Made by a program: the position numbers and the translations under genes. 64,000 bases of DNA. Source: Gracilariopsis chorda. Its lineage: Eukaryota; Rhodophyta; Florideophyceae; Gracilariales; Gracilariaceae. Location of the stretch: positions 310,001 to 374,000 of the forward strand of contig NBIV01000057.1 of assembly GCA_003194525.1 (NCBI GenBank). The letters are read 5' to 3'. Below the pieces are notes generated by a model. The model was given only the letters and a program-made list of their open reading frames with translations, made no database searches and was not told where the DNA came from. This document shows, in pieces, positions 1-64,000 of this stretch (its first letter is position 1; each line of letters opens with the position of its first letter).

Positions 1-1480
1 TACGCTTTATCGCCCTTGTTCCCGCACATCACTCCAAATATCCCAAGCTCAGAGCCATGTCGCACACGTCACGTCACACTATGTCGTGAAAAACAACTAC
101 GAGCGTCACAAAAAGTGTCTCAAAACGCGCATTGCACACCACAGAGAGACACTGTCTTGCTTGTTACGCCTTTCGCCTTCAGCGACAACACAATCTGTAC
201 AACCACATATACAAACCTTCTTTTACGATATCACATATACACACACAAACCCCACGTTTTGCTTGTACACACCGCCCGTCATCCATCTCAAAACATCTTC
301 TTCCATATTCGATACTCTCCTCTCCAACCCGTGACAAACACACCCATGTCAATCTACAACTGTCGCCCACACCATACGCATGCCATCTCACCACACATCC
401 CCAATTCAGCGCTTACAAATTCCCGCTACAACAAGTGCGCCTACTATTTTACTTGCTTTATGCCGCACTGCTTGCGCACATCCACGTGCACTCGTGAAAA
501 CCTAAACGGCGCTGTTCATCAACGTGCACGCCGAAAATCTTACCTCCGCATTCAAACCCTCCACCCGCCTTCCTCATCTGCCAGCGCTTCTGGCAGCGCT
601 ATACGTGGGCGCGCGAGCACTTTCTGCCCGTGCGCCGCTTCTGAAAGCGCCAAATCGCTGTGTCGTTTCCGTCACAAAAACCGCCGTCTCTGCCGCAGAG
701 GGGGGGCATGTCCGTTGTCAGCCTGCAAGCTCGGAACGATACTCCGCTTTCGGGGGGGGGCATGACGCTCGTATCACGGTCCGCGTAGCGCGCCCGTTCT
801 GGAAGCCATTCACGATAAGCAGTGCAGAAGCAGGTAGTGGTGGACTCACGCAACGAACAGGGGAGACAAGTTCTCATCTTGATGGATCTGCACCAAAAGT
901 AGCGCCACGTTCCCCGTCCAGTTGAGCACGTAGATCGTCGCATCGGGACACACATCGCCATGTGCTCCTTTCACCGCGCCCACGGTGCAGCAGTTGGGCA
1001 ACCTTCTTTTTTTTTTCAAAAAGATACAGCTTCGCCATCTCCAGAAGGCGGCGGTGAAGACGGCAGTGGAAGAGCGGACGCGGCCAAGAAGGTTGTTCAT
1101 GCACGGAACGTGGCGAAGCGCGACACTCTTCGACAATCACACCGGCTCCGGATGCATCCCGAATCGGCGTCAGAGTGCAGCCGCTCTGCGCTGGTGCGCG
1201 CGTCGCAGATTGCTGCCGCCACTACGAGTGAAGCGTATCGCAGCACACGCTTACGTGGCGAAGCGCCTCAGTCAGTTTTCGCCCCGCAGTCCACGTCAGT
1301 CACGTCCCCGCCGCGGCCATTCCTTCGCCACTCGCGACCGCCACTTAAGACCTTAGCCGCGACCACTTCTCCGCTGTACGTTCTCGCCACACACCTCAGC
1401 ATCGCTCTTTCCCCCCCCCCCCCCCCCTCTTGTAACACCACGCAACCCCCAAACCCCTCCTCCACACCCAACTAAAACTC
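1..1480. other. Upstream region, no supported gene
   Basis: Several open frames run through this stretch on both strands, but they overlap one another, have biased compositions and show no domain I recognise. The first 500 bases are C/A-rich. From about 700 there are short G runs, and a T run lies near 1010. The last part is the putative leader and promoter of the monooxygenase-type gene that starts at 1481. I see no clear TATA box. Confidence 0.5.
1411..1427. repeat. C17 homopolymer in the leader of the LPMO-like gene
   Basis: Seventeen consecutive C residues end 53 bases before the ATG at 1481, in a pyrimidine- and C-rich leader. Such a tract is length-unstable and could affect transcription or leader structure. 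No function is shown by the sequence itself. Confidence 0.8.
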
Positions 1481-2950
1481 ATGTTCATTAAGTGGCTCCC
1501 TCTGGCACTTTTCTCCTTGTGCCTTATCCTTCCCCTAGCGTCCGGTCATGGACTTATGACAGATCCTCCCCAACGGGGTATCCTTGCCGGAAACAAATAC
1601 GCTCCTTTTCTCACCCCGATTTCGGGCGCACCCATCGACTTCTACGCACACTTTCCAGCAGGCGAGAAGAACACTCGCCCAGGCGCTGGCAAGAATTCCC
1701 AGGAACGTGCTGCAAGCCGAAACTGGACCCCATTCGAGCCGTTCAAGAAGAATTTCAACTGGAGAGCAGGTGTGTGTGGTGATCCCCGTCCCGGCCGACA
1801 AGACCACCTTAAAGGCGGTAAATATTACTTTGATGGTCTAATCACACGCACGTATAGACAGGGCCAGTTCCTGCACATGCGCAACTCCATCACCGCCCAT
1901 CACAATGGTTTCGTAGAAGTGCATATCTGCGACGTTTCTAAGTGTCCAGGCGGCGATATCTCAGAACGATGCTTCTCCGATTACGATGCTTGCGTCCAGC
2001 TTGAACGCACGCCTCTCGTCGAGTGCGACTCGGGTATGTCACAGAATTGCGCTCCTATCGATCCTAGATACAAGGGTCGATGGTACCTGCCTTGCAGCAC
2101 TGGCCGTCAATACGATGACTACGGTGGCGATTACATGGTATGGAACTTGCCAGAACACCTGCACTGCGACCATTGCGTTCTTCATTGGTACTGGGTTTCA
2201 GCTAACACGTGCAACCCACCAGGCGTTGTCGATTACTTTGAAGGCCCGAGCGGGCCCAAGAATTGGGGATCGTGCCGTGGACAGGGTGGCGCTGAAGGCG
2301 GATACACGAGAGTGCAACCGGAGTGTGGTGGTAGCATCTTCCCTGAGGAGTACCACCAGTGCGCTGACATCGCCATCCAACCTCTCAGCGGCGGTCGATC
2401 CACAGCCAGAGATGAACCCGAACAAGAACCCGAACAAGAACCCGAACAAGAACCCGAACAAGAACCCGAACAAGAACCCGAACAAGCGCCCGTAGAAGTA
2501 CTGGAGACACCGACGCCGGCGGCCACCGTCACCCCGATACCGACAGCGACGCCTACCGCTACACCGAGTGAGACTCCAACGCCCGTAGATATACTAGAAC
2601 AATCCGGTGTTGCGCAAACTGGCCCGTTCCGTTATGTATCGGTAATTGCCGACGGAAAAGAAATCTCACGAATCGATTCTGGCAAATCTGAGATTGTGGA
2701 CGTCAGTCGTTACAGAAAGATTGCCTTGGAGGCCGTCACGACTCGAAAAATCGGACGAGTGAACTTCGCCATCAACGGCAAAATAATTTGGATCGAGAAG
2801 TCGAGACGATACTTTCTGTACGGAAACAGCGGCGATACCCCCAATTATTGGAAAACCCCGATTCTGAACAGAACATTCATTCTCAATGTCAGTTCCCGTT
2901 CGGGCAGATATGAGATGGAAGTTGCCATTACGCTCAAGAATCGAAGATAA
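1481..2950 (+). CDS. Secreted LPMO_10-type (chitin-binding type 4) copper monooxygenase-like protein with C-terminal beta domain
   Basis: The 489-residue product begins with a signal peptide (residues 1-22) whose predicted cleavage leaves His23 as the new N-terminus (HGLMTDPP). An N-terminal His is the hallmark of lytic polysaccharide monooxygenases, where it forms the copper histidine brace with a second His, here probably His140 or His141 in ITAHHNGFVEVHICD. The catalytic-type domain spans about 23-300, is rich in paired cysteines and has the core motif LHWYWVSANTCNPPG (about 234-248). A linker follows: six EPEQ units (312-335), then a Thr/Pro-rich stretch to about 370. The remaining 115 residues look beta-rich and may bind carbohydrate, but I do not recognise the family. 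By family knowledge the enzyme would cleave wall or chitin-like polysaccharide oxidatively outside the cell. The exact AA family (AA15-like is possible) and the substrate are unknown. The frame is intronless and intact. Confidence 0.85.
   Translation: MFIKWLPLALFSLCLILPLASGHGLMTDPPQRGILAGNKYAPFLTPISGAPIDFYAHFPAGEKNTRPGAGKNSQERAASRNWTPFEPFKKNFNWRAGVCGDPRPGRQDHLKGGKYYFDGLITRTYRQGQFLHMRNSITAHHNGFVEVHICDVSKCPGGDISERCFSDYDACVQLERTPLVECDSGMSQNCAPIDPRYKGRWYLPCSTGRQYDDYGGDYMVWNLPEHLHCDHCVLHWYWVSANTCNPPGVVDYFEGPSGPKNWGSCRGQGGAEGGYTRVQPECGGSIFPEEYHQCADIAIQPLSGGRSTARDEPEQEPEQEPEQEPEQEPEQEPEQAPVEVLETPTPAATVTPIPTATPTATPSETPTPVDILEQSGVAQTGPFRYVSVIADGKEISRIDSGKSEIVDVSRYRKIALEAVTTRKIGRVNFAINGKIIWIEKSRRYFLYGNSGDTPNYWKTPILNRTFILNVSSRSGRYEMEVAITLKNRR
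2414..2485 (+). repeat. 12-bp coding minisatellite (six EPEQ codon units)
   Basis: Six near-identical copies of the unit GAACCCGAACAA encode the acidic EPEQ linker of the upstream gene. The uniform DNA copies indicate recent slippage-type expansion, so the linker length is probably polymorphic. Confidence 0.9.
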
Positions 2951-4440
2951 GCACCTCTTTGCAACATGTATCTCAACTCATGTACATAATATACTCGTGG
3001 TATTCTAACATCTGCTGGAGAGGGAGAATTGCATTGACGCATAGAGAGCTGAAAATGTACGGTCCCTGTGTGAATAGGAGACCATATGGACACAATACCG
3101 TCTGGTCCACATCACGGCTGACTATGGCGCGAATTTGCGCTACCTCAATAATGCATTGTACATACATTTGACTACAACTACTTGAATAACAACACTTACT
3201 GATTTACTTGCTTTTTACTAAACTCATACTTTTCTGCTCCTTACAATGTACAAATCTAGTTTATTACTCGATGGCAGCTCGAGACTCATTCGACTCATGC
3301 TGCAGTTTTTGAATCTTGTACTGAATTTCTACACACTTGCTTCGAGAAGGTCCTCCGCGAAACAGGAATTCAGACACGTTCGATGCGCTTGATTAACACA
3401 TGTTGCGTCTGAGAGTGGTCACAAAACAATGTTCAGCTGTTATCTCGATATTTGAGAGAATTCCTAATGGACTCATGATGTCCTAAAACATTGCATGCCA
3501 TTGATCCTCGATCGTATTTCAGTTCCAGCTCAATTAGATGTGGCGGATTAACAAATTTCTTTGGTTTACTTTAGGCTGGGTTTCAATGCATATTATGCAC
3601 CCGTCCTTCACTGTAACGAGACCCGAAAAGATAAGCAGGCACCCTACACACGTGTGTAGGGATCGACATTTTCGATTTGAGTCATGCAACGAATCTCTTT
3701 ATGTTCAGACAGGAGGTTGCCAGTTTTGCAATACTATAGTTCTTGTGTACCCTTGTAAACTATGAGTATCAGCTACCCTTGGTACGAAGAGAACAGAGCG
3801 AGGCATGCAGTTTGAGAATCGAAAAGGAAATACTTCTGTATCGGAAACGACGTGGTGCATAAATAAAGGAATCTATTTCTGTACTATGTATTTAAAGCCA
3901 TGTAATCCCCAGAACATATATAAAATAGCTTAAGTCTAGGGTTAAGCTTTGCACACTCAGTTCTATTTTCCGAAGGACGAACTCCGACGTTGTGTACACA
4001 ACAATCTGTAGTATGGTACCAAGAATGCTCCTCCCCTAACTACTCAACAAACACTCCACTTCAAGTATCGTCGACACCATTACAATGCTGCCGATGAACA
4101 CTGTATTCTTGAAATGCATGTCACCGAATGCAAAGACAACCCCCTTTGCTGAAATGATCCATACCGACTGAAAGAGGTGCAATAAACAGGTTCCAAACCT
4201 GTATCAGCTCTGAAACAGAGTCCAAGCCAATACACGCACCGCATATCTTCGTTATGCTTCATACATCGCATCCCACCTTCGTCATTTCGTCAGCAATCAA
4301 ATTGCAACATGCAATCAACATACACACCGCTTTTGCCAATGACAGGCCACATGAAACATCAGCTTCCATGCCCATGGTGCTCAATTTTAATTGGGAATTC
4401 CTGGAGTCGAAGGCGCCGTGAGTGTGGGATGAGGCTGAAG
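2951..4440. other. AT-rich intergenic region, no gene seen
   Basis: This stretch lies between the monooxygenase-type gene and the duplicated segment. Only short unrecognised frames occur. It holds a perfect 20-bp palindrome at 3642-3661 and AT-rich segments (such as the 3840-3930 area) that could end the upstream transcript. Confidence 0.5.
3642..3661. repeat. Perfect 20-bp palindrome
   Basis: CCCTACACACGTGTGTAGGG is its own reverse complement and has a CACGTG core (E/G-box type). It could be a dimeric transcription-factor site or simply chance. No adjacent gene start is evident. Confidence 0.7.
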
Positions 4441-4705
4441 AGTGTCGAATTCATGATTATGGAAACTGTTCATGACGAAGTAAGGTACAAAGCTTGCGAA
4501 TATGGATTCTTTGTTGGAATGTTGTTAGCAAACGGACTCGCCAAGAAACATCAACCCCCGAAAAGGACTATGCTTGTATGGATATAGCTAAAACTGGGAG
4601 AGCTACGATTTAAGTGCATGACTTCTTTGGAGGTTTCCATTAGTACCCTGGTACGACACTTCGGACTGGAAGAATTTTCTGCATTTGCTGAGACGAATGG
4701 GAGGG

Positions 4706-4713
4706 TATTTAAG
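4706..4713 (+). promoter_or_regulatory. TATA-like box of the first small basic-protein gene
   Basis: TATTTAAG lies 170 bases before the ATG at 4884, with a C/T-rich stretch between them that would make a plausible leader. It is assigned by position and sequence only. Confidence 0.4.
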
Positions 4714-4883
4714 GCCGTTTCTCCATGTTCACTACACCCTTGCATCTTTTATTCAACTGCGTTCTTCACTCCAACAGCTACTGCTTGGTTATCTTGCTCG
4801 TATTCATTCGATCCTCTCCAGCTCTACTTCTTCTTGCCCATAAACCTTTTCCTCCGTTTTCAGTACAAGCCAAACTATTCAAG

Positions 4884-5201
4884 ATGGGTATTGAAAGATT
4901 GATAGTTCGCTTTAATGGAGTGACAACCGGGTACGATTTAACAACCCCGGAGCGGCGGAGCTACCAACTTCGAAGTCCGGAAGACTGGGTGACCTTCCGC
5001 ATGTCGAGCGTCACGAGGGCACTTGAGGGCTTGACACTAGGCCCGGAAAAGCCGCCTTTGGTCGCAAGACACGAGACAAACAAGAGAAGGTGGAGAGCAA
5101 GGCGCTCGAAACAGAGGCGAGCAAACAATAGGAGAGCGCGCCGACTTAGCAGTCCATATGATGGCCGTTGCGACAAGGAACGCAAAGATTGTTCTTGTTA
5201 G
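4884..5201 (+). CDS. Small basic protein, paralog of the product of 8077-8376; function unknown
   Basis: The 105-residue product starts MGIERLIVRFNGVTTGYDL. The open frame extends upstream, but homology with the second copy begins near this methionine, so I chose this start. Residues 3-50 form a compact conserved block including TTPERR and FRMSSVTRALEGL. After residue 60 the protein is strongly basic (Arg/Lys clusters) and ends with a short Cys-containing tail (CDKERKDCSC). I recognise no family. The layout of a folded N-terminus plus a basic tail would suit nucleic-acid binding or nuclear targeting, but that is inference. Two diverged copies that keep the conserved block argue that it is a real gene. 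Confidence 0.65.
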   Translation: MGIERLIVRFNGVTTGYDLTTPERRSYQLRSPEDWVTFRMSSVTRALEGLTLGPEKPPLVARHETNKRRWRARRSKQRRANNRRARRLSSPYDGRCDKERKDCSC

Positions 5202-5479
5202 CATTTTAAGTAAATAAGAATAGTTTGTCATGTTTGTGTGTTTTGTTGTTACGTTGCTTCAATTTCACGTCTTCTTCAAAATCAGGGTTCCGCAGTCATT
5301 GTTCCAGCGTTTGGATCAATTCAAGTGAGCAAACCAAGTCCTTTGCAAAGTTTTATTCGCGACGCCAAAACGCGTAAATATGTCTGTCCTCAAACTTATA
5401 TCTTTCGCCGCCAAATCTGAGCGAAACAGGAAAGAGGCAGAAGGATGCAGCGACATGAGATGTGAAGGGAGGGTGGACA

Positions 5480-5625
5480 GCAAATGCCACGGCGCATGCG
5501 ACATGGAATTGAACTGACAATAACAAGACGCATCCACGTGGATCCGCTGAGCAAACGGTTGCACACCTGAACGTTCATTGGCCGACATCAACGAGGAGGA
5601 GGCGTTTGAGCTCAGATATTTTTCC
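5480..5625. repeat. Dispersed repeat module, copy 1
   Basis: Shared blocks with 8683-8830 and 30,963-31,140 include GCCACGGCGCATG, CACCTGAACGTTCATTGG and a GAGCTCAGA-type stretch, in the same order. It lies about 280 bases downstream of the first small basic-protein gene and may belong to its 3' flank or to an old short interspersed element. Confidence 0.55.
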
Positions 5626-5891
5626 GAAACCATTGCCTGGATAGACACTAGTGTGGGTCTTCTGTTTCGTAGTTAGACCACAACTGCTGCAGATGGTCAT
5701 CAAAGGTAGGATATCCTTCTAACGCTTACTGTCTGGCGATATCCTTGGCGATTCGCACAGCATCGCCTTTCCACGCTCGAGCGTTCTTTGTTGCTTGAGG
5801 CGGCGGGCATATCCTGGTCCCCTTCGCCTTACATGCCACCATGTGAAAAACATCCGTCGCCATGCGGCCATGATTTCGGCTAGTTTCCGTC

Positions 5892-6932
5892 GTGTCCAAC
5901 GTTGACAACTCCGGCAACAAGGATCCAGCAGAAGATATATGCTTTGAAGTTCACTCGGCAGTACTTGTGGACGCTGTTCGTCAGAAGATTATATGCGATC
6001 TTAAGTATATCGGTATTCACTGCGCGTCAGAGACCGGGGATTGGGACACGTTCAGCAACTACGCTCAAGTTTGGGATGTGCTCGAGCGGCGTTGGTGGAT
6101 TCCTGCAAACGTATTGTGAATATGGCGAATGCGGCTGATGCTACAAAATATGAACTCACAGCAGACGTAAAGCTATTTCTTCGGGCTTCAAAACTCGCTA
6201 GTGCTGGGGACCGAGTTAGAAAGCCCACGATGACAGCGATTCAGAACAGAGTCAAAGAGAATAGCATTGGGCGGAGACGGTGCTGCAGGATATGTGTTGA
6301 GTGTGCCCTAATTACTATGGGATGGCAATGCCTACTGTCTTCTGCAGAAGACAATCGATGCCCGTGCGATGATCTTAATGAAATTTCCTTGCTTGGCGCG
6401 AGCGAATTTGCTCTAAAGGGTTGGCGGTGCTACTTCGAGCAGACGAATGGTGAGAGCGCAACGAATGAGGTAAAAGTTGCAGAACTCTGCAAGATAAATT
6501 GGATCTACAAGTCGAGGGAAAGACGGGGAACCTCGATCAGCAGTGATCGGTGAGATTTGCAATGATATTGTGGAGCGCTACAGCTGGGGCAAGGAGGTTG
6601 CGGATATTTTTTTGGACGTGAAGATGCTGGTTATGACCATTGTGGAAGTCGGGATATGCGAACTGATTCATAGGTACAATCCGAAGATGCGTGTGAGCGC
6701 TGCTGTTCGCCAGTTTCAGAAGACACATGGAGTGGACCCTGTCTGCTGTCTGTGTATGACTCCCTTCAAACATAGTTGCGGTTCTCTGACAACGAAGCCG
6801 CAATGGCATTCACGCCGAAAATCTCTACGACGGGAGTTGAATGTCATTAAACACCTTCGTTCATTTCATCGAGCACATTCAATGTATTCCGAACACGACT
6901 TCAACATATTTATGCAGACGCTCCCAGCCTAG
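5892..6932 (+). other. Possible decayed gene, unrecognised
   Basis: Three overlapping plus-strand frames (about 5892-6119, 6041-6553 and 6543-6932) follow one another, as would a coding region with two frame changes. The last one has a Cys/His cluster (CCLC near residue 62 and HLRSFH near residue 105) that vaguely recalls zinc-finger spacing. No frame has a convincing start, and I recognise no family. It may be a degraded transposase or host gene, or not coding at all. Around it (5640-5890 and 6933-7640) I see nothing to annotate. Confidence 0.2.
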
Positions 6933-8076
6933 TCGAAGCCCCGGTCCGATTGCTGGCATCCCTGGAGAATTCTCCCACATACACGCTGAGCAATGATATC
7001 CTCGTCTTGAACACACGTCTACTTCCTTTTTGCTGAAGGAGGGTTGAGCAGAAACCACTCCTCCTTTTCAAGACAACCGAGAGCACTGTAACGAAGACTG
7101 TGGACTCAGAAGGTGGGCTACGAATGCCAATACGTACAATATTTTTCACAACTGCGATCCAAGTCGGCTATCTTGTCCAGTCGTAGCACTGGTTTGGTCC
7201 GTGTAAGCCCCGACTATTGATCAAGAACGCGAATTGAAATGATATGAGTCACCTCACTCTTCCACTACCGAATCTCATACCACACCATCTCCACCATGGG
7301 CTTTGTCGTGAGCAGAAACACAGCCCAAAGCAATAATGAAGTATGCCTCAACTATCGTTGAGAAGCCATACAGAGCCAGGCAGGTCACTTTCCACGTTCA
7401 CGAGCAAGAAAATGAATGGACAAAAAGGGCTGGTACGACATGTTTTCCTTCTGATCGACAGTTCAGAGCTGCAACGCCATTGCGAGTGGTTAAACCAGGA
7501 CGTAGTCAATCCTCCTCTAGGATGTCTATATCTAGTACCTCAGATATGATGCCTTGTTAATCATAAACGGGTGCAGTGTTTCATGTCCATTACTTGGAGG
7601 GTTGCCATTCTGTCTACCACGATGCGCAATTTGCTGCGCGAATGTGCGGAACACACGTCGCAGTGAAATTGGAGAAGATTGTGTTAAAGATTGGTGAATT
7701 GATGGAGCCGAAGGATATGCTGGCTGACTCCTTCTTCGACGTCTGTGCAGGCGCGATGTTACATTCGTATGAATCACAACTAAGGATGCGTACAGGAGAA
7801 CATTTTCTCCGAAAGAGGAACCTGTAGGTTCAATGTTGCTGAAAATGGGAGAGTTTCGTATCAAATGAAGATAGTCTCTAGAGGTTTGCGCTAAGACGTT
7901 AGTATTGTAAATTGAGAGAGGGATGCGTTGTACAATCTGTGGGATAGCTAAAAGAGTACTTAGAGCCTCTTCACCAGGATTCACAAGCCGTACCGCGTAT
8001 CATTTCATCTGTGCTTCTTCCTTGCGCGATTTTCAAAGCTTCATCTCTTCAAGTTTCTAGACGCACACGCGGTAAG

Positions 8077-8376
8077 ATGCGTACTCTGGAGCGACTGATC
8101 GTCAAGTTCAATGGGGTCACAACGGGGTATGACCTGACAACCCCGGAGCGGCGCCGATACGAACTACGCACCCCGCAGGACTGGGCAGAATTCAGAATGT
8201 CTAGTGTGACCAGGGCGCTTGGAGGGCTCTCTCTGAGGCCAGACAAGGCTCTACCCGTAAAAACTGAGAGCGAGAAGCAAAAGCGCAAAGCCAAGCGCAA
8301 GAAGAAAGTCAGGAAGAACAAACGCAAGGGTAGCACGCGTCCATGCTCCTGTACTTTGCACTGCAACGCCGAGTAG
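8077..8376 (+). CDS. Small basic protein, second paralog; function unknown
   Basis: The product has 99 residues and begins MRTLERLIVKFNGVTTGYDL. Residues 3-50 are nearly identical to the first paralog (4884-5201). The C-terminal third is an almost unbroken Lys/Arg run followed by a Cys-containing end (PCSCTLHCNAE), so the tail keeps its character while its sequence has diverged. That pattern, with a conserved N-terminal block and a composition-only tail, suggests purifying selection on the first 50 residues. The open frame continues upstream, but homology with the first copy starts only at this methionine. No family is recognised. Confidence 0.65.
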   Translation: MRTLERLIVKFNGVTTGYDLTTPERRRYELRTPQDWAEFRMSSVTRALGGLSLRPDKALPVKTESEKQKRKAKRKKKVRKNKRKGSTRPCSCTLHCNAE

Positions 8377-8682
8377 GGAGAGTTTGTGCGTCTGTGATCC
8401 AAGTAAAGTTGTATGTTTTATCCTATGTGTGAGCGTTTTCCATGTTAGTTCTTTTTGCTTCGTTGTGCTTCTGTTTCAAGGACGTATTCCGCAGTCACTG
8501 ACAAGTTGGGGACGAACATACTAAGAGAGGAATCCACTCTGCTGCGTTTTTGTACCTAATGGAAGAGAATGAATTGCAACCCAAAAGAACAAGTCGTGAA
8601 GCATGACGCTACCGAACTTCAGGAACTGAACGAAAGGCAACCATGGGCCCACTCGAATGGAAGGTAAGAAATGAACGTATAT

Positions 8683-8830
8683 AATTGCCACGGCGCATCC
8701 CGATAAACCGCCATCATCAAATGAGGCTGCACCAAGTGGACGCTACTCCTGTACTTTTGCACAGCTGCGCGTTCATTGGTCGAAATCTCAGAGCTGGACC
8801 TCGAGCTCACACTTTTTGTCCGCCGTCTAC
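8683..8830. repeat. Dispersed repeat module, copy 2
   Basis: It matches copy 1 (5480-5625) in order: GCCACGGCGCATC, then GCGCGTTCATTGGTCG, then a GAGCTCA-type block. It lies about 310 bases after the second small basic-protein gene, the same relative position as copy 1. A GGTACC-containing stretch follows at about 8880-8905. Confidence 0.55.
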
Positions 8831-8859
8831 GCCAGCCTCCTTTGCCTTTCGCAATGCCG

Positions 8860-9581
8860 AAGTTAGCCCTCGGAGGGTATCAAGGTACCAAAGGTACCGA
8901 AGGCACAAAGGTCAAGCTCTCGTGAAGCACACTACTCGAATTATTTACCCTATCAAATTCAGCGTGACTACTATAGCTGGAATATTACTAGCAGCATCGT
9001 AACCGCATGGTACGACGTTGATGACGATGTGAAGCAGTGGTATGCTTTTGGCAGTAGGTTTTCAAAGACCAGCAGCGACGCTCACCATCATCACGCCCTC
9101 GTCGATGGGCGTAGGGATGTCCGTTTATTGATTGACTCATGTGACCTCTACTTGTCTATACACTTGAAATTGTTCTACTCGGTTTGGCTATGGTTTCAAG
9201 ACTTTCACGTTCTGTTCTCACCATTTTGATTTCGCCCACATGTTGTTTCACCATCACCAAAGTAATCAAAGAACGGATTTCGACTTCTCGCCAGCCATTT
9301 GGCTCGCAGGAGAGCTGGACAACGAGTATCCAGTTGTCTCTCCGCGATTCTCGCGACCACGGAGTAAATTATTTCTGAGAGGTGTGTAGAGGGAGTTCTC
9401 CCTCACAGTTGCTAACTTTACGAATCTCATTACAGACGCATGTCAGTACTCTCAAGAGAAGTGCATATTTGTTTTGTAGGAGCAACACACATTAATAATT
9501 CTCCTCGTCACAGCTAGTGTCTGAGTTCTAACATGAGCTCTCACTCCAGTCGCACATCTTGCGTCTTTGTATTGGTTCCTT
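8860..9581. other. Intergenic region, no gene seen
   Basis: Only short unsupported frames are present. The end of this stretch would hold the 3' end of the minus-strand gene at 9582-10154. Confidence 0.5.
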
Positions 9582-10154
9582 TCAAACTAGCAGAACTGAA
9601 AGGAAAGCAATCAGCTCCGCTACGCATCCGTCGGCCTCCAGAACAAGTTCCGTCAACTCTACAATTTCTTCCAAATTCCATCCGAGATCATCTCCGTCCT
9701 CGATGATTTCCAGCACGATGTCCCGTAGCTCTCGCAGATCTCTTCGAATATTGTTCACCAGGCTCTGTCCCGCCTGATCAGCAACGTCCTCAAGGTCTCC
9801 CAGCAGGTCCCTCAACCCATTTCTAACCGCCCGCATTCGCGACGAACGGCTTCCGCCAAGTTCCCGCAATTCCTTCAGAGTATTGACTGCATTCCTGGCG
9901 AACCGGATGAAGCGTCGCGTGTACCAAGCAGAACCTAGTCTAGTGCGCTTTCTCCAGTGACTCTTGTGCTTGCGGGTGTTTCCCCTAACCTGCTGCAGTC
10001 TGCCTTTCAGAATAAACAATCCGTAATACCTCGATCTCCTCGAAGCTATCGACAAGGACGTCGAACGTTGCTGTACTTGCTGGTTTGATGCCGTTGCCGA
10101 AGCCAGAATGCAAAGTAACGCCAGCACAGTGATGTACTTGGGCACGTTCATCAT
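9582..10154 (-). CDS. Secreted helical protein with signal peptide; function unknown
   Basis: The 190-residue product begins MMNVPKYITVLALLCILASA, a clear N-terminal signal peptide, probably cleaved near residue 22-23. Residues about 30-100 are strongly basic (Arg/Lys-rich). Residues about 100-180 alternate Leu/Ile/Val with Glu/Asp/Arg, as amphipathic helices do (RRDLRELRDIVLEIIED), and the last 14 residues are hydrophobic. Only one cysteine lies in the C-terminal half. Together with the TATA box 143 bases upstream, this argues for a real extracellular or vesicular protein. Charge polarity (basic then acidic) is its main oddity. Antimicrobial, wall-associated or structural roles are all possible, and none is shown. 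Confidence 0.55.
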   Translation of the reverse strand: MMNVPKYITVLALLCILASATASNQQVQQRSTSLSIASRRSRYYGLFILKGRLQQVRGNTRKHKSHWRKRTRLGSAWYTRRFIRFARNAVNTLKELRELGGSRSSRMRAVRNGLRDLLGDLEDVADQAGQSLVNNIRRDLRELRDIVLEIIEDGDDLGWNLEEIVELTELVLEADGCVAELIAFLSVLLV

Positions 10155-10297
10155 TGATTAATAGTGCGTTTCGCATAAAGTTCCGTGGTAGAAGTTGTTC
10201 TATCTCAGAGAGTGATTCCGTGGAAGAGGGATTCAACGCAAAACTGGAGACAGGGATGGTTCTGAAGATTGTTGAAGAGCTTGAATCTACGGACGGG

Positions 10298-10305
10298 CTT
10301 ATATA
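10298..10305 (-). promoter_or_regulatory. TATA box of the secreted helical protein gene
   Basis: On the minus strand the sequence reads TATATAAG, about 143 bases before the ATG at 10154. A start some 25-30 bases downstream would give a leader of about 115 nt. It sits in a GC-richer context (GGCTATATAAGCCC), as expected for a core promoter. Confidence 0.6.
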
Positions 10306-11374
10306 GCCGCCAATATCTGAACTCCAACGACACTTGGCCATGAGAGTGGTGATGGAAATTCAACGCACCGAAGTTCAAGTGCGCATTGTAATTCTCAGTT
10401 CTTGATACTGGGGAAGGAGGCAGACATACGCGGCGTACTTTTATGGGTCTGCATCCCCAAAGATGATTACCAAATACAAGAAGCTGCTGCGATGGTTGTT
10501 GAAGACAACGAGGTGAACTAACGAGGTGCGCTTAAACGTGTTCCGAGATCAACCGCAGGTCAATTCGGGATTGGTATCGATATCTGCCGACGGTACCCTT
10601 GGTAGCTATCGTATCTATCATTATCGACAACGGTACTCTTTGGTACAACGATGCCTAGCTAGAAGACTTGTTGGCGTTGAACACTCTCAGATATGAAAAG
10701 GCAAGCGGTCCCTGCGCAAACGGTACCTGTACTGTTTAGACTACCTTTTGGTACACACGTGGATGGTGATCGATTGCTTACAATAGACAGAAAAGCAACA
10801 TTACAGTTTCTCGAGTTCTTTTCCAGGTATGACAACTATTTGTTCAAGCTAAAAGAATAATTCTTGAATGCGATCCTTATTTCATCGGCTCGCTTTCTTT
10901 TCTTGGTTTTGATGAGCGCTCATGCTACTTGTTGCCACCTCCCATATAATATTTCGTTACGCGCGCCATCATCTCCAAGCACTTTCCAACTGCAAGTTGG
11001 TAACTTTCGCGAACGAACCAGATCGAATGTTTCATTCGTCCTATACCAAGCACAGGCCAGCAAAACGTGAGGCATACGTGAATTGCTCTATAGAGCGACT
11101 CTACATCTTGGAAATGTTTCAAAAGCAAAAGATAATTGAAACGAACGCCTTAGTCTGAAAACTGCGATATACCGTCAACAGTTCGTCGGCGGGATGTTGA
11201 ATTTGTTTGAGCGATCTTGTCAGAATACAGCTACGGAGCCCATAAGAGTGTTGTTATGGCCAAAGAAAGAAAGAAAGCAGATAGCATGGTACCCTGTCAT
11301 TTTTGGCAATACGTATAGCAATCGTAGATGGCTGTGATTTCACGCGGTTTCCCGAACGGCTTACTAATAATATT

Positions 11375-11421
11375 CGTGTTCTTCTGGTGCAATCATATTA
11401 TGATTGCACCAGAAGAACACG
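11375..11421. repeat. 47-bp inverted repeat: perfect 23-bp arms, 1-nt spacer
   Basis: The left arm (11,375-11,397) begins CGTGTTCTTCTGGTGC and the right arm (11,399-11,421) is its exact reverse complement, ending GCACCAGAAGAACACG. The single spacer base is T. Such a perfect long palindrome is not expected by chance and may be a short inverted-repeat element, a hairpin-RNA locus, or a protein-binding or cruciform site. Confidence 0.9.
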
Positions 11422-11433
11422 TTTGCCTCCTGT

Positions 11434-11460
11434 TTTTAGCGCCAGTAGCTGCTAAAAACT
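11434..11460. repeat. Second hairpin next to the 47-bp palindrome
   Basis: Arms GTTTTTAGC and GCTAAAAAC enclose a loop of about 9 bases, starting only 13 bases after the first palindrome. On the minus strand the arm begins GTTTTTAGC as well, so a transcript from either strand would fold. Confidence 0.75.
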
Positions 11461-12398
11461 GTTATCGAAGGTCGAATATAGGGAAAATGCTTCTATGACA
11501 TTCTCGCCTCTTGAACATTATCCTGTCCTTAGTTTCGCTACTGTAGCATGGTCTAAACACAGTAGCATCAGCCATACTCCTCATAATCACCGGTACTTCG
11601 TCCAGGAGAACAACCAAGCGGCTCGTTTCTCGAGTAGACAGCAAAGCAGTTTCTAGATGCGGCTTTCCTCTCTAAGCCAATGACGAGCGATGCGCCTGCG
11701 GCTTTTTTAAGATTTGTGACGAAAGCCTCCGCAAAATGGACCTCAAAGCCCACAACTTCGGATGACTGTTGGCTGTGGGATTTCTTGACATCGAAAAACG
11801 AAAGCTCATCGTAATCAACAGGCCACCGGATGTGGCCGCGAATGCAACAGATTTGTGTACATTGCGTTTCACGTGCTGGTATCTTGTGCTTGCTGTGGTG
11901 ACGACGGTAATGCGCTCACCTGAAGCAGTACGAAAGAATCGAGGATGGAATGGGGTATACTACTGTGTGGGTTATTCAAAGATCGCCAAATAGCTTCCGC
12001 TTGGTGACAACTTGCTGCAGTTGCTGTCTTGAACTGCTTGAAATCCGGCTCACAGTAGGCGACGGTTCGGGTTTAAGGTTTTTGCTCAAAATCGTCCCTC
12101 TCATCGGTGTCGACCAATGAACGCTCACATATGTGACTGTTCACCGCATGGGATGCGCGTGGCCGCGTCTTATTTGTTGTTGTCACCATATCCCATGCAC
12201 CGCGGCATTTGCCGTCAACCCTTCACTTCACATCTCATGCCGCGCATGCGTATGTCTCCTTCCTGTCTCTCGTTCCGTGCTTCGTAGCATGTCTTCTTCA
12301 CAGCTTGCTCACCTGACAAGTTCCTACTGTAGTTCGAAGTGCACAACGGCACCAAAATGTACACCCATTCTCATAAACTTGCATACAGAAACCAAAAT

Positions 12399-13150
12399 GA
12401 GGATTAGATATTCCAAAAGTCGGGCTCGATCCTTCTAATTCAAGCAGCCGATAGTCACAGCTGATTCTTAGATTTGATCTTTGAGAAACCGAGGAGAGAA
12501 CCGGATTTCAAAACAGATTTTGGAGCCAGTTCAGCTCGTGCTGGTATAAAAGGCGGGGTGATTGTCGATTTGAGCGGCGGGAAGGAGATTTGCCCGAGCC
12601 TGCAGCTCACTAGAAGAAGAAGACTTGGAATCTGGAGCGCGGAAGATGAAGTTGTGAGTTCGAGACCTGGGAATGGAGTACGAAGCATCTTGGAAGCTGG
12701 CCCGCTGGAAGCTGGACGTTACATGCAGAAGAAGACCTTTACTCAATAAAACCTTTTTCTATACCCCTAGAATATTTCATTCTCAAGTACTGTCAAAGAT
12801 TTGTTTGTTTAGTTTTCCTTTCCATGTCCAAACTAGATAAGTGGCGAGATGTATTAGTCGTATCTCCTCTATTGTACTGGACCCATGGCTGTTTTTGTAA
12901 TCTAGAAAGAAGCGTCTCCTTTTGTGTTTCCAAGCTAATGTGCGTGCGAGCAGTTAATATTCTAGAAGAAAGGAACAGAGCCACAAAGCTAACTGTCTTT
13001 CTAAAACGCCTTGTGTCGTATCGTGTGGGCAATAAATAGAAGTACTTGTGTTCTTAAAACGCATCTACAAATGTACTACGGATTCTTTCTTTACTATCGG
13101 GAAAGGTTCCATCAGTGTTTCCAAATCCATAAGTTGTCACCTGTGAGACA
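12399..13150 (+). repeat. Left arm of a large inverted repeat
   Basis: This stretch is the inverted counterpart of 16,573-16,185 followed by 15,410-15,040, with more than about 90% similarity by eye. The outer part holds a TATA-like GTATAAAAGG (about 12,543) and an AATAAA (about 12,743), as an LTR would. A 91-codon frame at 12,474-12,749 exists in both arms, but the DNA itself is near-identical, so its conservation proves nothing. The arms could be terminal inverted repeats of a foldback- or Mutator-like element, or two elements in opposite orientation. Confidence 0.75.
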
Positions 13151-13513
13151 TGCACAGTACCCGCTTTTCTCAACTATCATATCCATATGTAAACGGCACT
13201 TTCAATTGCAAGTTGAAACGAGCCCTAGTCCTAGTCCCGTCTCGAAGACAGACAAACATTTGTCTCCGGTAAGCAAGCGAGACCGAAGCCACCAACAGCT
13301 TATTGCAGCCCCGAACAAAGGTGAGAACGTTCTTCAAAATTGAAATCTGCGCTGTGATTTCCAAAGAAGGACAGTGAGGTCTTTGATTCATCGCCAGCTT
13401 GGTGACGGTTGCGGAACGAGTATCATTGTAAGCTACCCGTGGCGGCGTTAGCACTCTCCAATGCAGCAGCTGTCGATTCAACACCAAGGCAGAACACTCC
13501 ATCCTCAGTTCCG

Positions 13514-13575
13514 TAGTACACACTTGGTACAGCACCTGGTACCGCACTTAGTACTAACGTACCTGGAGTACACAC
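13514..13575. repeat. GTAC cluster
   Basis: Six GTAC tetramers fall within about 65 bases (TAGTACAC, TGGTACAG, TGGTACCG, TAGTACTA, CGTACCTG, GAGTACAC). One would be expected per 256 bases. GTAC is the core of copper-response elements in green algae, but a link here is speculation. The rest of 13,151-14,035 is C/T-rich without a supported gene. Confidence 0.5.
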
Positions 13576-14035
13576 CAGGCACTCCACTTCCCTGGGCACG
13601 TGCTACGCGCAGGCATTGGTCAGCGCCAGCGGAGCGGTTTTCACTCATCCGTTCGTTTCTGCATCGTGTCCATATGCAAGGCTCTCATCTGTCCAAACCG
13701 GCAGTGACACGTACAAGCCCATTCTAATTGATTCACATTGCATCAATGTCTCCTCTCTCTCCCATCCAAATACACATCCAGTACAACACGTAGATCGCGA
13801 TTATTGCTGATAATCAGCACAAAAAGACTCCCCAACCATCTCCGGACAACATATACTCCGTTTGGTATACGCCCATGTCATACGTCGCTCCCAGCTCACG
13901 TCCATTCCACAAGAATTTCTGTACTCTCGTGTACTTACCCCATCCACTTTCGGAGGTGAGCTCTTCCCTATACATACGCCCCATGCGCAAAGATTTCGTC
14001 TATTCCGTCATCCCTTCCCAACAGTCCATCCATCA

Positions 14036-14402
14036 TCATTCTGTAAGTTGCAAACATTCACGATTGAGTCTAGCAAAGCGGTATCTATGTTGTCGTATCT
14101 AACCACGCATTTCTCTTCTTTCTCTTTCCAGTCATCCCAATGCATTTCCGCAATGACTACAGATTCTCTTGCAGTGCAACGAATGACTCCGAGGTTGGTT
14201 GCAAAACTACCCAGTCTAGGTGTGGGAACCTAGTTGTGAAAACACTCTCCTTCGTGATGAAGTTGTAAAACGGGTCCCGCTTCGTGGTGTGTGCGCCGCA
14301 TCGACGGGTGGGTTGTAAAACCGTAGGGTAGCCAACCTCACTATACTGGGACGCGGCCAAATGAGAATCCATCATTTGGTCGTAGTTCCCATTCCGTCGG
14401 GT
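14036..14402 (+). repeat. Tandem duplication inside the inverted repeat, copy 1
   Basis: It starts CATTCTGTAAGTTG and is followed by a block (14,186-14,402) rich in GTTGTAAAAC, also found in the second copy at an offset of 551 bases. The block contains CGGGTCCCGCTTCGTGGTGT and ends with a CCATCATTTGG motif. It shows no coding signal. Confidence 0.75.
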
Positions 14403-14576
14403 GGTGTATCCGCCTGACGGTAGATGGATGGATATGCTTACTTTTCTTGTTTCTTGCTCATCAGCGACGGCATCCAAGGAGGCTTTGGCTAGGGGCATTT
14501 CTTGCAGTCCTGGTAAGCTCCGGAGTCTATTGGGTGCATGTCCTCTTCCGATATCAATACGTCGCGGCTTCTGGTA

Positions 14577-14952
14577 TCATTCTGTAAGTTGAAAACGTCT
14601 TTCTTCGTGCCTACCGATGCGATACTGTTATCCACGCTCGTTGTCTAACTTATAATGTACCATGCTTTCCCTGTGAGCCAGCCAAATGCATTTCCGTGTT
14701 ACTTGCAGAGTTTCATGGAGTGCGACGTATAGCGTACTCTGAGGTTGGTTGTAAAACGGCCCAGTCCAGGTGTGCGAACCTGGTTGTGAAAACAGTATCC
14801 TTCTCCATGAAGTTGTAAAACGGGTCCCGCTTCGTGGTGTGTGTGCAGCATCGACGGGCGGGTTGTAAAACCGCATGGTAACCAACCTCACTCTATTGGG
14901 ACGCAGTCAAATGAAACGCCATCATTTGGCTAGTGTTCCCACATCGTCAGAC
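14577..14952 (+). repeat. Tandem duplication inside the inverted repeat, copy 2
   Basis: Copy 2 repeats CATTCTGTAAGTTG, AATGCATTTCCG and the GTTGTAAAAC-rich block, with roughly 80-85% similarity to copy 1 by eye. Each block holds three or four GTTGTAAAAC/GTTGCAAAAC units at uneven spacing. Confidence 0.75.
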
Positions 14953-15039
14953 CATTGTTTCGCTGGAAGGGAGGTAGGTGGCAATGCGTACAGTAGAGTT
15001 GATGATAGCTAAAAGAATGGTTATCGTACTGTGCGTGTC

Positions 15040-15415
15040 TCGCAGGTGACAACTTATGGATATGGAATACTGATGGAACCTTCACCGATAGTAAAGAAAG
15101 CATCCGTAGTACATTTGTAGATGCGTTTTATGAACACAAGTACTTCTACTTACTGCCCACACGATACGACATAAGGCGTTTTAGAAAGACAGTTAGCTTT
15201 GTGGCTCTGTTCCTTTCTTCTAGAACATTACCTGCTCGCAAACACATTTCCTTGGAAACACAAAAGAGACGCTTCTTTCTAGACTACAAAGACAGCCATG
15301 GGTCCAGTACAATAGAGGATATACGACTAATACATCTCGCCATTTATCTAGTTTGAACATCGAAAGAAAAACTAAACAAACAAATCTTTGACATTACTTG
15401 AGAATAAAAGATTCT
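15040..15415 (-). repeat. Right arm of the large inverted repeat, inner part
   Basis: It is the reverse complement of 12,769-13,150 with scattered substitutions. It ends at the first copy of the 10-bp repeat AAAAGATTCT (15,406-15,415) that flanks the inserted retroposon-like element. Confidence 0.75.
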
Positions 15416-16188
15416 TTCTTCTTCTTCTTCTTTATGGGCGCACATTGTCTAATTGCGACGTTGTGGTAGAGCTTATCATAATTCCTTCTCAATCTCTCAA
15501 CAACTAAGGTTAACCGCTAGCTACTCCTCGTGAATGACAAGTTCTCTCTACCCCGTTACACCAGTCTTTAACTCCCGACTCAAAATATTGTTGATGGCTG
15601 TTGCTCACTCCCACCCTGCTGCAGCCGTGTTACGCTCACTAACTAGTATTCCAAGACGTAGTAGAATGGTACAAAACTTCTGCGGGGAGACCCGAATGTA
15701 TAATCCATTCCGTTCTGGCGCGTTTCGCCTCTTCCAGACTTTGCTTTGCTAATCCTTCCTCAACTCGAGAGAACGCCAGGTAAGGGGTACACCACGACAA
15801 GGCGGATTCCATGTACCACGTTCGCGCCACCCAGAAGATCTGGTAACATCTTACTCTCCCTTTTCTCTTTTCCCTTGGCGATAAAGGGCGGTAAGATCGG
15901 GTTGGGGCCCGTGTGTGCTGTAGATCTCAGCGTAAGTCCAGAAAACCCCTGTAAAACCATTCAGATCCTTGCACAGGCGGTGTTGTCTCTTCCTAAAATC
16001 CCTGGTCTCCGTTGGAGACCCATCGCGATCCCGCCAGAGTTTCCGTGGGAACCTCCATGATCCTTCTGGGAAAAGTTAGGGAAAGGTTGGTAAGATCCGC
16101 AGTGTTGCACGTGCCTCGTCCCTTCTGTTTCGCACAGATAAGCGGGGGTCTTTTTCCGACGCTACCGCCCAGGTCTTTAAAAGATTCT
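15406..16188 (-). mobile_element. Retroposon-like insertion (about 760 bp) with 10-bp target-site duplication
   Basis: The direct repeat AAAAGATTCT flanks about 763 bp (15,416-16,178) that is absent from the left arm. There the single site survives as AGAATATTTC (12,769-12,778, inverse orientation), an empty-site allele. Read on the minus strand, the insert ends in (AAG)n/(GAA)n next to the duplication. A simple-sequence 3' tail with a TSD of this length is typical of target-primed retroposition (SINE or truncated LINE). No reverse transcriptase was found, so it is likely non-autonomous. Confidence 0.7.
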
Positions 16189-16573
16189 AGGGGTATAGAA
16201 AAGACTTTATTGAGTAAAGGTCTTCTTCTGCATGGAACGTCCAGCTTCCAGCGGGCCGGCTTCCAGCGGGCCAGCTTCCAAGATGCTTCGTATTCCATTC
16301 CCAGGTCTCGAACTCACAACTTCATCTTCCGCGCTCCAGATTCCAAGTCTTCTTCTTCTAGTGAGCTGCAGGCTCGGGCAAATCTCCTCCCGGCCGCTCG
16401 AACCGACAATCACCCCGCCTTTTATACCAGCACGAGCTGAACCGGCTCCAAAATCTGTTTTGAAATCCGGTTCTCTCCTCGGTTTCTCAAAGATCAAATC
16501 TAAGAATCGACTGTGACTGTCACCTGCTTGAATTAGAAGGATCAAGCTCGACTTGCAAGATATCTAATCCTCT
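16179..16573 (-). repeat. Right arm of the large inverted repeat, outer part
   Basis: It is the reverse complement of 12,399-12,778, including the TATA-like and AATAAA-like motifs. It differs by an extra CTGGAAGC-type unit, so the GPLEAGPLEAG-type frame is longer than in the left arm. Confidence 0.75.
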
Positions 16574-16728
16574 TTTCCTTTGTTGTACGGAACCTTCCAA
16601 ATTGTTGGCCACTTGTACACCGTCTACTAAGTGTGACGATAACGCAAAATGCAAAGATGTGGAATCGAAAAACAGAACAAGCAGAGTTGCGAACTGGGGC
16701 ACGTGAAAGTGATGTGAGCTGAAGGTGA

Positions 16729-16747
16729 GGCCCTGTCTTAACAAGCG
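16729..16747 (+). repeat. Harbinger left terminal inverted repeat
   Basis: GGCCCTGTCTTAACAAGCG is immediately preceded by the TGA target duplication. Inside it lies a subterminal stretch rich in GTTCAC and GTTAAC units, also seen at the other end in a different order. Such subterminal motifs are usual binding sites for the element's own proteins. Confidence 0.85.
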
Positions 16748-17173
16748 CGTTCACCCGTTAACGCCAACGGTGTAAACAAGCGATAATTTGAGTCTTTCAA
16801 TAAACTTGTTGTTGTAAATTAATGTTTCATTTGCCCCGTGCCCCGAATGGCCAGCTTGCCAGCTCTTTCTACAATGCACCTCTTCACTGCTCCATTCTGT
16901 GCTACGCAGCCCAACGAGATCCCTGACAGTAGTACCAACAAGGGTAAGGCCATTTCAATTGTTCTTGCACTACACCGTTCAGCGTCAAGTCCTTCAAGTC
17001 TCTGTGTTGCTCTCCTATGGAAATTACAATGATGGACGTAACAAAAAAATCTTTCTTCGTTGCCTTGTAGCTCTGATATCATAGCACAATTACGGATTTA
17101 TTCAACGGTGGCATAACAATCGCAAAGTATATGAGACATAGCTGCGTTGATCCCAACCAGTTTTCATAACCGT

Positions 17174-18406
17174 ATGCTTATGCAAACTTCCATTGTTGTT
17201 GATCTCTTTTCGGGCTTTCTACATATTGCACGAAATTCAATTAACGCCACGAAAGCAGTGCGAAGACGTCTTCCAACCGCTATTAGACGACTCGTAACCT
17301 ATGAAGTCCTCTCTAGCAACCTCAAATCTCGAGACCACAAACAAATTTTTCGACTAACGAAAGATGAATTCGAAACCTTCTTTGACAGAGTTTTGCATGA
17401 ATTGACGAGAAATGTAGATATGAGTAAGAGATCCGGACGGAAAACGATCACACCACGAACGCGGCTTGCGATTACCTTGCGAGTTCTAGCAGGGTCAAGT
17501 TATGGAGACATTATGCTATCATTTCATATTGGTCGCTCTACGGCCTATCAGGTATTTCATGCGACACTAAAAGCGCTTATGAAAGTTTTGACCCTACCTG
17601 AACTGCCGCAAACGGTGGAAGAGCTTGACGAGCTCTCGTTGGGCTTTAGACCTTCCCGTAAGAGACTAAGATTAACCGGCTATATCGGAGCGATTGATGG
17701 CATTGCCATAAGAATTAAGAAGATATCGTGCTCTAACGCTGCAGCATTCTACTGTCGTAATGGTTATTATTTTCTACCGTTTCAGGCTCTGGTTGACTCG
17801 CAATACCGCTTTTTAGACGTTTCTATGCGTTGCGTGGTATCTACTCATGACCAACTTGCTCATTCTGTTTTCCAACTAGGGCAGTATCTTGCGACCAAGG
17901 AACTCCGAATCGAATACTGGATAGCCAGGGACGGGGCGTATCTTTGTATTGACAGTCTCATTTGCCCTATCCCTTTGTCTCAGATAACAAGCTGCTGGGA
18001 AGATGGCTTTAATTTCTACCTCTCATCTCTACAAATCCACGTGGAGCAAGCGTTTGGGATTTTGGTTGCATGGTGGCGTGTGCTAAGAGATCTAGAGTTT
18101 TCCATGGAAGTTAGCTCAGAAATAGTTGCCTTATGCATGAAGCTGCACATCTTCTGCGTAGAAAACAAGCCTCAACCAATGAAGGACATCACTGCTGACG
18201 ACCTTTGTCAGAGAAATCAGGACGTGCTTGCGTGGTACGACTGCTGCAAGGAGAGAATGGCTAGCTGGGTGAATGAAGAAGAATTAGAGCTCGAGGGAGA
18301 GGAGGATGTATTGACGAAGAGTGATGAATTGGTGGATGTCATTAGAAAGAAGAGTCTCACACGTCCCTTGCCTCCGGGAGCGCCGTGTCGTGCTGCTGAG
18401 CTTTAA
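17174..18406 (+). CDS. PIF/Harbinger DDE transposase
   Basis: From the first ATG the frame encodes 410 residues and is open throughout. The catalytic triad is visible as D175 in YIGAIDGIAIRI, D253 in ARDGAYLC and E291 in HVEQAFGILVAWWRVL, matching the DDE_Tnp_4/HARBI1 pattern. The N-terminal 160 residues include a helix-turn-helix-like stretch (YGDIMLSFHIGRSTAYQVF, about 110-128). It would cut and reinsert the element in the nucleus together with the partner encoded on the other strand. The acidic C-terminus (EEELELEGEEDVLTKSDE) is outside the catalytic fold. No stop or frameshift is visible, so the protein may still be functional although the partner gene is interrupted. Confidence 0.8.
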   Translation: MLMQTSIVVDLFSGFLHIARNSINATKAVRRRLPTAIRRLVTYEVLSSNLKSRDHKQIFRLTKDEFETFFDRVLHELTRNVDMSKRSGRKTITPRTRLAITLRVLAGSSYGDIMLSFHIGRSTAYQVFHATLKALMKVLTLPELPQTVEELDELSLGFRPSRKRLRLTGYIGAIDGIAIRIKKISCSNAAAFYCRNGYYFLPFQALVDSQYRFLDVSMRCVVSTHDQLAHSVFQLGQYLATKELRIEYWIARDGAYLCIDSLICPIPLSQITSCWEDGFNFYLSSLQIHVEQAFGILVAWWRVLRDLEFSMEVSSEIVALCMKLHIFCVENKPQPMKDITADDLCQRNQDVLAWYDCCKERMASWVNEEELELEGEEDVLTKSDELVDVIRKKSLTRPLPPGAPCRAAEL

Positions 18407-18489
18407 CCTTGCTCTAAATTTGCTTTACTTCGAAACTTTCTTCACGACAGCTTGTCTTCGAACAGACACTAGCTCTCCCCCAGATGATC

Positions 18490-18930
18490 TCAGAAAGAGA
18501 CGATCAACACGCAAGCCGCGTTTCGTGGTGAAAGAATTACCGACGCAACTCGGCCATGACCTCTGTCTGTAGCCAAAGATGAAACCTTGGCTCCACTCAT
18601 TGACCTGGGACTTCTTAACACAGCCGACATTTCTTCTGAAGCTGGATTGGTCCCAGTATCTCTGGAAGCCGTATGAGCGGATTGCATGAGGAACGCTGCC
18701 AGCTGTTGGTTAACAGTCTCCATCGAAGCTCTCAATGAAGCATTCTCAGTTTTCAACGTCTTTATATCGCTGCCCTTCTTCTCCATCTCGGCCGTGAGTC
18801 CTTCAGAGAGTTTGGCAAACTGCATGCTGCTTGTGTTGCTGTAAGTGAGTTGCGTCAATCCGTAGAACGTAATAAAACATGAGGGAAAGAAACGGGTCAG
18901 AAATAATAGCTGTTTTACAGCAAGTAACAA
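18490..18930 (-). pseudogene. 3' part of the Harbinger accessory gene (coiled coil)
   Basis: The minus-strand frame holds a heptad-like stretch (LSEGLTAEMEKKGSDIKTLK, continuing to about residue 80) and ends tail-to-tail with the transposase. It lies inside the transposon, left of the inserted element A, so I read it as the C-terminal part of the gene whose 5' part is at 28,934-30,655. The predicted protein would be a Myb-like DNA-binding partner with a dimerisation coiled coil. The exact end and any introns are uncertain. Confidence 0.5.
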
Positions 18931-19055
18931 TTATCGTTGCCCACCACCACCCGATGGCTAGTCTCTAGCAGATTTCGAGCCATCACGATCACACAAGTAG
19001 AACTGCTAGAGTCAGGTATTGCAATAAATCGTACCTAGATGAGAACAAAGCATAG

Positions 19056-19957
19056 TGAAGTGCAATCCTCAAGGAGGAAGACTGAGCGATGCCCTGCGGA
19101 CTTGGTGCTTTTGCCGCTTTCGCGTGTTTATGATTACTACCGCTATTAGCGGGTGTCTCAGCCCTCAGCGGATCCGCACTGTGCGCCACGTGCACACCTG
19201 TGCATGCGCCATGTGCCGCCCAAGGCGTGAGTGGACCACGTGTGACACGGATAGTCAAGAGGAGGTTGGCACCACGGTGTGGACATTTAGTTAACTTATA
19301 TTTATTATTTATTATTTATCTACGCTACAGTAGGGAGATTACTACACTATATAGTGGCTCGGCGACCTCGCCCTGACACTGAGTAAACTTCCCCAACCAG
19401 GGGTTCTTGGCTCTAAGTCTTTTCCGCTTTCGCGAGTCTTCTACGCTCCTCGGAGGTAAAGCCGCGTTACTAACGGTAGACCTATCCACCCTGCGTCACT
19501 AGGAGTATCACCGCCTTGGGCACTTGTCACTTAATTCACCACCGCCGTGTTCTCGCCCCTGTATAGGGTTCCTCTGTACCTTTTTCCGTGGTCCCGTTGG
19601 CCCACACCCCCGTCGCCCCCAATCAGGCATCCCCCGTATTTCCCTTACCCCACTCTCGTGGTTTCTACCGTTTTGTGAGGTTGTTCGTCACCGCTGACGC
19701 GTGTCTCTCGTGCCGGTATCCCGTGACGTCTTCCCCCACTTACGTGGACTCGTACTCCTTGGAAGGGCTGTTTTCCCATTCGTGGTGATCCTAATCCTAC
19801 CGTTTCAACTCTCCCCGCTTGGCGTGAGGGTGAGCCTCGGCTTTACAACCCGACTTCGTCGTTTTCATCCGGAGAGGCTCCGTTCGCTGTGTTACCCTCC
19901 AGAGGGGAAGATCCGAACGTCTTCGTGTGTTGTCCCGCTTGCGGGTATTGCACTACA
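19056..19957 (+). repeat. Element A 5' LTR
   Basis: It starts TGAAGTGCAA and ends TTGCACTACA, imperfect inverted termini. An AT-rich TATTTATTATTT stretch is followed by a 12-bp palindrome CACTATATAGTG at 19,345-19,356 that contains the likely TATA box. GC-rich mini-hairpins such as CCGCTATTAGCGG occur upstream of it. Confidence 0.95.
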
Positions 19958-19960
19958 AAG

Positions 19961-19973
19961 TGGTCTCCCGACC
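19961..19973 (+). promoter_or_regulatory. Primer-binding site of element A
   Basis: TGGTCTCCCGACC follows the LTR after a 3-nt AAG spacer. A TGG start matches the CCA end of a tRNA. The same spacer and TGGTCTCCCGA core occur in element B (reverse strand). It is not the initiator-Met site (TGGTATCAGAGC type). I cannot name the tRNA. Confidence 0.7.
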
Positions 19974-20072
19974 TAGCATCGGAAACGGTTAGGTTTTGTA
20001 TTACCTCTCCTCGGAGATTCACTGTCCAAACTTTTGGTTTCTTACCATTTCGTGGGAGTTTTTGGTCTACAC

Positions 20073-22187
20073 ATGTCTCGGCGACCATCCTCCGCCGAAC
20101 CCGTTGTCACGCGGAGTCGTTCCGTCAGTGACGTGGAACAGGCAGAGATCTCGAAAGTCCCCGCTGGCCACCCTCGACGTGCCACTTTTAAAGGCAAGTC
20201 GAAGGGCCAAGACTCGTCGAGAGCCCAGAAACCCCCGCCTAAGGCGTTGAAGGACGCTCCCAACTCTGGTGTCGACGCGGCTTCTGCTGATGTAGCTGCA
20301 CCCCGGAGGGGAGAACCCGATACCGACGCCCCCCCTAGTGTCCAAGCGCAGCTTGATGAGGTGCGTGAAGCACACAATACCCTCGTGGAGGAGTTTGAAG
20401 TCCTGCGTGTCAGGTTTGATACCTCTTCTATGAAGGATTTGGCTGAGGACATTCGCTTTTTAAGGGCGGATGTCAACACTGTGCTGGAATGTGTTGGTGG
20501 TCCTGCAAACTATGTTGAGAATGTGGAAACCCGATTTGATCGTGTCAGTGCCCGTCTGAGGAAGTTGGAGCAAACTATCTTGATGGATGACGACGTCCCG
20601 GGTGAGGCCGCTGCTGTCTCGCAAAAAGCGAAGCGCGAGAAGAAAGATTCTACCCGCCGCACTCGTAAGAAGCAGCCCAAGCACGATCCCGACTCGTCGG
20701 ATTCCTCCTTGTCTTCACAGGATTCTCACCATTCTGATGGTTCAGTGTCGTCGGATTCTTCGTCGGACGATGATCGTCGCCGACTCCCGTCCCATTCTAA
20801 ACGGTCTTCTTCCACCCAAGGTGTGATTCGCCCCCGGAAAAAGGGGAGGAAACACTTAGGATTGAGGGAACTCAAATGTAATAATACCCTCTACAAGAGG
20901 TTGGTATCGTACCGATATTATCGGCTTGAGGACTCCTCATTGGATCGTACACCCCGTGGTACGGGTAAGGTGAAGGACTGCATAAAGCGTATGCAGCTTT
21001 CCCTTCGTAACCAGTCCTTTTCTGGAGAGGATCCCATATTAGTGTTGGACTTCCTCGGAAGGTTCGTTTCCGAAGCTGACATACTTGGTATGAACGAAGA
21101 ACAGGCGTTTATTGCCCTACCGTATTTTCTACGTGGACTCGCCGAGGATCAATACAACTCTGTAAGATGTTCTTCCCGAGCCTCCGAAGGAGGTGTAACG
21201 TGCTGGCCGGAAGCGGTTCAGTACCTCTTGCGATCCTACGCGACGAACAACGCTATTCAAGCGGCTATTCTCGCTTTACGCGATACCCGCCAGAAATCTG
21301 GAGAGACGGAAACCGAATTCTCGGTACGCCTTAATAAGGCTTTCCACAGGTGTGGCAATGTTTATTCCTCTGGAGAGCGCTGCACCATGTACATCGATGG
21401 ATTGGATCCGGCAATCCGTACGCTGGTGGCCCGATATCGGGAGGATCGTCGTAACACCACCTACCTGGAGTTGATTCAACACGCGCAAGCGGAAGGTGAT
21501 GCACTTCGAGCTCGTATTCCTGCATCGAAGTCTCGTTCCGCCAAGGCGTTGATGATGGAAGCCAGTTCACCATCTTTATCGCTAGCAGCGAGTGGACGCC
21601 CTTCAAGAGACTACGATAACGTGTACCTCGCTCAGGCCGATGCTCAGTCTATTCCGACCACGGAACTGCCGTCCACGACGGATGCGTCCTACGACACAGC
21701 TCAGGAGAATTCCCTGCTGTATGTTGACGGACCCCGTGTTCACGGACCTCGCATTCCCTATGCGAATGGTGCCCTCCGGCAGAGTCGTCCCGGATGGAAG
21801 GACACCCGCCCAGCGGTGAGACACACGGATGCTCGTTCCGGTCAGCCGCCCCCACGCTCTGGAGTCATATGCCACATATGTTACGAACACGGCCACATTT
21901 CACCGGACTGCATCCTCACTTTGAGAGAAGTAACCCAAGTGATCAGTAACTATGAAGCCCTTACTCCAGCGGAGAAGCAGACCGTTCCGATTGCATCGTA
22001 CTTACGAGCGAAGACGGACTTCCCCCGGAATATCCCGGATACGAACCCGCGACACGCGTTGCATTCCCCTCCTGAGCAGGTCACTAACCCCCGTCTTGTT
22101 CGACGAGACACCCCCGCTAGCGCTACACTGCTAGTGGTTCAGGATTCTGAGACCCCGCCTCAGGCGGAACGGGCTCAGGAAAACTGA
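20073..22187 (+). CDS. gag: Element A Gag
   Basis: The intact 704-residue frame starts MSRRPSSAEPVVTRSRS at the first ATG after the primer-binding site. Residues about 90-180 look coiled-coil-forming. An acidic Ser-rich tract (SSDSSLSSQDSHHSDGS) follows near 215-245. The capsid-like retrotransposon gag core spans about 270-490 (LGLRELKCN through CTMYIDGLDPAIRTLV). A CCHC zinc knuckle lies at residues 600-613 (CHICYEHGHISPDC). Gag would form the cytoplasmic particle that packages the element RNA. Homologous fragments occur in B (minus strand, 39.3-41 kb) and D (42.3 kb). Confidence 0.9.
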   Translation: MSRRPSSAEPVVTRSRSVSDVEQAEISKVPAGHPRRATFKGKSKGQDSSRAQKPPPKALKDAPNSGVDAASADVAAPRRGEPDTDAPPSVQAQLDEVREAHNTLVEEFEVLRVRFDTSSMKDLAEDIRFLRADVNTVLECVGGPANYVENVETRFDRVSARLRKLEQTILMDDDVPGEAAAVSQKAKREKKDSTRRTRKKQPKHDPDSSDSSLSSQDSHHSDGSVSSDSSSDDDRRRLPSHSKRSSSTQGVIRPRKKGRKHLGLRELKCNNTLYKRLVSYRYYRLEDSSLDRTPRGTGKVKDCIKRMQLSLRNQSFSGEDPILVLDFLGRFVSEADILGMNEEQAFIALPYFLRGLAEDQYNSVRCSSRASEGGVTCWPEAVQYLLRSYATNNAIQAAILALRDTRQKSGETETEFSVRLNKAFHRCGNVYSSGERCTMYIDGLDPAIRTLVARYREDRRNTTYLELIQHAQAEGDALRARIPASKSRSAKALMMEASSPSLSLAASGRPSRDYDNVYLAQADAQSIPTTELPSTTDASYDTAQENSLLYVDGPRVHGPRIPYANGALRQSRPGWKDTRPAVRHTDARSGQPPPRSGVICHICYEHGHISPDCILTLREVTQVISNYEALTPAEKQTVPIASYLRAKTDFPRNIPDTNPRHALHSPPEQVTNPRLVRRDTPASATLLVVQDSETPPQAERAQEN

Positions 22188-22225
22188 TATCGGGAGTCTC
22201 CCCTACGGGAGAGGCGCCCTCAGAG

Positions 22226-23159
22226 TTGAGGTTGAAGGCTCCCGAGGGGTCACTGCCTCGCTCCACGGTCAAAATCCTTACTAGGAAACAGGCCGTCTCA
22301 GACGTGAACTCTGAACACTTTAGTGTTCTGCGTCGACCGTGGAAACGTGTTCGAAACAACCGGTTCCCGGACAGAGTTTTGGTAATGGCCAAGAGAAACT
22401 ACAAGGTATATGCTGACCTTGGCCTTTCCACCCAGTTTATGGTGCGAGTTCTCACTGTTTTGGACACAGGTGCAGGCCCGAATTTCATCGTTGAGTCGCT
22501 CCCGGCACCGTCGTTGCAGTCTCAGATCCGCCATGGCGTGATACCGGATGTCGCGGATGCTACTGATAACGTTATCAACGGTTGGGACAATCGACCTGGT
22601 CGTGTGCCTTGGCTCCTTTCTTGTGAAACTCAACTTTAATGTTTGTCGGAAACTTGCCACCCCTTTGATCTTGGGATGCGACTTCTGTGACAGATTCGTC
22701 GATGCCATCAGGCCCCGTCTAAGACGTGTGGAAATGGAAGACGGCTCCTCCGTTCCGATCGTATGTCTTCCTCTACGACGTGCCTCGAAGAAGCACGTTC
22801 CATTACCTGCTGCGCAGGAACCCCCACCGGCTTCCCGGGACTCTACAAAGCTCCGCGTTGCCGCGTCTGTCCAACTCCCACCGGAATCCCAAGTTTGGGT
22901 ACGAGTCACTTCCTGTCAACACGGTTTACGAGTAATTCAACCCCTTTCATCCTTATATGATAGGTATCAACTCGCCGTGGCGAATGGAGTAGCTCAAATT
23001 GAGCCCGATAAACCGTTCAACGTGCTGGTCGCCAATCTAGGCTCTACGCCCCAGTCATTGGTGAAAAAACCAAGTCATTGGTTCGGTAATGCCCCACCCC
23101 ACTGCGATGGTTCCCACGAGAATGACCGCCGCCGATGTCCTCGGCCTCGTTCACTCTAA
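22226..23159 (+). pseudogene. pol: Element A protease region, frameshifted
   Basis: The aspartic protease motif LDTGAGPNFIVE is read in one frame (22,226-22,639, active-site Asp codon at 22,463). The C-terminal protease motif LILGCDFCDRF is in the next frame (22,548-23,159), and reverse transcriptase is in the third. At least two indels have therefore broken the region. Gag ends in a different frame from protease, so an original -1 or +1 recoding event is possible, but the damage hides it. Confidence 0.75.
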
Positions 23160-24420
23160 GAAGGGGGAGGACACCGCCGTCCAAATGACGAAATGCTCGG
23201 ATGCTAAGCCGGTTCCAACGAGTTACGACCAGATTGATCCCGTGAAAGAACTCGAGGAACTTGACCTCGGTCATGTGCCGGAATCGCACCGTGAACGTCT
23301 CCATGAGATGCTACGGAATTTCACCACGATGTGGGATGGCTCCCTAGAGGAGATTACTACAACGGAGCACCGGATTGACTTGCTACCTGATACCAGGCCG
23401 ATCGCTCAGCACCCCTATAGGGCAGGCCCTAAAGCTCGAGAAGAGGAAGAATTCCAAGTGGAAAAGATGCTCCGAGCTGGAGTAATAGAACCGGCTCAGT
23501 CGCCGTGGGCATCCCCAGTGGTACTGGCTCCGAAATCGGATGGATCCTGGCGCTTTTGCATCGACTACCGTCGACTGAACGCCGTAACCATCAAGGATGT
23601 GTACCCGATCCCACGAATGGATGAGTACATCGATTCACTCGGAAATGCTACCGTTTTCACGGCTCTAGACGCCAATTGGGGATACTGGCAGGTGCCCGTC
23701 AGGGAACAGGACCGCGACAAGACTGCTTTTGTCTGCCACTCCGGACTCTATAGTTTCAAACAGATGCCTTTTGGTTTTACCAATGCTCCCGCTACTTTCC
23801 AGCGTGCTATCGACATACTACTGGCTCGCTTCAAATGGCGTACATGCCTCGTCTACCTGGACGATATCATAGTATTCTCAGATAATCTGGATGACCACCT
23901 CACACACGTGAGAGATATCATGACCACGCTACGTGAGGCTGGAGTTACTCTCAAGTTGAGGAAGTGTGAGTTCTTTACAGATGCAGTGAAGTATCTGGGC
24001 CACATAATCCGCCCTGGGCATGTGATGATCGAGGAAGCTCGAGTTCAGTCGCTCCGTCAAGCGAAGGAACCCGCCACTCAAACGGAACTACGCTCCTTTC
24101 TAGGATTAGTCAACGTCTATCGACGGTTTATCCCGAATTGTGCGGATATCTCAGCACCCTTGAACGCGCTCTTGCGGAAAGGCCAACCACCGAAATTGGA
24201 ACCCTTTATGTCCGTCGAGACGAAGGCGTTTAACTCCCTCAAGGAGGCTGTAACATCAGCACCAATCTTATCGTTACCGAAACCCGGACTACCTTTTACC
24301 GTAGACACGGATGCTAGTGACTACGAATTAGGTTGCGCTCTCTTTTAGACAACTCCCGAAGGAGAACGAACCCTTATTGGGTACTGGTCACGCTCACTGA
24401 ATGTTCACGAGCGGAATTAA
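23089..24420 (+). pseudogene. pol: Element A reverse transcriptase and start of RNase H, interrupted by stops
   Basis: Reverse transcriptase blocks are intact in one frame: SPWASPVVLAPKSDGSWRFC, then the YLDD catalytic box at 23,854-23,865, then KYLGHIIRPG. RNase H begins with DTDASDYELGCALF and is then cut by TAG at 24,346-24,348 and TAA at 24,418-24,420. Both stops are in the frame that continues into the integrase ORF, so they are simple nonsense substitutions rather than indels. Only readthrough of both would give a full pol. Confidence 0.9.
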
Positions 24421-27400
24421 TCCGTCTCGGAGAAAGAGTGTCTTGCAGTTGTGTGGGCACTCTCCACTCTCCGCCCCTATGTTATGGGTGTGCACTTCAC
24501 CGTTTACACGGATCACTCGTCATTACGATGGCTCATGACAGTCTCTGAACCGTCAGGCCGCCTAATGCGTTGGAGGCTCCGCCTTGCGGAATTCGACTTC
24601 GAGGTGATCTACAAGAAGGGCACAAAGAACGCTCAGGCGGACGCGCTGTCGCGTTTACCCACGGATGGTGAAACTCTACCCGCTGGGAACGAGGACATTC
24701 CTTGCTTCGTCGTCGACGGTCGAGAACCGGAGGCCCCGGACCGTGAACCGGATAACTCGGAGGAAGAACCGGAATCGGATGATGAACTGGACGCACTACT
24801 CGTCTCGGACGATGCTCAGAAACCCCCACCGGGTAATTTCGTGCCAATACCCCCGGAGGAGATGGTCAGAGAACAACAAGGTGATCCCTTCTGTACTCAG
24901 ATTCGCGCCCGACGTAATGGCGGTGCGCAACTCCCTTTCGAGGTGAATGATGTTGGATACCTCGTCAGGACGGTTCAAACAACCCCACAGGTAGTGGTAC
25001 CGCATACTCTACAATCTAGAGTGTTGCACTTGTCGCACTATGCGAAACTTGGTGCACACGCCGGTGGACGGAAACTTTACCTCACGTTGCGACGGAGTTA
25101 CTATTGGCCAGCCACGGCTGTGGACTGCTACGCGACTGTGCAGTCATGCACGGAGTGTGCCAAAAACCGGGTCAAACTCCGGAAGCACTCAACGAAGTTG
25201 AAGTTATTTCCAGCACGGGCCCCTCTCGAGTTTATCGCAATTGACCTCTTGGGACCGCTGCTCACCACAAAGCGTGGACATAAGTTTTTACTCGTTATCA
25301 CGGATCGTTTCTCCAAGTTGGTTCGCACCGTACCTTTACGGAAGATATCCGCTTTCGCGGTGGCGCAAGCCTTATTCACCCATTGGGTATTTGTCTACGG
25401 ACCACCGGTTAACATTCTATCCGATAACGGAAAGCAATTCGCATCGCGATTCTTTGAGGACGTGTGTCGGATTCTCGATATCAAGAATCTGTTCACAACG
25501 ACCTACCACCCCCAGTGTAATGGGCAAGTCGAGCGGTTTAACCGAACGCTGTTAGCCTCTCTCCGTTCTTACGTTGCTGATCACCCCAAAAAATGGGACC
25601 TGTACACTGACGCCTTGACGTTTGCGTATAACACACAGGTACACCGTACAACTGGTTTCACTCCATTTGAATTGGTACTTTCGCGTCATCCGCCCGCCGT
25701 AGCGTTGGAACCCCAGCCTACGCTGGCAAACTTCCCTTTCGTGAAGGATTATCGCCAACGATGGAAAGCGTGGCTTACGAAGTTAATCCCGGTCGCCCGG
25801 AGCTCCATGGCACGAGCACAGGCCGCGTACAAGCGTGATTTTGACTCTCGTGTACGAGGTACAGCACCGCCAATTACGGAGGGTGACTACGTCTTCGTCC
25901 GTAAGGAGCACTGGAACCCTGATAAGGAGAAACGGCATAAGCTCTCACCCGTAGTGGACAGTCCCTACAAGGTCATATCAGTGGATAACGATACCTTAGT
26001 GGTGGAAATGAACGTAGCTCAGGAGCGGATTTCCCGCGATCGCGTTGTTATGGCACCGCCACCCTCCGTAGAGGTTGCTTACCAAGATGAGAACCAACAC
26101 ACCCCAGTGGAACAACCCACATCTGTGGTTAACAGGCCTTCTGTGTTGCCAGACCCTTCAAGGGGACTCTCAGATATACCGTCCTTATCGGACGCAGGCC
26201 CGAATGGCCTTTCTTCTCTAACGCCACTGCGCGGTGTCTATCCCCGCAGTTTGGGCGCTTCTACCACTTCTACCACTCCCCATGCCGCTCCATCTAAGGA
26301 GGGGGAGGAGAACCCTAACTCTCGGCGAGAGACTGAAACCACTTCGTCGCGTCATGACAACCGTGCTGCACGGACCTCCAGAAACATCGAAAAGGATAAT
26401 AGTGGACCGAGAATTCCGTCTACTGAGGTGCCATCTTCGCATTTGCGCGCTTCAGCTACCGCTGAACCCTCTCGAGGAATTTCTACCGCATCTGCGCCAG
26501 ATCGCACTCCCCACCGGGATTCTAGTCGTCAAAATGCACCACGCAATTGGAAGTCTCTCGCCAAATTGAAATCGTCGCAGGAAACTAATCGCGTTCGCGA
26601 TACTGAACCGGCTGTGCCGTCGAGCGTTGATCCGCATTCCGTGGGTCACGGTTCGTCAACAACAGCTACGCTGGATAATGCAGAGCAGGCCCTCGCAGGA
26701 TCCTCTGAGCCGACTACACCGGACGTGGTAACTCCTACTGGAAGGCAGAACACACCGGCCAGGTCGGGCAAGCACACCGTACAGGACGGAAGGAAAACGA
26801 CCAGCAAGCTGTATTCTGGTTTAGGACCATCGCGCAGTCGCGAACTCACTCCGAGTGTCTCGGTTGATCCCGACAGTGTCGCCGAAGTCGCACCGGTCAC
26901 TCCGGAAGGAAAGCACGTCAAAGACGGAAATACTTCGTCGCCGAAGCGAGACAACACACCGGCAGCACCGTTGCAACCGCCCTCACGTGAGGAGGCGGAA
27001 CACAACACGGCGCGGACAACCCTCGACCATCCGTTGCAAACGGCACGTGACCCCGACACCGTATGGACGGCAAAGGCACCAATTACCACCCAAGGCGAGT
27101 CGACGCGTACTGTACGACGCACCGTGGTGCAACCGACTTCGTTGTCTGAAGCACCCCCGTCAAGACGGATATCTCCACATAAACCTGTGGTTCGCGACCC
27201 AGATGCTCATCGTTCAGATGCGTTAGAAGCCCCTCAAAGGGTGTCGTCAATAGAAGCCACCTCAAGCAGTGAAGAAACCACGAAGCGGGAGATTTTAACC
27301 CACAGCAAGGGTCCCGATACGCACCATCAAGTGGTCGACGCAACCGGCCGTGCCGAGGATCTCCAGGCCCGTGAAGCGGATGAACCTACCCGGAAACCGG

Positions 27401-27726
27401 TTAATGGCCCCTCTAAGGGCATGGAAAGGCAGTACCAAGCCATGTCCCTTCCGGGGAAGACTGTCCAACACCCACCAGTGGTGGTAGAGCCTGCCGTGCA
27501 GGACGCGATAATGCGAACATGGCGAGGCCGGGAAGTCTACAAAAAGGAGTTTGTTGTTGACCACATTGTGGAACATTCTTACCATCCAGATGGTTACATC
27601 CAGTACCGCGTACGCTGGTACGGTTTCGGGCCCAAATATGATTCGGATGAGCCGATAGAGCACCTCCCACGTCGAAAGTGGTGTCATATCATCGCAGAAC
27701 GCGAACGGGAATCCCGGCATCGGTGA
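24421..27726 (+). CDS. pol: Element A RNase H end, integrase, long linker and chromodomain
   Basis: After the second RNase H stop the frame stays open for about 1100 codons. It holds the rest of RNase H (YTDHSSLRWLM), the integrase zinc domain (HLSHYAKLGAH with CTEC), and the integrase core: D in AIDLLGPL, D in LSDNGKQF, E in NGQVERFNRTL. Next comes a GPY-type region (SPVVDSPYKVI). A low-complexity linker of about 500 residues (Ser/Thr/Pro/Arg-rich) follows, then a C-terminal chromodomain (EFVVDHIVEHSYHPDGYIQY and onward). Chromodomains of chromoviruses direct insertion by binding modified histones. Here the usual aromatic in the DTWEP-like motif is replaced (DSDEP). There is no obvious start codon because the true protein begins upstream. 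Confidence 0.9.
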   Translation, partial: SVSEKECLAVVWALSTLRPYVMGVHFTVYTDHSSLRWLMTVSEPSGRLMRWRLRLAEFDFEVIYKKGTKNAQADALSRLPTDGETLPAGNEDIPCFVVDGREPEAPDREPDNSEEEPESDDELDALLVSDDAQKPPPGNFVPIPPEEMVREQQGDPFCTQIRARRNGGAQLPFEVNDVGYLVRTVQTTPQVVVPHTLQSRVLHLSHYAKLGAHAGGRKLYLTLRRSYYWPATAVDCYATVQSCTECAKNRVKLRKHSTKLKLFPARAPLEFIAIDLLGPLLTTKRGHKFLLVITDRFSKLVRTVPLRKISAFAVAQALFTHWVFVYGPPVNILSDNGKQFASRFFEDVCRILDIKNLFTTTYHPQCNGQVERFNRTLLASLRSYVADHPKKWDLYTDALTFAYNTQVHRTTGFTPFELVLSRHPPAVALEPQPTLANFPFVKDYRQRWKAWLTKLIPVARSSMARAQAAYKRDFDSRVRGTAPPITEGDYVFVRKEHWNPDKEKRHKLSPVVDSPYKVISVDNDTLVVEMNVAQERISRDRVVMAPPPSVEVAYQDENQHTPVEQPTSVVNRPSVLPDPSRGLSDIPSLSDAGPNGLSSLTPLRGVYPRSLGASTTSTTPHAAPSKEGEENPNSRRETETTSSRHDNRAARTSRNIEKDNSGPRIPSTEVPSSHLRASATAEPSRGISTASAPDRTPHRDSSRQNAPRNWKSLAKLKSSQETNRVRDTEPAVPSSVDPHSVGHGSSTTATLDNAEQALAGSSEPTTPDVVTPTGRQNTPARSGKHTVQDGRKTTSKLYSGLGPSRSRELTPSVSVDPDSVAEVAPVTPEGKHVKDGNTSSPKRDNTPAAPLQPPSREEAEHNTARTTLDHPLQTARDPDTVWTAKAPITTQGESTRTVRRTVVQPTSLSEAPPSRRISPHKPVVRDPDAHRSDALEAPQRVSSIEATSSSEETTKREILTHSKGPDTHHQVVDATGRAEDLQAREADEPTRKPVNGPSKGMERQYQAMSLPGKTVQHPPVVVEPAVQDAIMRTWRGREVYKKEFVVDHIVEHSYHPDGYIQYRVRWYGFGPKYDSDEPIEHLPRRKWCHIIAERERESRHR

Positions 27727-27991
27727 TAAACGCCCAAGTGGGATAAGCAAGCCACGGCGGTGGAAGGAAGGAAATGAAGGATCGAGTTGTGGTGTGGAAA
27801 GGAGAGGAAAGAAGAAGGGCGCAAAAGCGTGTGTGTTGTTGGAAGAACTTCGTAAGAGTTGCTCGCAGATTCCCTGTTCACAGCTAGGTGCTCGTTACCC
27901 AGGGTGGAATGGAGAACCGGCGAGCCGGACTTACATTTAAGGACCTTGCCCGGTGCTTCCGTTGCCATCGTGGATGTCGTATTCGTACCTC

Positions 27992-28003
27992 AGGAGGGGA
28001 ATG
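27992..28003 (+). promoter_or_regulatory. Polypurine tract of element A
   Basis: AGGAGGGGAATG directly abuts the 3' LTR (TGAAGTGCAA). It is the expected primer site for plus-strand DNA synthesis. The segment between the pol stop and this tract (27,727-27,990) holds no ORF. Confidence 0.8.
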
Positions 28004-28905
28004 TGAAGTGCAATCCTCAAGGAGGAAGACTGAGCGATGCCCTGTGGATTTGGTGTTTTTGCCGCTTTCGCGTGTTTATGATTACTACCGCTATTAGCGG
28101 GTGTCTCAGCCCTCAGCGGATCCGCACTGTGCGCCACGTGCACACCTGTGCATGCGCCATGTGCCGCCCAAGACGTGAGTGGACCACGTGTGACACAGAT
28201 AGTCAAGAGGAGGTTGGCACCACGATGTGGATATTTTGTTAACTTATATTTATTATTTATTATTTATCTACGCTACAGTAGGGAGATTACTACACTATAT
28301 AGTGGCTCGGCGACCTCGCCCTGACACTGAGTAAACTTCCCCAACCAGGGGTTCTTGGCTCTAAGTCTTTTCCGCTTTCGCGAGTCTTCTACGCTCCTCG
28401 GAGGTAAAGCCGCGTTACTAACGGTAGACCTATCCACCCTGCGTCACTAGGAGTATCACCGCCTTGGGCACTTGTCACTTAATTCACCACCGCCGTGTTC
28501 TCGCCCCTGTATAGGGTTCCTCTGTACCTTTTTCCGTGGTCCCGTTGGCCCACACCCCCGTCGCCCCCAATCAGGCATCCCCCGTATTTCCCTTACCCCA
28601 CTCTCGTGGTTTCTACCGTTTTGTGAGGTTGTTCGTCACCGCTGACGCGTGTCTCTCGTGCCGGTATCCCGTGACGTCTTCCCCCACTTACGTGGACTCG
28701 TACTCCTTGGAAGGGCTGTTTTCCCATTCGTGGTGATCCTAATCCTACCGTTTCAACTCTCCCCGCTTGGCGTGAGGGTGAGCCTCGGCTTTACAACCCG
28801 ACTTCGTCGTGTTCATCCGGAGAGGCTCCGTTCGCTGTGTTACCCTCCAGAGGGGAAGATCCGAACGTCTTCGTGTGTTGTCCCGCTTGCGGGTATTGCA
28901 CTACA
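28004..28905 (+). repeat. Element A 3' LTR
   Basis: It has the same length as the 5' copy with nine substitutions. Eight lie in the first 230 bases. Seven of the nine read C-to-T or G-to-A from the 5' to the 3' copy. Confidence 0.95.
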
Positions 28906-28933
28906 CATAGAAGAATATGAAAAGAATTCTTGG

Positions 28934-30655
28934 TTAGATATCTCCCTTGCGCAAGTCACTCCCCTCTGTTTTCTCACAGAACTCTCTGTAGCGCTTCTTA
29001 TTTCGAATAAGATTCAATCGGGGCATTTCTTTGCCTTCAACATCACCCAATTCTCGAGCTCGTTTGCAGCGCTCCACGCTGGTGATAAGGTGGCCGATAA
29101 GTATGCCTTCCTCTTCGGCTTCATTGGCATAATGCCGACTCTCTCTGTGTGCGGTTTCACTCTGGACTTTCTGCATCTCCATTTGCTCCTTGACATATCC
29201 CGTAAAGTTACTTAATGATTTCGACATATCCCCAAAATTGTCTTAGAGTTCTGTGCTCTTGCGTTTTCGTAGCTTCACGTCAGATGCGCCCCCAGCAGAA
29301 CATCCATTAATTCCTTCGTCATATCCTCTGCCATCGTTGTTAACCAACTTTTATGCCATCTGCAAGAGCTCTAGATCTTCCTGCTTGGTACCAACTCTAC
29401 AAATGAAGAACATAATTAATGTTCTCTTCGATTCAGACGTGTAGTCTCCGTTTCCAGGTAGATCTAAGAAAGCTGCAATGCGCATTGGGTCATTTTGATC
29501 AGAAGCTGACTACCTGTCAAACACAATCGTTAACGACTTCTTTGCTGCATAAAATGATCCTTTAGGACGGAAGTGGTCCTTTCAGCAAGCGGACGACAAT
29601 TTGAATCGATTTCTTCTAGGTAACCCGTGAAGTCCTCTTTCGAATCAACTCGTATATCATTAAACCTCGTCGCGATAACTCCCCAAAACGCATCGCAATT
29701 GACCCTAGCTTCGCTCTCTCCTCTCGCTAGTTCGGCCCCACATGCCTTGAATAATGCATGGCGGGAGCCGTCATCATCTCGAACCAGGACGAGCAGCCGT
29801 GCAAATTCGTTGAGGGAAAAATTCGGTTTGCTTCTGCTAGCATCGAGGTCAGTACTTACCTGCTTACCTTTTTCACGATAGCCATGAGCGAGCGCACAAT
29901 TGAAGGTTTCTCGGCTGGATGAATTTTTGCAAGAAGTGTTTGTACTTCTGGAACGATATCCCATGTGCGAAAAGTTGTTACTTGTTCATGAACCCACAAA
30001 TGATAATCGTTACATGCTCTATTTTATGTAGCAATTCTTCAAATGAAATACCGTTGCAATTGCCAGTAAAGAGATGGAGCATCCATCGAGAGACCAGTTC
30101 GTCCTTTGAGCGATTCCGGGTTTTTAGCTTCCACTGTTTTGCTACAAGATGCAAATGCTTGACAGTCCTGCCATTAAGATAAGTATAGAAACGTGCCATA
30201 TTGTCTTTGTCTTCAAAAACCAAGGTTTGAAGCTGATCATTTGTAGGAGAGACACTGATAGTTGTCGAATTGTTTACCATTGCAGGAGTTGTAGAACAGC
30301 TTGGACGTTGTTTGCGCGTGCTGCGACGGACAACTTGAGTCTGGGTAACAAGTGAAACACTCTGAGGACGGGGAACAAGAGGGGATGAACTGCAATCTAG
30401 AACACTGGATACGGCTTGTAGAGATGAGTTTTGCATGGGCTGCTGCGATCGAGAATTCAAGTTCTGAGTCGGATCTGATGCATTAATAATGTTAGGCATA
30501 GGTGCGTTAGTTGTTTTGCAAAGCTCCTCGTAAGCCGGTGCGTGGGAAGTTTGAGCACAAGGATCGGACTCTTGGAGCGGATAGACGTCTTTTGTCATTA
30601 CAGAGCACTCAAAACAGTGGAAGATTCTTCGACTAATTGGATCTTGGTTATGCAA
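28934..30655 (-). pseudogene. 5' part of the Harbinger accessory (Myb-like) gene
   Basis: Read on minus, three segments follow: 30,655-29,978 (N-terminal part, with NGRTVKHLHLVAKQWKLKTR in a SAP-like or helical block), 29,964-29,530 (a Myb/SANT-like stretch with CDAFWGVIATRFNDIRV) and 29,227-28,934 (coiled coil, KSLSNFTGYVKEQMEMQK). They lie in different frames, so introns or indels separate them. A possible 26-nt intron is at 29,834-29,859. The gene is then cut by element A and resumes at 18,930. In Harbinger elements the partner protein binds the DNA ends and brings the transposase to the nucleus. Family assignment is by context and motif, not by search. Confidence 0.5.
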
Positions 30656-30940
30656 GAGTTGCTGTCGTGGGGGATATTAAACGAAAGCGAAGGATAGCAG
30701 AGCGCACTCGTTGCATTCCCCGGTGTGCACGAGCTGCCGTGCGCTCTAATTTGCGCTGCAGTTTTGCAGTGGTCGATGAAGAGACCCTGGACCACCAGAT
30801 TGCAGTAAAGGAACATGTTACTAACAGAAATGGCCAACTGATGTACATTAAGAAAAGCCGAGGACCCAGAGAATGGGCTCGTAAAGTAGCCAATCTTCGT
30901 GGGACATGTTGCGTTCACGCGTTCACGCGTGAACGGTTAA

Positions 30941-30959
30941 CGCTTGTTAAGACAGGGTC
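30941..30959 (-). repeat. Harbinger right terminal inverted repeat
   Basis: Read on minus it is GACCCTGTCTTAACAAGCG, differing from the left repeat at one base. It is followed by TGA (30,960-30,962), the target duplication. Subterminal GTTCACGCG and GTTAAC repeats lie just inside (about 30,911-30,940). Confidence 0.85.
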
Positions 30960-30962
30960 TGA

Positions 30963-31140
30963 GTGGCAAATGTCACGGCGCATGGCACGGCGCACGGCAC
31001 GGCGCATCAAACTGAACCGACAACGGCAAATGAAACATGGCCAGGTGGATGCCGTGCTTGTACCGTCGCGCACCTGAGCGTTCACTGGTCCAACTGGCAA
31101 AGCGGGAGGCGTAAGAGCTCAGATGAACTAGCAGTGTTTG
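30963..31140. repeat. Dispersed repeat module, copy 3 (split by the Harbinger element)
   Basis: It begins right after the target duplication with GTGGCAAATGTCACGGCGCATG and continues with CACCTGAGCGTTCACTGGTCC and GAGGCGTAAGAGCTCAGAT, matching the copies at 5.5 and 8.7 kb. The left half is at about 16,640-16,728. The two halves rejoin cleanly when the transposon is removed. Confidence 0.6.
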
Positions 31141-33060
31141 GCTCCAACCGCCGCCTTGCCTTTACCCCTTCAGCCATGCACTGCGATACCGTTTTTGCAC
31201 AGCTAATGTACCAGATGCAGAAGGCTATGGGCTACTTCCGAGTAGCCCTTGTTCTTCTTCACCCCGGTGGAGGGCAGCTCCCCTGACTTTTCGTATCCGC
31301 CACCTACCCCTCATTTCCTCCAGCTTCCTCTTCTCTCCGTTGTGCTTGCGGGTGGTGCTGAAGAGATTTCACTACGAGAGGCACATAATTTCAAATGCCA
31401 TACTACCAGTTCTCACAGAGATCAAAATCATGGCTGTTCCATGCCCCGCCCAACGCCGCCCCCGTCTAATTCAATCAGGTCTAGTGGAAGCCGTCAATTG
31501 AGGCGTCACCCGATGTCCTTGCAGTGATTGCTGTGCGTGCTGCAGCGGGCAAGAGGTAAACTGGCGTCTGTGTCGATTTCAGAGCAGAGCGATGGGTGGG
31601 TGACTTTGAAAATTGCCCAGCTCACAAGTAGTGAGAGAGCGACCATACGGAGACCGGAAGTAGGCAATAGTGAGCATACGCACCCAGAATTCTGCAGAGT
31701 ACAAAGCACAATTCTGCCAAAATCATTACCTTGAGATTTAGTCTGCAGAATTCTCTAGCGAAGACTTCACGACTAATGCTGAATAGTGCGTCGTTATGGA
31801 AATCGCCTAAGTAAAGCTAGGAGTACTGCGTGTAATGCATTTCATGAATTTCGCGGTAGAGAGCTAACCTTACATGCGCTACTGCGAGCACCGTACGGCC
31901 CACCAACCACGACGGAGCCATGAGGGCAGACATTTTTGACGTCGGAGCTGTACCCCTCACCCCCGGAAAGAAGACACGTTATACAGCGGGGCAAGACTTT
32001 GTCATTAAACTGTGGTCATTTTAGCGATGAACAGACATGGTGGCTGGTGCCAGAGTCCCGGAGCATGACAGATTCTGAGGGCTTACTGCATAATACTCAA
32101 GAGTTAACTGGTACGTGCTTTCGTAAACCCCCCGACAACAGAAGAATTCTGTATCAATTTTAGTTTACACGTAAGTATGCAAACTTGCCGGAATTCTGTG
32201 AGTGGCTCGCAAAATTCCGCGCAGACGTAGGTTCTCTAATGAGAAATGCATGTGGAGGATGTATGACGTAGAAAAGCATCAAAGCACAGTTAGACAGGTG
32301 GCTAGAATGAACCGTGCGGGCAGAGCGACCAGAAAATTTGAAATGTTGTACACGTGGCAGAGCGGCCGCATGGACGTCTTGGTACTCAATTAACTACTAA
32401 AGATAAGGCATACCGCCCAGAATGGTATATAGGCCAGATCTCCCGAGGATATACAGCACCTGAGAGGCAACCCGTGCCAACGGGTATTTGTAGTATAGTA
32501 AGTGCGCCAAGTCCTTCGTTGAGTAAAGACATACGTCTCTCCATCAAATAGACTAGTATTTTGTTTTGGATGGATATACAGACTTTCAACTAGTTTTTTC
32601 TACTAACCCGCACGGTAACAATAATAGATATGTACAAGCGCCAATACTCTACGCATGCTTCCTGAAGACCAGGCCTGACGCAGTTGATGCCGAAGCCCTT
32701 GCCTGGATTCTCCTCACGTCAACCGTTTGGAACATCGATCCCATCTTCAGCCCAGGCTTTCTACAAAATATCTCTACTGACCGCTGACGTACTTCCGACC
32801 GTTCAGCATCCTAATATAATCATTGCCATTCTCCACATTGGTATTACGACCTGGAACACCAATCAAAGATCAATGATGGAAGCTTGGGTTCTTAACCACC
32901 AAGTCACAATGCTTTGCAGGGCAGAAAAACAATCCTGCCCGTTACAAAGTCGCCGGCTGGTATGGTGACGATCTTCGAAACTGCTCTGGCCTCATCTTGA
33001 AGTCATAAAAGTGCCGCAATACTCCAACCGTCAGTTATGTAAAACCCCAAGTCACTTGTA
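31141..33060. other. Unassigned region, possibly host sequence then the 5' end of element D
   Basis: No supported gene was found. GATCTCCCGA at about 32,436-32,445 resembles the chromovirus primer-binding core and could mark the end of a decayed 5' LTR of element D, but the LTR itself could not be delimited. A short imperfect hairpin (CAGATGTCT...AGACATCTG) lies at about 33,081-33,114. Confidence 0.3.
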
Positions 33061-33182
33061 TGCACTAATAATTATGCGAACAGATGTCTCAGATACTGGG
33101 ACATCAGACATCTGATACAGTCCGCACGGTCACCGAGGAAGTGATTTCAAGCCTCCAGTCAAGCTTCGAACGATCGGGAACA

Positions 33183-33896
33183 AGTGGTGCAATACCTTGA
33201 AAAAGGTAAACACAAACGAGGGTGTTCAACATCCTTCTCTATAGGGTAGCAACAGTAAACAGAGCCAGTTGAGGTTTGCGCACTCGTCTGGCGTCACTCC
33301 GACGCTCACCATCACGACTGGCGTCAGGTGTATGGTATATATTGGATATGGGCATGAGAAAGCGAAAGAAATCGAAAAATAGCACAGATAAACACGGGAT
33401 TCTTACCTGTATATGGTAAAATATATAAGTACTAAGAACACGCAATCCAGATAGAGATGACGACGCAGTGTGCGGTTCAAGATGCCACGAGGTGGAATAA
33501 CTTGTCCCATACCAGGCTTTGGCTCTCCAATGAAGCTTACCAAGTACCAGTGGTTCCTGGGTCAGAGCCGAACACTCGTTTGTTGTGTTTACCTTCCCGC
33601 GACGTGACGCGGCTTCACACCAAATTATTAGTGGTGCAGGCCCACTTTCAAGCTGTCATTATTAGAATTGTTAATTATAAACAGAACTATTTCTAAACGT
33701 TAGGTGCAAACACTTCGATACGTGTGCTAAGCGTGCCAAAGTGGCAAGTGAACTAATAACATTAAAAAATGTTCAATTAACCTCGATAGCCAGTAATTGT
33801 TCTCTTATTCATATATCGAGCTAATATGCCGCGGTGCGGAACTCATTTACATGAGTCGCATCATGCGAGAGCCTCTCACGAACGCGTTGAACTACA
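33183..33896 (-). repeat. Element B 3' LTR
   Basis: It aligns with 41,466-42,179 at an almost constant offset of 8283 bases. The right end is ACTACA as in the other copy. The left end reads AGTGGTGCAA where the intact copy has TGTGGTGCAG, so the terminal T has mutated. Confidence 0.8.
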
Positions 33897-33915
33897 TAAC
33901 CCCCACCTAAGCCCC
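33897..33915 (-). promoter_or_regulatory. Polypurine tract of element B
   Basis: Read on minus the bases next to the LTR are GGGGCTTAGGTGGGGGTTA, a purine-rich tract at the position expected for plus-strand priming. Confidence 0.65.
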
Positions 33916-34014
33916 GATAACGTCCCCATTAGCGGCGGTCAACCACGCAACGTAGTTGTACTCAGAGTTCTTTTCGGCAAGGCCGATCCAGACTCTCCTC
34001 TTCGCGTCTTAGCT

Positions 34015-35874
34015 ATGAAACAGACTCCAAAAAACTCGCCCAACCATCCCCAGGGTGTCTCCTCCAACGTTCCAAACGTTACAGTAGCTCCCAAAAACTT
34101 TGTTCAACAGCCTGCGACGCAGTAGAATCGTCCGCAGTTCGAACGCAGTTTCAACACAGCTCCAATCACACAACTGGGTCCTTCTCAACCTTCAGCTCCG
34201 CTGCAACTCTATGAGCATACCCCGTAGGTCTATCAAACTGCCATGCAGCCTCAACAGATGAACCCACCGATGTGGCAATGGCCTCAGCAACAGATAACTC
34301 TAGCAAATCTCCCTCTGGAACTGTGACCTTCATAGGAAGATCTAGAAGCGGTCAATCCGTGACACAACGTAACTCCGTACCTACGGGCTCCATGGTTCCA
34401 CCCTCACGTGTTAGGCCTCAAGATGATCATCAAATCGTATGCGGATGGATTGGGCCGGTTCCCGGGTCATTTTCATGTCTATATGATATCCCCCTTTGAC
34501 TGGAGACATCGAATTCTTCCTATTTCTCTGGCGATTATCCACTATAATGGCGAAAGTGACGCGGATGCGTGGACTGCCCTCATCAAGGTGCTGCACCAGC
34601 CTTTGTACCGAACTTATTATGATCTTCCTATTCCGACAAACTTCCATTTCGACCTGGCCTTCTACCGAACATTCAGGGAGATCCAATATCGAGAGAACCT
34701 CGCGCGTCCGGCGAACACCAATGAACAGGGCCAGGATATACCCGTTCATAACAGTTTATTGTGTTGGACGCGTCCATTATTGCATGCCCATTTCCGTTAC
34801 CTCAAACGTGAATCAAGGTTCTCTTATCTTCGCAGAATGATCCGCTTCGAATGAAGAAGCCGTTCCCGTTGGGGATATCTTATACCTTATCAGAACACTG
34901 AAGCGAATAGAATTCGCCCTCGCCACATGCGTGGGAGGTATGTTCCGATTCCATTAGTGTGGGCTTCCACTGAAGTGTGCCGTGGGTGCTATATAGAGCT
35001 CCCCCTTCGCACCACCTATGTGGGTAGCTGGCTTCTAAGCAACCCGTTTACGATATGGTGTTCCGTTATGAACATGTAGTGGGCTGTGCGAACAGCTGTA
35101 TATCTCTTCCACGAGGTTTACGACCAATATCGCCTTTCGTACATCTTACTGACCCTTCATTGTCGTATCCGGTCCCTGGAATTTTTAATCATGCTCGGTG
35201 GCAATGAAAACTTCTCAGAGCTGATGTGTCTCCTCGATTTTATCGAAAATACCGATTGCAATGCGGTGCCAGTGGCGTGGTCATCTCACCACGATGAGTT
35301 GGACACAAGTGACCGATCACCAGGGCGGAGGACTCCCCTCGCTGGTGATTTCATCTATTACGATCCGTGGACGCGGGTGGCAATTACTCGAGACGAGGCC
35401 TTCATACTGCGAGACGCCGAGAGAAATATCCCAGAGAGACACCCAACTGGGTTCGTCCTCACCAAAGAGTCCGTCCACGCGGAGGATGCCCAATATCCAA
35501 TGTCAGATGATGTTCATGATGAGGATTACCGGAATGCGCCTGTTGCGACGAAGGATCTAGCCAACCAGGGAGCGGTGCCATCGATACACGTAACTTCGAT
35601 TCCGACGTCTGTTACCCCTCCGACTTCGGCTACTCCTCTGGCTGCGCCGGTTCCTTTTCCCTCCATATCAGTGGCATCAGTCTCATCAGTGATGAATGAC
35701 GCCCAGCGTGCCGCTGTGATATCTCAGTTCCTTTGGGAGGCTGGACTGTCCGACGTAGCGTCGAGTGACATCTTGCAGATGCATGGTGCTCTCCGCGCTC
35801 CGGTGGCTAACATAATAGTGAGGCTCAACCGGACTCCAGTGGTACATCCTTCTGAGGACCTAGAGAGTTGTTGA
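34015..35874 (+). pseudogene. Antisense ORF (aORF) of element B, unknown conserved protein
   Basis: One frame runs for 620 codons from the ATG at 34,015 to the stop at 35,872-35,874. It is broken only by about seven in-frame stops (such as TAG 34,123 and TAG 35,074) and no frameshift. It lies opposite to gag-pol, starts 118 bases inside the 3' LTR and ends about 320 bases from the chromodomain. It aligns collinearly with the aORF of element C: APWFHP, ADGxGxxPG, DWRHRI, LPIPTNFHFDLAFYRT, IPYQN, GCYIELP, YDQYRLS, AGDFIYYDPW, then an acidic Pro/Ser/Thr linker and a small C-terminal block (FLWEAGLSD). The first 130 codons are Gln/Pro-rich. I recognise no domain. Element-encoded structural or silencing-suppressor roles are speculation. 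Confidence 0.75.
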
Positions 35875-36189
35875 GTTCCCAAATGGCTTGGTTGTTGTGA
35901 GCCCGAATAGCGAGTAGTAAAATAAGAATGGTTTTCTGTAAACGGTGATTCTCTGTTATTTTTCTTCTTCTCTCCTCTTTCGGGGTATCCAAAAATACAA
36001 TGCCAATCGATCTTTTCTTTTCAGAGTCTTCCTTTCTTCTTCAAGGCTTCGTTACTTTTTTCCATTCCAGGGCTTTTATTCTCTTCATAATTGTTCTCAA
36101 CTATAATAGTGTGCTCTTCATCTCCCATCGTGGGTGTAACCGTGGCGCTATGGCTTGAAGCTTCCCCTACGAGGGAATGTTCGATGTTA

Positions 36190-38800
36190 CACGGCAGAAC
36201 CAATTTTATACGGCGATGGTATTGCACGAGGTTCATCCGTGTCCATGAATGGTGGAAAGTCGTACCAACTGACATGATATTGTATGAACCCATCGGGATG
36301 GTAACTGTGTGCCAATATGTGGTCGATAACAAACTCCTGTGGATAAACTTCCTACGTTGCAGGGTCGTCAAACGTCCGGCTTACCGATGAATGTGACGGC
36401 TGCGCCGGTGACGTAACCACCAGAAGGGGTAAAACTGACGTCTGAGACGGATTTGGTAGGCTCTGATGAGCGATAGTTAGCTTCTTCATCAAGAGGCTCT
36501 GAGATTCCTCAAGTGCAAGGGGTCGAGAATCCGTGAATTGACGGGAGTCTCCATTCGTGAGCTGCGACTTTTCAGACTGGGGAGGCGGATCGGCGGTACC
36601 GAAGTCAGGTGCACGTGACAGCAGTGCGTCCACGTGGGTGGTGCCAACAATGCACACTGGTAAAAACGACCCTCCACTGGCGTGGGCGCGCTGCACGTCG
36701 TGTGGCGTGGCGCGCGACAACAATCCTACGGTTCCAGTGTCAAGTACTTCAGTCTGGGCTGTAAATGTTCTTTCACCATCTATCTCCTGTGGCCGCTGGC
36801 CATCTTGACGGGTATCACGTGCATCTCCCACATTAAATGGCGATGATAAGCGAACATGACCCGTTTCGGGGCGAATTTTTTCAACTTCGTAGTGTGCCTT
36901 GTAATCCGAAGAACATTTGCTGATTATTCCGGGATCTGCCGTGATTGTCTTCGAGCACGCAGTGAGCTGCGGTGACGAGCTGACGTCAGTGGCGGTATTT
37001 TGTGTGAACGATGGATTATTCAGGCTAACTAATTCAGTATTCACGAGACCTTCTGTGTTCACTATCTACTGTCGGCCAGGGATGGCAGTTTCAAATTCCG
37101 ACTGGTTCGAGAATGCTTAGCGAGAGCGATCACTAGAATGTGATACGTCCTTGAGCGAATGAGATTTTTCAGAATTCTAATGTGAATGATTCCCATCGGA
37201 CGGGCACGAGATGTCCTTGCTAACAAGATTACTATCCCCCGCAACGGGTGTTGTATCCCTTCCATTATCAGCACGCGAATTTGGTGTTGTGGTGCTGAAA
37301 TTAGGAGCAATCTCAGCTGAGCCGAGTTGTGTATCCCGACGAGGTAATTGAACTTCAGAATTTCGTGTATCATGATTATTATACAACGGTCGCGACACCA
37401 GTAATTGTCTCTGGCCAGAGCAGACAATCTCCTCCCTCTCCTTAGGTGGAGCGACATCGGGAGCCAAAAGGACTGTTAATCCGTCAAGGATTAACAGAAA
37501 CTAAAGAGCGAGTATGAACCAATTGGTGTGTAACCGAAGAATCGGTGGAAGAAAATGACTGAGTGTAGGTAAGACCTCTCAAAGGGATCAGTACCTGTGT
37601 ACGGTTTTTTCCAATACCCTTCAGTGAAGATGTGCTTGTCGTTCTATCGTCCGTTCCAGTACGGGGTAAAATTGCCTCCGTATGAAGCGTAGGGTCTTGA
37701 ACTACTTGTTTTCTAGAAAAACGTTCAGGTTTATCACTAATATCCAGTACCTCTGTGCCTTTATCGACTTCCACGACCTTGTATGGCCCATCCACGATGG
37801 ATGGAAGCTTGTGACGTTTCTTCTTCTCAGGATTATAGTATTCCTTGCAAAAGAGGGCAAATTGTCCTTTATGAAGGGATAGGAGGGGCCAGCTGATTCG
37901 TGTATCGAAGTTCCGCTTATACGCGCGTTGTCCCCTTGCCATGGACGTCTTGGCGAGTGGTACGACTGTGGGTAGCCAGTTCTTCCATTGGGTATAGTAA
38001 TCCGTTGTGTACCGGAACCTATCCAATATAGGTTGAAAGTCGACCGCCACATGTGGTGGTGAACGAGAGAGAACCAATTGAAATGGAGATAAACCAGTAA
38101 TTCCGTGAACTTGCGTATTTTACGGATACGTAATTGTATCCGTGAAAAGTTCACAAGTTCTTGGAAGCTCAACCGTATAAGCACGCAGTGCCGATAAAAG
38201 ATTACGGTTAAGGTGTTCAACCTTCCCATTACATTGGCGGTGATAGGTTGTTTTAAACAGATTCTTCACAGCGATTGAAGAAACGTCTTTCAAGAAACGA
38301 GCCACAAAGTTTGGTCCATTATCTGAAAGGACATTAACCGGCGGGCCGTTTGCCAAGACCCGGTGTCGGACAAAAGCTTTTGCAACACTTTGCGCGGTAA
38401 TCTTCTTCGACGAAACTGTCTGGACTGATTTAGAAAGCCTATCCGTGAGCACAAACAAATACTTAGGTCCACGGAATTTCCGGATGAACTCACCGAATAT
38501 ATCGATAGCCACAAATTCTAGAGGAGCCCGTGCCAGGAACAGGGTTAATTTCTTCGCATGGCGACGAAGCTTAACTCGTTCTCTAGCATAGTGCGTACAA
38601 CTTCTCACCACTGAGTAACAATCAATCACTAAAGCGGGCCAGTAGAAATTCCAATGGAGCGTCTTGTAGAGCTTCCTAGCACCAGGGTGATCCAACATCT
38701 TCAAGTGAAGTGATGGATGTAGAACTTGCGATTGATGGGAGTGAGAAACCACGATTTGTGGGTTGGAACGAACTGCTCTGACCAGATATCCTTATGAATT
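36190..38800 (-). pseudogene. pol: Element B integrase, linker and chromodomain
   Basis: The integrase core is at 38,752-38,120 (D in EFVAIDIFGEF, D in LSDNGPNF, E in NGKVEHLNRN). Its zinc domain has lost one Cys (SCTHYA instead of SCTECA). The second part (38,077-37,484) covers the GPY-like region (SIVDGPYKVVEVD). The linker continues to about 36,370. The chromodomain lies at about 36,358-36,228 in one frame (EFVIDHILAHSYHPDGFIQY). Stops and frame changes separate the pieces. Confidence 0.8.
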
Positions 38801-39070
38801 GACTCCAAAAGGAATATGAGCACCGCCATTAATCTGGGGGCGTATCTTCATACAAAATGGATCTCTGACTAGTGTACGAACCAGCTCTTCGAGGGTGATG
38901 GTGGTGAAAGATCTTGAATCGGTTTCTTCTCCGTTTAAAAAGAATAAATCATCACAGAAGTTGTCTGACGTCAGTTTCAGAACTTGGTCATCCTCTTGAA
39001 GTAGAAAGCAGGGAATCTCCTGGTGGTCTTCATCAACGGGAATTGCTTCAACTTTCGTCCCTAAAAGAGA

Positions 39071-41430
39071 TTATGCATCCACCTGAGCGTTGAGATTAAC
39101 CTTTCTATAGGACATTTCATAGTCAAAACCGTCGAACCAATGCCTCCAGTGCATTAGACGTCCCGACGGCTCGGTTATCGACATTAAACCTTGCGATGCG
39201 GAATGATCCATGTTGACGGTAAAGCGGGTGTCCATAAGATAAGGCCGTAATGTCGATAAAGCCCATACCATGTCAAGACATTCCTTCTCAACTCGGGCAC
39301 CCCTCCAACGAATGAATCTCCCACTCAGTTTCCCTCAGTAGCTTTGCTTATGGGGGCGACATTCGGTGCCAGCGGTGGCTGTAGGTCAACCCGCACGTGG
39401 GCTTTACTTAAAACGACGGTGGTAGGAACCGGGTTGTCAACTGACGGCACGGCCGGTTTCGGCGTGTGGTTTGTATTTTGATGAGACAAGTCCACTTTTG
39501 CACGAAAGTAGGAAGCTATCTGAACTGATGCCTTCTCCTCGGGAGTCAATGCTCCATAAAGGACCACGATTGTGGGCATATCTCTCACAGTGACACCGTA
39601 ACGCAGAGACGTATATCCATGTTCACAGCAGATATGACATTTCAACTTCCGAATGAGTTCTGCCTTCTGTCCATTGTCCTGGAACCTCGCCATGGTGCGT
39701 GTATTGACCTACTCATGCCTCTGAGAATAGAAGCCAGTGGAATGGTGAAGTTGTGGGGCTCGAACACGAGAGCGATCTGCATACAGCAGCTGGCTATCCT
39801 CCATTTGCGAGGGTTCTGTCGATTAAAGCTGCGTATTGAGGAATGATACCAAGTCCTCACGAGCGCATTGCAAGTTATCTGCCTTGGTGCGAACGTAGTT
39901 CTGGTGCTTCATGGATATCGATGAGGGGTCTGCCTCCAAATGGAGTGCTCCAGACTTCACCAGGTTACCCGAACGTGCACGCATAGCGTCTCTCTCTGCT
40001 TCAGAACATTAAACAAGCTTCAAGTAGATAGCCTTCCGTTTATCCTCAGGTCGTTGAGCAAGAGGAGTGCGGATAGATTCATCCAAATTATCAATTAACA
40101 TGGTGCATTGCTCGAATGAGGAGTAAACATTCCCACAACGATGGAAAGCCTTGTTCAGTCAAATTGAATATTCGGTTTCCGTTTCCTTCGGGCGCTGTTT
40201 AGTATTGCCTATGGCGAGAGTAGCCTTCTTAATGGCATTCAAGGTCCTGTACGAGCGAATTAATTATTGAAAAGCTTCTGGCCAACAAGTATCTCCTCCG
40301 TTAGACGGAAGTGAAGATCCTCTGATAGAGTTGAACTGATCTTCTGCGATTCCACGTAGAAAATAAGGTATGGAAACGAGCGCCTGTCCCTCATTCATGC
40401 CGACGATGTCTGCTTCTGCTACAAAGCGTGCAAGGAAATCCAAGACAGGGATTCGGTCCTTCCCAGTAAAGACCTGGTTTCGAAATGAAAGAGCCATCCG
40501 CTTAATGCAATACTTCACCTGACCCGTACTCCAGGGTGTCCGATCCAAAGAGAAACCTTCCAAGCGGTATAAAAGCGCTCTATACAAGGTATTAGTAGGC
40601 CGTAGTTCTTTCAAACCGGCGTGGCGCCTACCATTAAAACGGGACCAAATCACACCATAGATGCCCTCCAAATGACGCCAGCCCACCGAGGTAGAACCGA
40701 TGAGCGTGATGAATCAGAGTCGTAATCACGATCATTCTCCCGTTTGGGATACTTCCTTCCAAGGTCGATGGCATGTCCCCGATGGCAAACTTCAGCCCTG
40801 GAACCAGGCTTTGCTCCACAATCACGGATGGAATTCTCCAACGTCTCTAGACGTGGCAATAAGGGATTTAACATCGAATCAATTCCTCCCATAATGTCTG
40901 GGAATCCACTTAAAACCTCTAAAAGAGAATTAACATCAGTTCGTAACACATGGATATCTTCGGATACACTACTGAAAATTACGGTATCAACCTCCTACGG
41001 ATTGTATCCACCTCACTGGTGAGGGCAGCATTAGAGCTCTGTTAGAGATAAATTTGAGCCTCCAAGTGACGGAGTTGTGCTTCCATCTCGACAACGAGTG
41101 CATCATTATCCACAGTTGTGGTTCGAGAAACCTTAAGAACAGTAGAAGGCCCAGTACCAGAGACAGCTGCCCACTGCACGGGTTGTTTCCGACTGTCAGT
41201 TTTAATTCCAGCAGCATCCTGGGTACCACGGGACAACCGCGGTCGTGGCAGCAATTCTTCACCTACTGACCTGGGTCGTGAATTGCTGCGATTTTTTGAC
41301 TGCTGGATAGCGGAACACAACGCAATGCGAAAGAAAAACCTTGAAACGAGAACAACAAACCAAAACACAAACAACCAAATCCAATGATGGAGCGACGACT
41401 CGTAGAACGAAAAGCAATCCAGATAACTTG
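39071..41430 (-). pseudogene. gag: Element B gag fused to an RNase H remnant; protease and RT deleted
   Basis: Read on minus, gag pieces run from about 41,430 (basic and coiled-coil N-terminus, RTTTVDNDALVVEMEAQLRH) through 40,949-40,650 (LRTDVNSLLEVL) and 40,686-40,264 (capsid block, LDRTPWSTGQVKYCIKRM) to 39,693-39,325, which holds the zinc-knuckle remnant CHICCEHG followed by LTPEEKASVQIASYFRAK. About 60 bases later comes RNase H (EKECLDMVWALSTLRPYLM, 39,300-39,071). In element A these two points are 2.2 kb apart, so an internal deletion removed protease and reverse transcriptase. Confidence 0.8.
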
Positions 41431-41451
41431 TGTCTTGCGACACCGTGTAAT

Positions 41452-41462
41452 TCGGGAGACCA
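41452..41462 (-). promoter_or_regulatory. Primer-binding site of element B
   Basis: Read on minus, the LTR end is followed by AAG and then TGGTCTCCCGA, identical in core and spacing to element A. This confirms the orientation and the 5' LTR boundary at 41,466. Confidence 0.75.
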
Positions 41463-41465
41463 CTT

Positions 41466-42179
41466 TGTGGTGCAGTACTCTGGAAAGAGGAAAGACACAT
41501 GAGGGTGTTCAAGATCCTATTCTGTAAGCTAGCAACAGTAAACAGAGCCTCCTCGGGTTGTTGCGCTAGTTGGGCATAACTCCGAGGCTCAGTGTCATGA
41601 GGGGCATTCACGTGTACTGTAAATACCAGAAAAGAGTCACTAGACAGCGAAAGAAAACAAAAATATCCAGTAAACACGGGATTGTTACCTTTGTTAGGGC
41701 AAAATGGGTAAGAGTTAAGAACAGGCAATGCGGATAGAGATGAAAAAGCAGTGGGCGGTTTGATATGTCACAAGGTGGAATAACTAGTCCCGAATAAGAA
41801 TTTGGCTCTTAAATGGGTTTTACCAAGTACCATGGGTTCCTGAGTCAGAGCCGAACACTCGGTAGTTGTGCTTGCCGTCCTGCGACGTGGAACGGCTGCA
41901 AACCAAATTATTGGTGTTTCAGGCCCACTGTCAAGCGGTCATTACTGGAATACCTAATTAAAAATGGAACTACTCCTATATATCAGGTGGAAACACCACT
42001 ATACGTGTGCTGAGTGCGCCAAAGTGGCGATTGAACTAATAAATATTAATTAAATGCAAGTGGCCTCGACAGCGAGTAATTGAACTCGTATTCATATATG
42101 GAGTTCATATGATGCGTTGCGGAACTAATGTATATGACTTGCATCATTCGAAAACATCCTTTGAACTCGTCGCACTACA
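41466..42179 (-). repeat. Element B 5' LTR
   Basis: In plus orientation it begins TGTGGTGCAG and ends CGCACTACA, so on minus it has TG and CA ends like elements A and C. Length is 714 bp, equal to the other copy. Confidence 0.85.
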
Positions 42180-43520
42180 GAACTCAACCGATTTCGACAC
42201 AGCAACCGTCTTCTGGGAGACAAAATGTTACCCAGACACTTTTAAAGTTTGAAACCAACCATACAGGCACGGCAACGGTCCTCGCGTCCGGTACAAGTTT
42301 TCCGCGCAGGAATCAAGATGTTATTTGCAAATCGTTTATTTGCCGGCAGTCTCCAGTCAGCCTGATCTGAACGGAGATCCTGACCATAATAGCTCCAATG
42401 AAGGAATCTCCGACTGCAACAAGCGCGACCGTCGGGGTACACAGTCCGGTTCGGATTGCAAGAGCCGTGGCGGGAAGAGAGCTTACCACTGCAAACGCAG
42501 ACATAACCCTTTGGACTTAAACACAGACAAAACGGAAACATCAGAATCCAAAGAGGACTCTTCCCACTCGGACGAGGGAGCAAGCGACGACTCGCGAGGT
42601 TTGCATCACCGTTCAGGCAAAAGTTCGCTTAAGTGGCTGAAGCCACTCAACGACTTGTTCAGGGTGGGAGTAGACTACCGGTCATATCGCCTTATCAAGA
42701 ATTCCGCATGGTTAGATGCCTGGGTGGCAAAGAAAATTGGCCTCTATCACAAGAAGCTGGATGTCCAGGTCAAGGGGCGCCCGTTCTCCTGATCGGACCC
42801 CACTGCCATATTGAGCATTTTGCAGCGGTTTAAGCCTGAATGTGACCATAACGGGATGACAGAGGGAGCAGCCGTTTGAGGTTTCCAGTTCTATCTTACT
42901 GGACCGGCACATGCATTGGTTCAATCCCGTATTACGGTGGAAACCAATGCGATCAACGTCAGTAAGTGGAAAACGTTGCGCACATACTAAGACATGCTGC
43001 ACTTTCTGTTGACCACTTATGCTACCAATAGGGTCATTGCCGATGTATACGCCAAGTTGATTACCTATCAGAAATCCATAGGTATTTCCGAAACGAAACT
43101 CGCCCGGAAACGCTGGGATAAGGAACTCAGTTGCTGATCGTGTTATCAGATCGAAGTTTGAAGTTCATCTTTGTGGAGAACGTGCTGCCGCCCATACCAT
43201 CAAAGGTCAGAAATCACCTGATAACCCATCTGCACATCAGACTGAATGCATCAGCCTGGTATGTGGAATCGTACGGCGACACGCACCGTGCAGCCAAATG
43301 GCAATCAGTCCGCATGGAATCTCTCCGAACTCGTCGTTGTGTCTCACGATCAGGAGCTATGAGCCTGGAGAACGATTTGGACGAGAAGGATTCAGAGATA
43401 CTGAGTGGCCAAGCGTTCGCAGTTGGCGGCGGTAGCAGCATACCATCCCCTCCCATCACACCAACCTCCACAAAATCTCAATCTTTCCGAGTGGTCCAAT
43501 TTGCTGCACCAAAGTGAGTC
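42180..43520 (+). pseudogene. gag: Element D gag, right of the B insertion
   Basis: A basic and Ser/Asp-rich stretch (DKTETSESKEDSSHSDEGAS) is followed by LKWLKPLNDLFRVGVDYRSY, matching the start of the Gag core in element A (LRELKCNNTLYKRLVSYRYY). Later pieces to about 43,520 are frameshifted. The 5' piece lies left of element B at about 33,070-33,182 and joins in frame across the GAAC target site. Confidence 0.6.
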
Positions 43521-43998
43521 GTAGCCGCAGTATCCGCATGATAATTGGACAAACCGTGCTATATTTTCATTTCCCGAAACTTGGACCACTGTCGCATGCG
43601 AACCCCGTAGGCACGGGCAGCCTTTTTGCCAGCACGGGAAGCTAATTATACCCTATGCCGTGAAGAAGCCTATTACAACTTCCCAAGAACTCCGTCCGGC
43701 AACGCGAGCAGCACTAGTTCCGCAAGGGCTTGTATGGGTATACGTCAAGGCCAAACCCAGCCCTTAACACTATTCCAAGTCCGACCGAGAGCACAATACT
43801 ATCCATTCCAGCCCGTGAGCATTGAGATGTCATCCGCTCCAGAAAACTAGCTGCAGGGTGCGTAGAGGTGACTCACCTCCCGAGGCCTCAAACTCTCAAT
43901 GAGAACACCGAGCGGCCTCACAATGAATCCGATTAGAGACCGCCGGCTCCAAAGGAAGACGACCGCACGGACTTAACACAAAATCCGGAGATCCGGTA

Positions 43999-45590
43999 GT
44001 GCTGTTCAGCAGAGCGCATTACAAAGTCCGCTTTTTGGTCGGCCTTGACTCTCAGAAGCAACTTCCCGTCCCTGGTGTTCTTGGCAATGGCCTGGGACCA
44101 AACCTTCTCCATGCAAACACTCTTCCGCCCGGATGGCAGTCAAAGCTGTTAACCAAACCGAATCCGAATATAACGGATGCGTCCCGTAACCATATGCGGA
44201 CTTTAAGCGCCATTCGCCCTTATATCCTAATCAGTAAGCTAGAAGTGTGGGACCAGTTTCTGGTCCCCACAAATCTAGCCACATCTTGGTTGTTATGAAC
44301 AACCTTCATTGTTCAGATCTTGGCAGTCATATACCAATAGCCGAAAAATGTTGCTTTCCATCATTCCTGACCAGTTGCTCTACTTTCGGCAATAGCACGG
44401 TTTCAAACCAATAACTTTCACCAGTCTTGCAAGACAACGGACTAATCGATCTCCAATAAGATTCGAGTAGGCCGAGTGGTTACTATATCGCATATGACCC
44501 AAGCTGAAGTGCAGGTAACAGCCAACGTTGGAGTAACTTCAATCTCCCAACTCAATCTGAAAACGCTCAAGAAACACCTGATGCTCATGGCCAACGACAT
44601 TATAGAACTTATAGTGAAGCAGTCATTTCCAGTACTCGTCTCCAATTTTGGACATGCACCCATCCATCTGGAAATGAACACCATAGTCGGACTGGCTATG
44701 CCCGAACCGATTGCCTTCATTTGCCCTACCCCATTCGTCGAGGACGGAGAAACAAGGGAGGCGGGATACAATCTCTCCCAATCAGATCAGGCGCAGAAGC
44801 CTGCAAGGCCAGAACCTGCTATTGGAAGAATAAAGTCCTTATAGGAGATAAACAAAACACCGAACGGGAAAGAATCACCGACTTTCTCGAACCTTTTGCG
44901 TACATGTGGGATGGACACCTGGAGTCCATCACAATTTCCAAACACCACATACACCTGTAAGGGGATTCCAAACCCATCTTTCTGATTTATTACCGCGCGG
45001 GACAAAAAAAGCATGCGCTAGAAAGGGAAGAAGATAACAACTCCGCCCGCGTGTAATACAGCCATCGTGCGCAGAATAGGCAAGTCCTGTCGTATTCGCG
45101 CCGAAGAAAGACGGCACTCTACGCTTCTGCGCTGAATACCGCTTCCTCAACGCGATGAACTTACGGGATACTTACCCAATACCGAGAATGGATGAGTGCA
45201 TCGAATACATAGAATATGCAGTGCTATTCACTACTTTGGAGGCCAATAGTGGTTATTGGCAATGCAACGTTGATGAGTCCGATCGGGATGAAACTACGTT
45301 CACTTCCTACATGGGATTGTTTCGCTCCAATGCCATTCTTTCTCAAGAACGCACCTGCTACCTTTCAGAGGACGCTTGATATCATCCTTTCACGGGTTTT
45401 ATGGCCGTTCGCTTTAGGTTTTGTAGACAACGTCATTTTATATTCCCAATTGGTTCAAGAGTATTTCGGACATGTAAAAACAGTATTGAAACTCCTCCAC
45501 TCGGCCTACATTACACTACGGTTGAAAACGTTCTATTTCTTCCACCAAGTCTTCGACGACCTTGCCCGCATTAACCGTCCGGGATAATAA
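43999..45590 (+). pseudogene. pol: Element D protease and reverse transcriptase, inactive
   Basis: The protease remnant at 43,999-44,298 reads HYKVRFLVGLDS and then GNGLGPNLL where an active copy has DTGAGPNFI. A pre-RT linker follows (44,476-44,844), then FAYMWDGHLESIT. Reverse transcriptase pieces at 45,155-45,587 include DTYPIPRMDECIEYIEY and a catalytic box changed to FVDNVILYS, with the second Asp lost. Several frame changes occur. Confidence 0.75.
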
Positions 45591-45680
45591 CAAGTATCCA
45601 GCAAGGCGTGTAACGTCTTGCAATAGGAGAAACACCCTACGAACCAGGCGGAGCTACGGTCGTTCCTTCGCCTTTGAAAC

Positions 45681-47990
45681 GTGTTCCATCTGTTTCTTGA
45701 CGGTTTTGCTCGCATTGGTAGTCCTCTTATTCGGAAACTGGAGAAAGAACACCCATTCGGGTTCGAAATTCTGACCGGTACGGAATATGAGGCTTTCAAA
45801 GAGCTGTGTCAAAGCCTCATACGGCCACCCATATTGGCACTTTCTCGTAAGGGCCGTAGGAAAGTCCTAGATAGAGACGCTTGTAACACCCAAGTCAGAC
45901 ACTGTCTTCTAGCCGGAGGGCGACCTTCGCCCGATCGGATACTGGAGCCACTCACTAGTAAAACCCGAGCGGGCCTACTCTGCAACCCAATGAAAATGTT
46001 TGGGCGTCTTGTGGGCCATTCTTCACCTTCGACCGTACTCTGAAGCTACACGGTTCACACCCCACACGAACCATCACGCAATACGATGGATCTTGAATTT
46101 AGCAGATGCGTCCGGACGGTTAACGAGATGGAGACTTCTCATGGAGTACGAATTTGACGTAGTTCACCCACAGGGAGTAAAGCAACAAGCAGCCAATGCT
46201 CCTTCCAGAGTCCGTACAGATGGGTAAGAAACCAAGCCACTAGAAGATGAAGTACTGTGCATGTTGACGGACATTACGAACGAGACGGATAATGAGTATA
46301 ACGTGACCATGGTGTCCTAAGACGGTGGGAAGAAGCCAGTAATAGTGTACTGGACACAATACAAACCGAACGGTATAGGCCTCCCAGCAGTACTCAAGGC
46401 CAATGAAGAGATGCAAGAAATCGTCTAGATAAGGGTATAAGAGTTTGTACAGGAACAGAAGAATGATCCGCTTTGCAGGTCCGCACTGGCAAAAGTCGGA
46501 GACTGCATATAATTATTCTATATCAACCGAGTCGGGATAGTGATACGGGAAGCTCCACTAGATGGAGCTCTCCAATGGTACGTACCGGAAAATCTGCGGT
46601 CCAGGTTATTGTACCAGTGCCCATATCAGCGGTTTGTCGAACAGTTTGTCCCAAGAAGATGTATTCCACGTTGCGACGAGATTACTACTGGAATGGCCAA
46701 AGATGTGTTTCAGAGCTTTCGGGATTGTCGCACTTGTGTCCCCAGAAGGGGGATTCGAGAGCGCCATCATAAGCTACTGAAGCTCTTTCCTGCAGCGGGG
46801 CAGCTGGAGTGAGTTGCAATGGATATCCTCGGTCCATTCACAAAGTCCGCAAAAGGGCACCAGTATATTATGGCCATTACTAATCGGTTTACAAAGTTCT
46901 GCCTAACGGTTCTCCTGAAGTCTATTACGGCCGCAGCCGTAGGGCAGACTTTTCTGGAGAACTGGGATTACCCGTACGTAATACTGTTGTATTTGGTGAC
47001 CGATAACGGCAGTCAATTCTTCTCGTAGTTTTTGAGGCGGTGTGCAACATACTAGCCGTAAAGCACTTGACCGCTACAGCCTACCACCCGCAAACAAACG
47101 GGCAAGACAAACGGTTCAACAAGATGCCCGTTGAACGCCTCTGCCACTATGTAGCGGAGCACAAGACCGAGTGGCACGAGTTTTTTGCAACCGTTAACCT
47201 ATGCATATAATGTGCAGGTGCATAAGAAAACGGGCAAAACACCCTTCGATCTGGTACTCTCATGGCATCCGCCCGGTCTCCAAGTAGAAAAATCTCGGAC
47301 AGCCATCCCTGATCACGAACCAGAAAACCTCTCCACCGCGCAGGTACACCGGTATATTCTATCACGACTTCGAGGCGCCCTATCATCTGCTATGACGAGA
47401 ACCACCCAAGCCGAGCTCCAGTATAAGAGAGACTTTGATAAAACCGTACGGACATTCCCCAAATTGTGCCTAGGCGACAAAGTCTATGTTGACCAACCAG
47501 AATGGATGTCGTCGGCCCCTGAAGAGCAGGTCGACGAATACACCCGTAATTATCGGAGACGTGTTCCAAAAATTCACGGACCATTCTCGGTCGTGACCGC
47601 ATCGAAAGACATGGTCCTCATAAACGACGACGGTATCGAGAACCGCGTCAGAAATGAACGTGTAACGCGGGTACCACGGTAAGCAGTTAGCTCATCTCAC
47701 ACGTCCGAAACGGCCATGCCATGGTTCTCTGTCCTGGACGTTGATCCGGACGGTCAATTTGCGGATGAAGCCGCCAACCCACCGACAACGAACTCAACGC
47801 CGCAATCCCACACAATCGACAAAATTATTGGTCAATAAGAGACGTAAACCGGGACGCAGTACTGAGTGCGCTGGTTTGGATACCAATGGAGCTACGATAA
47901 CTACAAACCACCCGCCCACATTTCGCACAACTTCATTGACCGTTACTGGTGCCATAGAAAGCGTCACCAAGTGGCAACCGTGCCGTCCAA
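45681..47990 (+). pseudogene. pol: Element D RNase H, integrase and chromodomain remnants
   Basis: RNase H fragments lie at 45,681-46,227 (HLRPYSEATRFTPHTNHHAI, then ASGRLTRWRLLMEYEFDVVH). Integrase fragments include MDILGPFTKSAKGHQYIMAI (46,819), VTDNGSQF (about 46,998), HPQTNGQDKRFNK, where E is lost, and a 165-codon C-terminal part (47,185-47,682). A degraded chromodomain is visible at about 47,810-47,965 (VRWFGYQWSYDNYKPPAHIS). Unlike A and C there is only a short spacer between integrase and chromodomain. Confidence 0.75.
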
Positions 47991-48304
47991 CTACCCGCAT
48001 GGGGCGCGCGCACTCTCGAGAAAGGGGGTGGGGACGGGCAGGTGGAACGTAAAACGGGGTGGGAAGCGGAACTCGCCCGTCCGTGGTTGGTTTTTCTTAT
48101 GTACACCTCTTGGCGCTGGACGAAACAGTTTGCCGCACCCTCCCTGGTTGTATACCATCTCACATATGCTACCCAAAAGACCGAGCAGCCCCACTCTCTG
48201 GGTTGGGCCTGCTGAGATCAACCGCACAGGAAACAGGAATCCCAAGTTTACTCAAGAATGTTATTGGCTCCACATACAACGGACGCGAATCTCCCTGCCC
48301 GAAT

Positions 48305-51081
48305 CTAAGGAACTCCACGGCGACCACCACGCACGCGATCGTGAATGGTAGTTTGAGTCCTGGCCAACTGGCACGGAACAGGAGGAAGGCCACCATCCCG
48401 AATGGACACCGAACGGACCGTCTCGGGCTCCAAGAAGACCAAACAGGGTGCACGGGGCACGGGAGCCTGTGGAAACCGCTCATCCCAATTGGTTGCAGCA
48501 GCTGCAATAGCAAGTGCTATAGAGACACCGCTCTGACCAGCATCAACAGAAGCGCCACCGGCACCGCTCGGACCAGCACCTGAAAGGGGATCACCGGAAA
48601 ACATTTCGGCTGCGTTGGCTCCAGAAGCGTTGTAGAGATTTGTAATGGCCTCCTGGGCAAAACGCTCGGCTTCAGCCCAGACAGTGAGCTCATCGATGGT
48701 GCGCGGGTCCCCAGTCGGAGAATCTTGCGTCTTGGGCGGTTGATGACGCGCGATTGCGGTAGGAAAGGTATCCCGGGCGTCCATGGCGGTCTCGGGATCA
48801 AACGCCTCTGCCGTCATGAGGTAACGGCCATAGATCTCCAAACTTCGGAAGGTATGAGTACGACTATTCCCCATGAGATCCATCTGGGACTTCGGGGTAC
48901 AATGATGGGTCTGTCCACTATGGTGCACGCGAGGAATCCAGTTACAGGCGAAAAGAAGGGCATCACGAAGTGAGTCAAAAGCGGGCTCCCCAACTATCAC
49001 ACACACCGTAAAAAAAGAGGCGAGCGCTTCCTAGATCTTGGGTTCCATATCGAGTGGGTCGGTCTGAGACCCTGCCTCAACACGATAGCGAACTGGTGCG
49101 GGTGTGTAAGCAGGCGCAGGAGCCGGAACCGAATGGAACCCGGTCAGAGCCCATGCCGAGACCGAAGGCAGAAGCAAAGGAGGTGCAGTTGACTGACCAC
49201 TCGGGGTACGACCAAGAACGACGGTTGGCGTAGCATCTGCAAAGTCAGTGCTCATATAGGAGAATGGCCTTTGTGAAAGTGAGTTAATGTGAAGGAACCA
49301 GGGGGTCTGAGATGACAGAGGTCGGATCATTGCTGGCTCGCCTATCACCTCGCTTAGCTTGGTTTCAGTGGAAGAGATACCAGGGGACCTACCGACTTCC
49401 AAGGTACGTGATCTCAGGTCTACTTATGTAGTAATTTTAATTAATGTTTTAGGATAGTTCTCGGAGGTCAGAGCGCCTCGTCGACCATATAGGTTGGCTA
49501 GAGTGCCGTCGACCTCCGAAGAGTAAAGAAAAGCACCACCGCAGTCTTCTTGCTATCGTATGCAGCTATTACACGCCAAAGGCCTCCAAACCATCACTCT
49601 AATTCTTCCTACCTGTAGGGACTTGAGCTAGCGCCCACCAATTGCCCCTCGCCGCCAGTTGGTGCCCGCGTTACCAGAAGACCCAGTGGAATGTCACCCC
49701 AATGGCGGTCTCTCTGCCGCTACTACCCCTCATTAGACTACTAATCCAGTTCATCAAAGGCAGTAGTACTCTACTAAAGCTCAAGTACCCGCCCGGGAAG
49801 TAATCCGAAACCTTAACCTCTTTCCAGAACTGGCGGTGATCAGTTGGTAACAATCGACGGGTAACTGGGCCGTTAATACTGTGAGCGGGAATCGTGGCGA
49901 ATGAATCCGCGTCGAATTAGTGCCACAGGAAAGCAGTAGAATAAGACCAATTGGTCTCCAAAGAGTAGCGGAGAAGCATTTCAGCGTTTCGCGGCCGGAA
50001 CTTTGACCCTCGGAGGATGTTCTGAACTCCGATCTGGCGGATGATGTCCACCAATGCCACTGGTAACGAAAAAAAAACGACCATAGTGCGGATAATCATC
50101 GAATGTATACAACCAAGCGTCTAGATCACGGGTAAATATGGTCACCGCATCCAATGCGGTCTGGATAAACGCCAAAAAAGCGAGCAGGGCCCACTCCACG
50201 TAGACTATCTGGAAAACCTGATCAGAAAAAGGTCTCTGCTTAAGGACCTCGGACTTGTGATATTCTAGAACGGGCGGAGTTGGGACCTCAAGGTTGCAGG
50301 TTACCTAATAGTTCATCCATCTCTGACAGCTCGGCAGGTATACTCCCACGCAATTACTAGCGGCCAGGTCATGGAACTCCACATTGTGTCAAACCTAGTA
50401 GTACCCAAGGCACGACCAGATTCGGGCTTCAGTCACAGCATTATCAACCCACTTGGCACGCTTGAGCCAGTAAAGGCGGTGGGAATGAGGCTCGAACACA
50501 ATCAGCTGAAGCAAATTGTACCGACCGGCCGGGGGATACTACGGGCCATCCTGCATCCGAGGCAGCAGGCGCCGCAAGCGAGACTGATACTCAACCTCTT
50601 TTGGGTACCGTAAGTACGGCATGTCACAAATACCGAATGTTCGAACGAGGGCATAACCGCGCGGGAAAGGGGAATTTGCCTAGCGTGCTATCCATGAATC
50701 TTCATCAGTCCGCTTGGGATTCCGTACGTTCAGCTCTGCAAGGTTTTGCACGGACGGATTGCGGGAGACCCGCACGGCATGGACATAGTTGCCGGACAGC
50801 CTCTGCTTTTCCAAAGACTGACATTAGTGGCTCTCGTTCCTAACGGGCGGGAGTAAATACTAGCTGGTTGCGGTGATCAAGCTGCTGGCCCGGTAGCGGG
50901 AGGGTGCGCCAAACTGTAGGTGGACTTGTTGACGGGCCGCACGGGCACGCATAGGATCTATTGGTGACGGAATGGTTTCGGAACCCACCAAAGACGGGAG
51001 CGGTATCGAAAACAGAAGACCGGGCGGTACTGAGAAGGGAGGTGAAAGAGAAGGTGCATCCGTCATGGTGGCGGTAATCAT
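48305..51081 (-). pseudogene. Antisense ORF region of element D, decayed
   Basis: On the strand opposite to pol, pieces match the aORFs of B and C in order. GYY and HNVEF at about 50,410, then GVYLP, NLEVPTPPVLEY (about 50,300) and VEWALLAFLAFIQTALDAV (50,199) correspond in C to GYFIPYQNVEIE, GRYVALP, IELPPVLRY and TEWAARTAAYILNEAYDQY. A long frame from 49,402 to 48,305, broken by one stop, holds the C-terminal half, including ITNLYNASGANAAEMFSGD against IARFLRGAGLSAAEVSGD in C. The middle is about 1 kb longer than in C, so it has an insertion or a different layout. Similarity is lower than between B and C. Confidence 0.5.
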
Positions 51082-52145
51082 ATTAAACCAACGAATAACG
51101 TGAACGCAGACTGATTAGATGGACAAGACGAATAGTTGGAACGCTAAAGGTTTCGTGAAAATACCACAACGGGGATCGGCGAGGTATTGGCATATAGGTA
51201 CAGGTCTTGGAATATAGGTCACCACCGCCGCCGGTGTGTTCCAATTTAATTGGAGACCGAACGGCGCTCAGACCGTCCCACCCACACAACCCCCATCAAC
51301 TAGAACATGCGCAACTCCGACTAGACGGGCATCCTAACGCGCACCTTCTCTTGCACTTCCCCACTCTTTCCCTTTACGGCTATAACTGCGGACCCCAATG
51401 GAGAAGGCATTGGCTCTGAGAGTCCAACCGGGGAACACCCGGCAGGAGCACTGCCTTCTGGGTATAAATGACCAAACAGACGCTGACTCAGGCCAAGCAC
51501 ATCTTGCATAACTGCCAGCTGAGCCCGACCGATCATATTCCCTGCTGCTTTGCTTTACCTAACCAATCCTTGCCGAATGAGATGTTTTGGAATACGCCCT
51601 TGTTTCTCACTCACATTTGTTCAGACGATCATCCTCCTTTGCTACGCATCAAGAACCTGGCATTACAACCCTTTAAGCTCCATCATTATTTCTGCACCCC
51701 GTCGCCAGTACGCCGTCTTCCACTGACTTCAACCCATTTGTCCCATCACGGCATGCTTCTCTTTTTCAATCTATCTCGTATTGGTGTTGCGTATCAGCGC
51801 GTATTTTCATGGTACAGCATCCATCCGCAGCTTGTGCGTTTGCTACAACAAATGTGTGTAAAAATATGGGAGGTTCAAAGAATGGTCAAGGAATAGGTCA
51901 GGAGGAACATGGAATCACTGTAGAGAACTGGGACACATACTCAGAGGATTAAGTTACTGCACCTTCTTCACCCAAGGTATCTTGAAATGCAGTAATGGTA
52001 CTACCACGCTGAAAAAGGTATTTGTTGTTGACATTCGCTCCCACAGATTCTCTGCAATTCACACTAACCCTCATTTTTTTGCTAATTGACCGCATTAAAC
52101 CTTTTCATGAAAATCGGAGACTTTCGAGTAAATCGCATTGTTTGA
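51082..52145. other. Unassigned region between element D and the hAT remnant
   Basis: It should contain the 3' LTR of element D, but no LTR boundary or matching partner was found. GGCATATAGG at about 51,189 weakly resembles GGTATATAGG at about 32,423, in front of the candidate D primer site. A 142-codon frame at 51,468-51,896 is unrecognised. Confidence 0.3.
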
Positions 52146-53953
52146 CTACAGAAATCCCTCCAAAGCGACATCCGTATGATTCTGATGGTTATAATCTCTC
52201 TCCGATAGAAGAACAGATAAATTGCTCTCTACCGTAGTGGTCCCAGGAAATATTGTAGCTAGTCCCCCGCAGAATTCATTTAGTTTCGTGAACTTGGGCA
52301 TAACATATTGCCATGACTTCTGGAACGAATTATCTCCCTCCAGAACTTTATTGCTCAAATTAGATATATGCTGCTGGATAGCGGAGTCACGCCGCATTGT
52401 ATCTTCAAATTCGACAAATGCTGCCTCGATATCATTTATATCTTCTTCAATGTGAGTGCATAACAAACTCGAATTCTGTGAATTAGAAATCAAAAAGAAT
52501 TCTCGCGGGCGTATTTTGAGAGATCCTGGGGAGAGTGGGTCCAGTTTGGGATTCATTGGGTGCATTACGGGCATTACTTTCGGCTGTGATTGCCGAAAGC
52601 CGCAGATAAACAGACAAGAACAATGATGCAAGGGTGGTAATGACATTTTGTTTCTTGGTCTCTGAAAGAGCACTAAAGTCACCAAAAACCTGAGTGCTTA
52701 TATACATCAAGAAACTCGCACAGCAGTAGCGCCAACCAGGTAGTTTTCTTCTTCAGCAGCAACGTCCATCTCTGACACTCTCGTTAAGATATCCATGCCC
52801 TGTAACAGACCCTTTATGTCACTTATTCTACGAATATCATCCCAAAGTGGACGAAAATGACTGCACTTTTCACAAATTAACATGTCCTTTCCCTGTATAG
52901 AATGAAAAAAAACGTTCACACACGACAAAAGCCTTGAACGTCCTGAGAGCACCACCCACCAAGAACTTGTTGGAAACACGATTGGAGTAGTACAAAAGTG
53001 CTCAATATACTAACACACTTTCACTTTGTGTTTTGAAAGCCACTTAAGGACGTTTCTTATAGATAGCCATTGCGTAGACGCTACCAAGAGACAGGTATTC
53101 TTCATCTCACTCCTGAAATTTGACTGCCTCCGGAAGAAGCCAATAATGCGGCAGAGAGTAGTATAGAACTGATCTAGAAGAGATCCAGTCATCACATCTT
53201 GAATTATGAAGTCCAATTGGTAAGTAGCACAGCATATGCAGAAATCGACAGTACCGGCCCCTGTTATCTGCCGATCATATTAGCGGCGCCGTCCGTAGCC
53301 ACTGAAATTAGCTTCGTGGCCCATCCGTCACCAACCAATGCCGCCAAAGCAGTTGCGATAACTTCAAAAATAGCCTGGATAGTGTGAGACTCGTAGAAAA
53401 GAATAGCAATAACATGAATACTAGTGACCATGCCATTCACAAGAAGACTAATCTGAACATCAATATAGGCATTGACATGATCAGTTTCTGTATCGAATGC
53501 AAGTAAATAAGCACAGCAAGCACTGTTACGTAGAAGGTCTGCAATTCTTTGCAAGATAATGAAAACGACAGCGTGCACGTAGTGAAAACTCATTCGTTCC
53601 GACAAGCTAAGTAGAGCGGCTAACCCCTGTACTGTCTTCTTTATTCGGGCTGATTTGCAAGCTTAGCGGAAAAGGCTTCCCTACGAGACATTTGCGAACG
53701 TCATCTTAAAGTTTGAACCTTTATTCATATTCAAGTTCTCTATACTATGAGTAGGATCAAGTGAACATAAGCACTTCCTCTTAATCCGTTGGAGGTAAAT
53801 GTTTTTGGACAGAAAGTGATCTAGAAAAACTACCTTCACTGTTTCTGGGTCGATAATAAATGAAATTTTATCATCTTGGTCAAAAAGGGCTTGGATTGCT
53901 TCGGTGTAGGGTATTTCAATATTAAAAAATATTATCTTCTCTTTGCTGGACAA
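52146..53953 (-). pseudogene. hAT-type transposase, decayed
   Basis: Read on minus, pieces at 53,953-53,681, 53,605-53,264, 53,216-53,010, 52,979-52,707 and 52,685-52,146 follow in two frames separated by stops. VATDGAANMIGR (about 53,300) has the catalytic Asp context, STQWLSIRNVLKWL is the typical middle motif, and the end reads FPGTTTVESNLSVL with ALEGFL, the C-terminal dimerisation region of hAT transposases. The total of about 600 codons fits the family. Terminal repeats were not found. Confidence 0.65.
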
Positions 53954-56293
53954 TGATTGATATTGTTTTCATTTTGTTATTCGTTGGTTAAGTTTATGCA
54001 ATGAGTAGTTTTCGGTTTTGAACTGGAGCGCAAAAGGTATTGTTTACACGAAATGATGTTTGGCGTCAATTTCACTGGCCATCTCGTCCAAATGTGATGC
54101 AAAGTGGCAGTAGACAGCCTTCATTGTAGCAGAAGCTTGAAGGTGACAAGAGGTTGGGAGTAATCCAAATTAGAGTTTATGTTGCGGGTTGAATGATACT
54201 GCTATGCGCTGTAGTGGCTTACAAATGCGTTTAGGCATTTTGATAAAGGTCACCTCGATCTGGAAAGGGTGCAAAAAATTCTGAACCCTTATCACTGTCA
54301 TGTTTGCATTGGGTTGATCAGCCATGCGAGAGTGGTCTTATGGGTTACGTGAGTGCCTTTCTGGTGCCAATGCCTATGTGTTACAACTTGTATGGTGTGT
54401 TTTGCTTTACAATTTTACGCGCTAGTTCGGACGAAATTGAAAAATGGATTCGGCACATTTTTGGCACGTTTGAGATGTTCCGAATCGAAGAGGCCAATTC
54501 ATGTCCAAGAGCTGTCAATGGTTGCTGTATGCACATATGTTAGCCGATGGTTTGAATCAGCAATTCACAGCCCAATCATTGGCAGCATAGCCCTACACTG
54601 CTTCTGAATCGTACACTGGCGTCTGACTAACCATGGAAGAAGGAGACTCTAATAGCACAGCATCAGTAATCCTTAGATGTACTGAAAACGCCGTTTCGCT
54701 GGCAACGAACGACGTGGCAGTGACAAGCCAAAATATAACAAAAGTTTAACTTGCTTCGTAGCCCTAAGATGAGCACTAGCCAACGATACGACCAACTAGA
54801 GCCTTCAAAAAGCAAAAATAAATAGAGCAAACACCAAACAATGAACGGTAATTTAACCTTGTTCGGTCATGAAAATCCAAACAGGAAACCCTAATTGACC
54901 TTTGGCGATATCAACAAACTTTTTGAGTGAACATAGCGAAGGGAGAAAAAAAAAACAGACAATCAAAGCCACTTCTCAGGCCAGGACGACTAAGTCGAAA
55001 AGAAACAGGTGCTACCAAGAAACAAGTCCGATACCCTAAGCATAAAAAAGAGAGCTAACCGCCAGTTTAGTACTACAACAAGATCAAACCAACATATGGG
55101 ACTAAATCAGACCCATGGTACTACAGAGGCCATTTTTTATATTAGTGTTGGCGCCGGGACTATGGGCGGTAAAAAGTGCAATGTTTAGCAGACTCCAGCT
55201 CTAAAGAGCTAATAAAATCTACGGACAAGGTTTAGAAAGCTAAATGCCGTTAGTGGCTGGGATAGAGCTGTTGGGTGTGGTGACCATTGTTAGAGCAGAA
55301 GCGAATTTTTAGTGCCTTTTATTGACAAAACAACTATTTCATACACTTTTCTGTTTCATGGTGCCATGTCCTGCCAGTTTGGCAGGACGCATCATGTACG
55401 TAATTATCTATCTTGACTCGACAAAGTGCGCAGACGGCTTTTACATGACCACTAAGAAACTATAATACAAGATAAGCGTATGGCCGATGTCAACATAAAT
55501 ATATTCCATGGCCAACATGCCTCATTTCCTTGCTTCTGCCTAGCTGCTACCCGACACGTGGTTTATTAATCTGAAAATGGTGGCTCACACGTGCACACGA
55601 CACTTTCAAAGGTAACTCTCTTATAGGTTTCATTTTGCGAAGGGCTCAAGTTTTCAGGTCATAAAATTCCACAAGTTTTATTCTGATCTCCTTCAAGGTT
55701 TTCTCGGAGGCGTCAAATCATATATTTCTTCGTTACTGTATGCGTAGAAATATTTTTTTTCATAGTGATAACATAACCGCAGGTAAGTGATGTAGAAACT
55801 CGTACAACAACAGCAAAAACAACCAAGATGTATTCTGAAATATGTACTTTGAGTATTGTTCCAACATTCCGAAAGTTCTATTTCAAAACAACTAATCTAG
55901 GTAAATTTGTTTTAAATTATCATACGAATCCTGTTTTGGCGCATACAAAATACCCTCAAAACAATATTTTTTGAAGTACGTTTTTTTATAAGAAACGGGT
56001 TTGTCTAGTTTGAGAAGTATTGATAGCAGTTTGTGATACAAGCGCTTTTGTCGAAAGATTTTCTCTGTACTTAAAACCAGAAACTCATTGAAAACATCTT
56101 CATAAAGTTAACACAACCCTGGGAATAGAAATAGTCAACTATACCTTTAATGGTATTTAGATCTACATTTTGAGTGAGTTCTTAATAGTTTGTTTCACAA
56201 TTGCAATGCCTTGACTTTATTCTTTTCGTTACAATATACTTAATAGGTTGTTTAGGAGACGAATATTAACTTACCCTGAAAGATCGCGTTTAT
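53954..56293. other. AT-rich region without a supported gene
   Basis: Only short frames occur. The stretch has A/T runs and no recognisable repeat partner within the window. It ends at the target site of element C (GATCC, 56,294-56,298). Confidence 0.5.
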
Positions 56294-56298
56294 GATCC

Positions 56299-57103
56299 TG
56301 TGGTGCAATGCCCCAAAGGGGAAAAACACCGAAAGACGTTCGGGATCTTCCTCTCACGAGGTGAACCCAGTTGGGTAGAGCCCTCCCAGATGTGTCACGG
56401 CGAAGCCGGTTTGTAAGACCAGGGATACCTGTCGCGACTCGCGCAGGGAGGTGAAGACGAAGAATCGGTATCCGCGTGAGCGGGGTGTGATCCTCAGTAG
56501 AGGTATGTTTCCACGTAATTGAGGGTGTGTGAGCGGATGCGCACACGAGGGCCGCGGATAGCGGGAGGTGCTACCCTAAAAAGGAGAAAAAGAAAGGCGA
56601 AGTGAGTCGCGAGAGCAACGGGGACGAACGGCGATGCCGGTAACAATATCCCTATACAGGGCGAAACACCAATGCAATTGGAACAATTATACTCCCAGTG
56701 ATGGGTCCCTTTAGATGTGCAAGGGGGTTAGATGTCCCGTGGTTTACGGCGTTTCCCTCCAAGGAGGAGTAGAGTACGCGCGCAAGCGGCAACAACTAGA
56801 GCAAATTCCCCAGGTTCGGGGTCCCTTCTTGGGGAAGGTTTACTGGTGCGACGGCAGTGCGCCGTCGCACTAAGTACTAGCTTCCCAGAAATGGGTGTGA
56901 AAATAATAAATAATATTAACTAAAATACTCCACATTTCGTGGCAACATCCACTACTGTGGCCAACCGCCAATTGACCCAAAACCGTGTCCCACGTGTCCA
57001 TATCCACCATAGTGGGGCGTAGTTCATATACACACTACACAACCGATAATATCGGGAAAGCGTTCAAGTACCCAGAATCCCTGCCTGAGGGCGTTGCACT
57101 TCA
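56299..57103 (-). repeat. Element C 3' LTR
   Basis: The 805-bp LTR read on minus starts TGAAGTGCAA, identical to the start of element A's LTR, and ends TTGCACCACA. It holds many GC-rich mini-hairpins (CCCCAAAGGGG at 56,311). Its partner is outside the window. Confidence 0.75.
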
Positions 57104-57117
57104 TATCCCCCCCTAAG
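57104..57117 (-). promoter_or_regulatory. Polypurine tract of element C
   Basis: Read on minus it is CTTAGGGGGGGATA, directly abutting the LTR. Confidence 0.75.
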
Positions 57118-57158
57118 ACGGGAAAAAGACCGCGGACGCGGAGGATTCCCAGACGAAC

Positions 57159-58946
57159 ATGGGTGATAAAAGCGCGTGCTCTGTCCCCGGTTCTCCGGTA
57201 AATCCCTCTGCACCAGAGTCATCAAGCACACAAACGACAACAACAGCCACCCTCGACAAGGGAGAAATGAACGACGACAACAACATCAATAACCAAAGCC
57301 AACCTCCGAGACTTCTCAGGCGATACACCACCGGTTTCCGGTCAGTTCCCCTGCCTCAGGGCGATCGAAATCCGGTACAACCGGGGAATATGGCTGCTGC
57401 AGCCGACCATCCCTTCGCACTACCACCTTCGGTGATGTCCTCCGGAACCACTCCGGTGTCCAACTAGCCAACCTACAACACCCTGGTGGGGCTCAACCCG
57501 ATGAATCAGAATCACGCGTCGCGCCTGCGCCTTGCCCCGTGGTTTCACCCGGTCGCTGTCCTCAATGAGGGATTGGTCACCGCTTTTGCGGATGGCTCAG
57601 GCACCCTTCCGGGGGATCTGCCCAGAGCAGTCACCACGTCGTAGGATTGGCGTCACCGGATTGCGATTCCGCGTCACCACCTCCGAAGAAATTTGGGCGA
57701 GACCGTCGCTGCAGCGCAGACCGCGTTGACGCGCATGGCGTACCAACGGCAGAGCCGGGCTCCATTCGATGTACCGGTCCCACCGGAGTTTGGCTTCGAC
57801 GTTAGCTATTTCCGCACTCGCGGGGAGATTGGGTACGGCGAGAACCTGTTCCGCCTCGAGACCCTCGCTTGGAGGAATTTTCTCGCAGCGCGGCAAGAAG
57901 CTTTTTGCTGGGAGCGACCGATTATTCGGGCGGAGTTCAGGTACCTTCCCCGGCAATACCGGTCCAACTTTCTCCAAAACTTCATCCGCTACGAGCGGCG
58001 TTGGCGATCCCGATTCGGGTATTTTATCCCGTATCAGAACGTGGAGATAGAGCGGATTGCGCCGCCTCACCGACTAGGTCGGTATGTAGCACTCCCCTAG
58101 TGGTGGCGCTTCCATGAAGCCTGCTGGGGGTGCTACATAGAACTCCCGCCGGTACTTAGGTACCTCGGTTCGCTGCTCATGCAGGATCCCCGGTCGGGGT
58201 TGTGGTCCGTAGTGGTTACGGAGTGGGCGGCCCGCACTGCGGCTTATATCCTCAACGAGGCGTACGACCAGTATCGTCTCTGGTTCCTTCAACCGCGTGT
58301 GCGGGCAGCGATCCCAAACCTGGATCTTCGCATCCCCCTTGGGGGCCAGGCCAACAATGAAGAGGTCCTCCAATTACTTGGGTACATCGACAGCGTTAGC
58401 TGGAGTGAGGTCCCGCTGGAGCAAAGCGGTCGTCTGGATGGCGGTAGCGGTAACACCGGTGGTCCGGGACTCGGTAGAAACACCGCCCTTGCGGGGGATT
58501 TTATCTACTTCGACCCCTGGGAGTTCCGGGAAATTTCCTCCGAGGAGGCGCGCGAGCTTCGCGATACGCCCCGGCATGTGCCGGAAGACCACCCGGTGGG
58601 GTACGTCGATTCTGACGACTACTACCGCGCATACGGCGGGGATGACCCAATGGTGGATAACGAACCGGAAGAACCCGGGGAGATGGACGTAGAGGAGACC
58701 GGCGCTAGCGCGGAAGCTTTCCAAGAGGGGGTGTCTCCGGCCGAGCCGGCTGCTGACCCTTCGGCGGCAAGTGCCGGACTTTCTATCCCCAGCGGGGTGA
58801 CGGCGAATGAAAACGAAATCATCGCACGTTTCCTCCGGGGTGCCGGTCTTAGCGCTGCCGAGGTATCGGGGGATGTCACCACCATGGCGGACGAGTTGGC
58901 CTACCGCCTTGCTGGGGGTTACGCCCCGGACGATGGGGGTGAGTGA
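57159..58946 (+). pseudogene. Antisense ORF (aORF) of element C, best-preserved copy
   Basis: A single frame of 596 codons runs from ATG 57,159 to the stop at 58,944-58,946. Only three internal stops (all TAG, at 57,465, about 57,642 and about 58,098) interrupt it and there is no frameshift. It starts 55 bases inside the 3' LTR and ends 191 bases from the pol stop, on the opposite strand. The N-terminal 100 residues are Ser/Thr/Asn-rich. The core has LAPWFHP, DWRHRI, FDVPVPPEFGFDVSYFRT, RYERRWRSRFGYFIPYQN, GCYIELP, AYDQYRLWFL, AGDFIYFDPW and EARELRD. An acidic linker (EPEEPGEMDVEETGAS) leads to a last helical block (IIARFLRGAGLSAAEVSGD). Trp and Tyr are frequent. I do not recognise it. It is homologous to the aORFs of B and D. 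Confidence 0.8.
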
Positions 58947-59137
58947 AATCTCTAGTCCAGTTTCCTGGTTCTTCTTTCCCTGGCTATGCCAGTTAGTGTA
59001 GTGTAGTATTGTGGGGAGCTAGCTGCTCCCTTGAATAAACATTCCCGTTTAGAACGGTGCTTCTCGGTTGAGTTCCCCGTCTTCGACGGACCTTGTCTTG
59101 TTATCCTTTCCTTTCGCTCTCCGCTCGCGCGGCAACG

Positions 59138-61387
59138 TTACCCAACTTGGGCATTAACCAGGGTGGCTGGGGCTGCAGTTCCCGTTTGACGGTGGTATCG
59201 CAGGACCTGCGACCGTGGGAGGTGTTCAATTGGCTCCCACGTATCCCCACTGGGGTCGTACCCGTACCAGCGGACGTGGTATTGTAGAATACCATCCTGG
59301 TCCCAGGTGTGTCCGACAAGTCGGTCTACTACGAACTCTCGTTCGTAGACCTGCCGGCCGTGCCGGGTGGTGGTTGTACTTCCTTGCGGGGGCTGCCCGC
59401 TGTGCGGTATAATGTCCCTTAGCAGGGTGTTCGACGATAACTCCGGCGTTGCCTTGCGCTGTGATAGCGGCCGCTGCTCATGCGGGAAGATATCCCTCAA
59501 GAGGGTGTGTGGTGCCACGGTTTTCACCAGCAAGTCATTCCCCATTGGGGTAGGTTCATTTCCGCTTTCGCGGTATTGCGGGCGAACCGCCAGTCGGCGG
59601 GGGACTTGGGCTCCGCCTTCGCGGTTGAGCTCACGAATCGCGAGTTTGCGGGAAGATGACCGCTCCTGCGGGATCGGCATTTCCACAATCCCCTGGGGGG
59701 TCCCGTGCGACACGGTGATTGGGTGGCAAACCGCCTCCCTGCCAGGCGCACGAGCGCTCTGCACCATACGTTCCGGCGATGCCGTGGTGTCTCCGGCTAC
59801 TGACGGGTTGCCTGGGGCTAACTCCGGTACACCGGTATTTTGGTCAAAATTCCCCTTTGGGGGGTGCCGGGCAGGTGCCGATGATACCCTTTTCAGGGAA
59901 ATTGCCGCTAAGCGCGGTGCACCATCTCCATGAGGAGGAGCAGCGTCCGGTACGACCGGTTTCGAGCGTGCGATGGCGCGCGTTTTTCCCGAGTTCCTCG
60001 GTTCGTCGCCGCAGCGATGCGGGGGTTGGCGCAAATTATTCCCCGTAGCGGGGGCTTCGATTCCGTCAACGACGGGAGGCATTTCCGGTGCTTGCGAGCC
60101 AGGGCTTAAAGCTTCAACTGCGGCTTGGCTGCCTTTTTCCCCAAGAGGGGTATGGGTATTTCCCTGTGAGGCCGGCGTATCTGGGCGCCCCTTCTCCGCA
60201 AGGCGCGGGTCTGATCGACCTGATTGAACCGCTTCCGCGGGGACTTCAGCCAACGGCGGCTTCGAGGCATCGCCCTGCTCAGGGGATTGGGGGCAATCGT
60301 CACCATACTCCCTTATCGGGGATCCTTCCCTGACAGGGGTGTGCGGTAGTTGCGCTTCAACTTCCCGTGTAGCACGGTATGTTTTCCGCGTTTGTGACGA
60401 TGCCTCAGGGGATGGATTGGGCGATTGCCTTTCCGCTGCTGCGGTATTGGAGTGAGGCTTCTCGTTTTCCCGTGACAAACGGTGTATTTGCCGCTTTTGC
60501 GGGGCCTGCGCGTCTGGTTCCTGTTGCGCAGCACTGCCCGGGAACGGGGGATTAGTGTCGCGTGACATACTCCGTGCTCCACGGTCAGTGTTCCGTATGT
60601 TACGGTGTGTTTCCCGTTGCGACGGCGATATCGTTCCTCGAAAACGAGTGTTCTCCTCCCCCTCCTTAGACGGAGCGGCGGGATAAGGGATAACATTCCC
60701 CGCCTGGCGGGTATAGATGCGCGCCAGTGGGGCAGACGTGGTAGGGGCGGGCGCTGAGGGGCCCGAATTACCGGGCTGAGCCGGTGAGTCCGACAGAGTC
60801 GGTAGGTCTGAGAGTCCCCGGCTGGGGTTTGGTAGTACCGTAGGTCTAGTACTCCCGGATGGTTCCGGTGTTGCAGAGTCCGTAGAAACGGGGTTGCCTG
60901 GATCCAGGACTACCTCTGACGAGGGAGGAGGGGCAAGGACAACACGATCACGGGAAATCCGTTCGTGCGTGTCGCCCATCTCTACCACGACAGTGTCGGT
61001 GTTAACAGAGATGACCTTGAAGGGTCCATCCGCCACAGGCGAGAGTTTTTGACGCTTCTCCCGTTCCGGGTTGTAGTACTCCTTCCTGATGAAGACGTAG
61101 TCATTTGCCTGAGTCGGGGGGGTCTTTCCTCGCAAGTGAGCGTCAAAATCCCGCTTGTAAGCGGCTTGGGCCCGTGCCATAGACTTCCGCGCAGCGGGGA
61201 CCAGCTTGGAAAGCCATTGCTTCCATTGCTGCCGGTAGATACCCACAGATGGGAAATTGTCCAAGGTAGCTTGGGGTTCCAGCGCCACAGGCGGGGGTGT
61301 TCTAGATAGAACCAACTCGAATGGCGAAACTCCGGTAGTCCGGTGTACCTGCGTATTGTACGCGTAGGTTACCGTATCAGCGTACAT
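59138..61387 (-). CDS. pol: Element C pol C-terminus: integrase end, long linker, chromodomain
   Basis: The 749-codon frame starts inside the integrase (YADTVTYAYNTQVHRTTGVS), passes the GPY-like region (SPVADGPFKVISV), then a Pro/Arg/Ser-rich linker of about 480 residues. It ends in a full chromodomain (EFVVDRLVGHTWDQDGILQY, then YDPSGDTWEPIEHLP), which keeps the aromatic DTWEP motif lost in A and B. The true protein begins upstream, so there is no real start codon. The linker DNA is packed with small hairpins. Confidence 0.85.
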   Translation of the reverse strand: MYADTVTYAYNTQVHRTTGVSPFELVLSRTPPPVALEPQATLDNFPSVGIYRQQWKQWLSKLVPAARKSMARAQAAYKRDFDAHLRGKTPPTQANDYVFIRKEYYNPEREKRQKLSPVADGPFKVISVNTDTVVVEMGDTHERISRDRVVLAPPPSSEVVLDPGNPVSTDSATPEPSGSTRPTVLPNPSRGLSDLPTLSDSPAQPGNSGPSAPAPTTSAPLARIYTRQAGNVIPYPAAPSKEGEENTRFRGTISPSQRETHRNIRNTDRGARSMSRDTNPPFPGSAAQQEPDAQAPQKRQIHRLSRENEKPHSNTAAAERQSPNPSPEASSQTRKTYRATREVEAQLPHTPVREGSPIREYGDDCPQSPEQGDASKPPLAEVPAEAVQSGRSDPRLAEKGRPDTPASQGNTHTPLGEKGSQAAVEALSPGSQAPEMPPVVDGIEAPATGNNLRQPPHRCGDEPRNSGKTRAIARSKPVVPDAAPPHGDGAPRLAAISLKRVSSAPARHPPKGNFDQNTGVPELAPGNPSVAGDTTASPERMVQSARAPGREAVCHPITVSHGTPQGIVEMPIPQERSSSRKLAIRELNREGGAQVPRRLAVRPQYRESGNEPTPMGNDLLVKTVAPHTLLRDIFPHEQRPLSQRKATPELSSNTLLRDIIPHSGQPPQGSTTTTRHGRQVYEREFVVDRLVGHTWDQDGILQYHVRWYGYDPSGDTWEPIEHLPRSQVLRYHRQTGTAAPATLVNAQVG
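59380..60720. repeat. Comb of short GC-rich hairpins in the pol linker
   Basis: Stems of 4-5 bp with loops of 1-5 nt recur every 20-26 bases. Examples are CCCCATTGGGG (59,540), CCGCTTTCGCGG (59,562), CCGCCAGTCGGCGG (59,587) and CCGCCTTCGCGG (59,613). Farther on come CCGTGCTCCACGG (60,572), CCGTATGTTACGG (60,593), CCGTTGCGACGG (60,614) and CTCGAAAACGAG (60,637). Sequences differ while the stem-loop form repeats. Confidence 0.7.
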
Positions 61388-61471
61388 GTCCCAGTTCTTT
61401 GGGTGGTCTGCGACGTAGGAACGTAAAGCCGCGAGTAACGTCCGGTTAAACCGTTCAACTTGCCCATTACA

Positions 61472-62651
61472 CTAGGGGTGGTAGGTAGTCGTGAACAAGT
61501 TCTTGACATCCAGGATGCGACAAACATCCTGGAAGAACTTGCTCACTAACTGTTTCCCGTTATTGGAGAGCACTTCCACAGGGGGACCGTAGACGAAAAT
61601 CCAGTGCGTCACCAGAGCCTGGGCCACCGTGAGAGCGGTTATCCTCCGAAGAGGGACAGTCCGTACCAGCTTAGAAAAGCGGTCGGTAATGACAAGTAGA
61701 AACTTGTTTCCACGTTTCGTGGTGAGTAGTGGTCCGAGAATATCGATCGCAATAAACTCGAGCGGCGCCCTTGCGGGGAATAGTTTCATCTTCTTCGCAT
61801 TTTTGCGGAGTTTTCACGCGATTCTTCGCCTATTTGCTACAGAGCCGCACGGTTTGCGTAGCAATCCACAGCCATGGCGGGCCAATAGAAATCCTTCGCA
61901 GGGTTACGTAGAGTTTCCTCCCACCTGGGTGACCTCCAATGGGGGCGTAGTGTGATAGATGTAACACCCGCGATTGCAGGGAATGTGGTACCACAATCTG
62001 TGGGCGGGCTTCGACCTTTCTTACGAGGTAGCCTTTGTCGTTTACCCCGAAAGGGAGATCTTCACCACCGTTGATACGGGCACGAATTCTCGCACAGAAT
62101 GGGTCGCCGAATTGTTCTCGGATCATTTCTTCCGGTGATACCGGTACAAAGTTTCCCGGTAACGGGTTCTCAGATTCATCTCGCGATGCGAGTAGTTCGT
62201 CAAAATCAGCATCATCGTCCCAGGTTTCTGGCCTAGCCTCAACGGCATATTCCGGATCACCGGGTCTATAGCCATGAAGCATGGGACTTCATCATCCTCC
62301 GTTGGGAGGGCTTCCCCACTTGTGGGTAAACCGCGACAAAGCGTCGGCCTGGGTGTTCTGCGCACCCTTTTTATAAATGACTTGAAAGTCATATTCCGCG
62401 AGGCGGAGTCTCCAGCGCATGAGGCGTCCCGACGGTCGGAGATATTCAATCAACCACCTCAATGAGGAATGATCCGTGTACACGGTGAAGTGAATTCCCA
62501 TAAGGTAGGGGCGCAGAGTGGTCATCGCCCATACGACGGCGAGGCACTCTTTCTCCGATACGGAGTAGTTCCGCTCATGAACATTGAGCGAACGTGACCA
62601 ATAACCAATTGGATGTCGTTCCCCCTCGGGGTGGTTTGAAAAAGAGCACAC
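61472..62651 (-). pseudogene. pol: Element C integrase core, zinc domain and RNase H
   Basis: On minus, RNase H is at 62,651-62,292 (ERNYSVSEKECLAVVWAMTT, YTDHSSLRWLIEYL). The spacer and the zinc-domain His pair (HLSHYAPIGGHPGG) are at 62,282-61,830. The core is at 61,789-61,472 (AIDILGPLLTTKRG and EVLSNNGKQL, where the second catalytic Asp is changed to Asn). A TAG sits near 61,471 in YHP*CNGQVERFNRT. Frames change between 61,830 and 61,789. Confidence 0.8.
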
Positions 62652-62742
62652 CCGACTTGGTAGTCGCTCGAGTCCGTATCTACGGAGTATGGCAACCCAA
62701 GTTTTGGGAGATGTAGGATTGGTGCTGATGTGACAGCCTCCT

Positions 62743-63977
62743 TTAAGGAGTTAAAAGCTTCCGATTGCTCGGGCGTAAATGTTCCCAGTTTTTGGGGGGT
62801 TCCCCTTTCGCAACAACGCGTTCAGGGGCGCTGCAGTATCCGAAAAGTTCGGGATAAACCGTCGATAAGACGTTGACCAGCCCCAGAAAAGGAGCGCAGT
62901 TCCGTTTGCGTACGGGGTTCTTTCGCCTCAACGAGGGATTTGACTCGAGCGTTCTCGATCGCTAACCGTCCAGGACGGATAATGTGACCCAGATACTTCA
63001 CAGTATCTGTGAAAAACTCGCATTTCCTCAACTTGAGGGTAATTCCCGCATCGCGGAGTACGGTCAGCACGTCTCAGACGTGAGTGAGATGGTCGTCCAA
63101 CGAGTTGGAGAAGATGATAATATCATCAAGGTAGACCAGACAACTCCGCCACTTAAAGCGGTTGAGTAGAATATCTACTGCACGCTGAAAGGTGGCGGGG
63201 CGTTGGTTAACCCAATGGCATCCGCTTGAAGCGGTACGTTCCTGCATGGCAGGTGAATGCGGTTTTGTCGCGATCCTCCTGTCTGACAGGTACTTGCCAA
63301 TATCCCCAATTGGCATCAAGGGCCGTGAACACGGTGGCGTCTCCAAGGGAGTCCAATGCACTTGTCCATACGAGGGATGGGGTACGTGTCCCTAAACAGT
63401 CACGGCATTGAGCCGGCGGTAGTCGACACAGAACCTCCAGGTTCCGTCGGCCTTTAAAGCCAGTACAACTGGGGATGCCCAGGGTGATTGAGCGGGCTCA
63501 ATCACACCTGCGCGGAGCATCTTGTCCACTTGGGACTGCTCCTCTTCCCGAGCTTTCGGACCTGCCCTGTAAGGGGTTGTGCAACCGGTCGCGCACCGGG
63601 GATTAAATCGATCCGGTGTTCCGTTGCATTAATCTCGCCAAGCGAACCATCCCACATTGTGGTGAATTACGGTAACATAGTACGGAGTTTGTCGCGGTGC
63701 GACTCTGGCACGTGGCTGAAGTCCAGCGCTTCAAGTGCTTTTTCCGGATCAATCCGGTCGTTGCTCGATGGAGCATTGTCCTGTGGAACAGGTGTGGTTC
63801 GCAATTCCGAGTTACTCGGTATGTTCGACGCTGAAGTAGCGTTTCCTCCCCCTCCCTAGACTTGACGTCTTCGGACGGCGGGGCGAACTCCTCAGAAGAG
63901 GTGGTAACTCCGAGTACATCGGCGGCTGTCATCTTTGTTGGCAGCATTCCCATAGGATGGGGGGTTACACTCCCCAT
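62743..63977 (-). pseudogene. pol: Element C reverse transcriptase and pre-RT region
   Basis: Reverse transcriptase pieces on minus include GVIEPAQSPWASPVVLALKA (about 63,510), FKWRSCLVYLDDIIIFS (about 63,125, catalytic box intact) and KYLGHIIRPGRLAIENARV (63,000). Stops and frame changes separate them, for example a TAG after the YRRLNAVTV block near 63,395. The pre-RT frame at 63,977-63,603 begins PHPMGMLPTKMTAADVLGV, matching PHPTAMVPTRMTAADVLGL in element A. Confidence 0.8.
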
Positions 63978-64000
63978 TACTTGGTGTTTTACCAGATACT

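Follow-up and report, generated by a model that had tools for sequence, protein, structure and literature searches.

Antisense accessory genes have previously been described in retroelements of plants, in one of a fungus and in deltaretroviruses. Retand elements, Ty3/gypsy retrotransposons of plants, carry TRP28 ORFs that lie in antisense orientation in the interval from pol to the 3' LTR; most recent copies keep these ORFs, and their function is reported as unknown (PMC11963269). Further antisense ORFs are named for Grande, RIRE2 (aORF-3R, rice), PvRetro13 and the fungal element Boty (PMC7264820). GENE23 of maize Grande is reported to be transcribed from its own upstream promoter and to have a nuclear product (PMC7264820), and Boty, a fungal Ty3/gypsy element, carries the antisense gene brtn (PMC7264820, PMC8365987). 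In HTLV-1, the antisense gene HBZ codes for a nuclear protein (PMC11963269) and has an antisense promoter in the 3' LTR (PMC7264820). Other accessory proteins, with ParB-like and methyltransferase domains, are reported for green and red algal transposons (PMC12477816). For red algae, we found no earlier report of an antisense gene of this kind in a search that covered mainly the open literature.

Here, we analysed a window of 64,000 nucleotides from the red alga Gracilariopsis chorda, which contains the retrotransposons A, B, C and D, and searched the 91.3-Mb assembly of this alga for related copies. The original prediction, that B, C and D each carry an ORF (aORF) antisense to gag-pol between pol and the 3' LTR, was confirmed, and the three aORFs are homologous. 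The red alga is thus a further case of an antisense accessory gene. Antisense ORFs had been noted beforehand for the plant Tat/Ogre lineage; they are not confined to plants, as the fungal Boty shows (PMC7264820, PMC8365987).

The G. chorda elements resemble Retand in that a protein ORF occupies the interval from pol to the 3' LTR in the orientation opposite to gag-pol. However, Retand elements are described as non-chromoviruses of flowering plants with an interval of 2.9-6.6 kb and a TRP28 domain (PMC11963269), whereas the G. chorda elements possess a chromodomain, the interval is approximately 2.0 kb in C, and there is no match to Transposase_28: PF04195 matched none of the 13 members of our B/C-type protein alignment A1 and none of the D-type proteins P0010-P0012 at an E-value of 0.1 (a genome search with PF04195 was empty, and its control was equally silent). 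Due to the presence of a chromodomain at the C-terminal end of pol in C, in other families and in two D-type copies, the elements would be classed as chromodomain-bearing Ty3/gypsy elements; this classification uses the chromodomain itself, and in the brown alga Ectocarpus, Gypsy elements that possess a chromodomain have been reported outside the chromovirus clade (PMC12477816).

The likeness to Grande GENE23 and RIRE2 aORF-3R lies in position and orientation. GENE23 and HBZ may be likened to the aORF in position and in its presumed expression, and the aORF is not homologous to them as far as they were compared. HBZ is a bZIP protein, whereas no bZIP or other Pfam domain was found in the aORF proteins. 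Similarly, Pfam searches with the 13 A1 members and P0010-P0012 gave no ParB-like or methyltransferase domain. The brtn gene, which was reportedly described by Zhao in 2011 for Boty/BcGypsy1 of Botrytis, is likened to the aORF by description only: it is also an antisense gene in a non-plant Ty3/gypsy element, but a fungal one.

Results

The antisense ORF of element C

The following features were assigned to element C (positions in the window):

56299..57103, minus strand: 3' LTR of element C, end taken from LTR matches
57104..57117, minus strand: polypurine-tract-like stretch adjoining the 3' LTR, 42-55 bp before the aORF start codon
57159..58946, plus strand: aORF of element C, 595 codons, antisense to gag-pol
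59034..59039, plus strand: AATAAA, candidate poly(A) signal of an antisense transcript, beginning 88 bases past the aORF stop
59138..61387, minus strand: C-terminal part of pol with the chromodomain near its end, convergent with the aORF

The aORFs of B and C had been described as single frames of about 600 codons with the same order of motifs. The motif order is indeed common to both and each lies in one frame (619 and 595 codons, respectively), but the frames are not open, as they are interrupted by seven internal stops in B and three in C (codons 103, 162 and 314). The aORF of C had also been placed with its start 55 bases inside the 3' LTR. The distance from the LTR edge is correct, but it extends to the internal side: position 57103 is the stopping point of many LTR matches and the ATG at 57159 is located 55 bases further inward. 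A start inside the LTR was therefore rejected for C, whose aORF belongs to the internal region, beside the polypurine tract. The distance between LTR edge and ATG is 56-58 bases across 27 intact C copies. The LTR start at 56299 is less sure, since it was set by a match edge in the locus L076 and a TG at this position. In the loci L041 (27-120) and L046 (11-120), the letters show an open aORF frame that continues through the polypurine tract towards the LTR, and the protein of this family may start inside the LTR.

As predicted, aORF and pol are arranged tail-to-tail, with 191 bp between their stops in C; the chromodomain match in the pol of C has an E-value of 2e-10. LTR pairs on contigs C101 and C326 have a spacing of approximately 9.06 kb, which, together with an LTR of approximately 805 bp, gives a C-type element of approximately 9.9 kb.

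The AATAAA downstream of the aORF is found at the same offset in 26 of the 27 intact C copies. Among ten loci of different families, five have an A[AT]TAAA within 200 nt past the aORF stop, a number reached by none of 2000 mononucleotide shuffles; L041 and L046 among these five are sisters, and the stop used for L048 is not its true one. No A[AT]TAAA was found within the 200 nt tested in the other five loci. Short palindromes, which had seemed dense in pol and aORF of C, were not clearly enriched over 60 dinucleotide and 60 codon shuffles (pol: 28 versus 16 +- 5 and 18 +- 5; aORF: 20 versus 15 +- 4 and 15 +- 5), and the LTR alone stands out among the 12 stretches counted (9 versus 3 and 4).

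Elements B and D and copies across the genome

The corresponding features of elements B and D are:

33184..33900, minus strand: 3' LTR of element B as aligned, 76% identical to its 5' LTR at 41467-42183
34015..35874, plus strand: aORF of element B, one frame, 619 codons, 7 internal stops
48305..51081, minus strand: aORF of element D, a decayed, remote D-type member, homology 50953-48326
49254..49779, unstranded: dispersed repeat of approximately 526 bp, inserted in the aORF of D

Element D had been predicted to match at lower similarity, which holds true, with D itself being in pieces. The full-length D-type protein P0011 aligns to the minus strand of D at 50953-50627, 50814-50053, 50075-49782 and 49267-48326, and plain BLAST matches it to the aORF of C with an E-value of 3e-8 and to that of B with 8e-6. 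In a profile comparison with the 13-member alignment A1, P0010 was matched with an E-value of 2.5e-9 over 205 columns and P0012 with 4.3e-9, while the B/C-type profile by itself recovered only about 90 residues of D in the window, at approximately 1e-6. Judged by these similarities, the aORFs of D, B and C are homologous, with the D-type proteins as remote homologs. The repeat inserted in D was also seen at 23 other places with 77-81% identity, among 40 scored matches.

Across the genome, the matched part was stop-free in 58 of the 74 best-scoring C-type copies, in accordance with the view that the aORF is conserved beyond chance. Similarly, 52 of 68 scored copies nearer to P0006 have no stop in the matched part, which mostly covers about 400 residues, and six of eight D-type rows spanning residue 1 to 768 or 769 are stop-free; all of these lists consist of best-scoring candidates and are hence tilted to intact copies.

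Linkage to pol and co-inheritance

RT and IN are encoded on the other strand than the aORF in all ten copies from different families that were counted (two of them close sisters, and L045 outside this count). The chromodomain end of pol is found directly behind the aORF, in convergent orientation, at 8 of 11 loci; for the other three (L045, L047 and L048) only 205-464 bp downstream were read. The two D-type copies read outside the window and three A-type copies also have the aORF antisense opposite pol; in the D-type copies, the RT sequences are 50% (419 residues) and 44% (90 residues) identical to that of A, the chromodomain ends 41-42%. Within the window, the RT match of D itself is 30% and its chromodomain match is weak (5e-4).

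For 12 families, the identity of the aORF core (mean 0.46) tracks that of a 177-residue integrase piece (mean 0.64), with a Mantel r of 0.85 that was reached in 0 of 5000 permutations; F38 and F9 in this comparison are close sisters and the aORF row of A was taken from its relative L062. The clades {F50, F17, F122} and {B, F38, F9} are supported in both the aORF and the integrase tree, whereas {A, C, F42, F30} is supported in the aORF tree only and left without resolution by the integrase tree. These results show that the aORF is inherited together with pol and fills the interval between pol and the 3' LTR in antisense. They also support that the aORF is old and was already carried by the ancestor that these lineages share. 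The original prediction went further and held that the ancestor probably needed the gene; carriage and co-inheritance are upheld, while the need is weakened by an aORF-less form, represented by element A, that has moved.

Selection on the aORF

Selection was assessed as pN/pS in three family pairs, for which Nei-Gojobori proportions were calculated in each of the six frames from identical codon alignments. Instead of a ratio near 1, which had been named as evidence against a coding role, we obtained 0.26, 0.45 and 0.41 in the aORF frame, the lowest of the six frames; that this frame is stop-free is partly by choice, as the loci had been picked as open or as best protein matches. RT and IN gave 0.19-0.33 for the same pairs, and the constraint on the aORF is thus about equal to that on pol in one family pair and less in two. 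The other five frames contain 12-47 stop columns each and have pN/pS values of 0.35-2.13. The lowest among them is the mirror frame with coinciding third positions (0.35-0.60, but 33-47 stops), which also looks constrained, as expected from the codon structure. Conservation that follows an overlapping sense frame, the other objection raised beforehand, was not seen: no sense frame explains the pattern. The closest pair, L041/L046, has a dN of 0.07 and a dS of 0.31; close pairs were relied on, since among 45 between-family pairs synonymous distances were mostly saturated and three were infinite.

We also compared copies within the C type. From 38 loci, two duplicates (L009 and L012) were removed and nine (L001, L003, L004, L006, L008, L023, L032, L033 and L038) were omitted for stops, frameshift or length, leaving 27. 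Columns polymorphic in at least two copies fall on codon positions 1/2/3 as 11/6/27, whereas singletons are distributed as 49/58/69. As shared polymorphisms are mostly at third positions and private ones more even, this suggests that selection acts on the aORF protein during multiplication of the element, whereas individual copies are later left to drift. The replacement rate within C is biased downward by the choice of copies, which were taken for their protein score or because they were intact, and the between-family pairs are less affected. D-type copies compared with L069 have an excess of third-position differences in six of six comparisons, with 65/47/155 for D of the window. Taken together, the aORF codes for a protein and is under purifying selection.

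The aORF protein

The aORF proteins have approximately 570-770 residues. Their N-terminus is rich in Pro and Ser and poorly conserved; a conserved core, measuring 324-330 residues from one chosen motif to another, is present in all eight B/C-type proteins measured, and all eight end in an acidic tail, which in C contains 8 Arg/Lys versus 33 Asp/Glu. P0006, P0011 and P0012 end in basic stretches, of which those of P0006 and P0012 look, by eye, like nuclear localisation signals.

The protein had been said to match no recognised family, and this is still the case. Pfam gave no domain above the cut-off for the 13 A1 members (one DUF6220 match at 0.095, below it) or for P0010-P0012 (one match at 0.058). 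With three proteins each, there was no significant match in NCBIfam or in PHROGs, where one match to a family of unknown function had an E-value of 0.077. Among PDB sequences, P0001 had two chance-level matches (0.63 and 0.92) and the profile none, and among viral contigs five pattern matches contained no relative. On the basis of these sequence comparisons, we regard the aORF protein as a new family at a position where antisense genes are already known.

Element A and the loss of the aORF

Element A lacks the aORF:

19055..28905, plus strand: element A, aORF deleted, LTRs 19055-19957 and 28003-28905 as aligned
27810..27818, unstranded: junction of the aORF deletion, approximately 9 bp common to both sides

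The integrase piece of A is 79% identical to that of C, its two LTRs show 9 differences over 903 sites, and from the letters the element is flanked by a target duplication of 5 bp (CATAG). Only approximately 276 bp separate the pol stop from the 3' LTR. That A never had an aORF was rejected, as relatives that are 94-96% identical on both sides of the junction carry one; the 9 bp shared at the junction fit a short-homology deletion. In a search across the junction, 40 places were scored, eight of which (A included) span it completely, while the other 32 matches end at query 504-519, which is 27803-27818. Four of these 32 were read: three carry an aORF in the gap and one, L061, has only an N-terminal stub, which is a second deletion, different from that of A.

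The deleted form was found at six sites, A and five further copies, whose 150-base 3' flanks are mutually unrelated, and it has therefore most likely inserted repeatedly, i.e. has moved. Due to this movement to several sites, we conclude that the aORF is dispensable in cis. The RT-IN frame of A contains stops at codons 420 and 444, and A may therefore have been moved by the proteins of other copies. Three of the eight junction copies are located on contig C3 (96701, 105643 and 114454), 8.8-8.9 kb apart and in the same orientation, which is possibly a tandem array of copies sharing LTRs; the 3' end of one of the three was read.

Discussion

We propose, with about even confidence, that the aORF is an accessory gene that is expressed antisense from the 3' LTR and that its product is a probable trans-acting regulator of the element family. 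The sense genomic RNA does not contain the aORF in readable form, so its translation calls for an antisense message. This mRNA would be driven by a promoter within the 3' LTR or at its edge, as hinted at by the start codon of C, which lies 55 bp from that edge; the message would start near the polypurine tract and terminate at a poly(A) signal that precedes the end of pol or falls within it. It would be translated into a protein of approximately 570-770 residues with a flexible Pro/Ser-rich N-terminus, followed by a single conserved core (about 330 residues) and by an acidic C-terminal tail. By its architecture and by analogy, this protein could act in trans on transcription, silencing or integration of the element family. 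A regulator would be favoured over a structural part by the acidic tail and by the lack of a relative among particle proteins or enzymes.

More tentatively, one might speculate that such a trans regulator, for example for anti-silencing or copy-number control, arose once in red-algal chromodomain retrotransposons, that about a dozen families and a deeply split second lineage keep the gene, and that aORF-less freeloaders like A spread on the protein of their relatives; we hold this fuller scenario to be possible but clearly less secure than the regulatory role as such. The loss of the gene in mobile copies fits a trans-acting, a self-limiting or a merely dispensable product.

A self-limiting product, i.e. 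an antisense protein that restricts the transposition of its own element or of competitors so that its loss is no handicap, agrees with the six unrelated sites of the A form and with the separate deletion in L061. However, purifying selection of the order seen for pol implies that a lineage gains something from retaining the gene, and most places related to A (32 of 40) do not cross its junction, three of the four that were read still having the aORF and one its stub. We therefore consider copy-number control by self-restriction unlikely.

The position between pol and the 3' LTR would also suit a structural or envelope-like component of the particle, located in the place of env on the other strand. 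The usual membrane threshold for the mean hydrophobicity of a 19-residue stretch is 1.6, and two of eight proteins, L039 and L040, have a stretch above it (Kyte-Doolittle means of 1.65 and 1.85), but no membrane-like stretch was found in the other six, whose maxima are 0.94-1.29. When compared with the large first ORF of A (gag region), the aORF protein showed no similarity, and the deletion form still moved, so that a particle component appears quite improbable.

Slightly less probable again is a captured host gene that retains a host-like function, its antisense position being incidental. A large conserved core without viral relatives could well be foreign, but among the matches listed the protein relatives, at least ten, carry no Pfam domain, and the four named ones are hypothetical proteins of Gracilariaceae, from G. 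chorda and Gracilaria domingensis. Among the proteins used here, P0003 corresponds to BWQ96_03215 and P0007 to BWQ96_10156, both of G. chorda, and P0003 is 100% identical over residues 1-491 to contig C30 of the assembly. Moreover, two deeply split lineages hold the aORF at the same place. Antisense transcripts of LTR elements have been discussed as possible regulators (PMC7264820), but the idea that the RNA alone matters, through dsRNA-mediated control with the ORF as a by-product, is highly improbable and already contradicted by the selection pattern, since one frame shows the strongest codon-level constraint and is open in 58 of the 74 copies scored.

The regulatory role in trans thus remains our preferred reading. 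A further case in a red alga, with many intact young copies, two deep lineages and a natural deletion form, suggests that antisense genes repeatedly come to occupy the interval from pol to the 3' LTR, and the purpose of the gene can be tested by comparing gene-bearing and gene-less copies within one genome.

Further observations

The locus L076 (contig C99:30400-34300) is a tandem array with a 1.87-kb unit, in which approximately 800 bp of C-family LTR alternate with approximately 1.07 kb without a match in the window; the units are 99.6% identical, and contig C997 has LTR matches at a similar spacing. Within the window, two inverted repeat pairs of about 390-400 bp with 90-93% identity are located at 12395-13160 and 15026-16576. 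In addition, an ORF at 17147-18406 contains a DDE_Tnp_4 transposase domain (3e-15), and an ORF at 1481-2950 contains an LPMO_10 domain (lytic polysaccharide monooxygenase, 4e-8).
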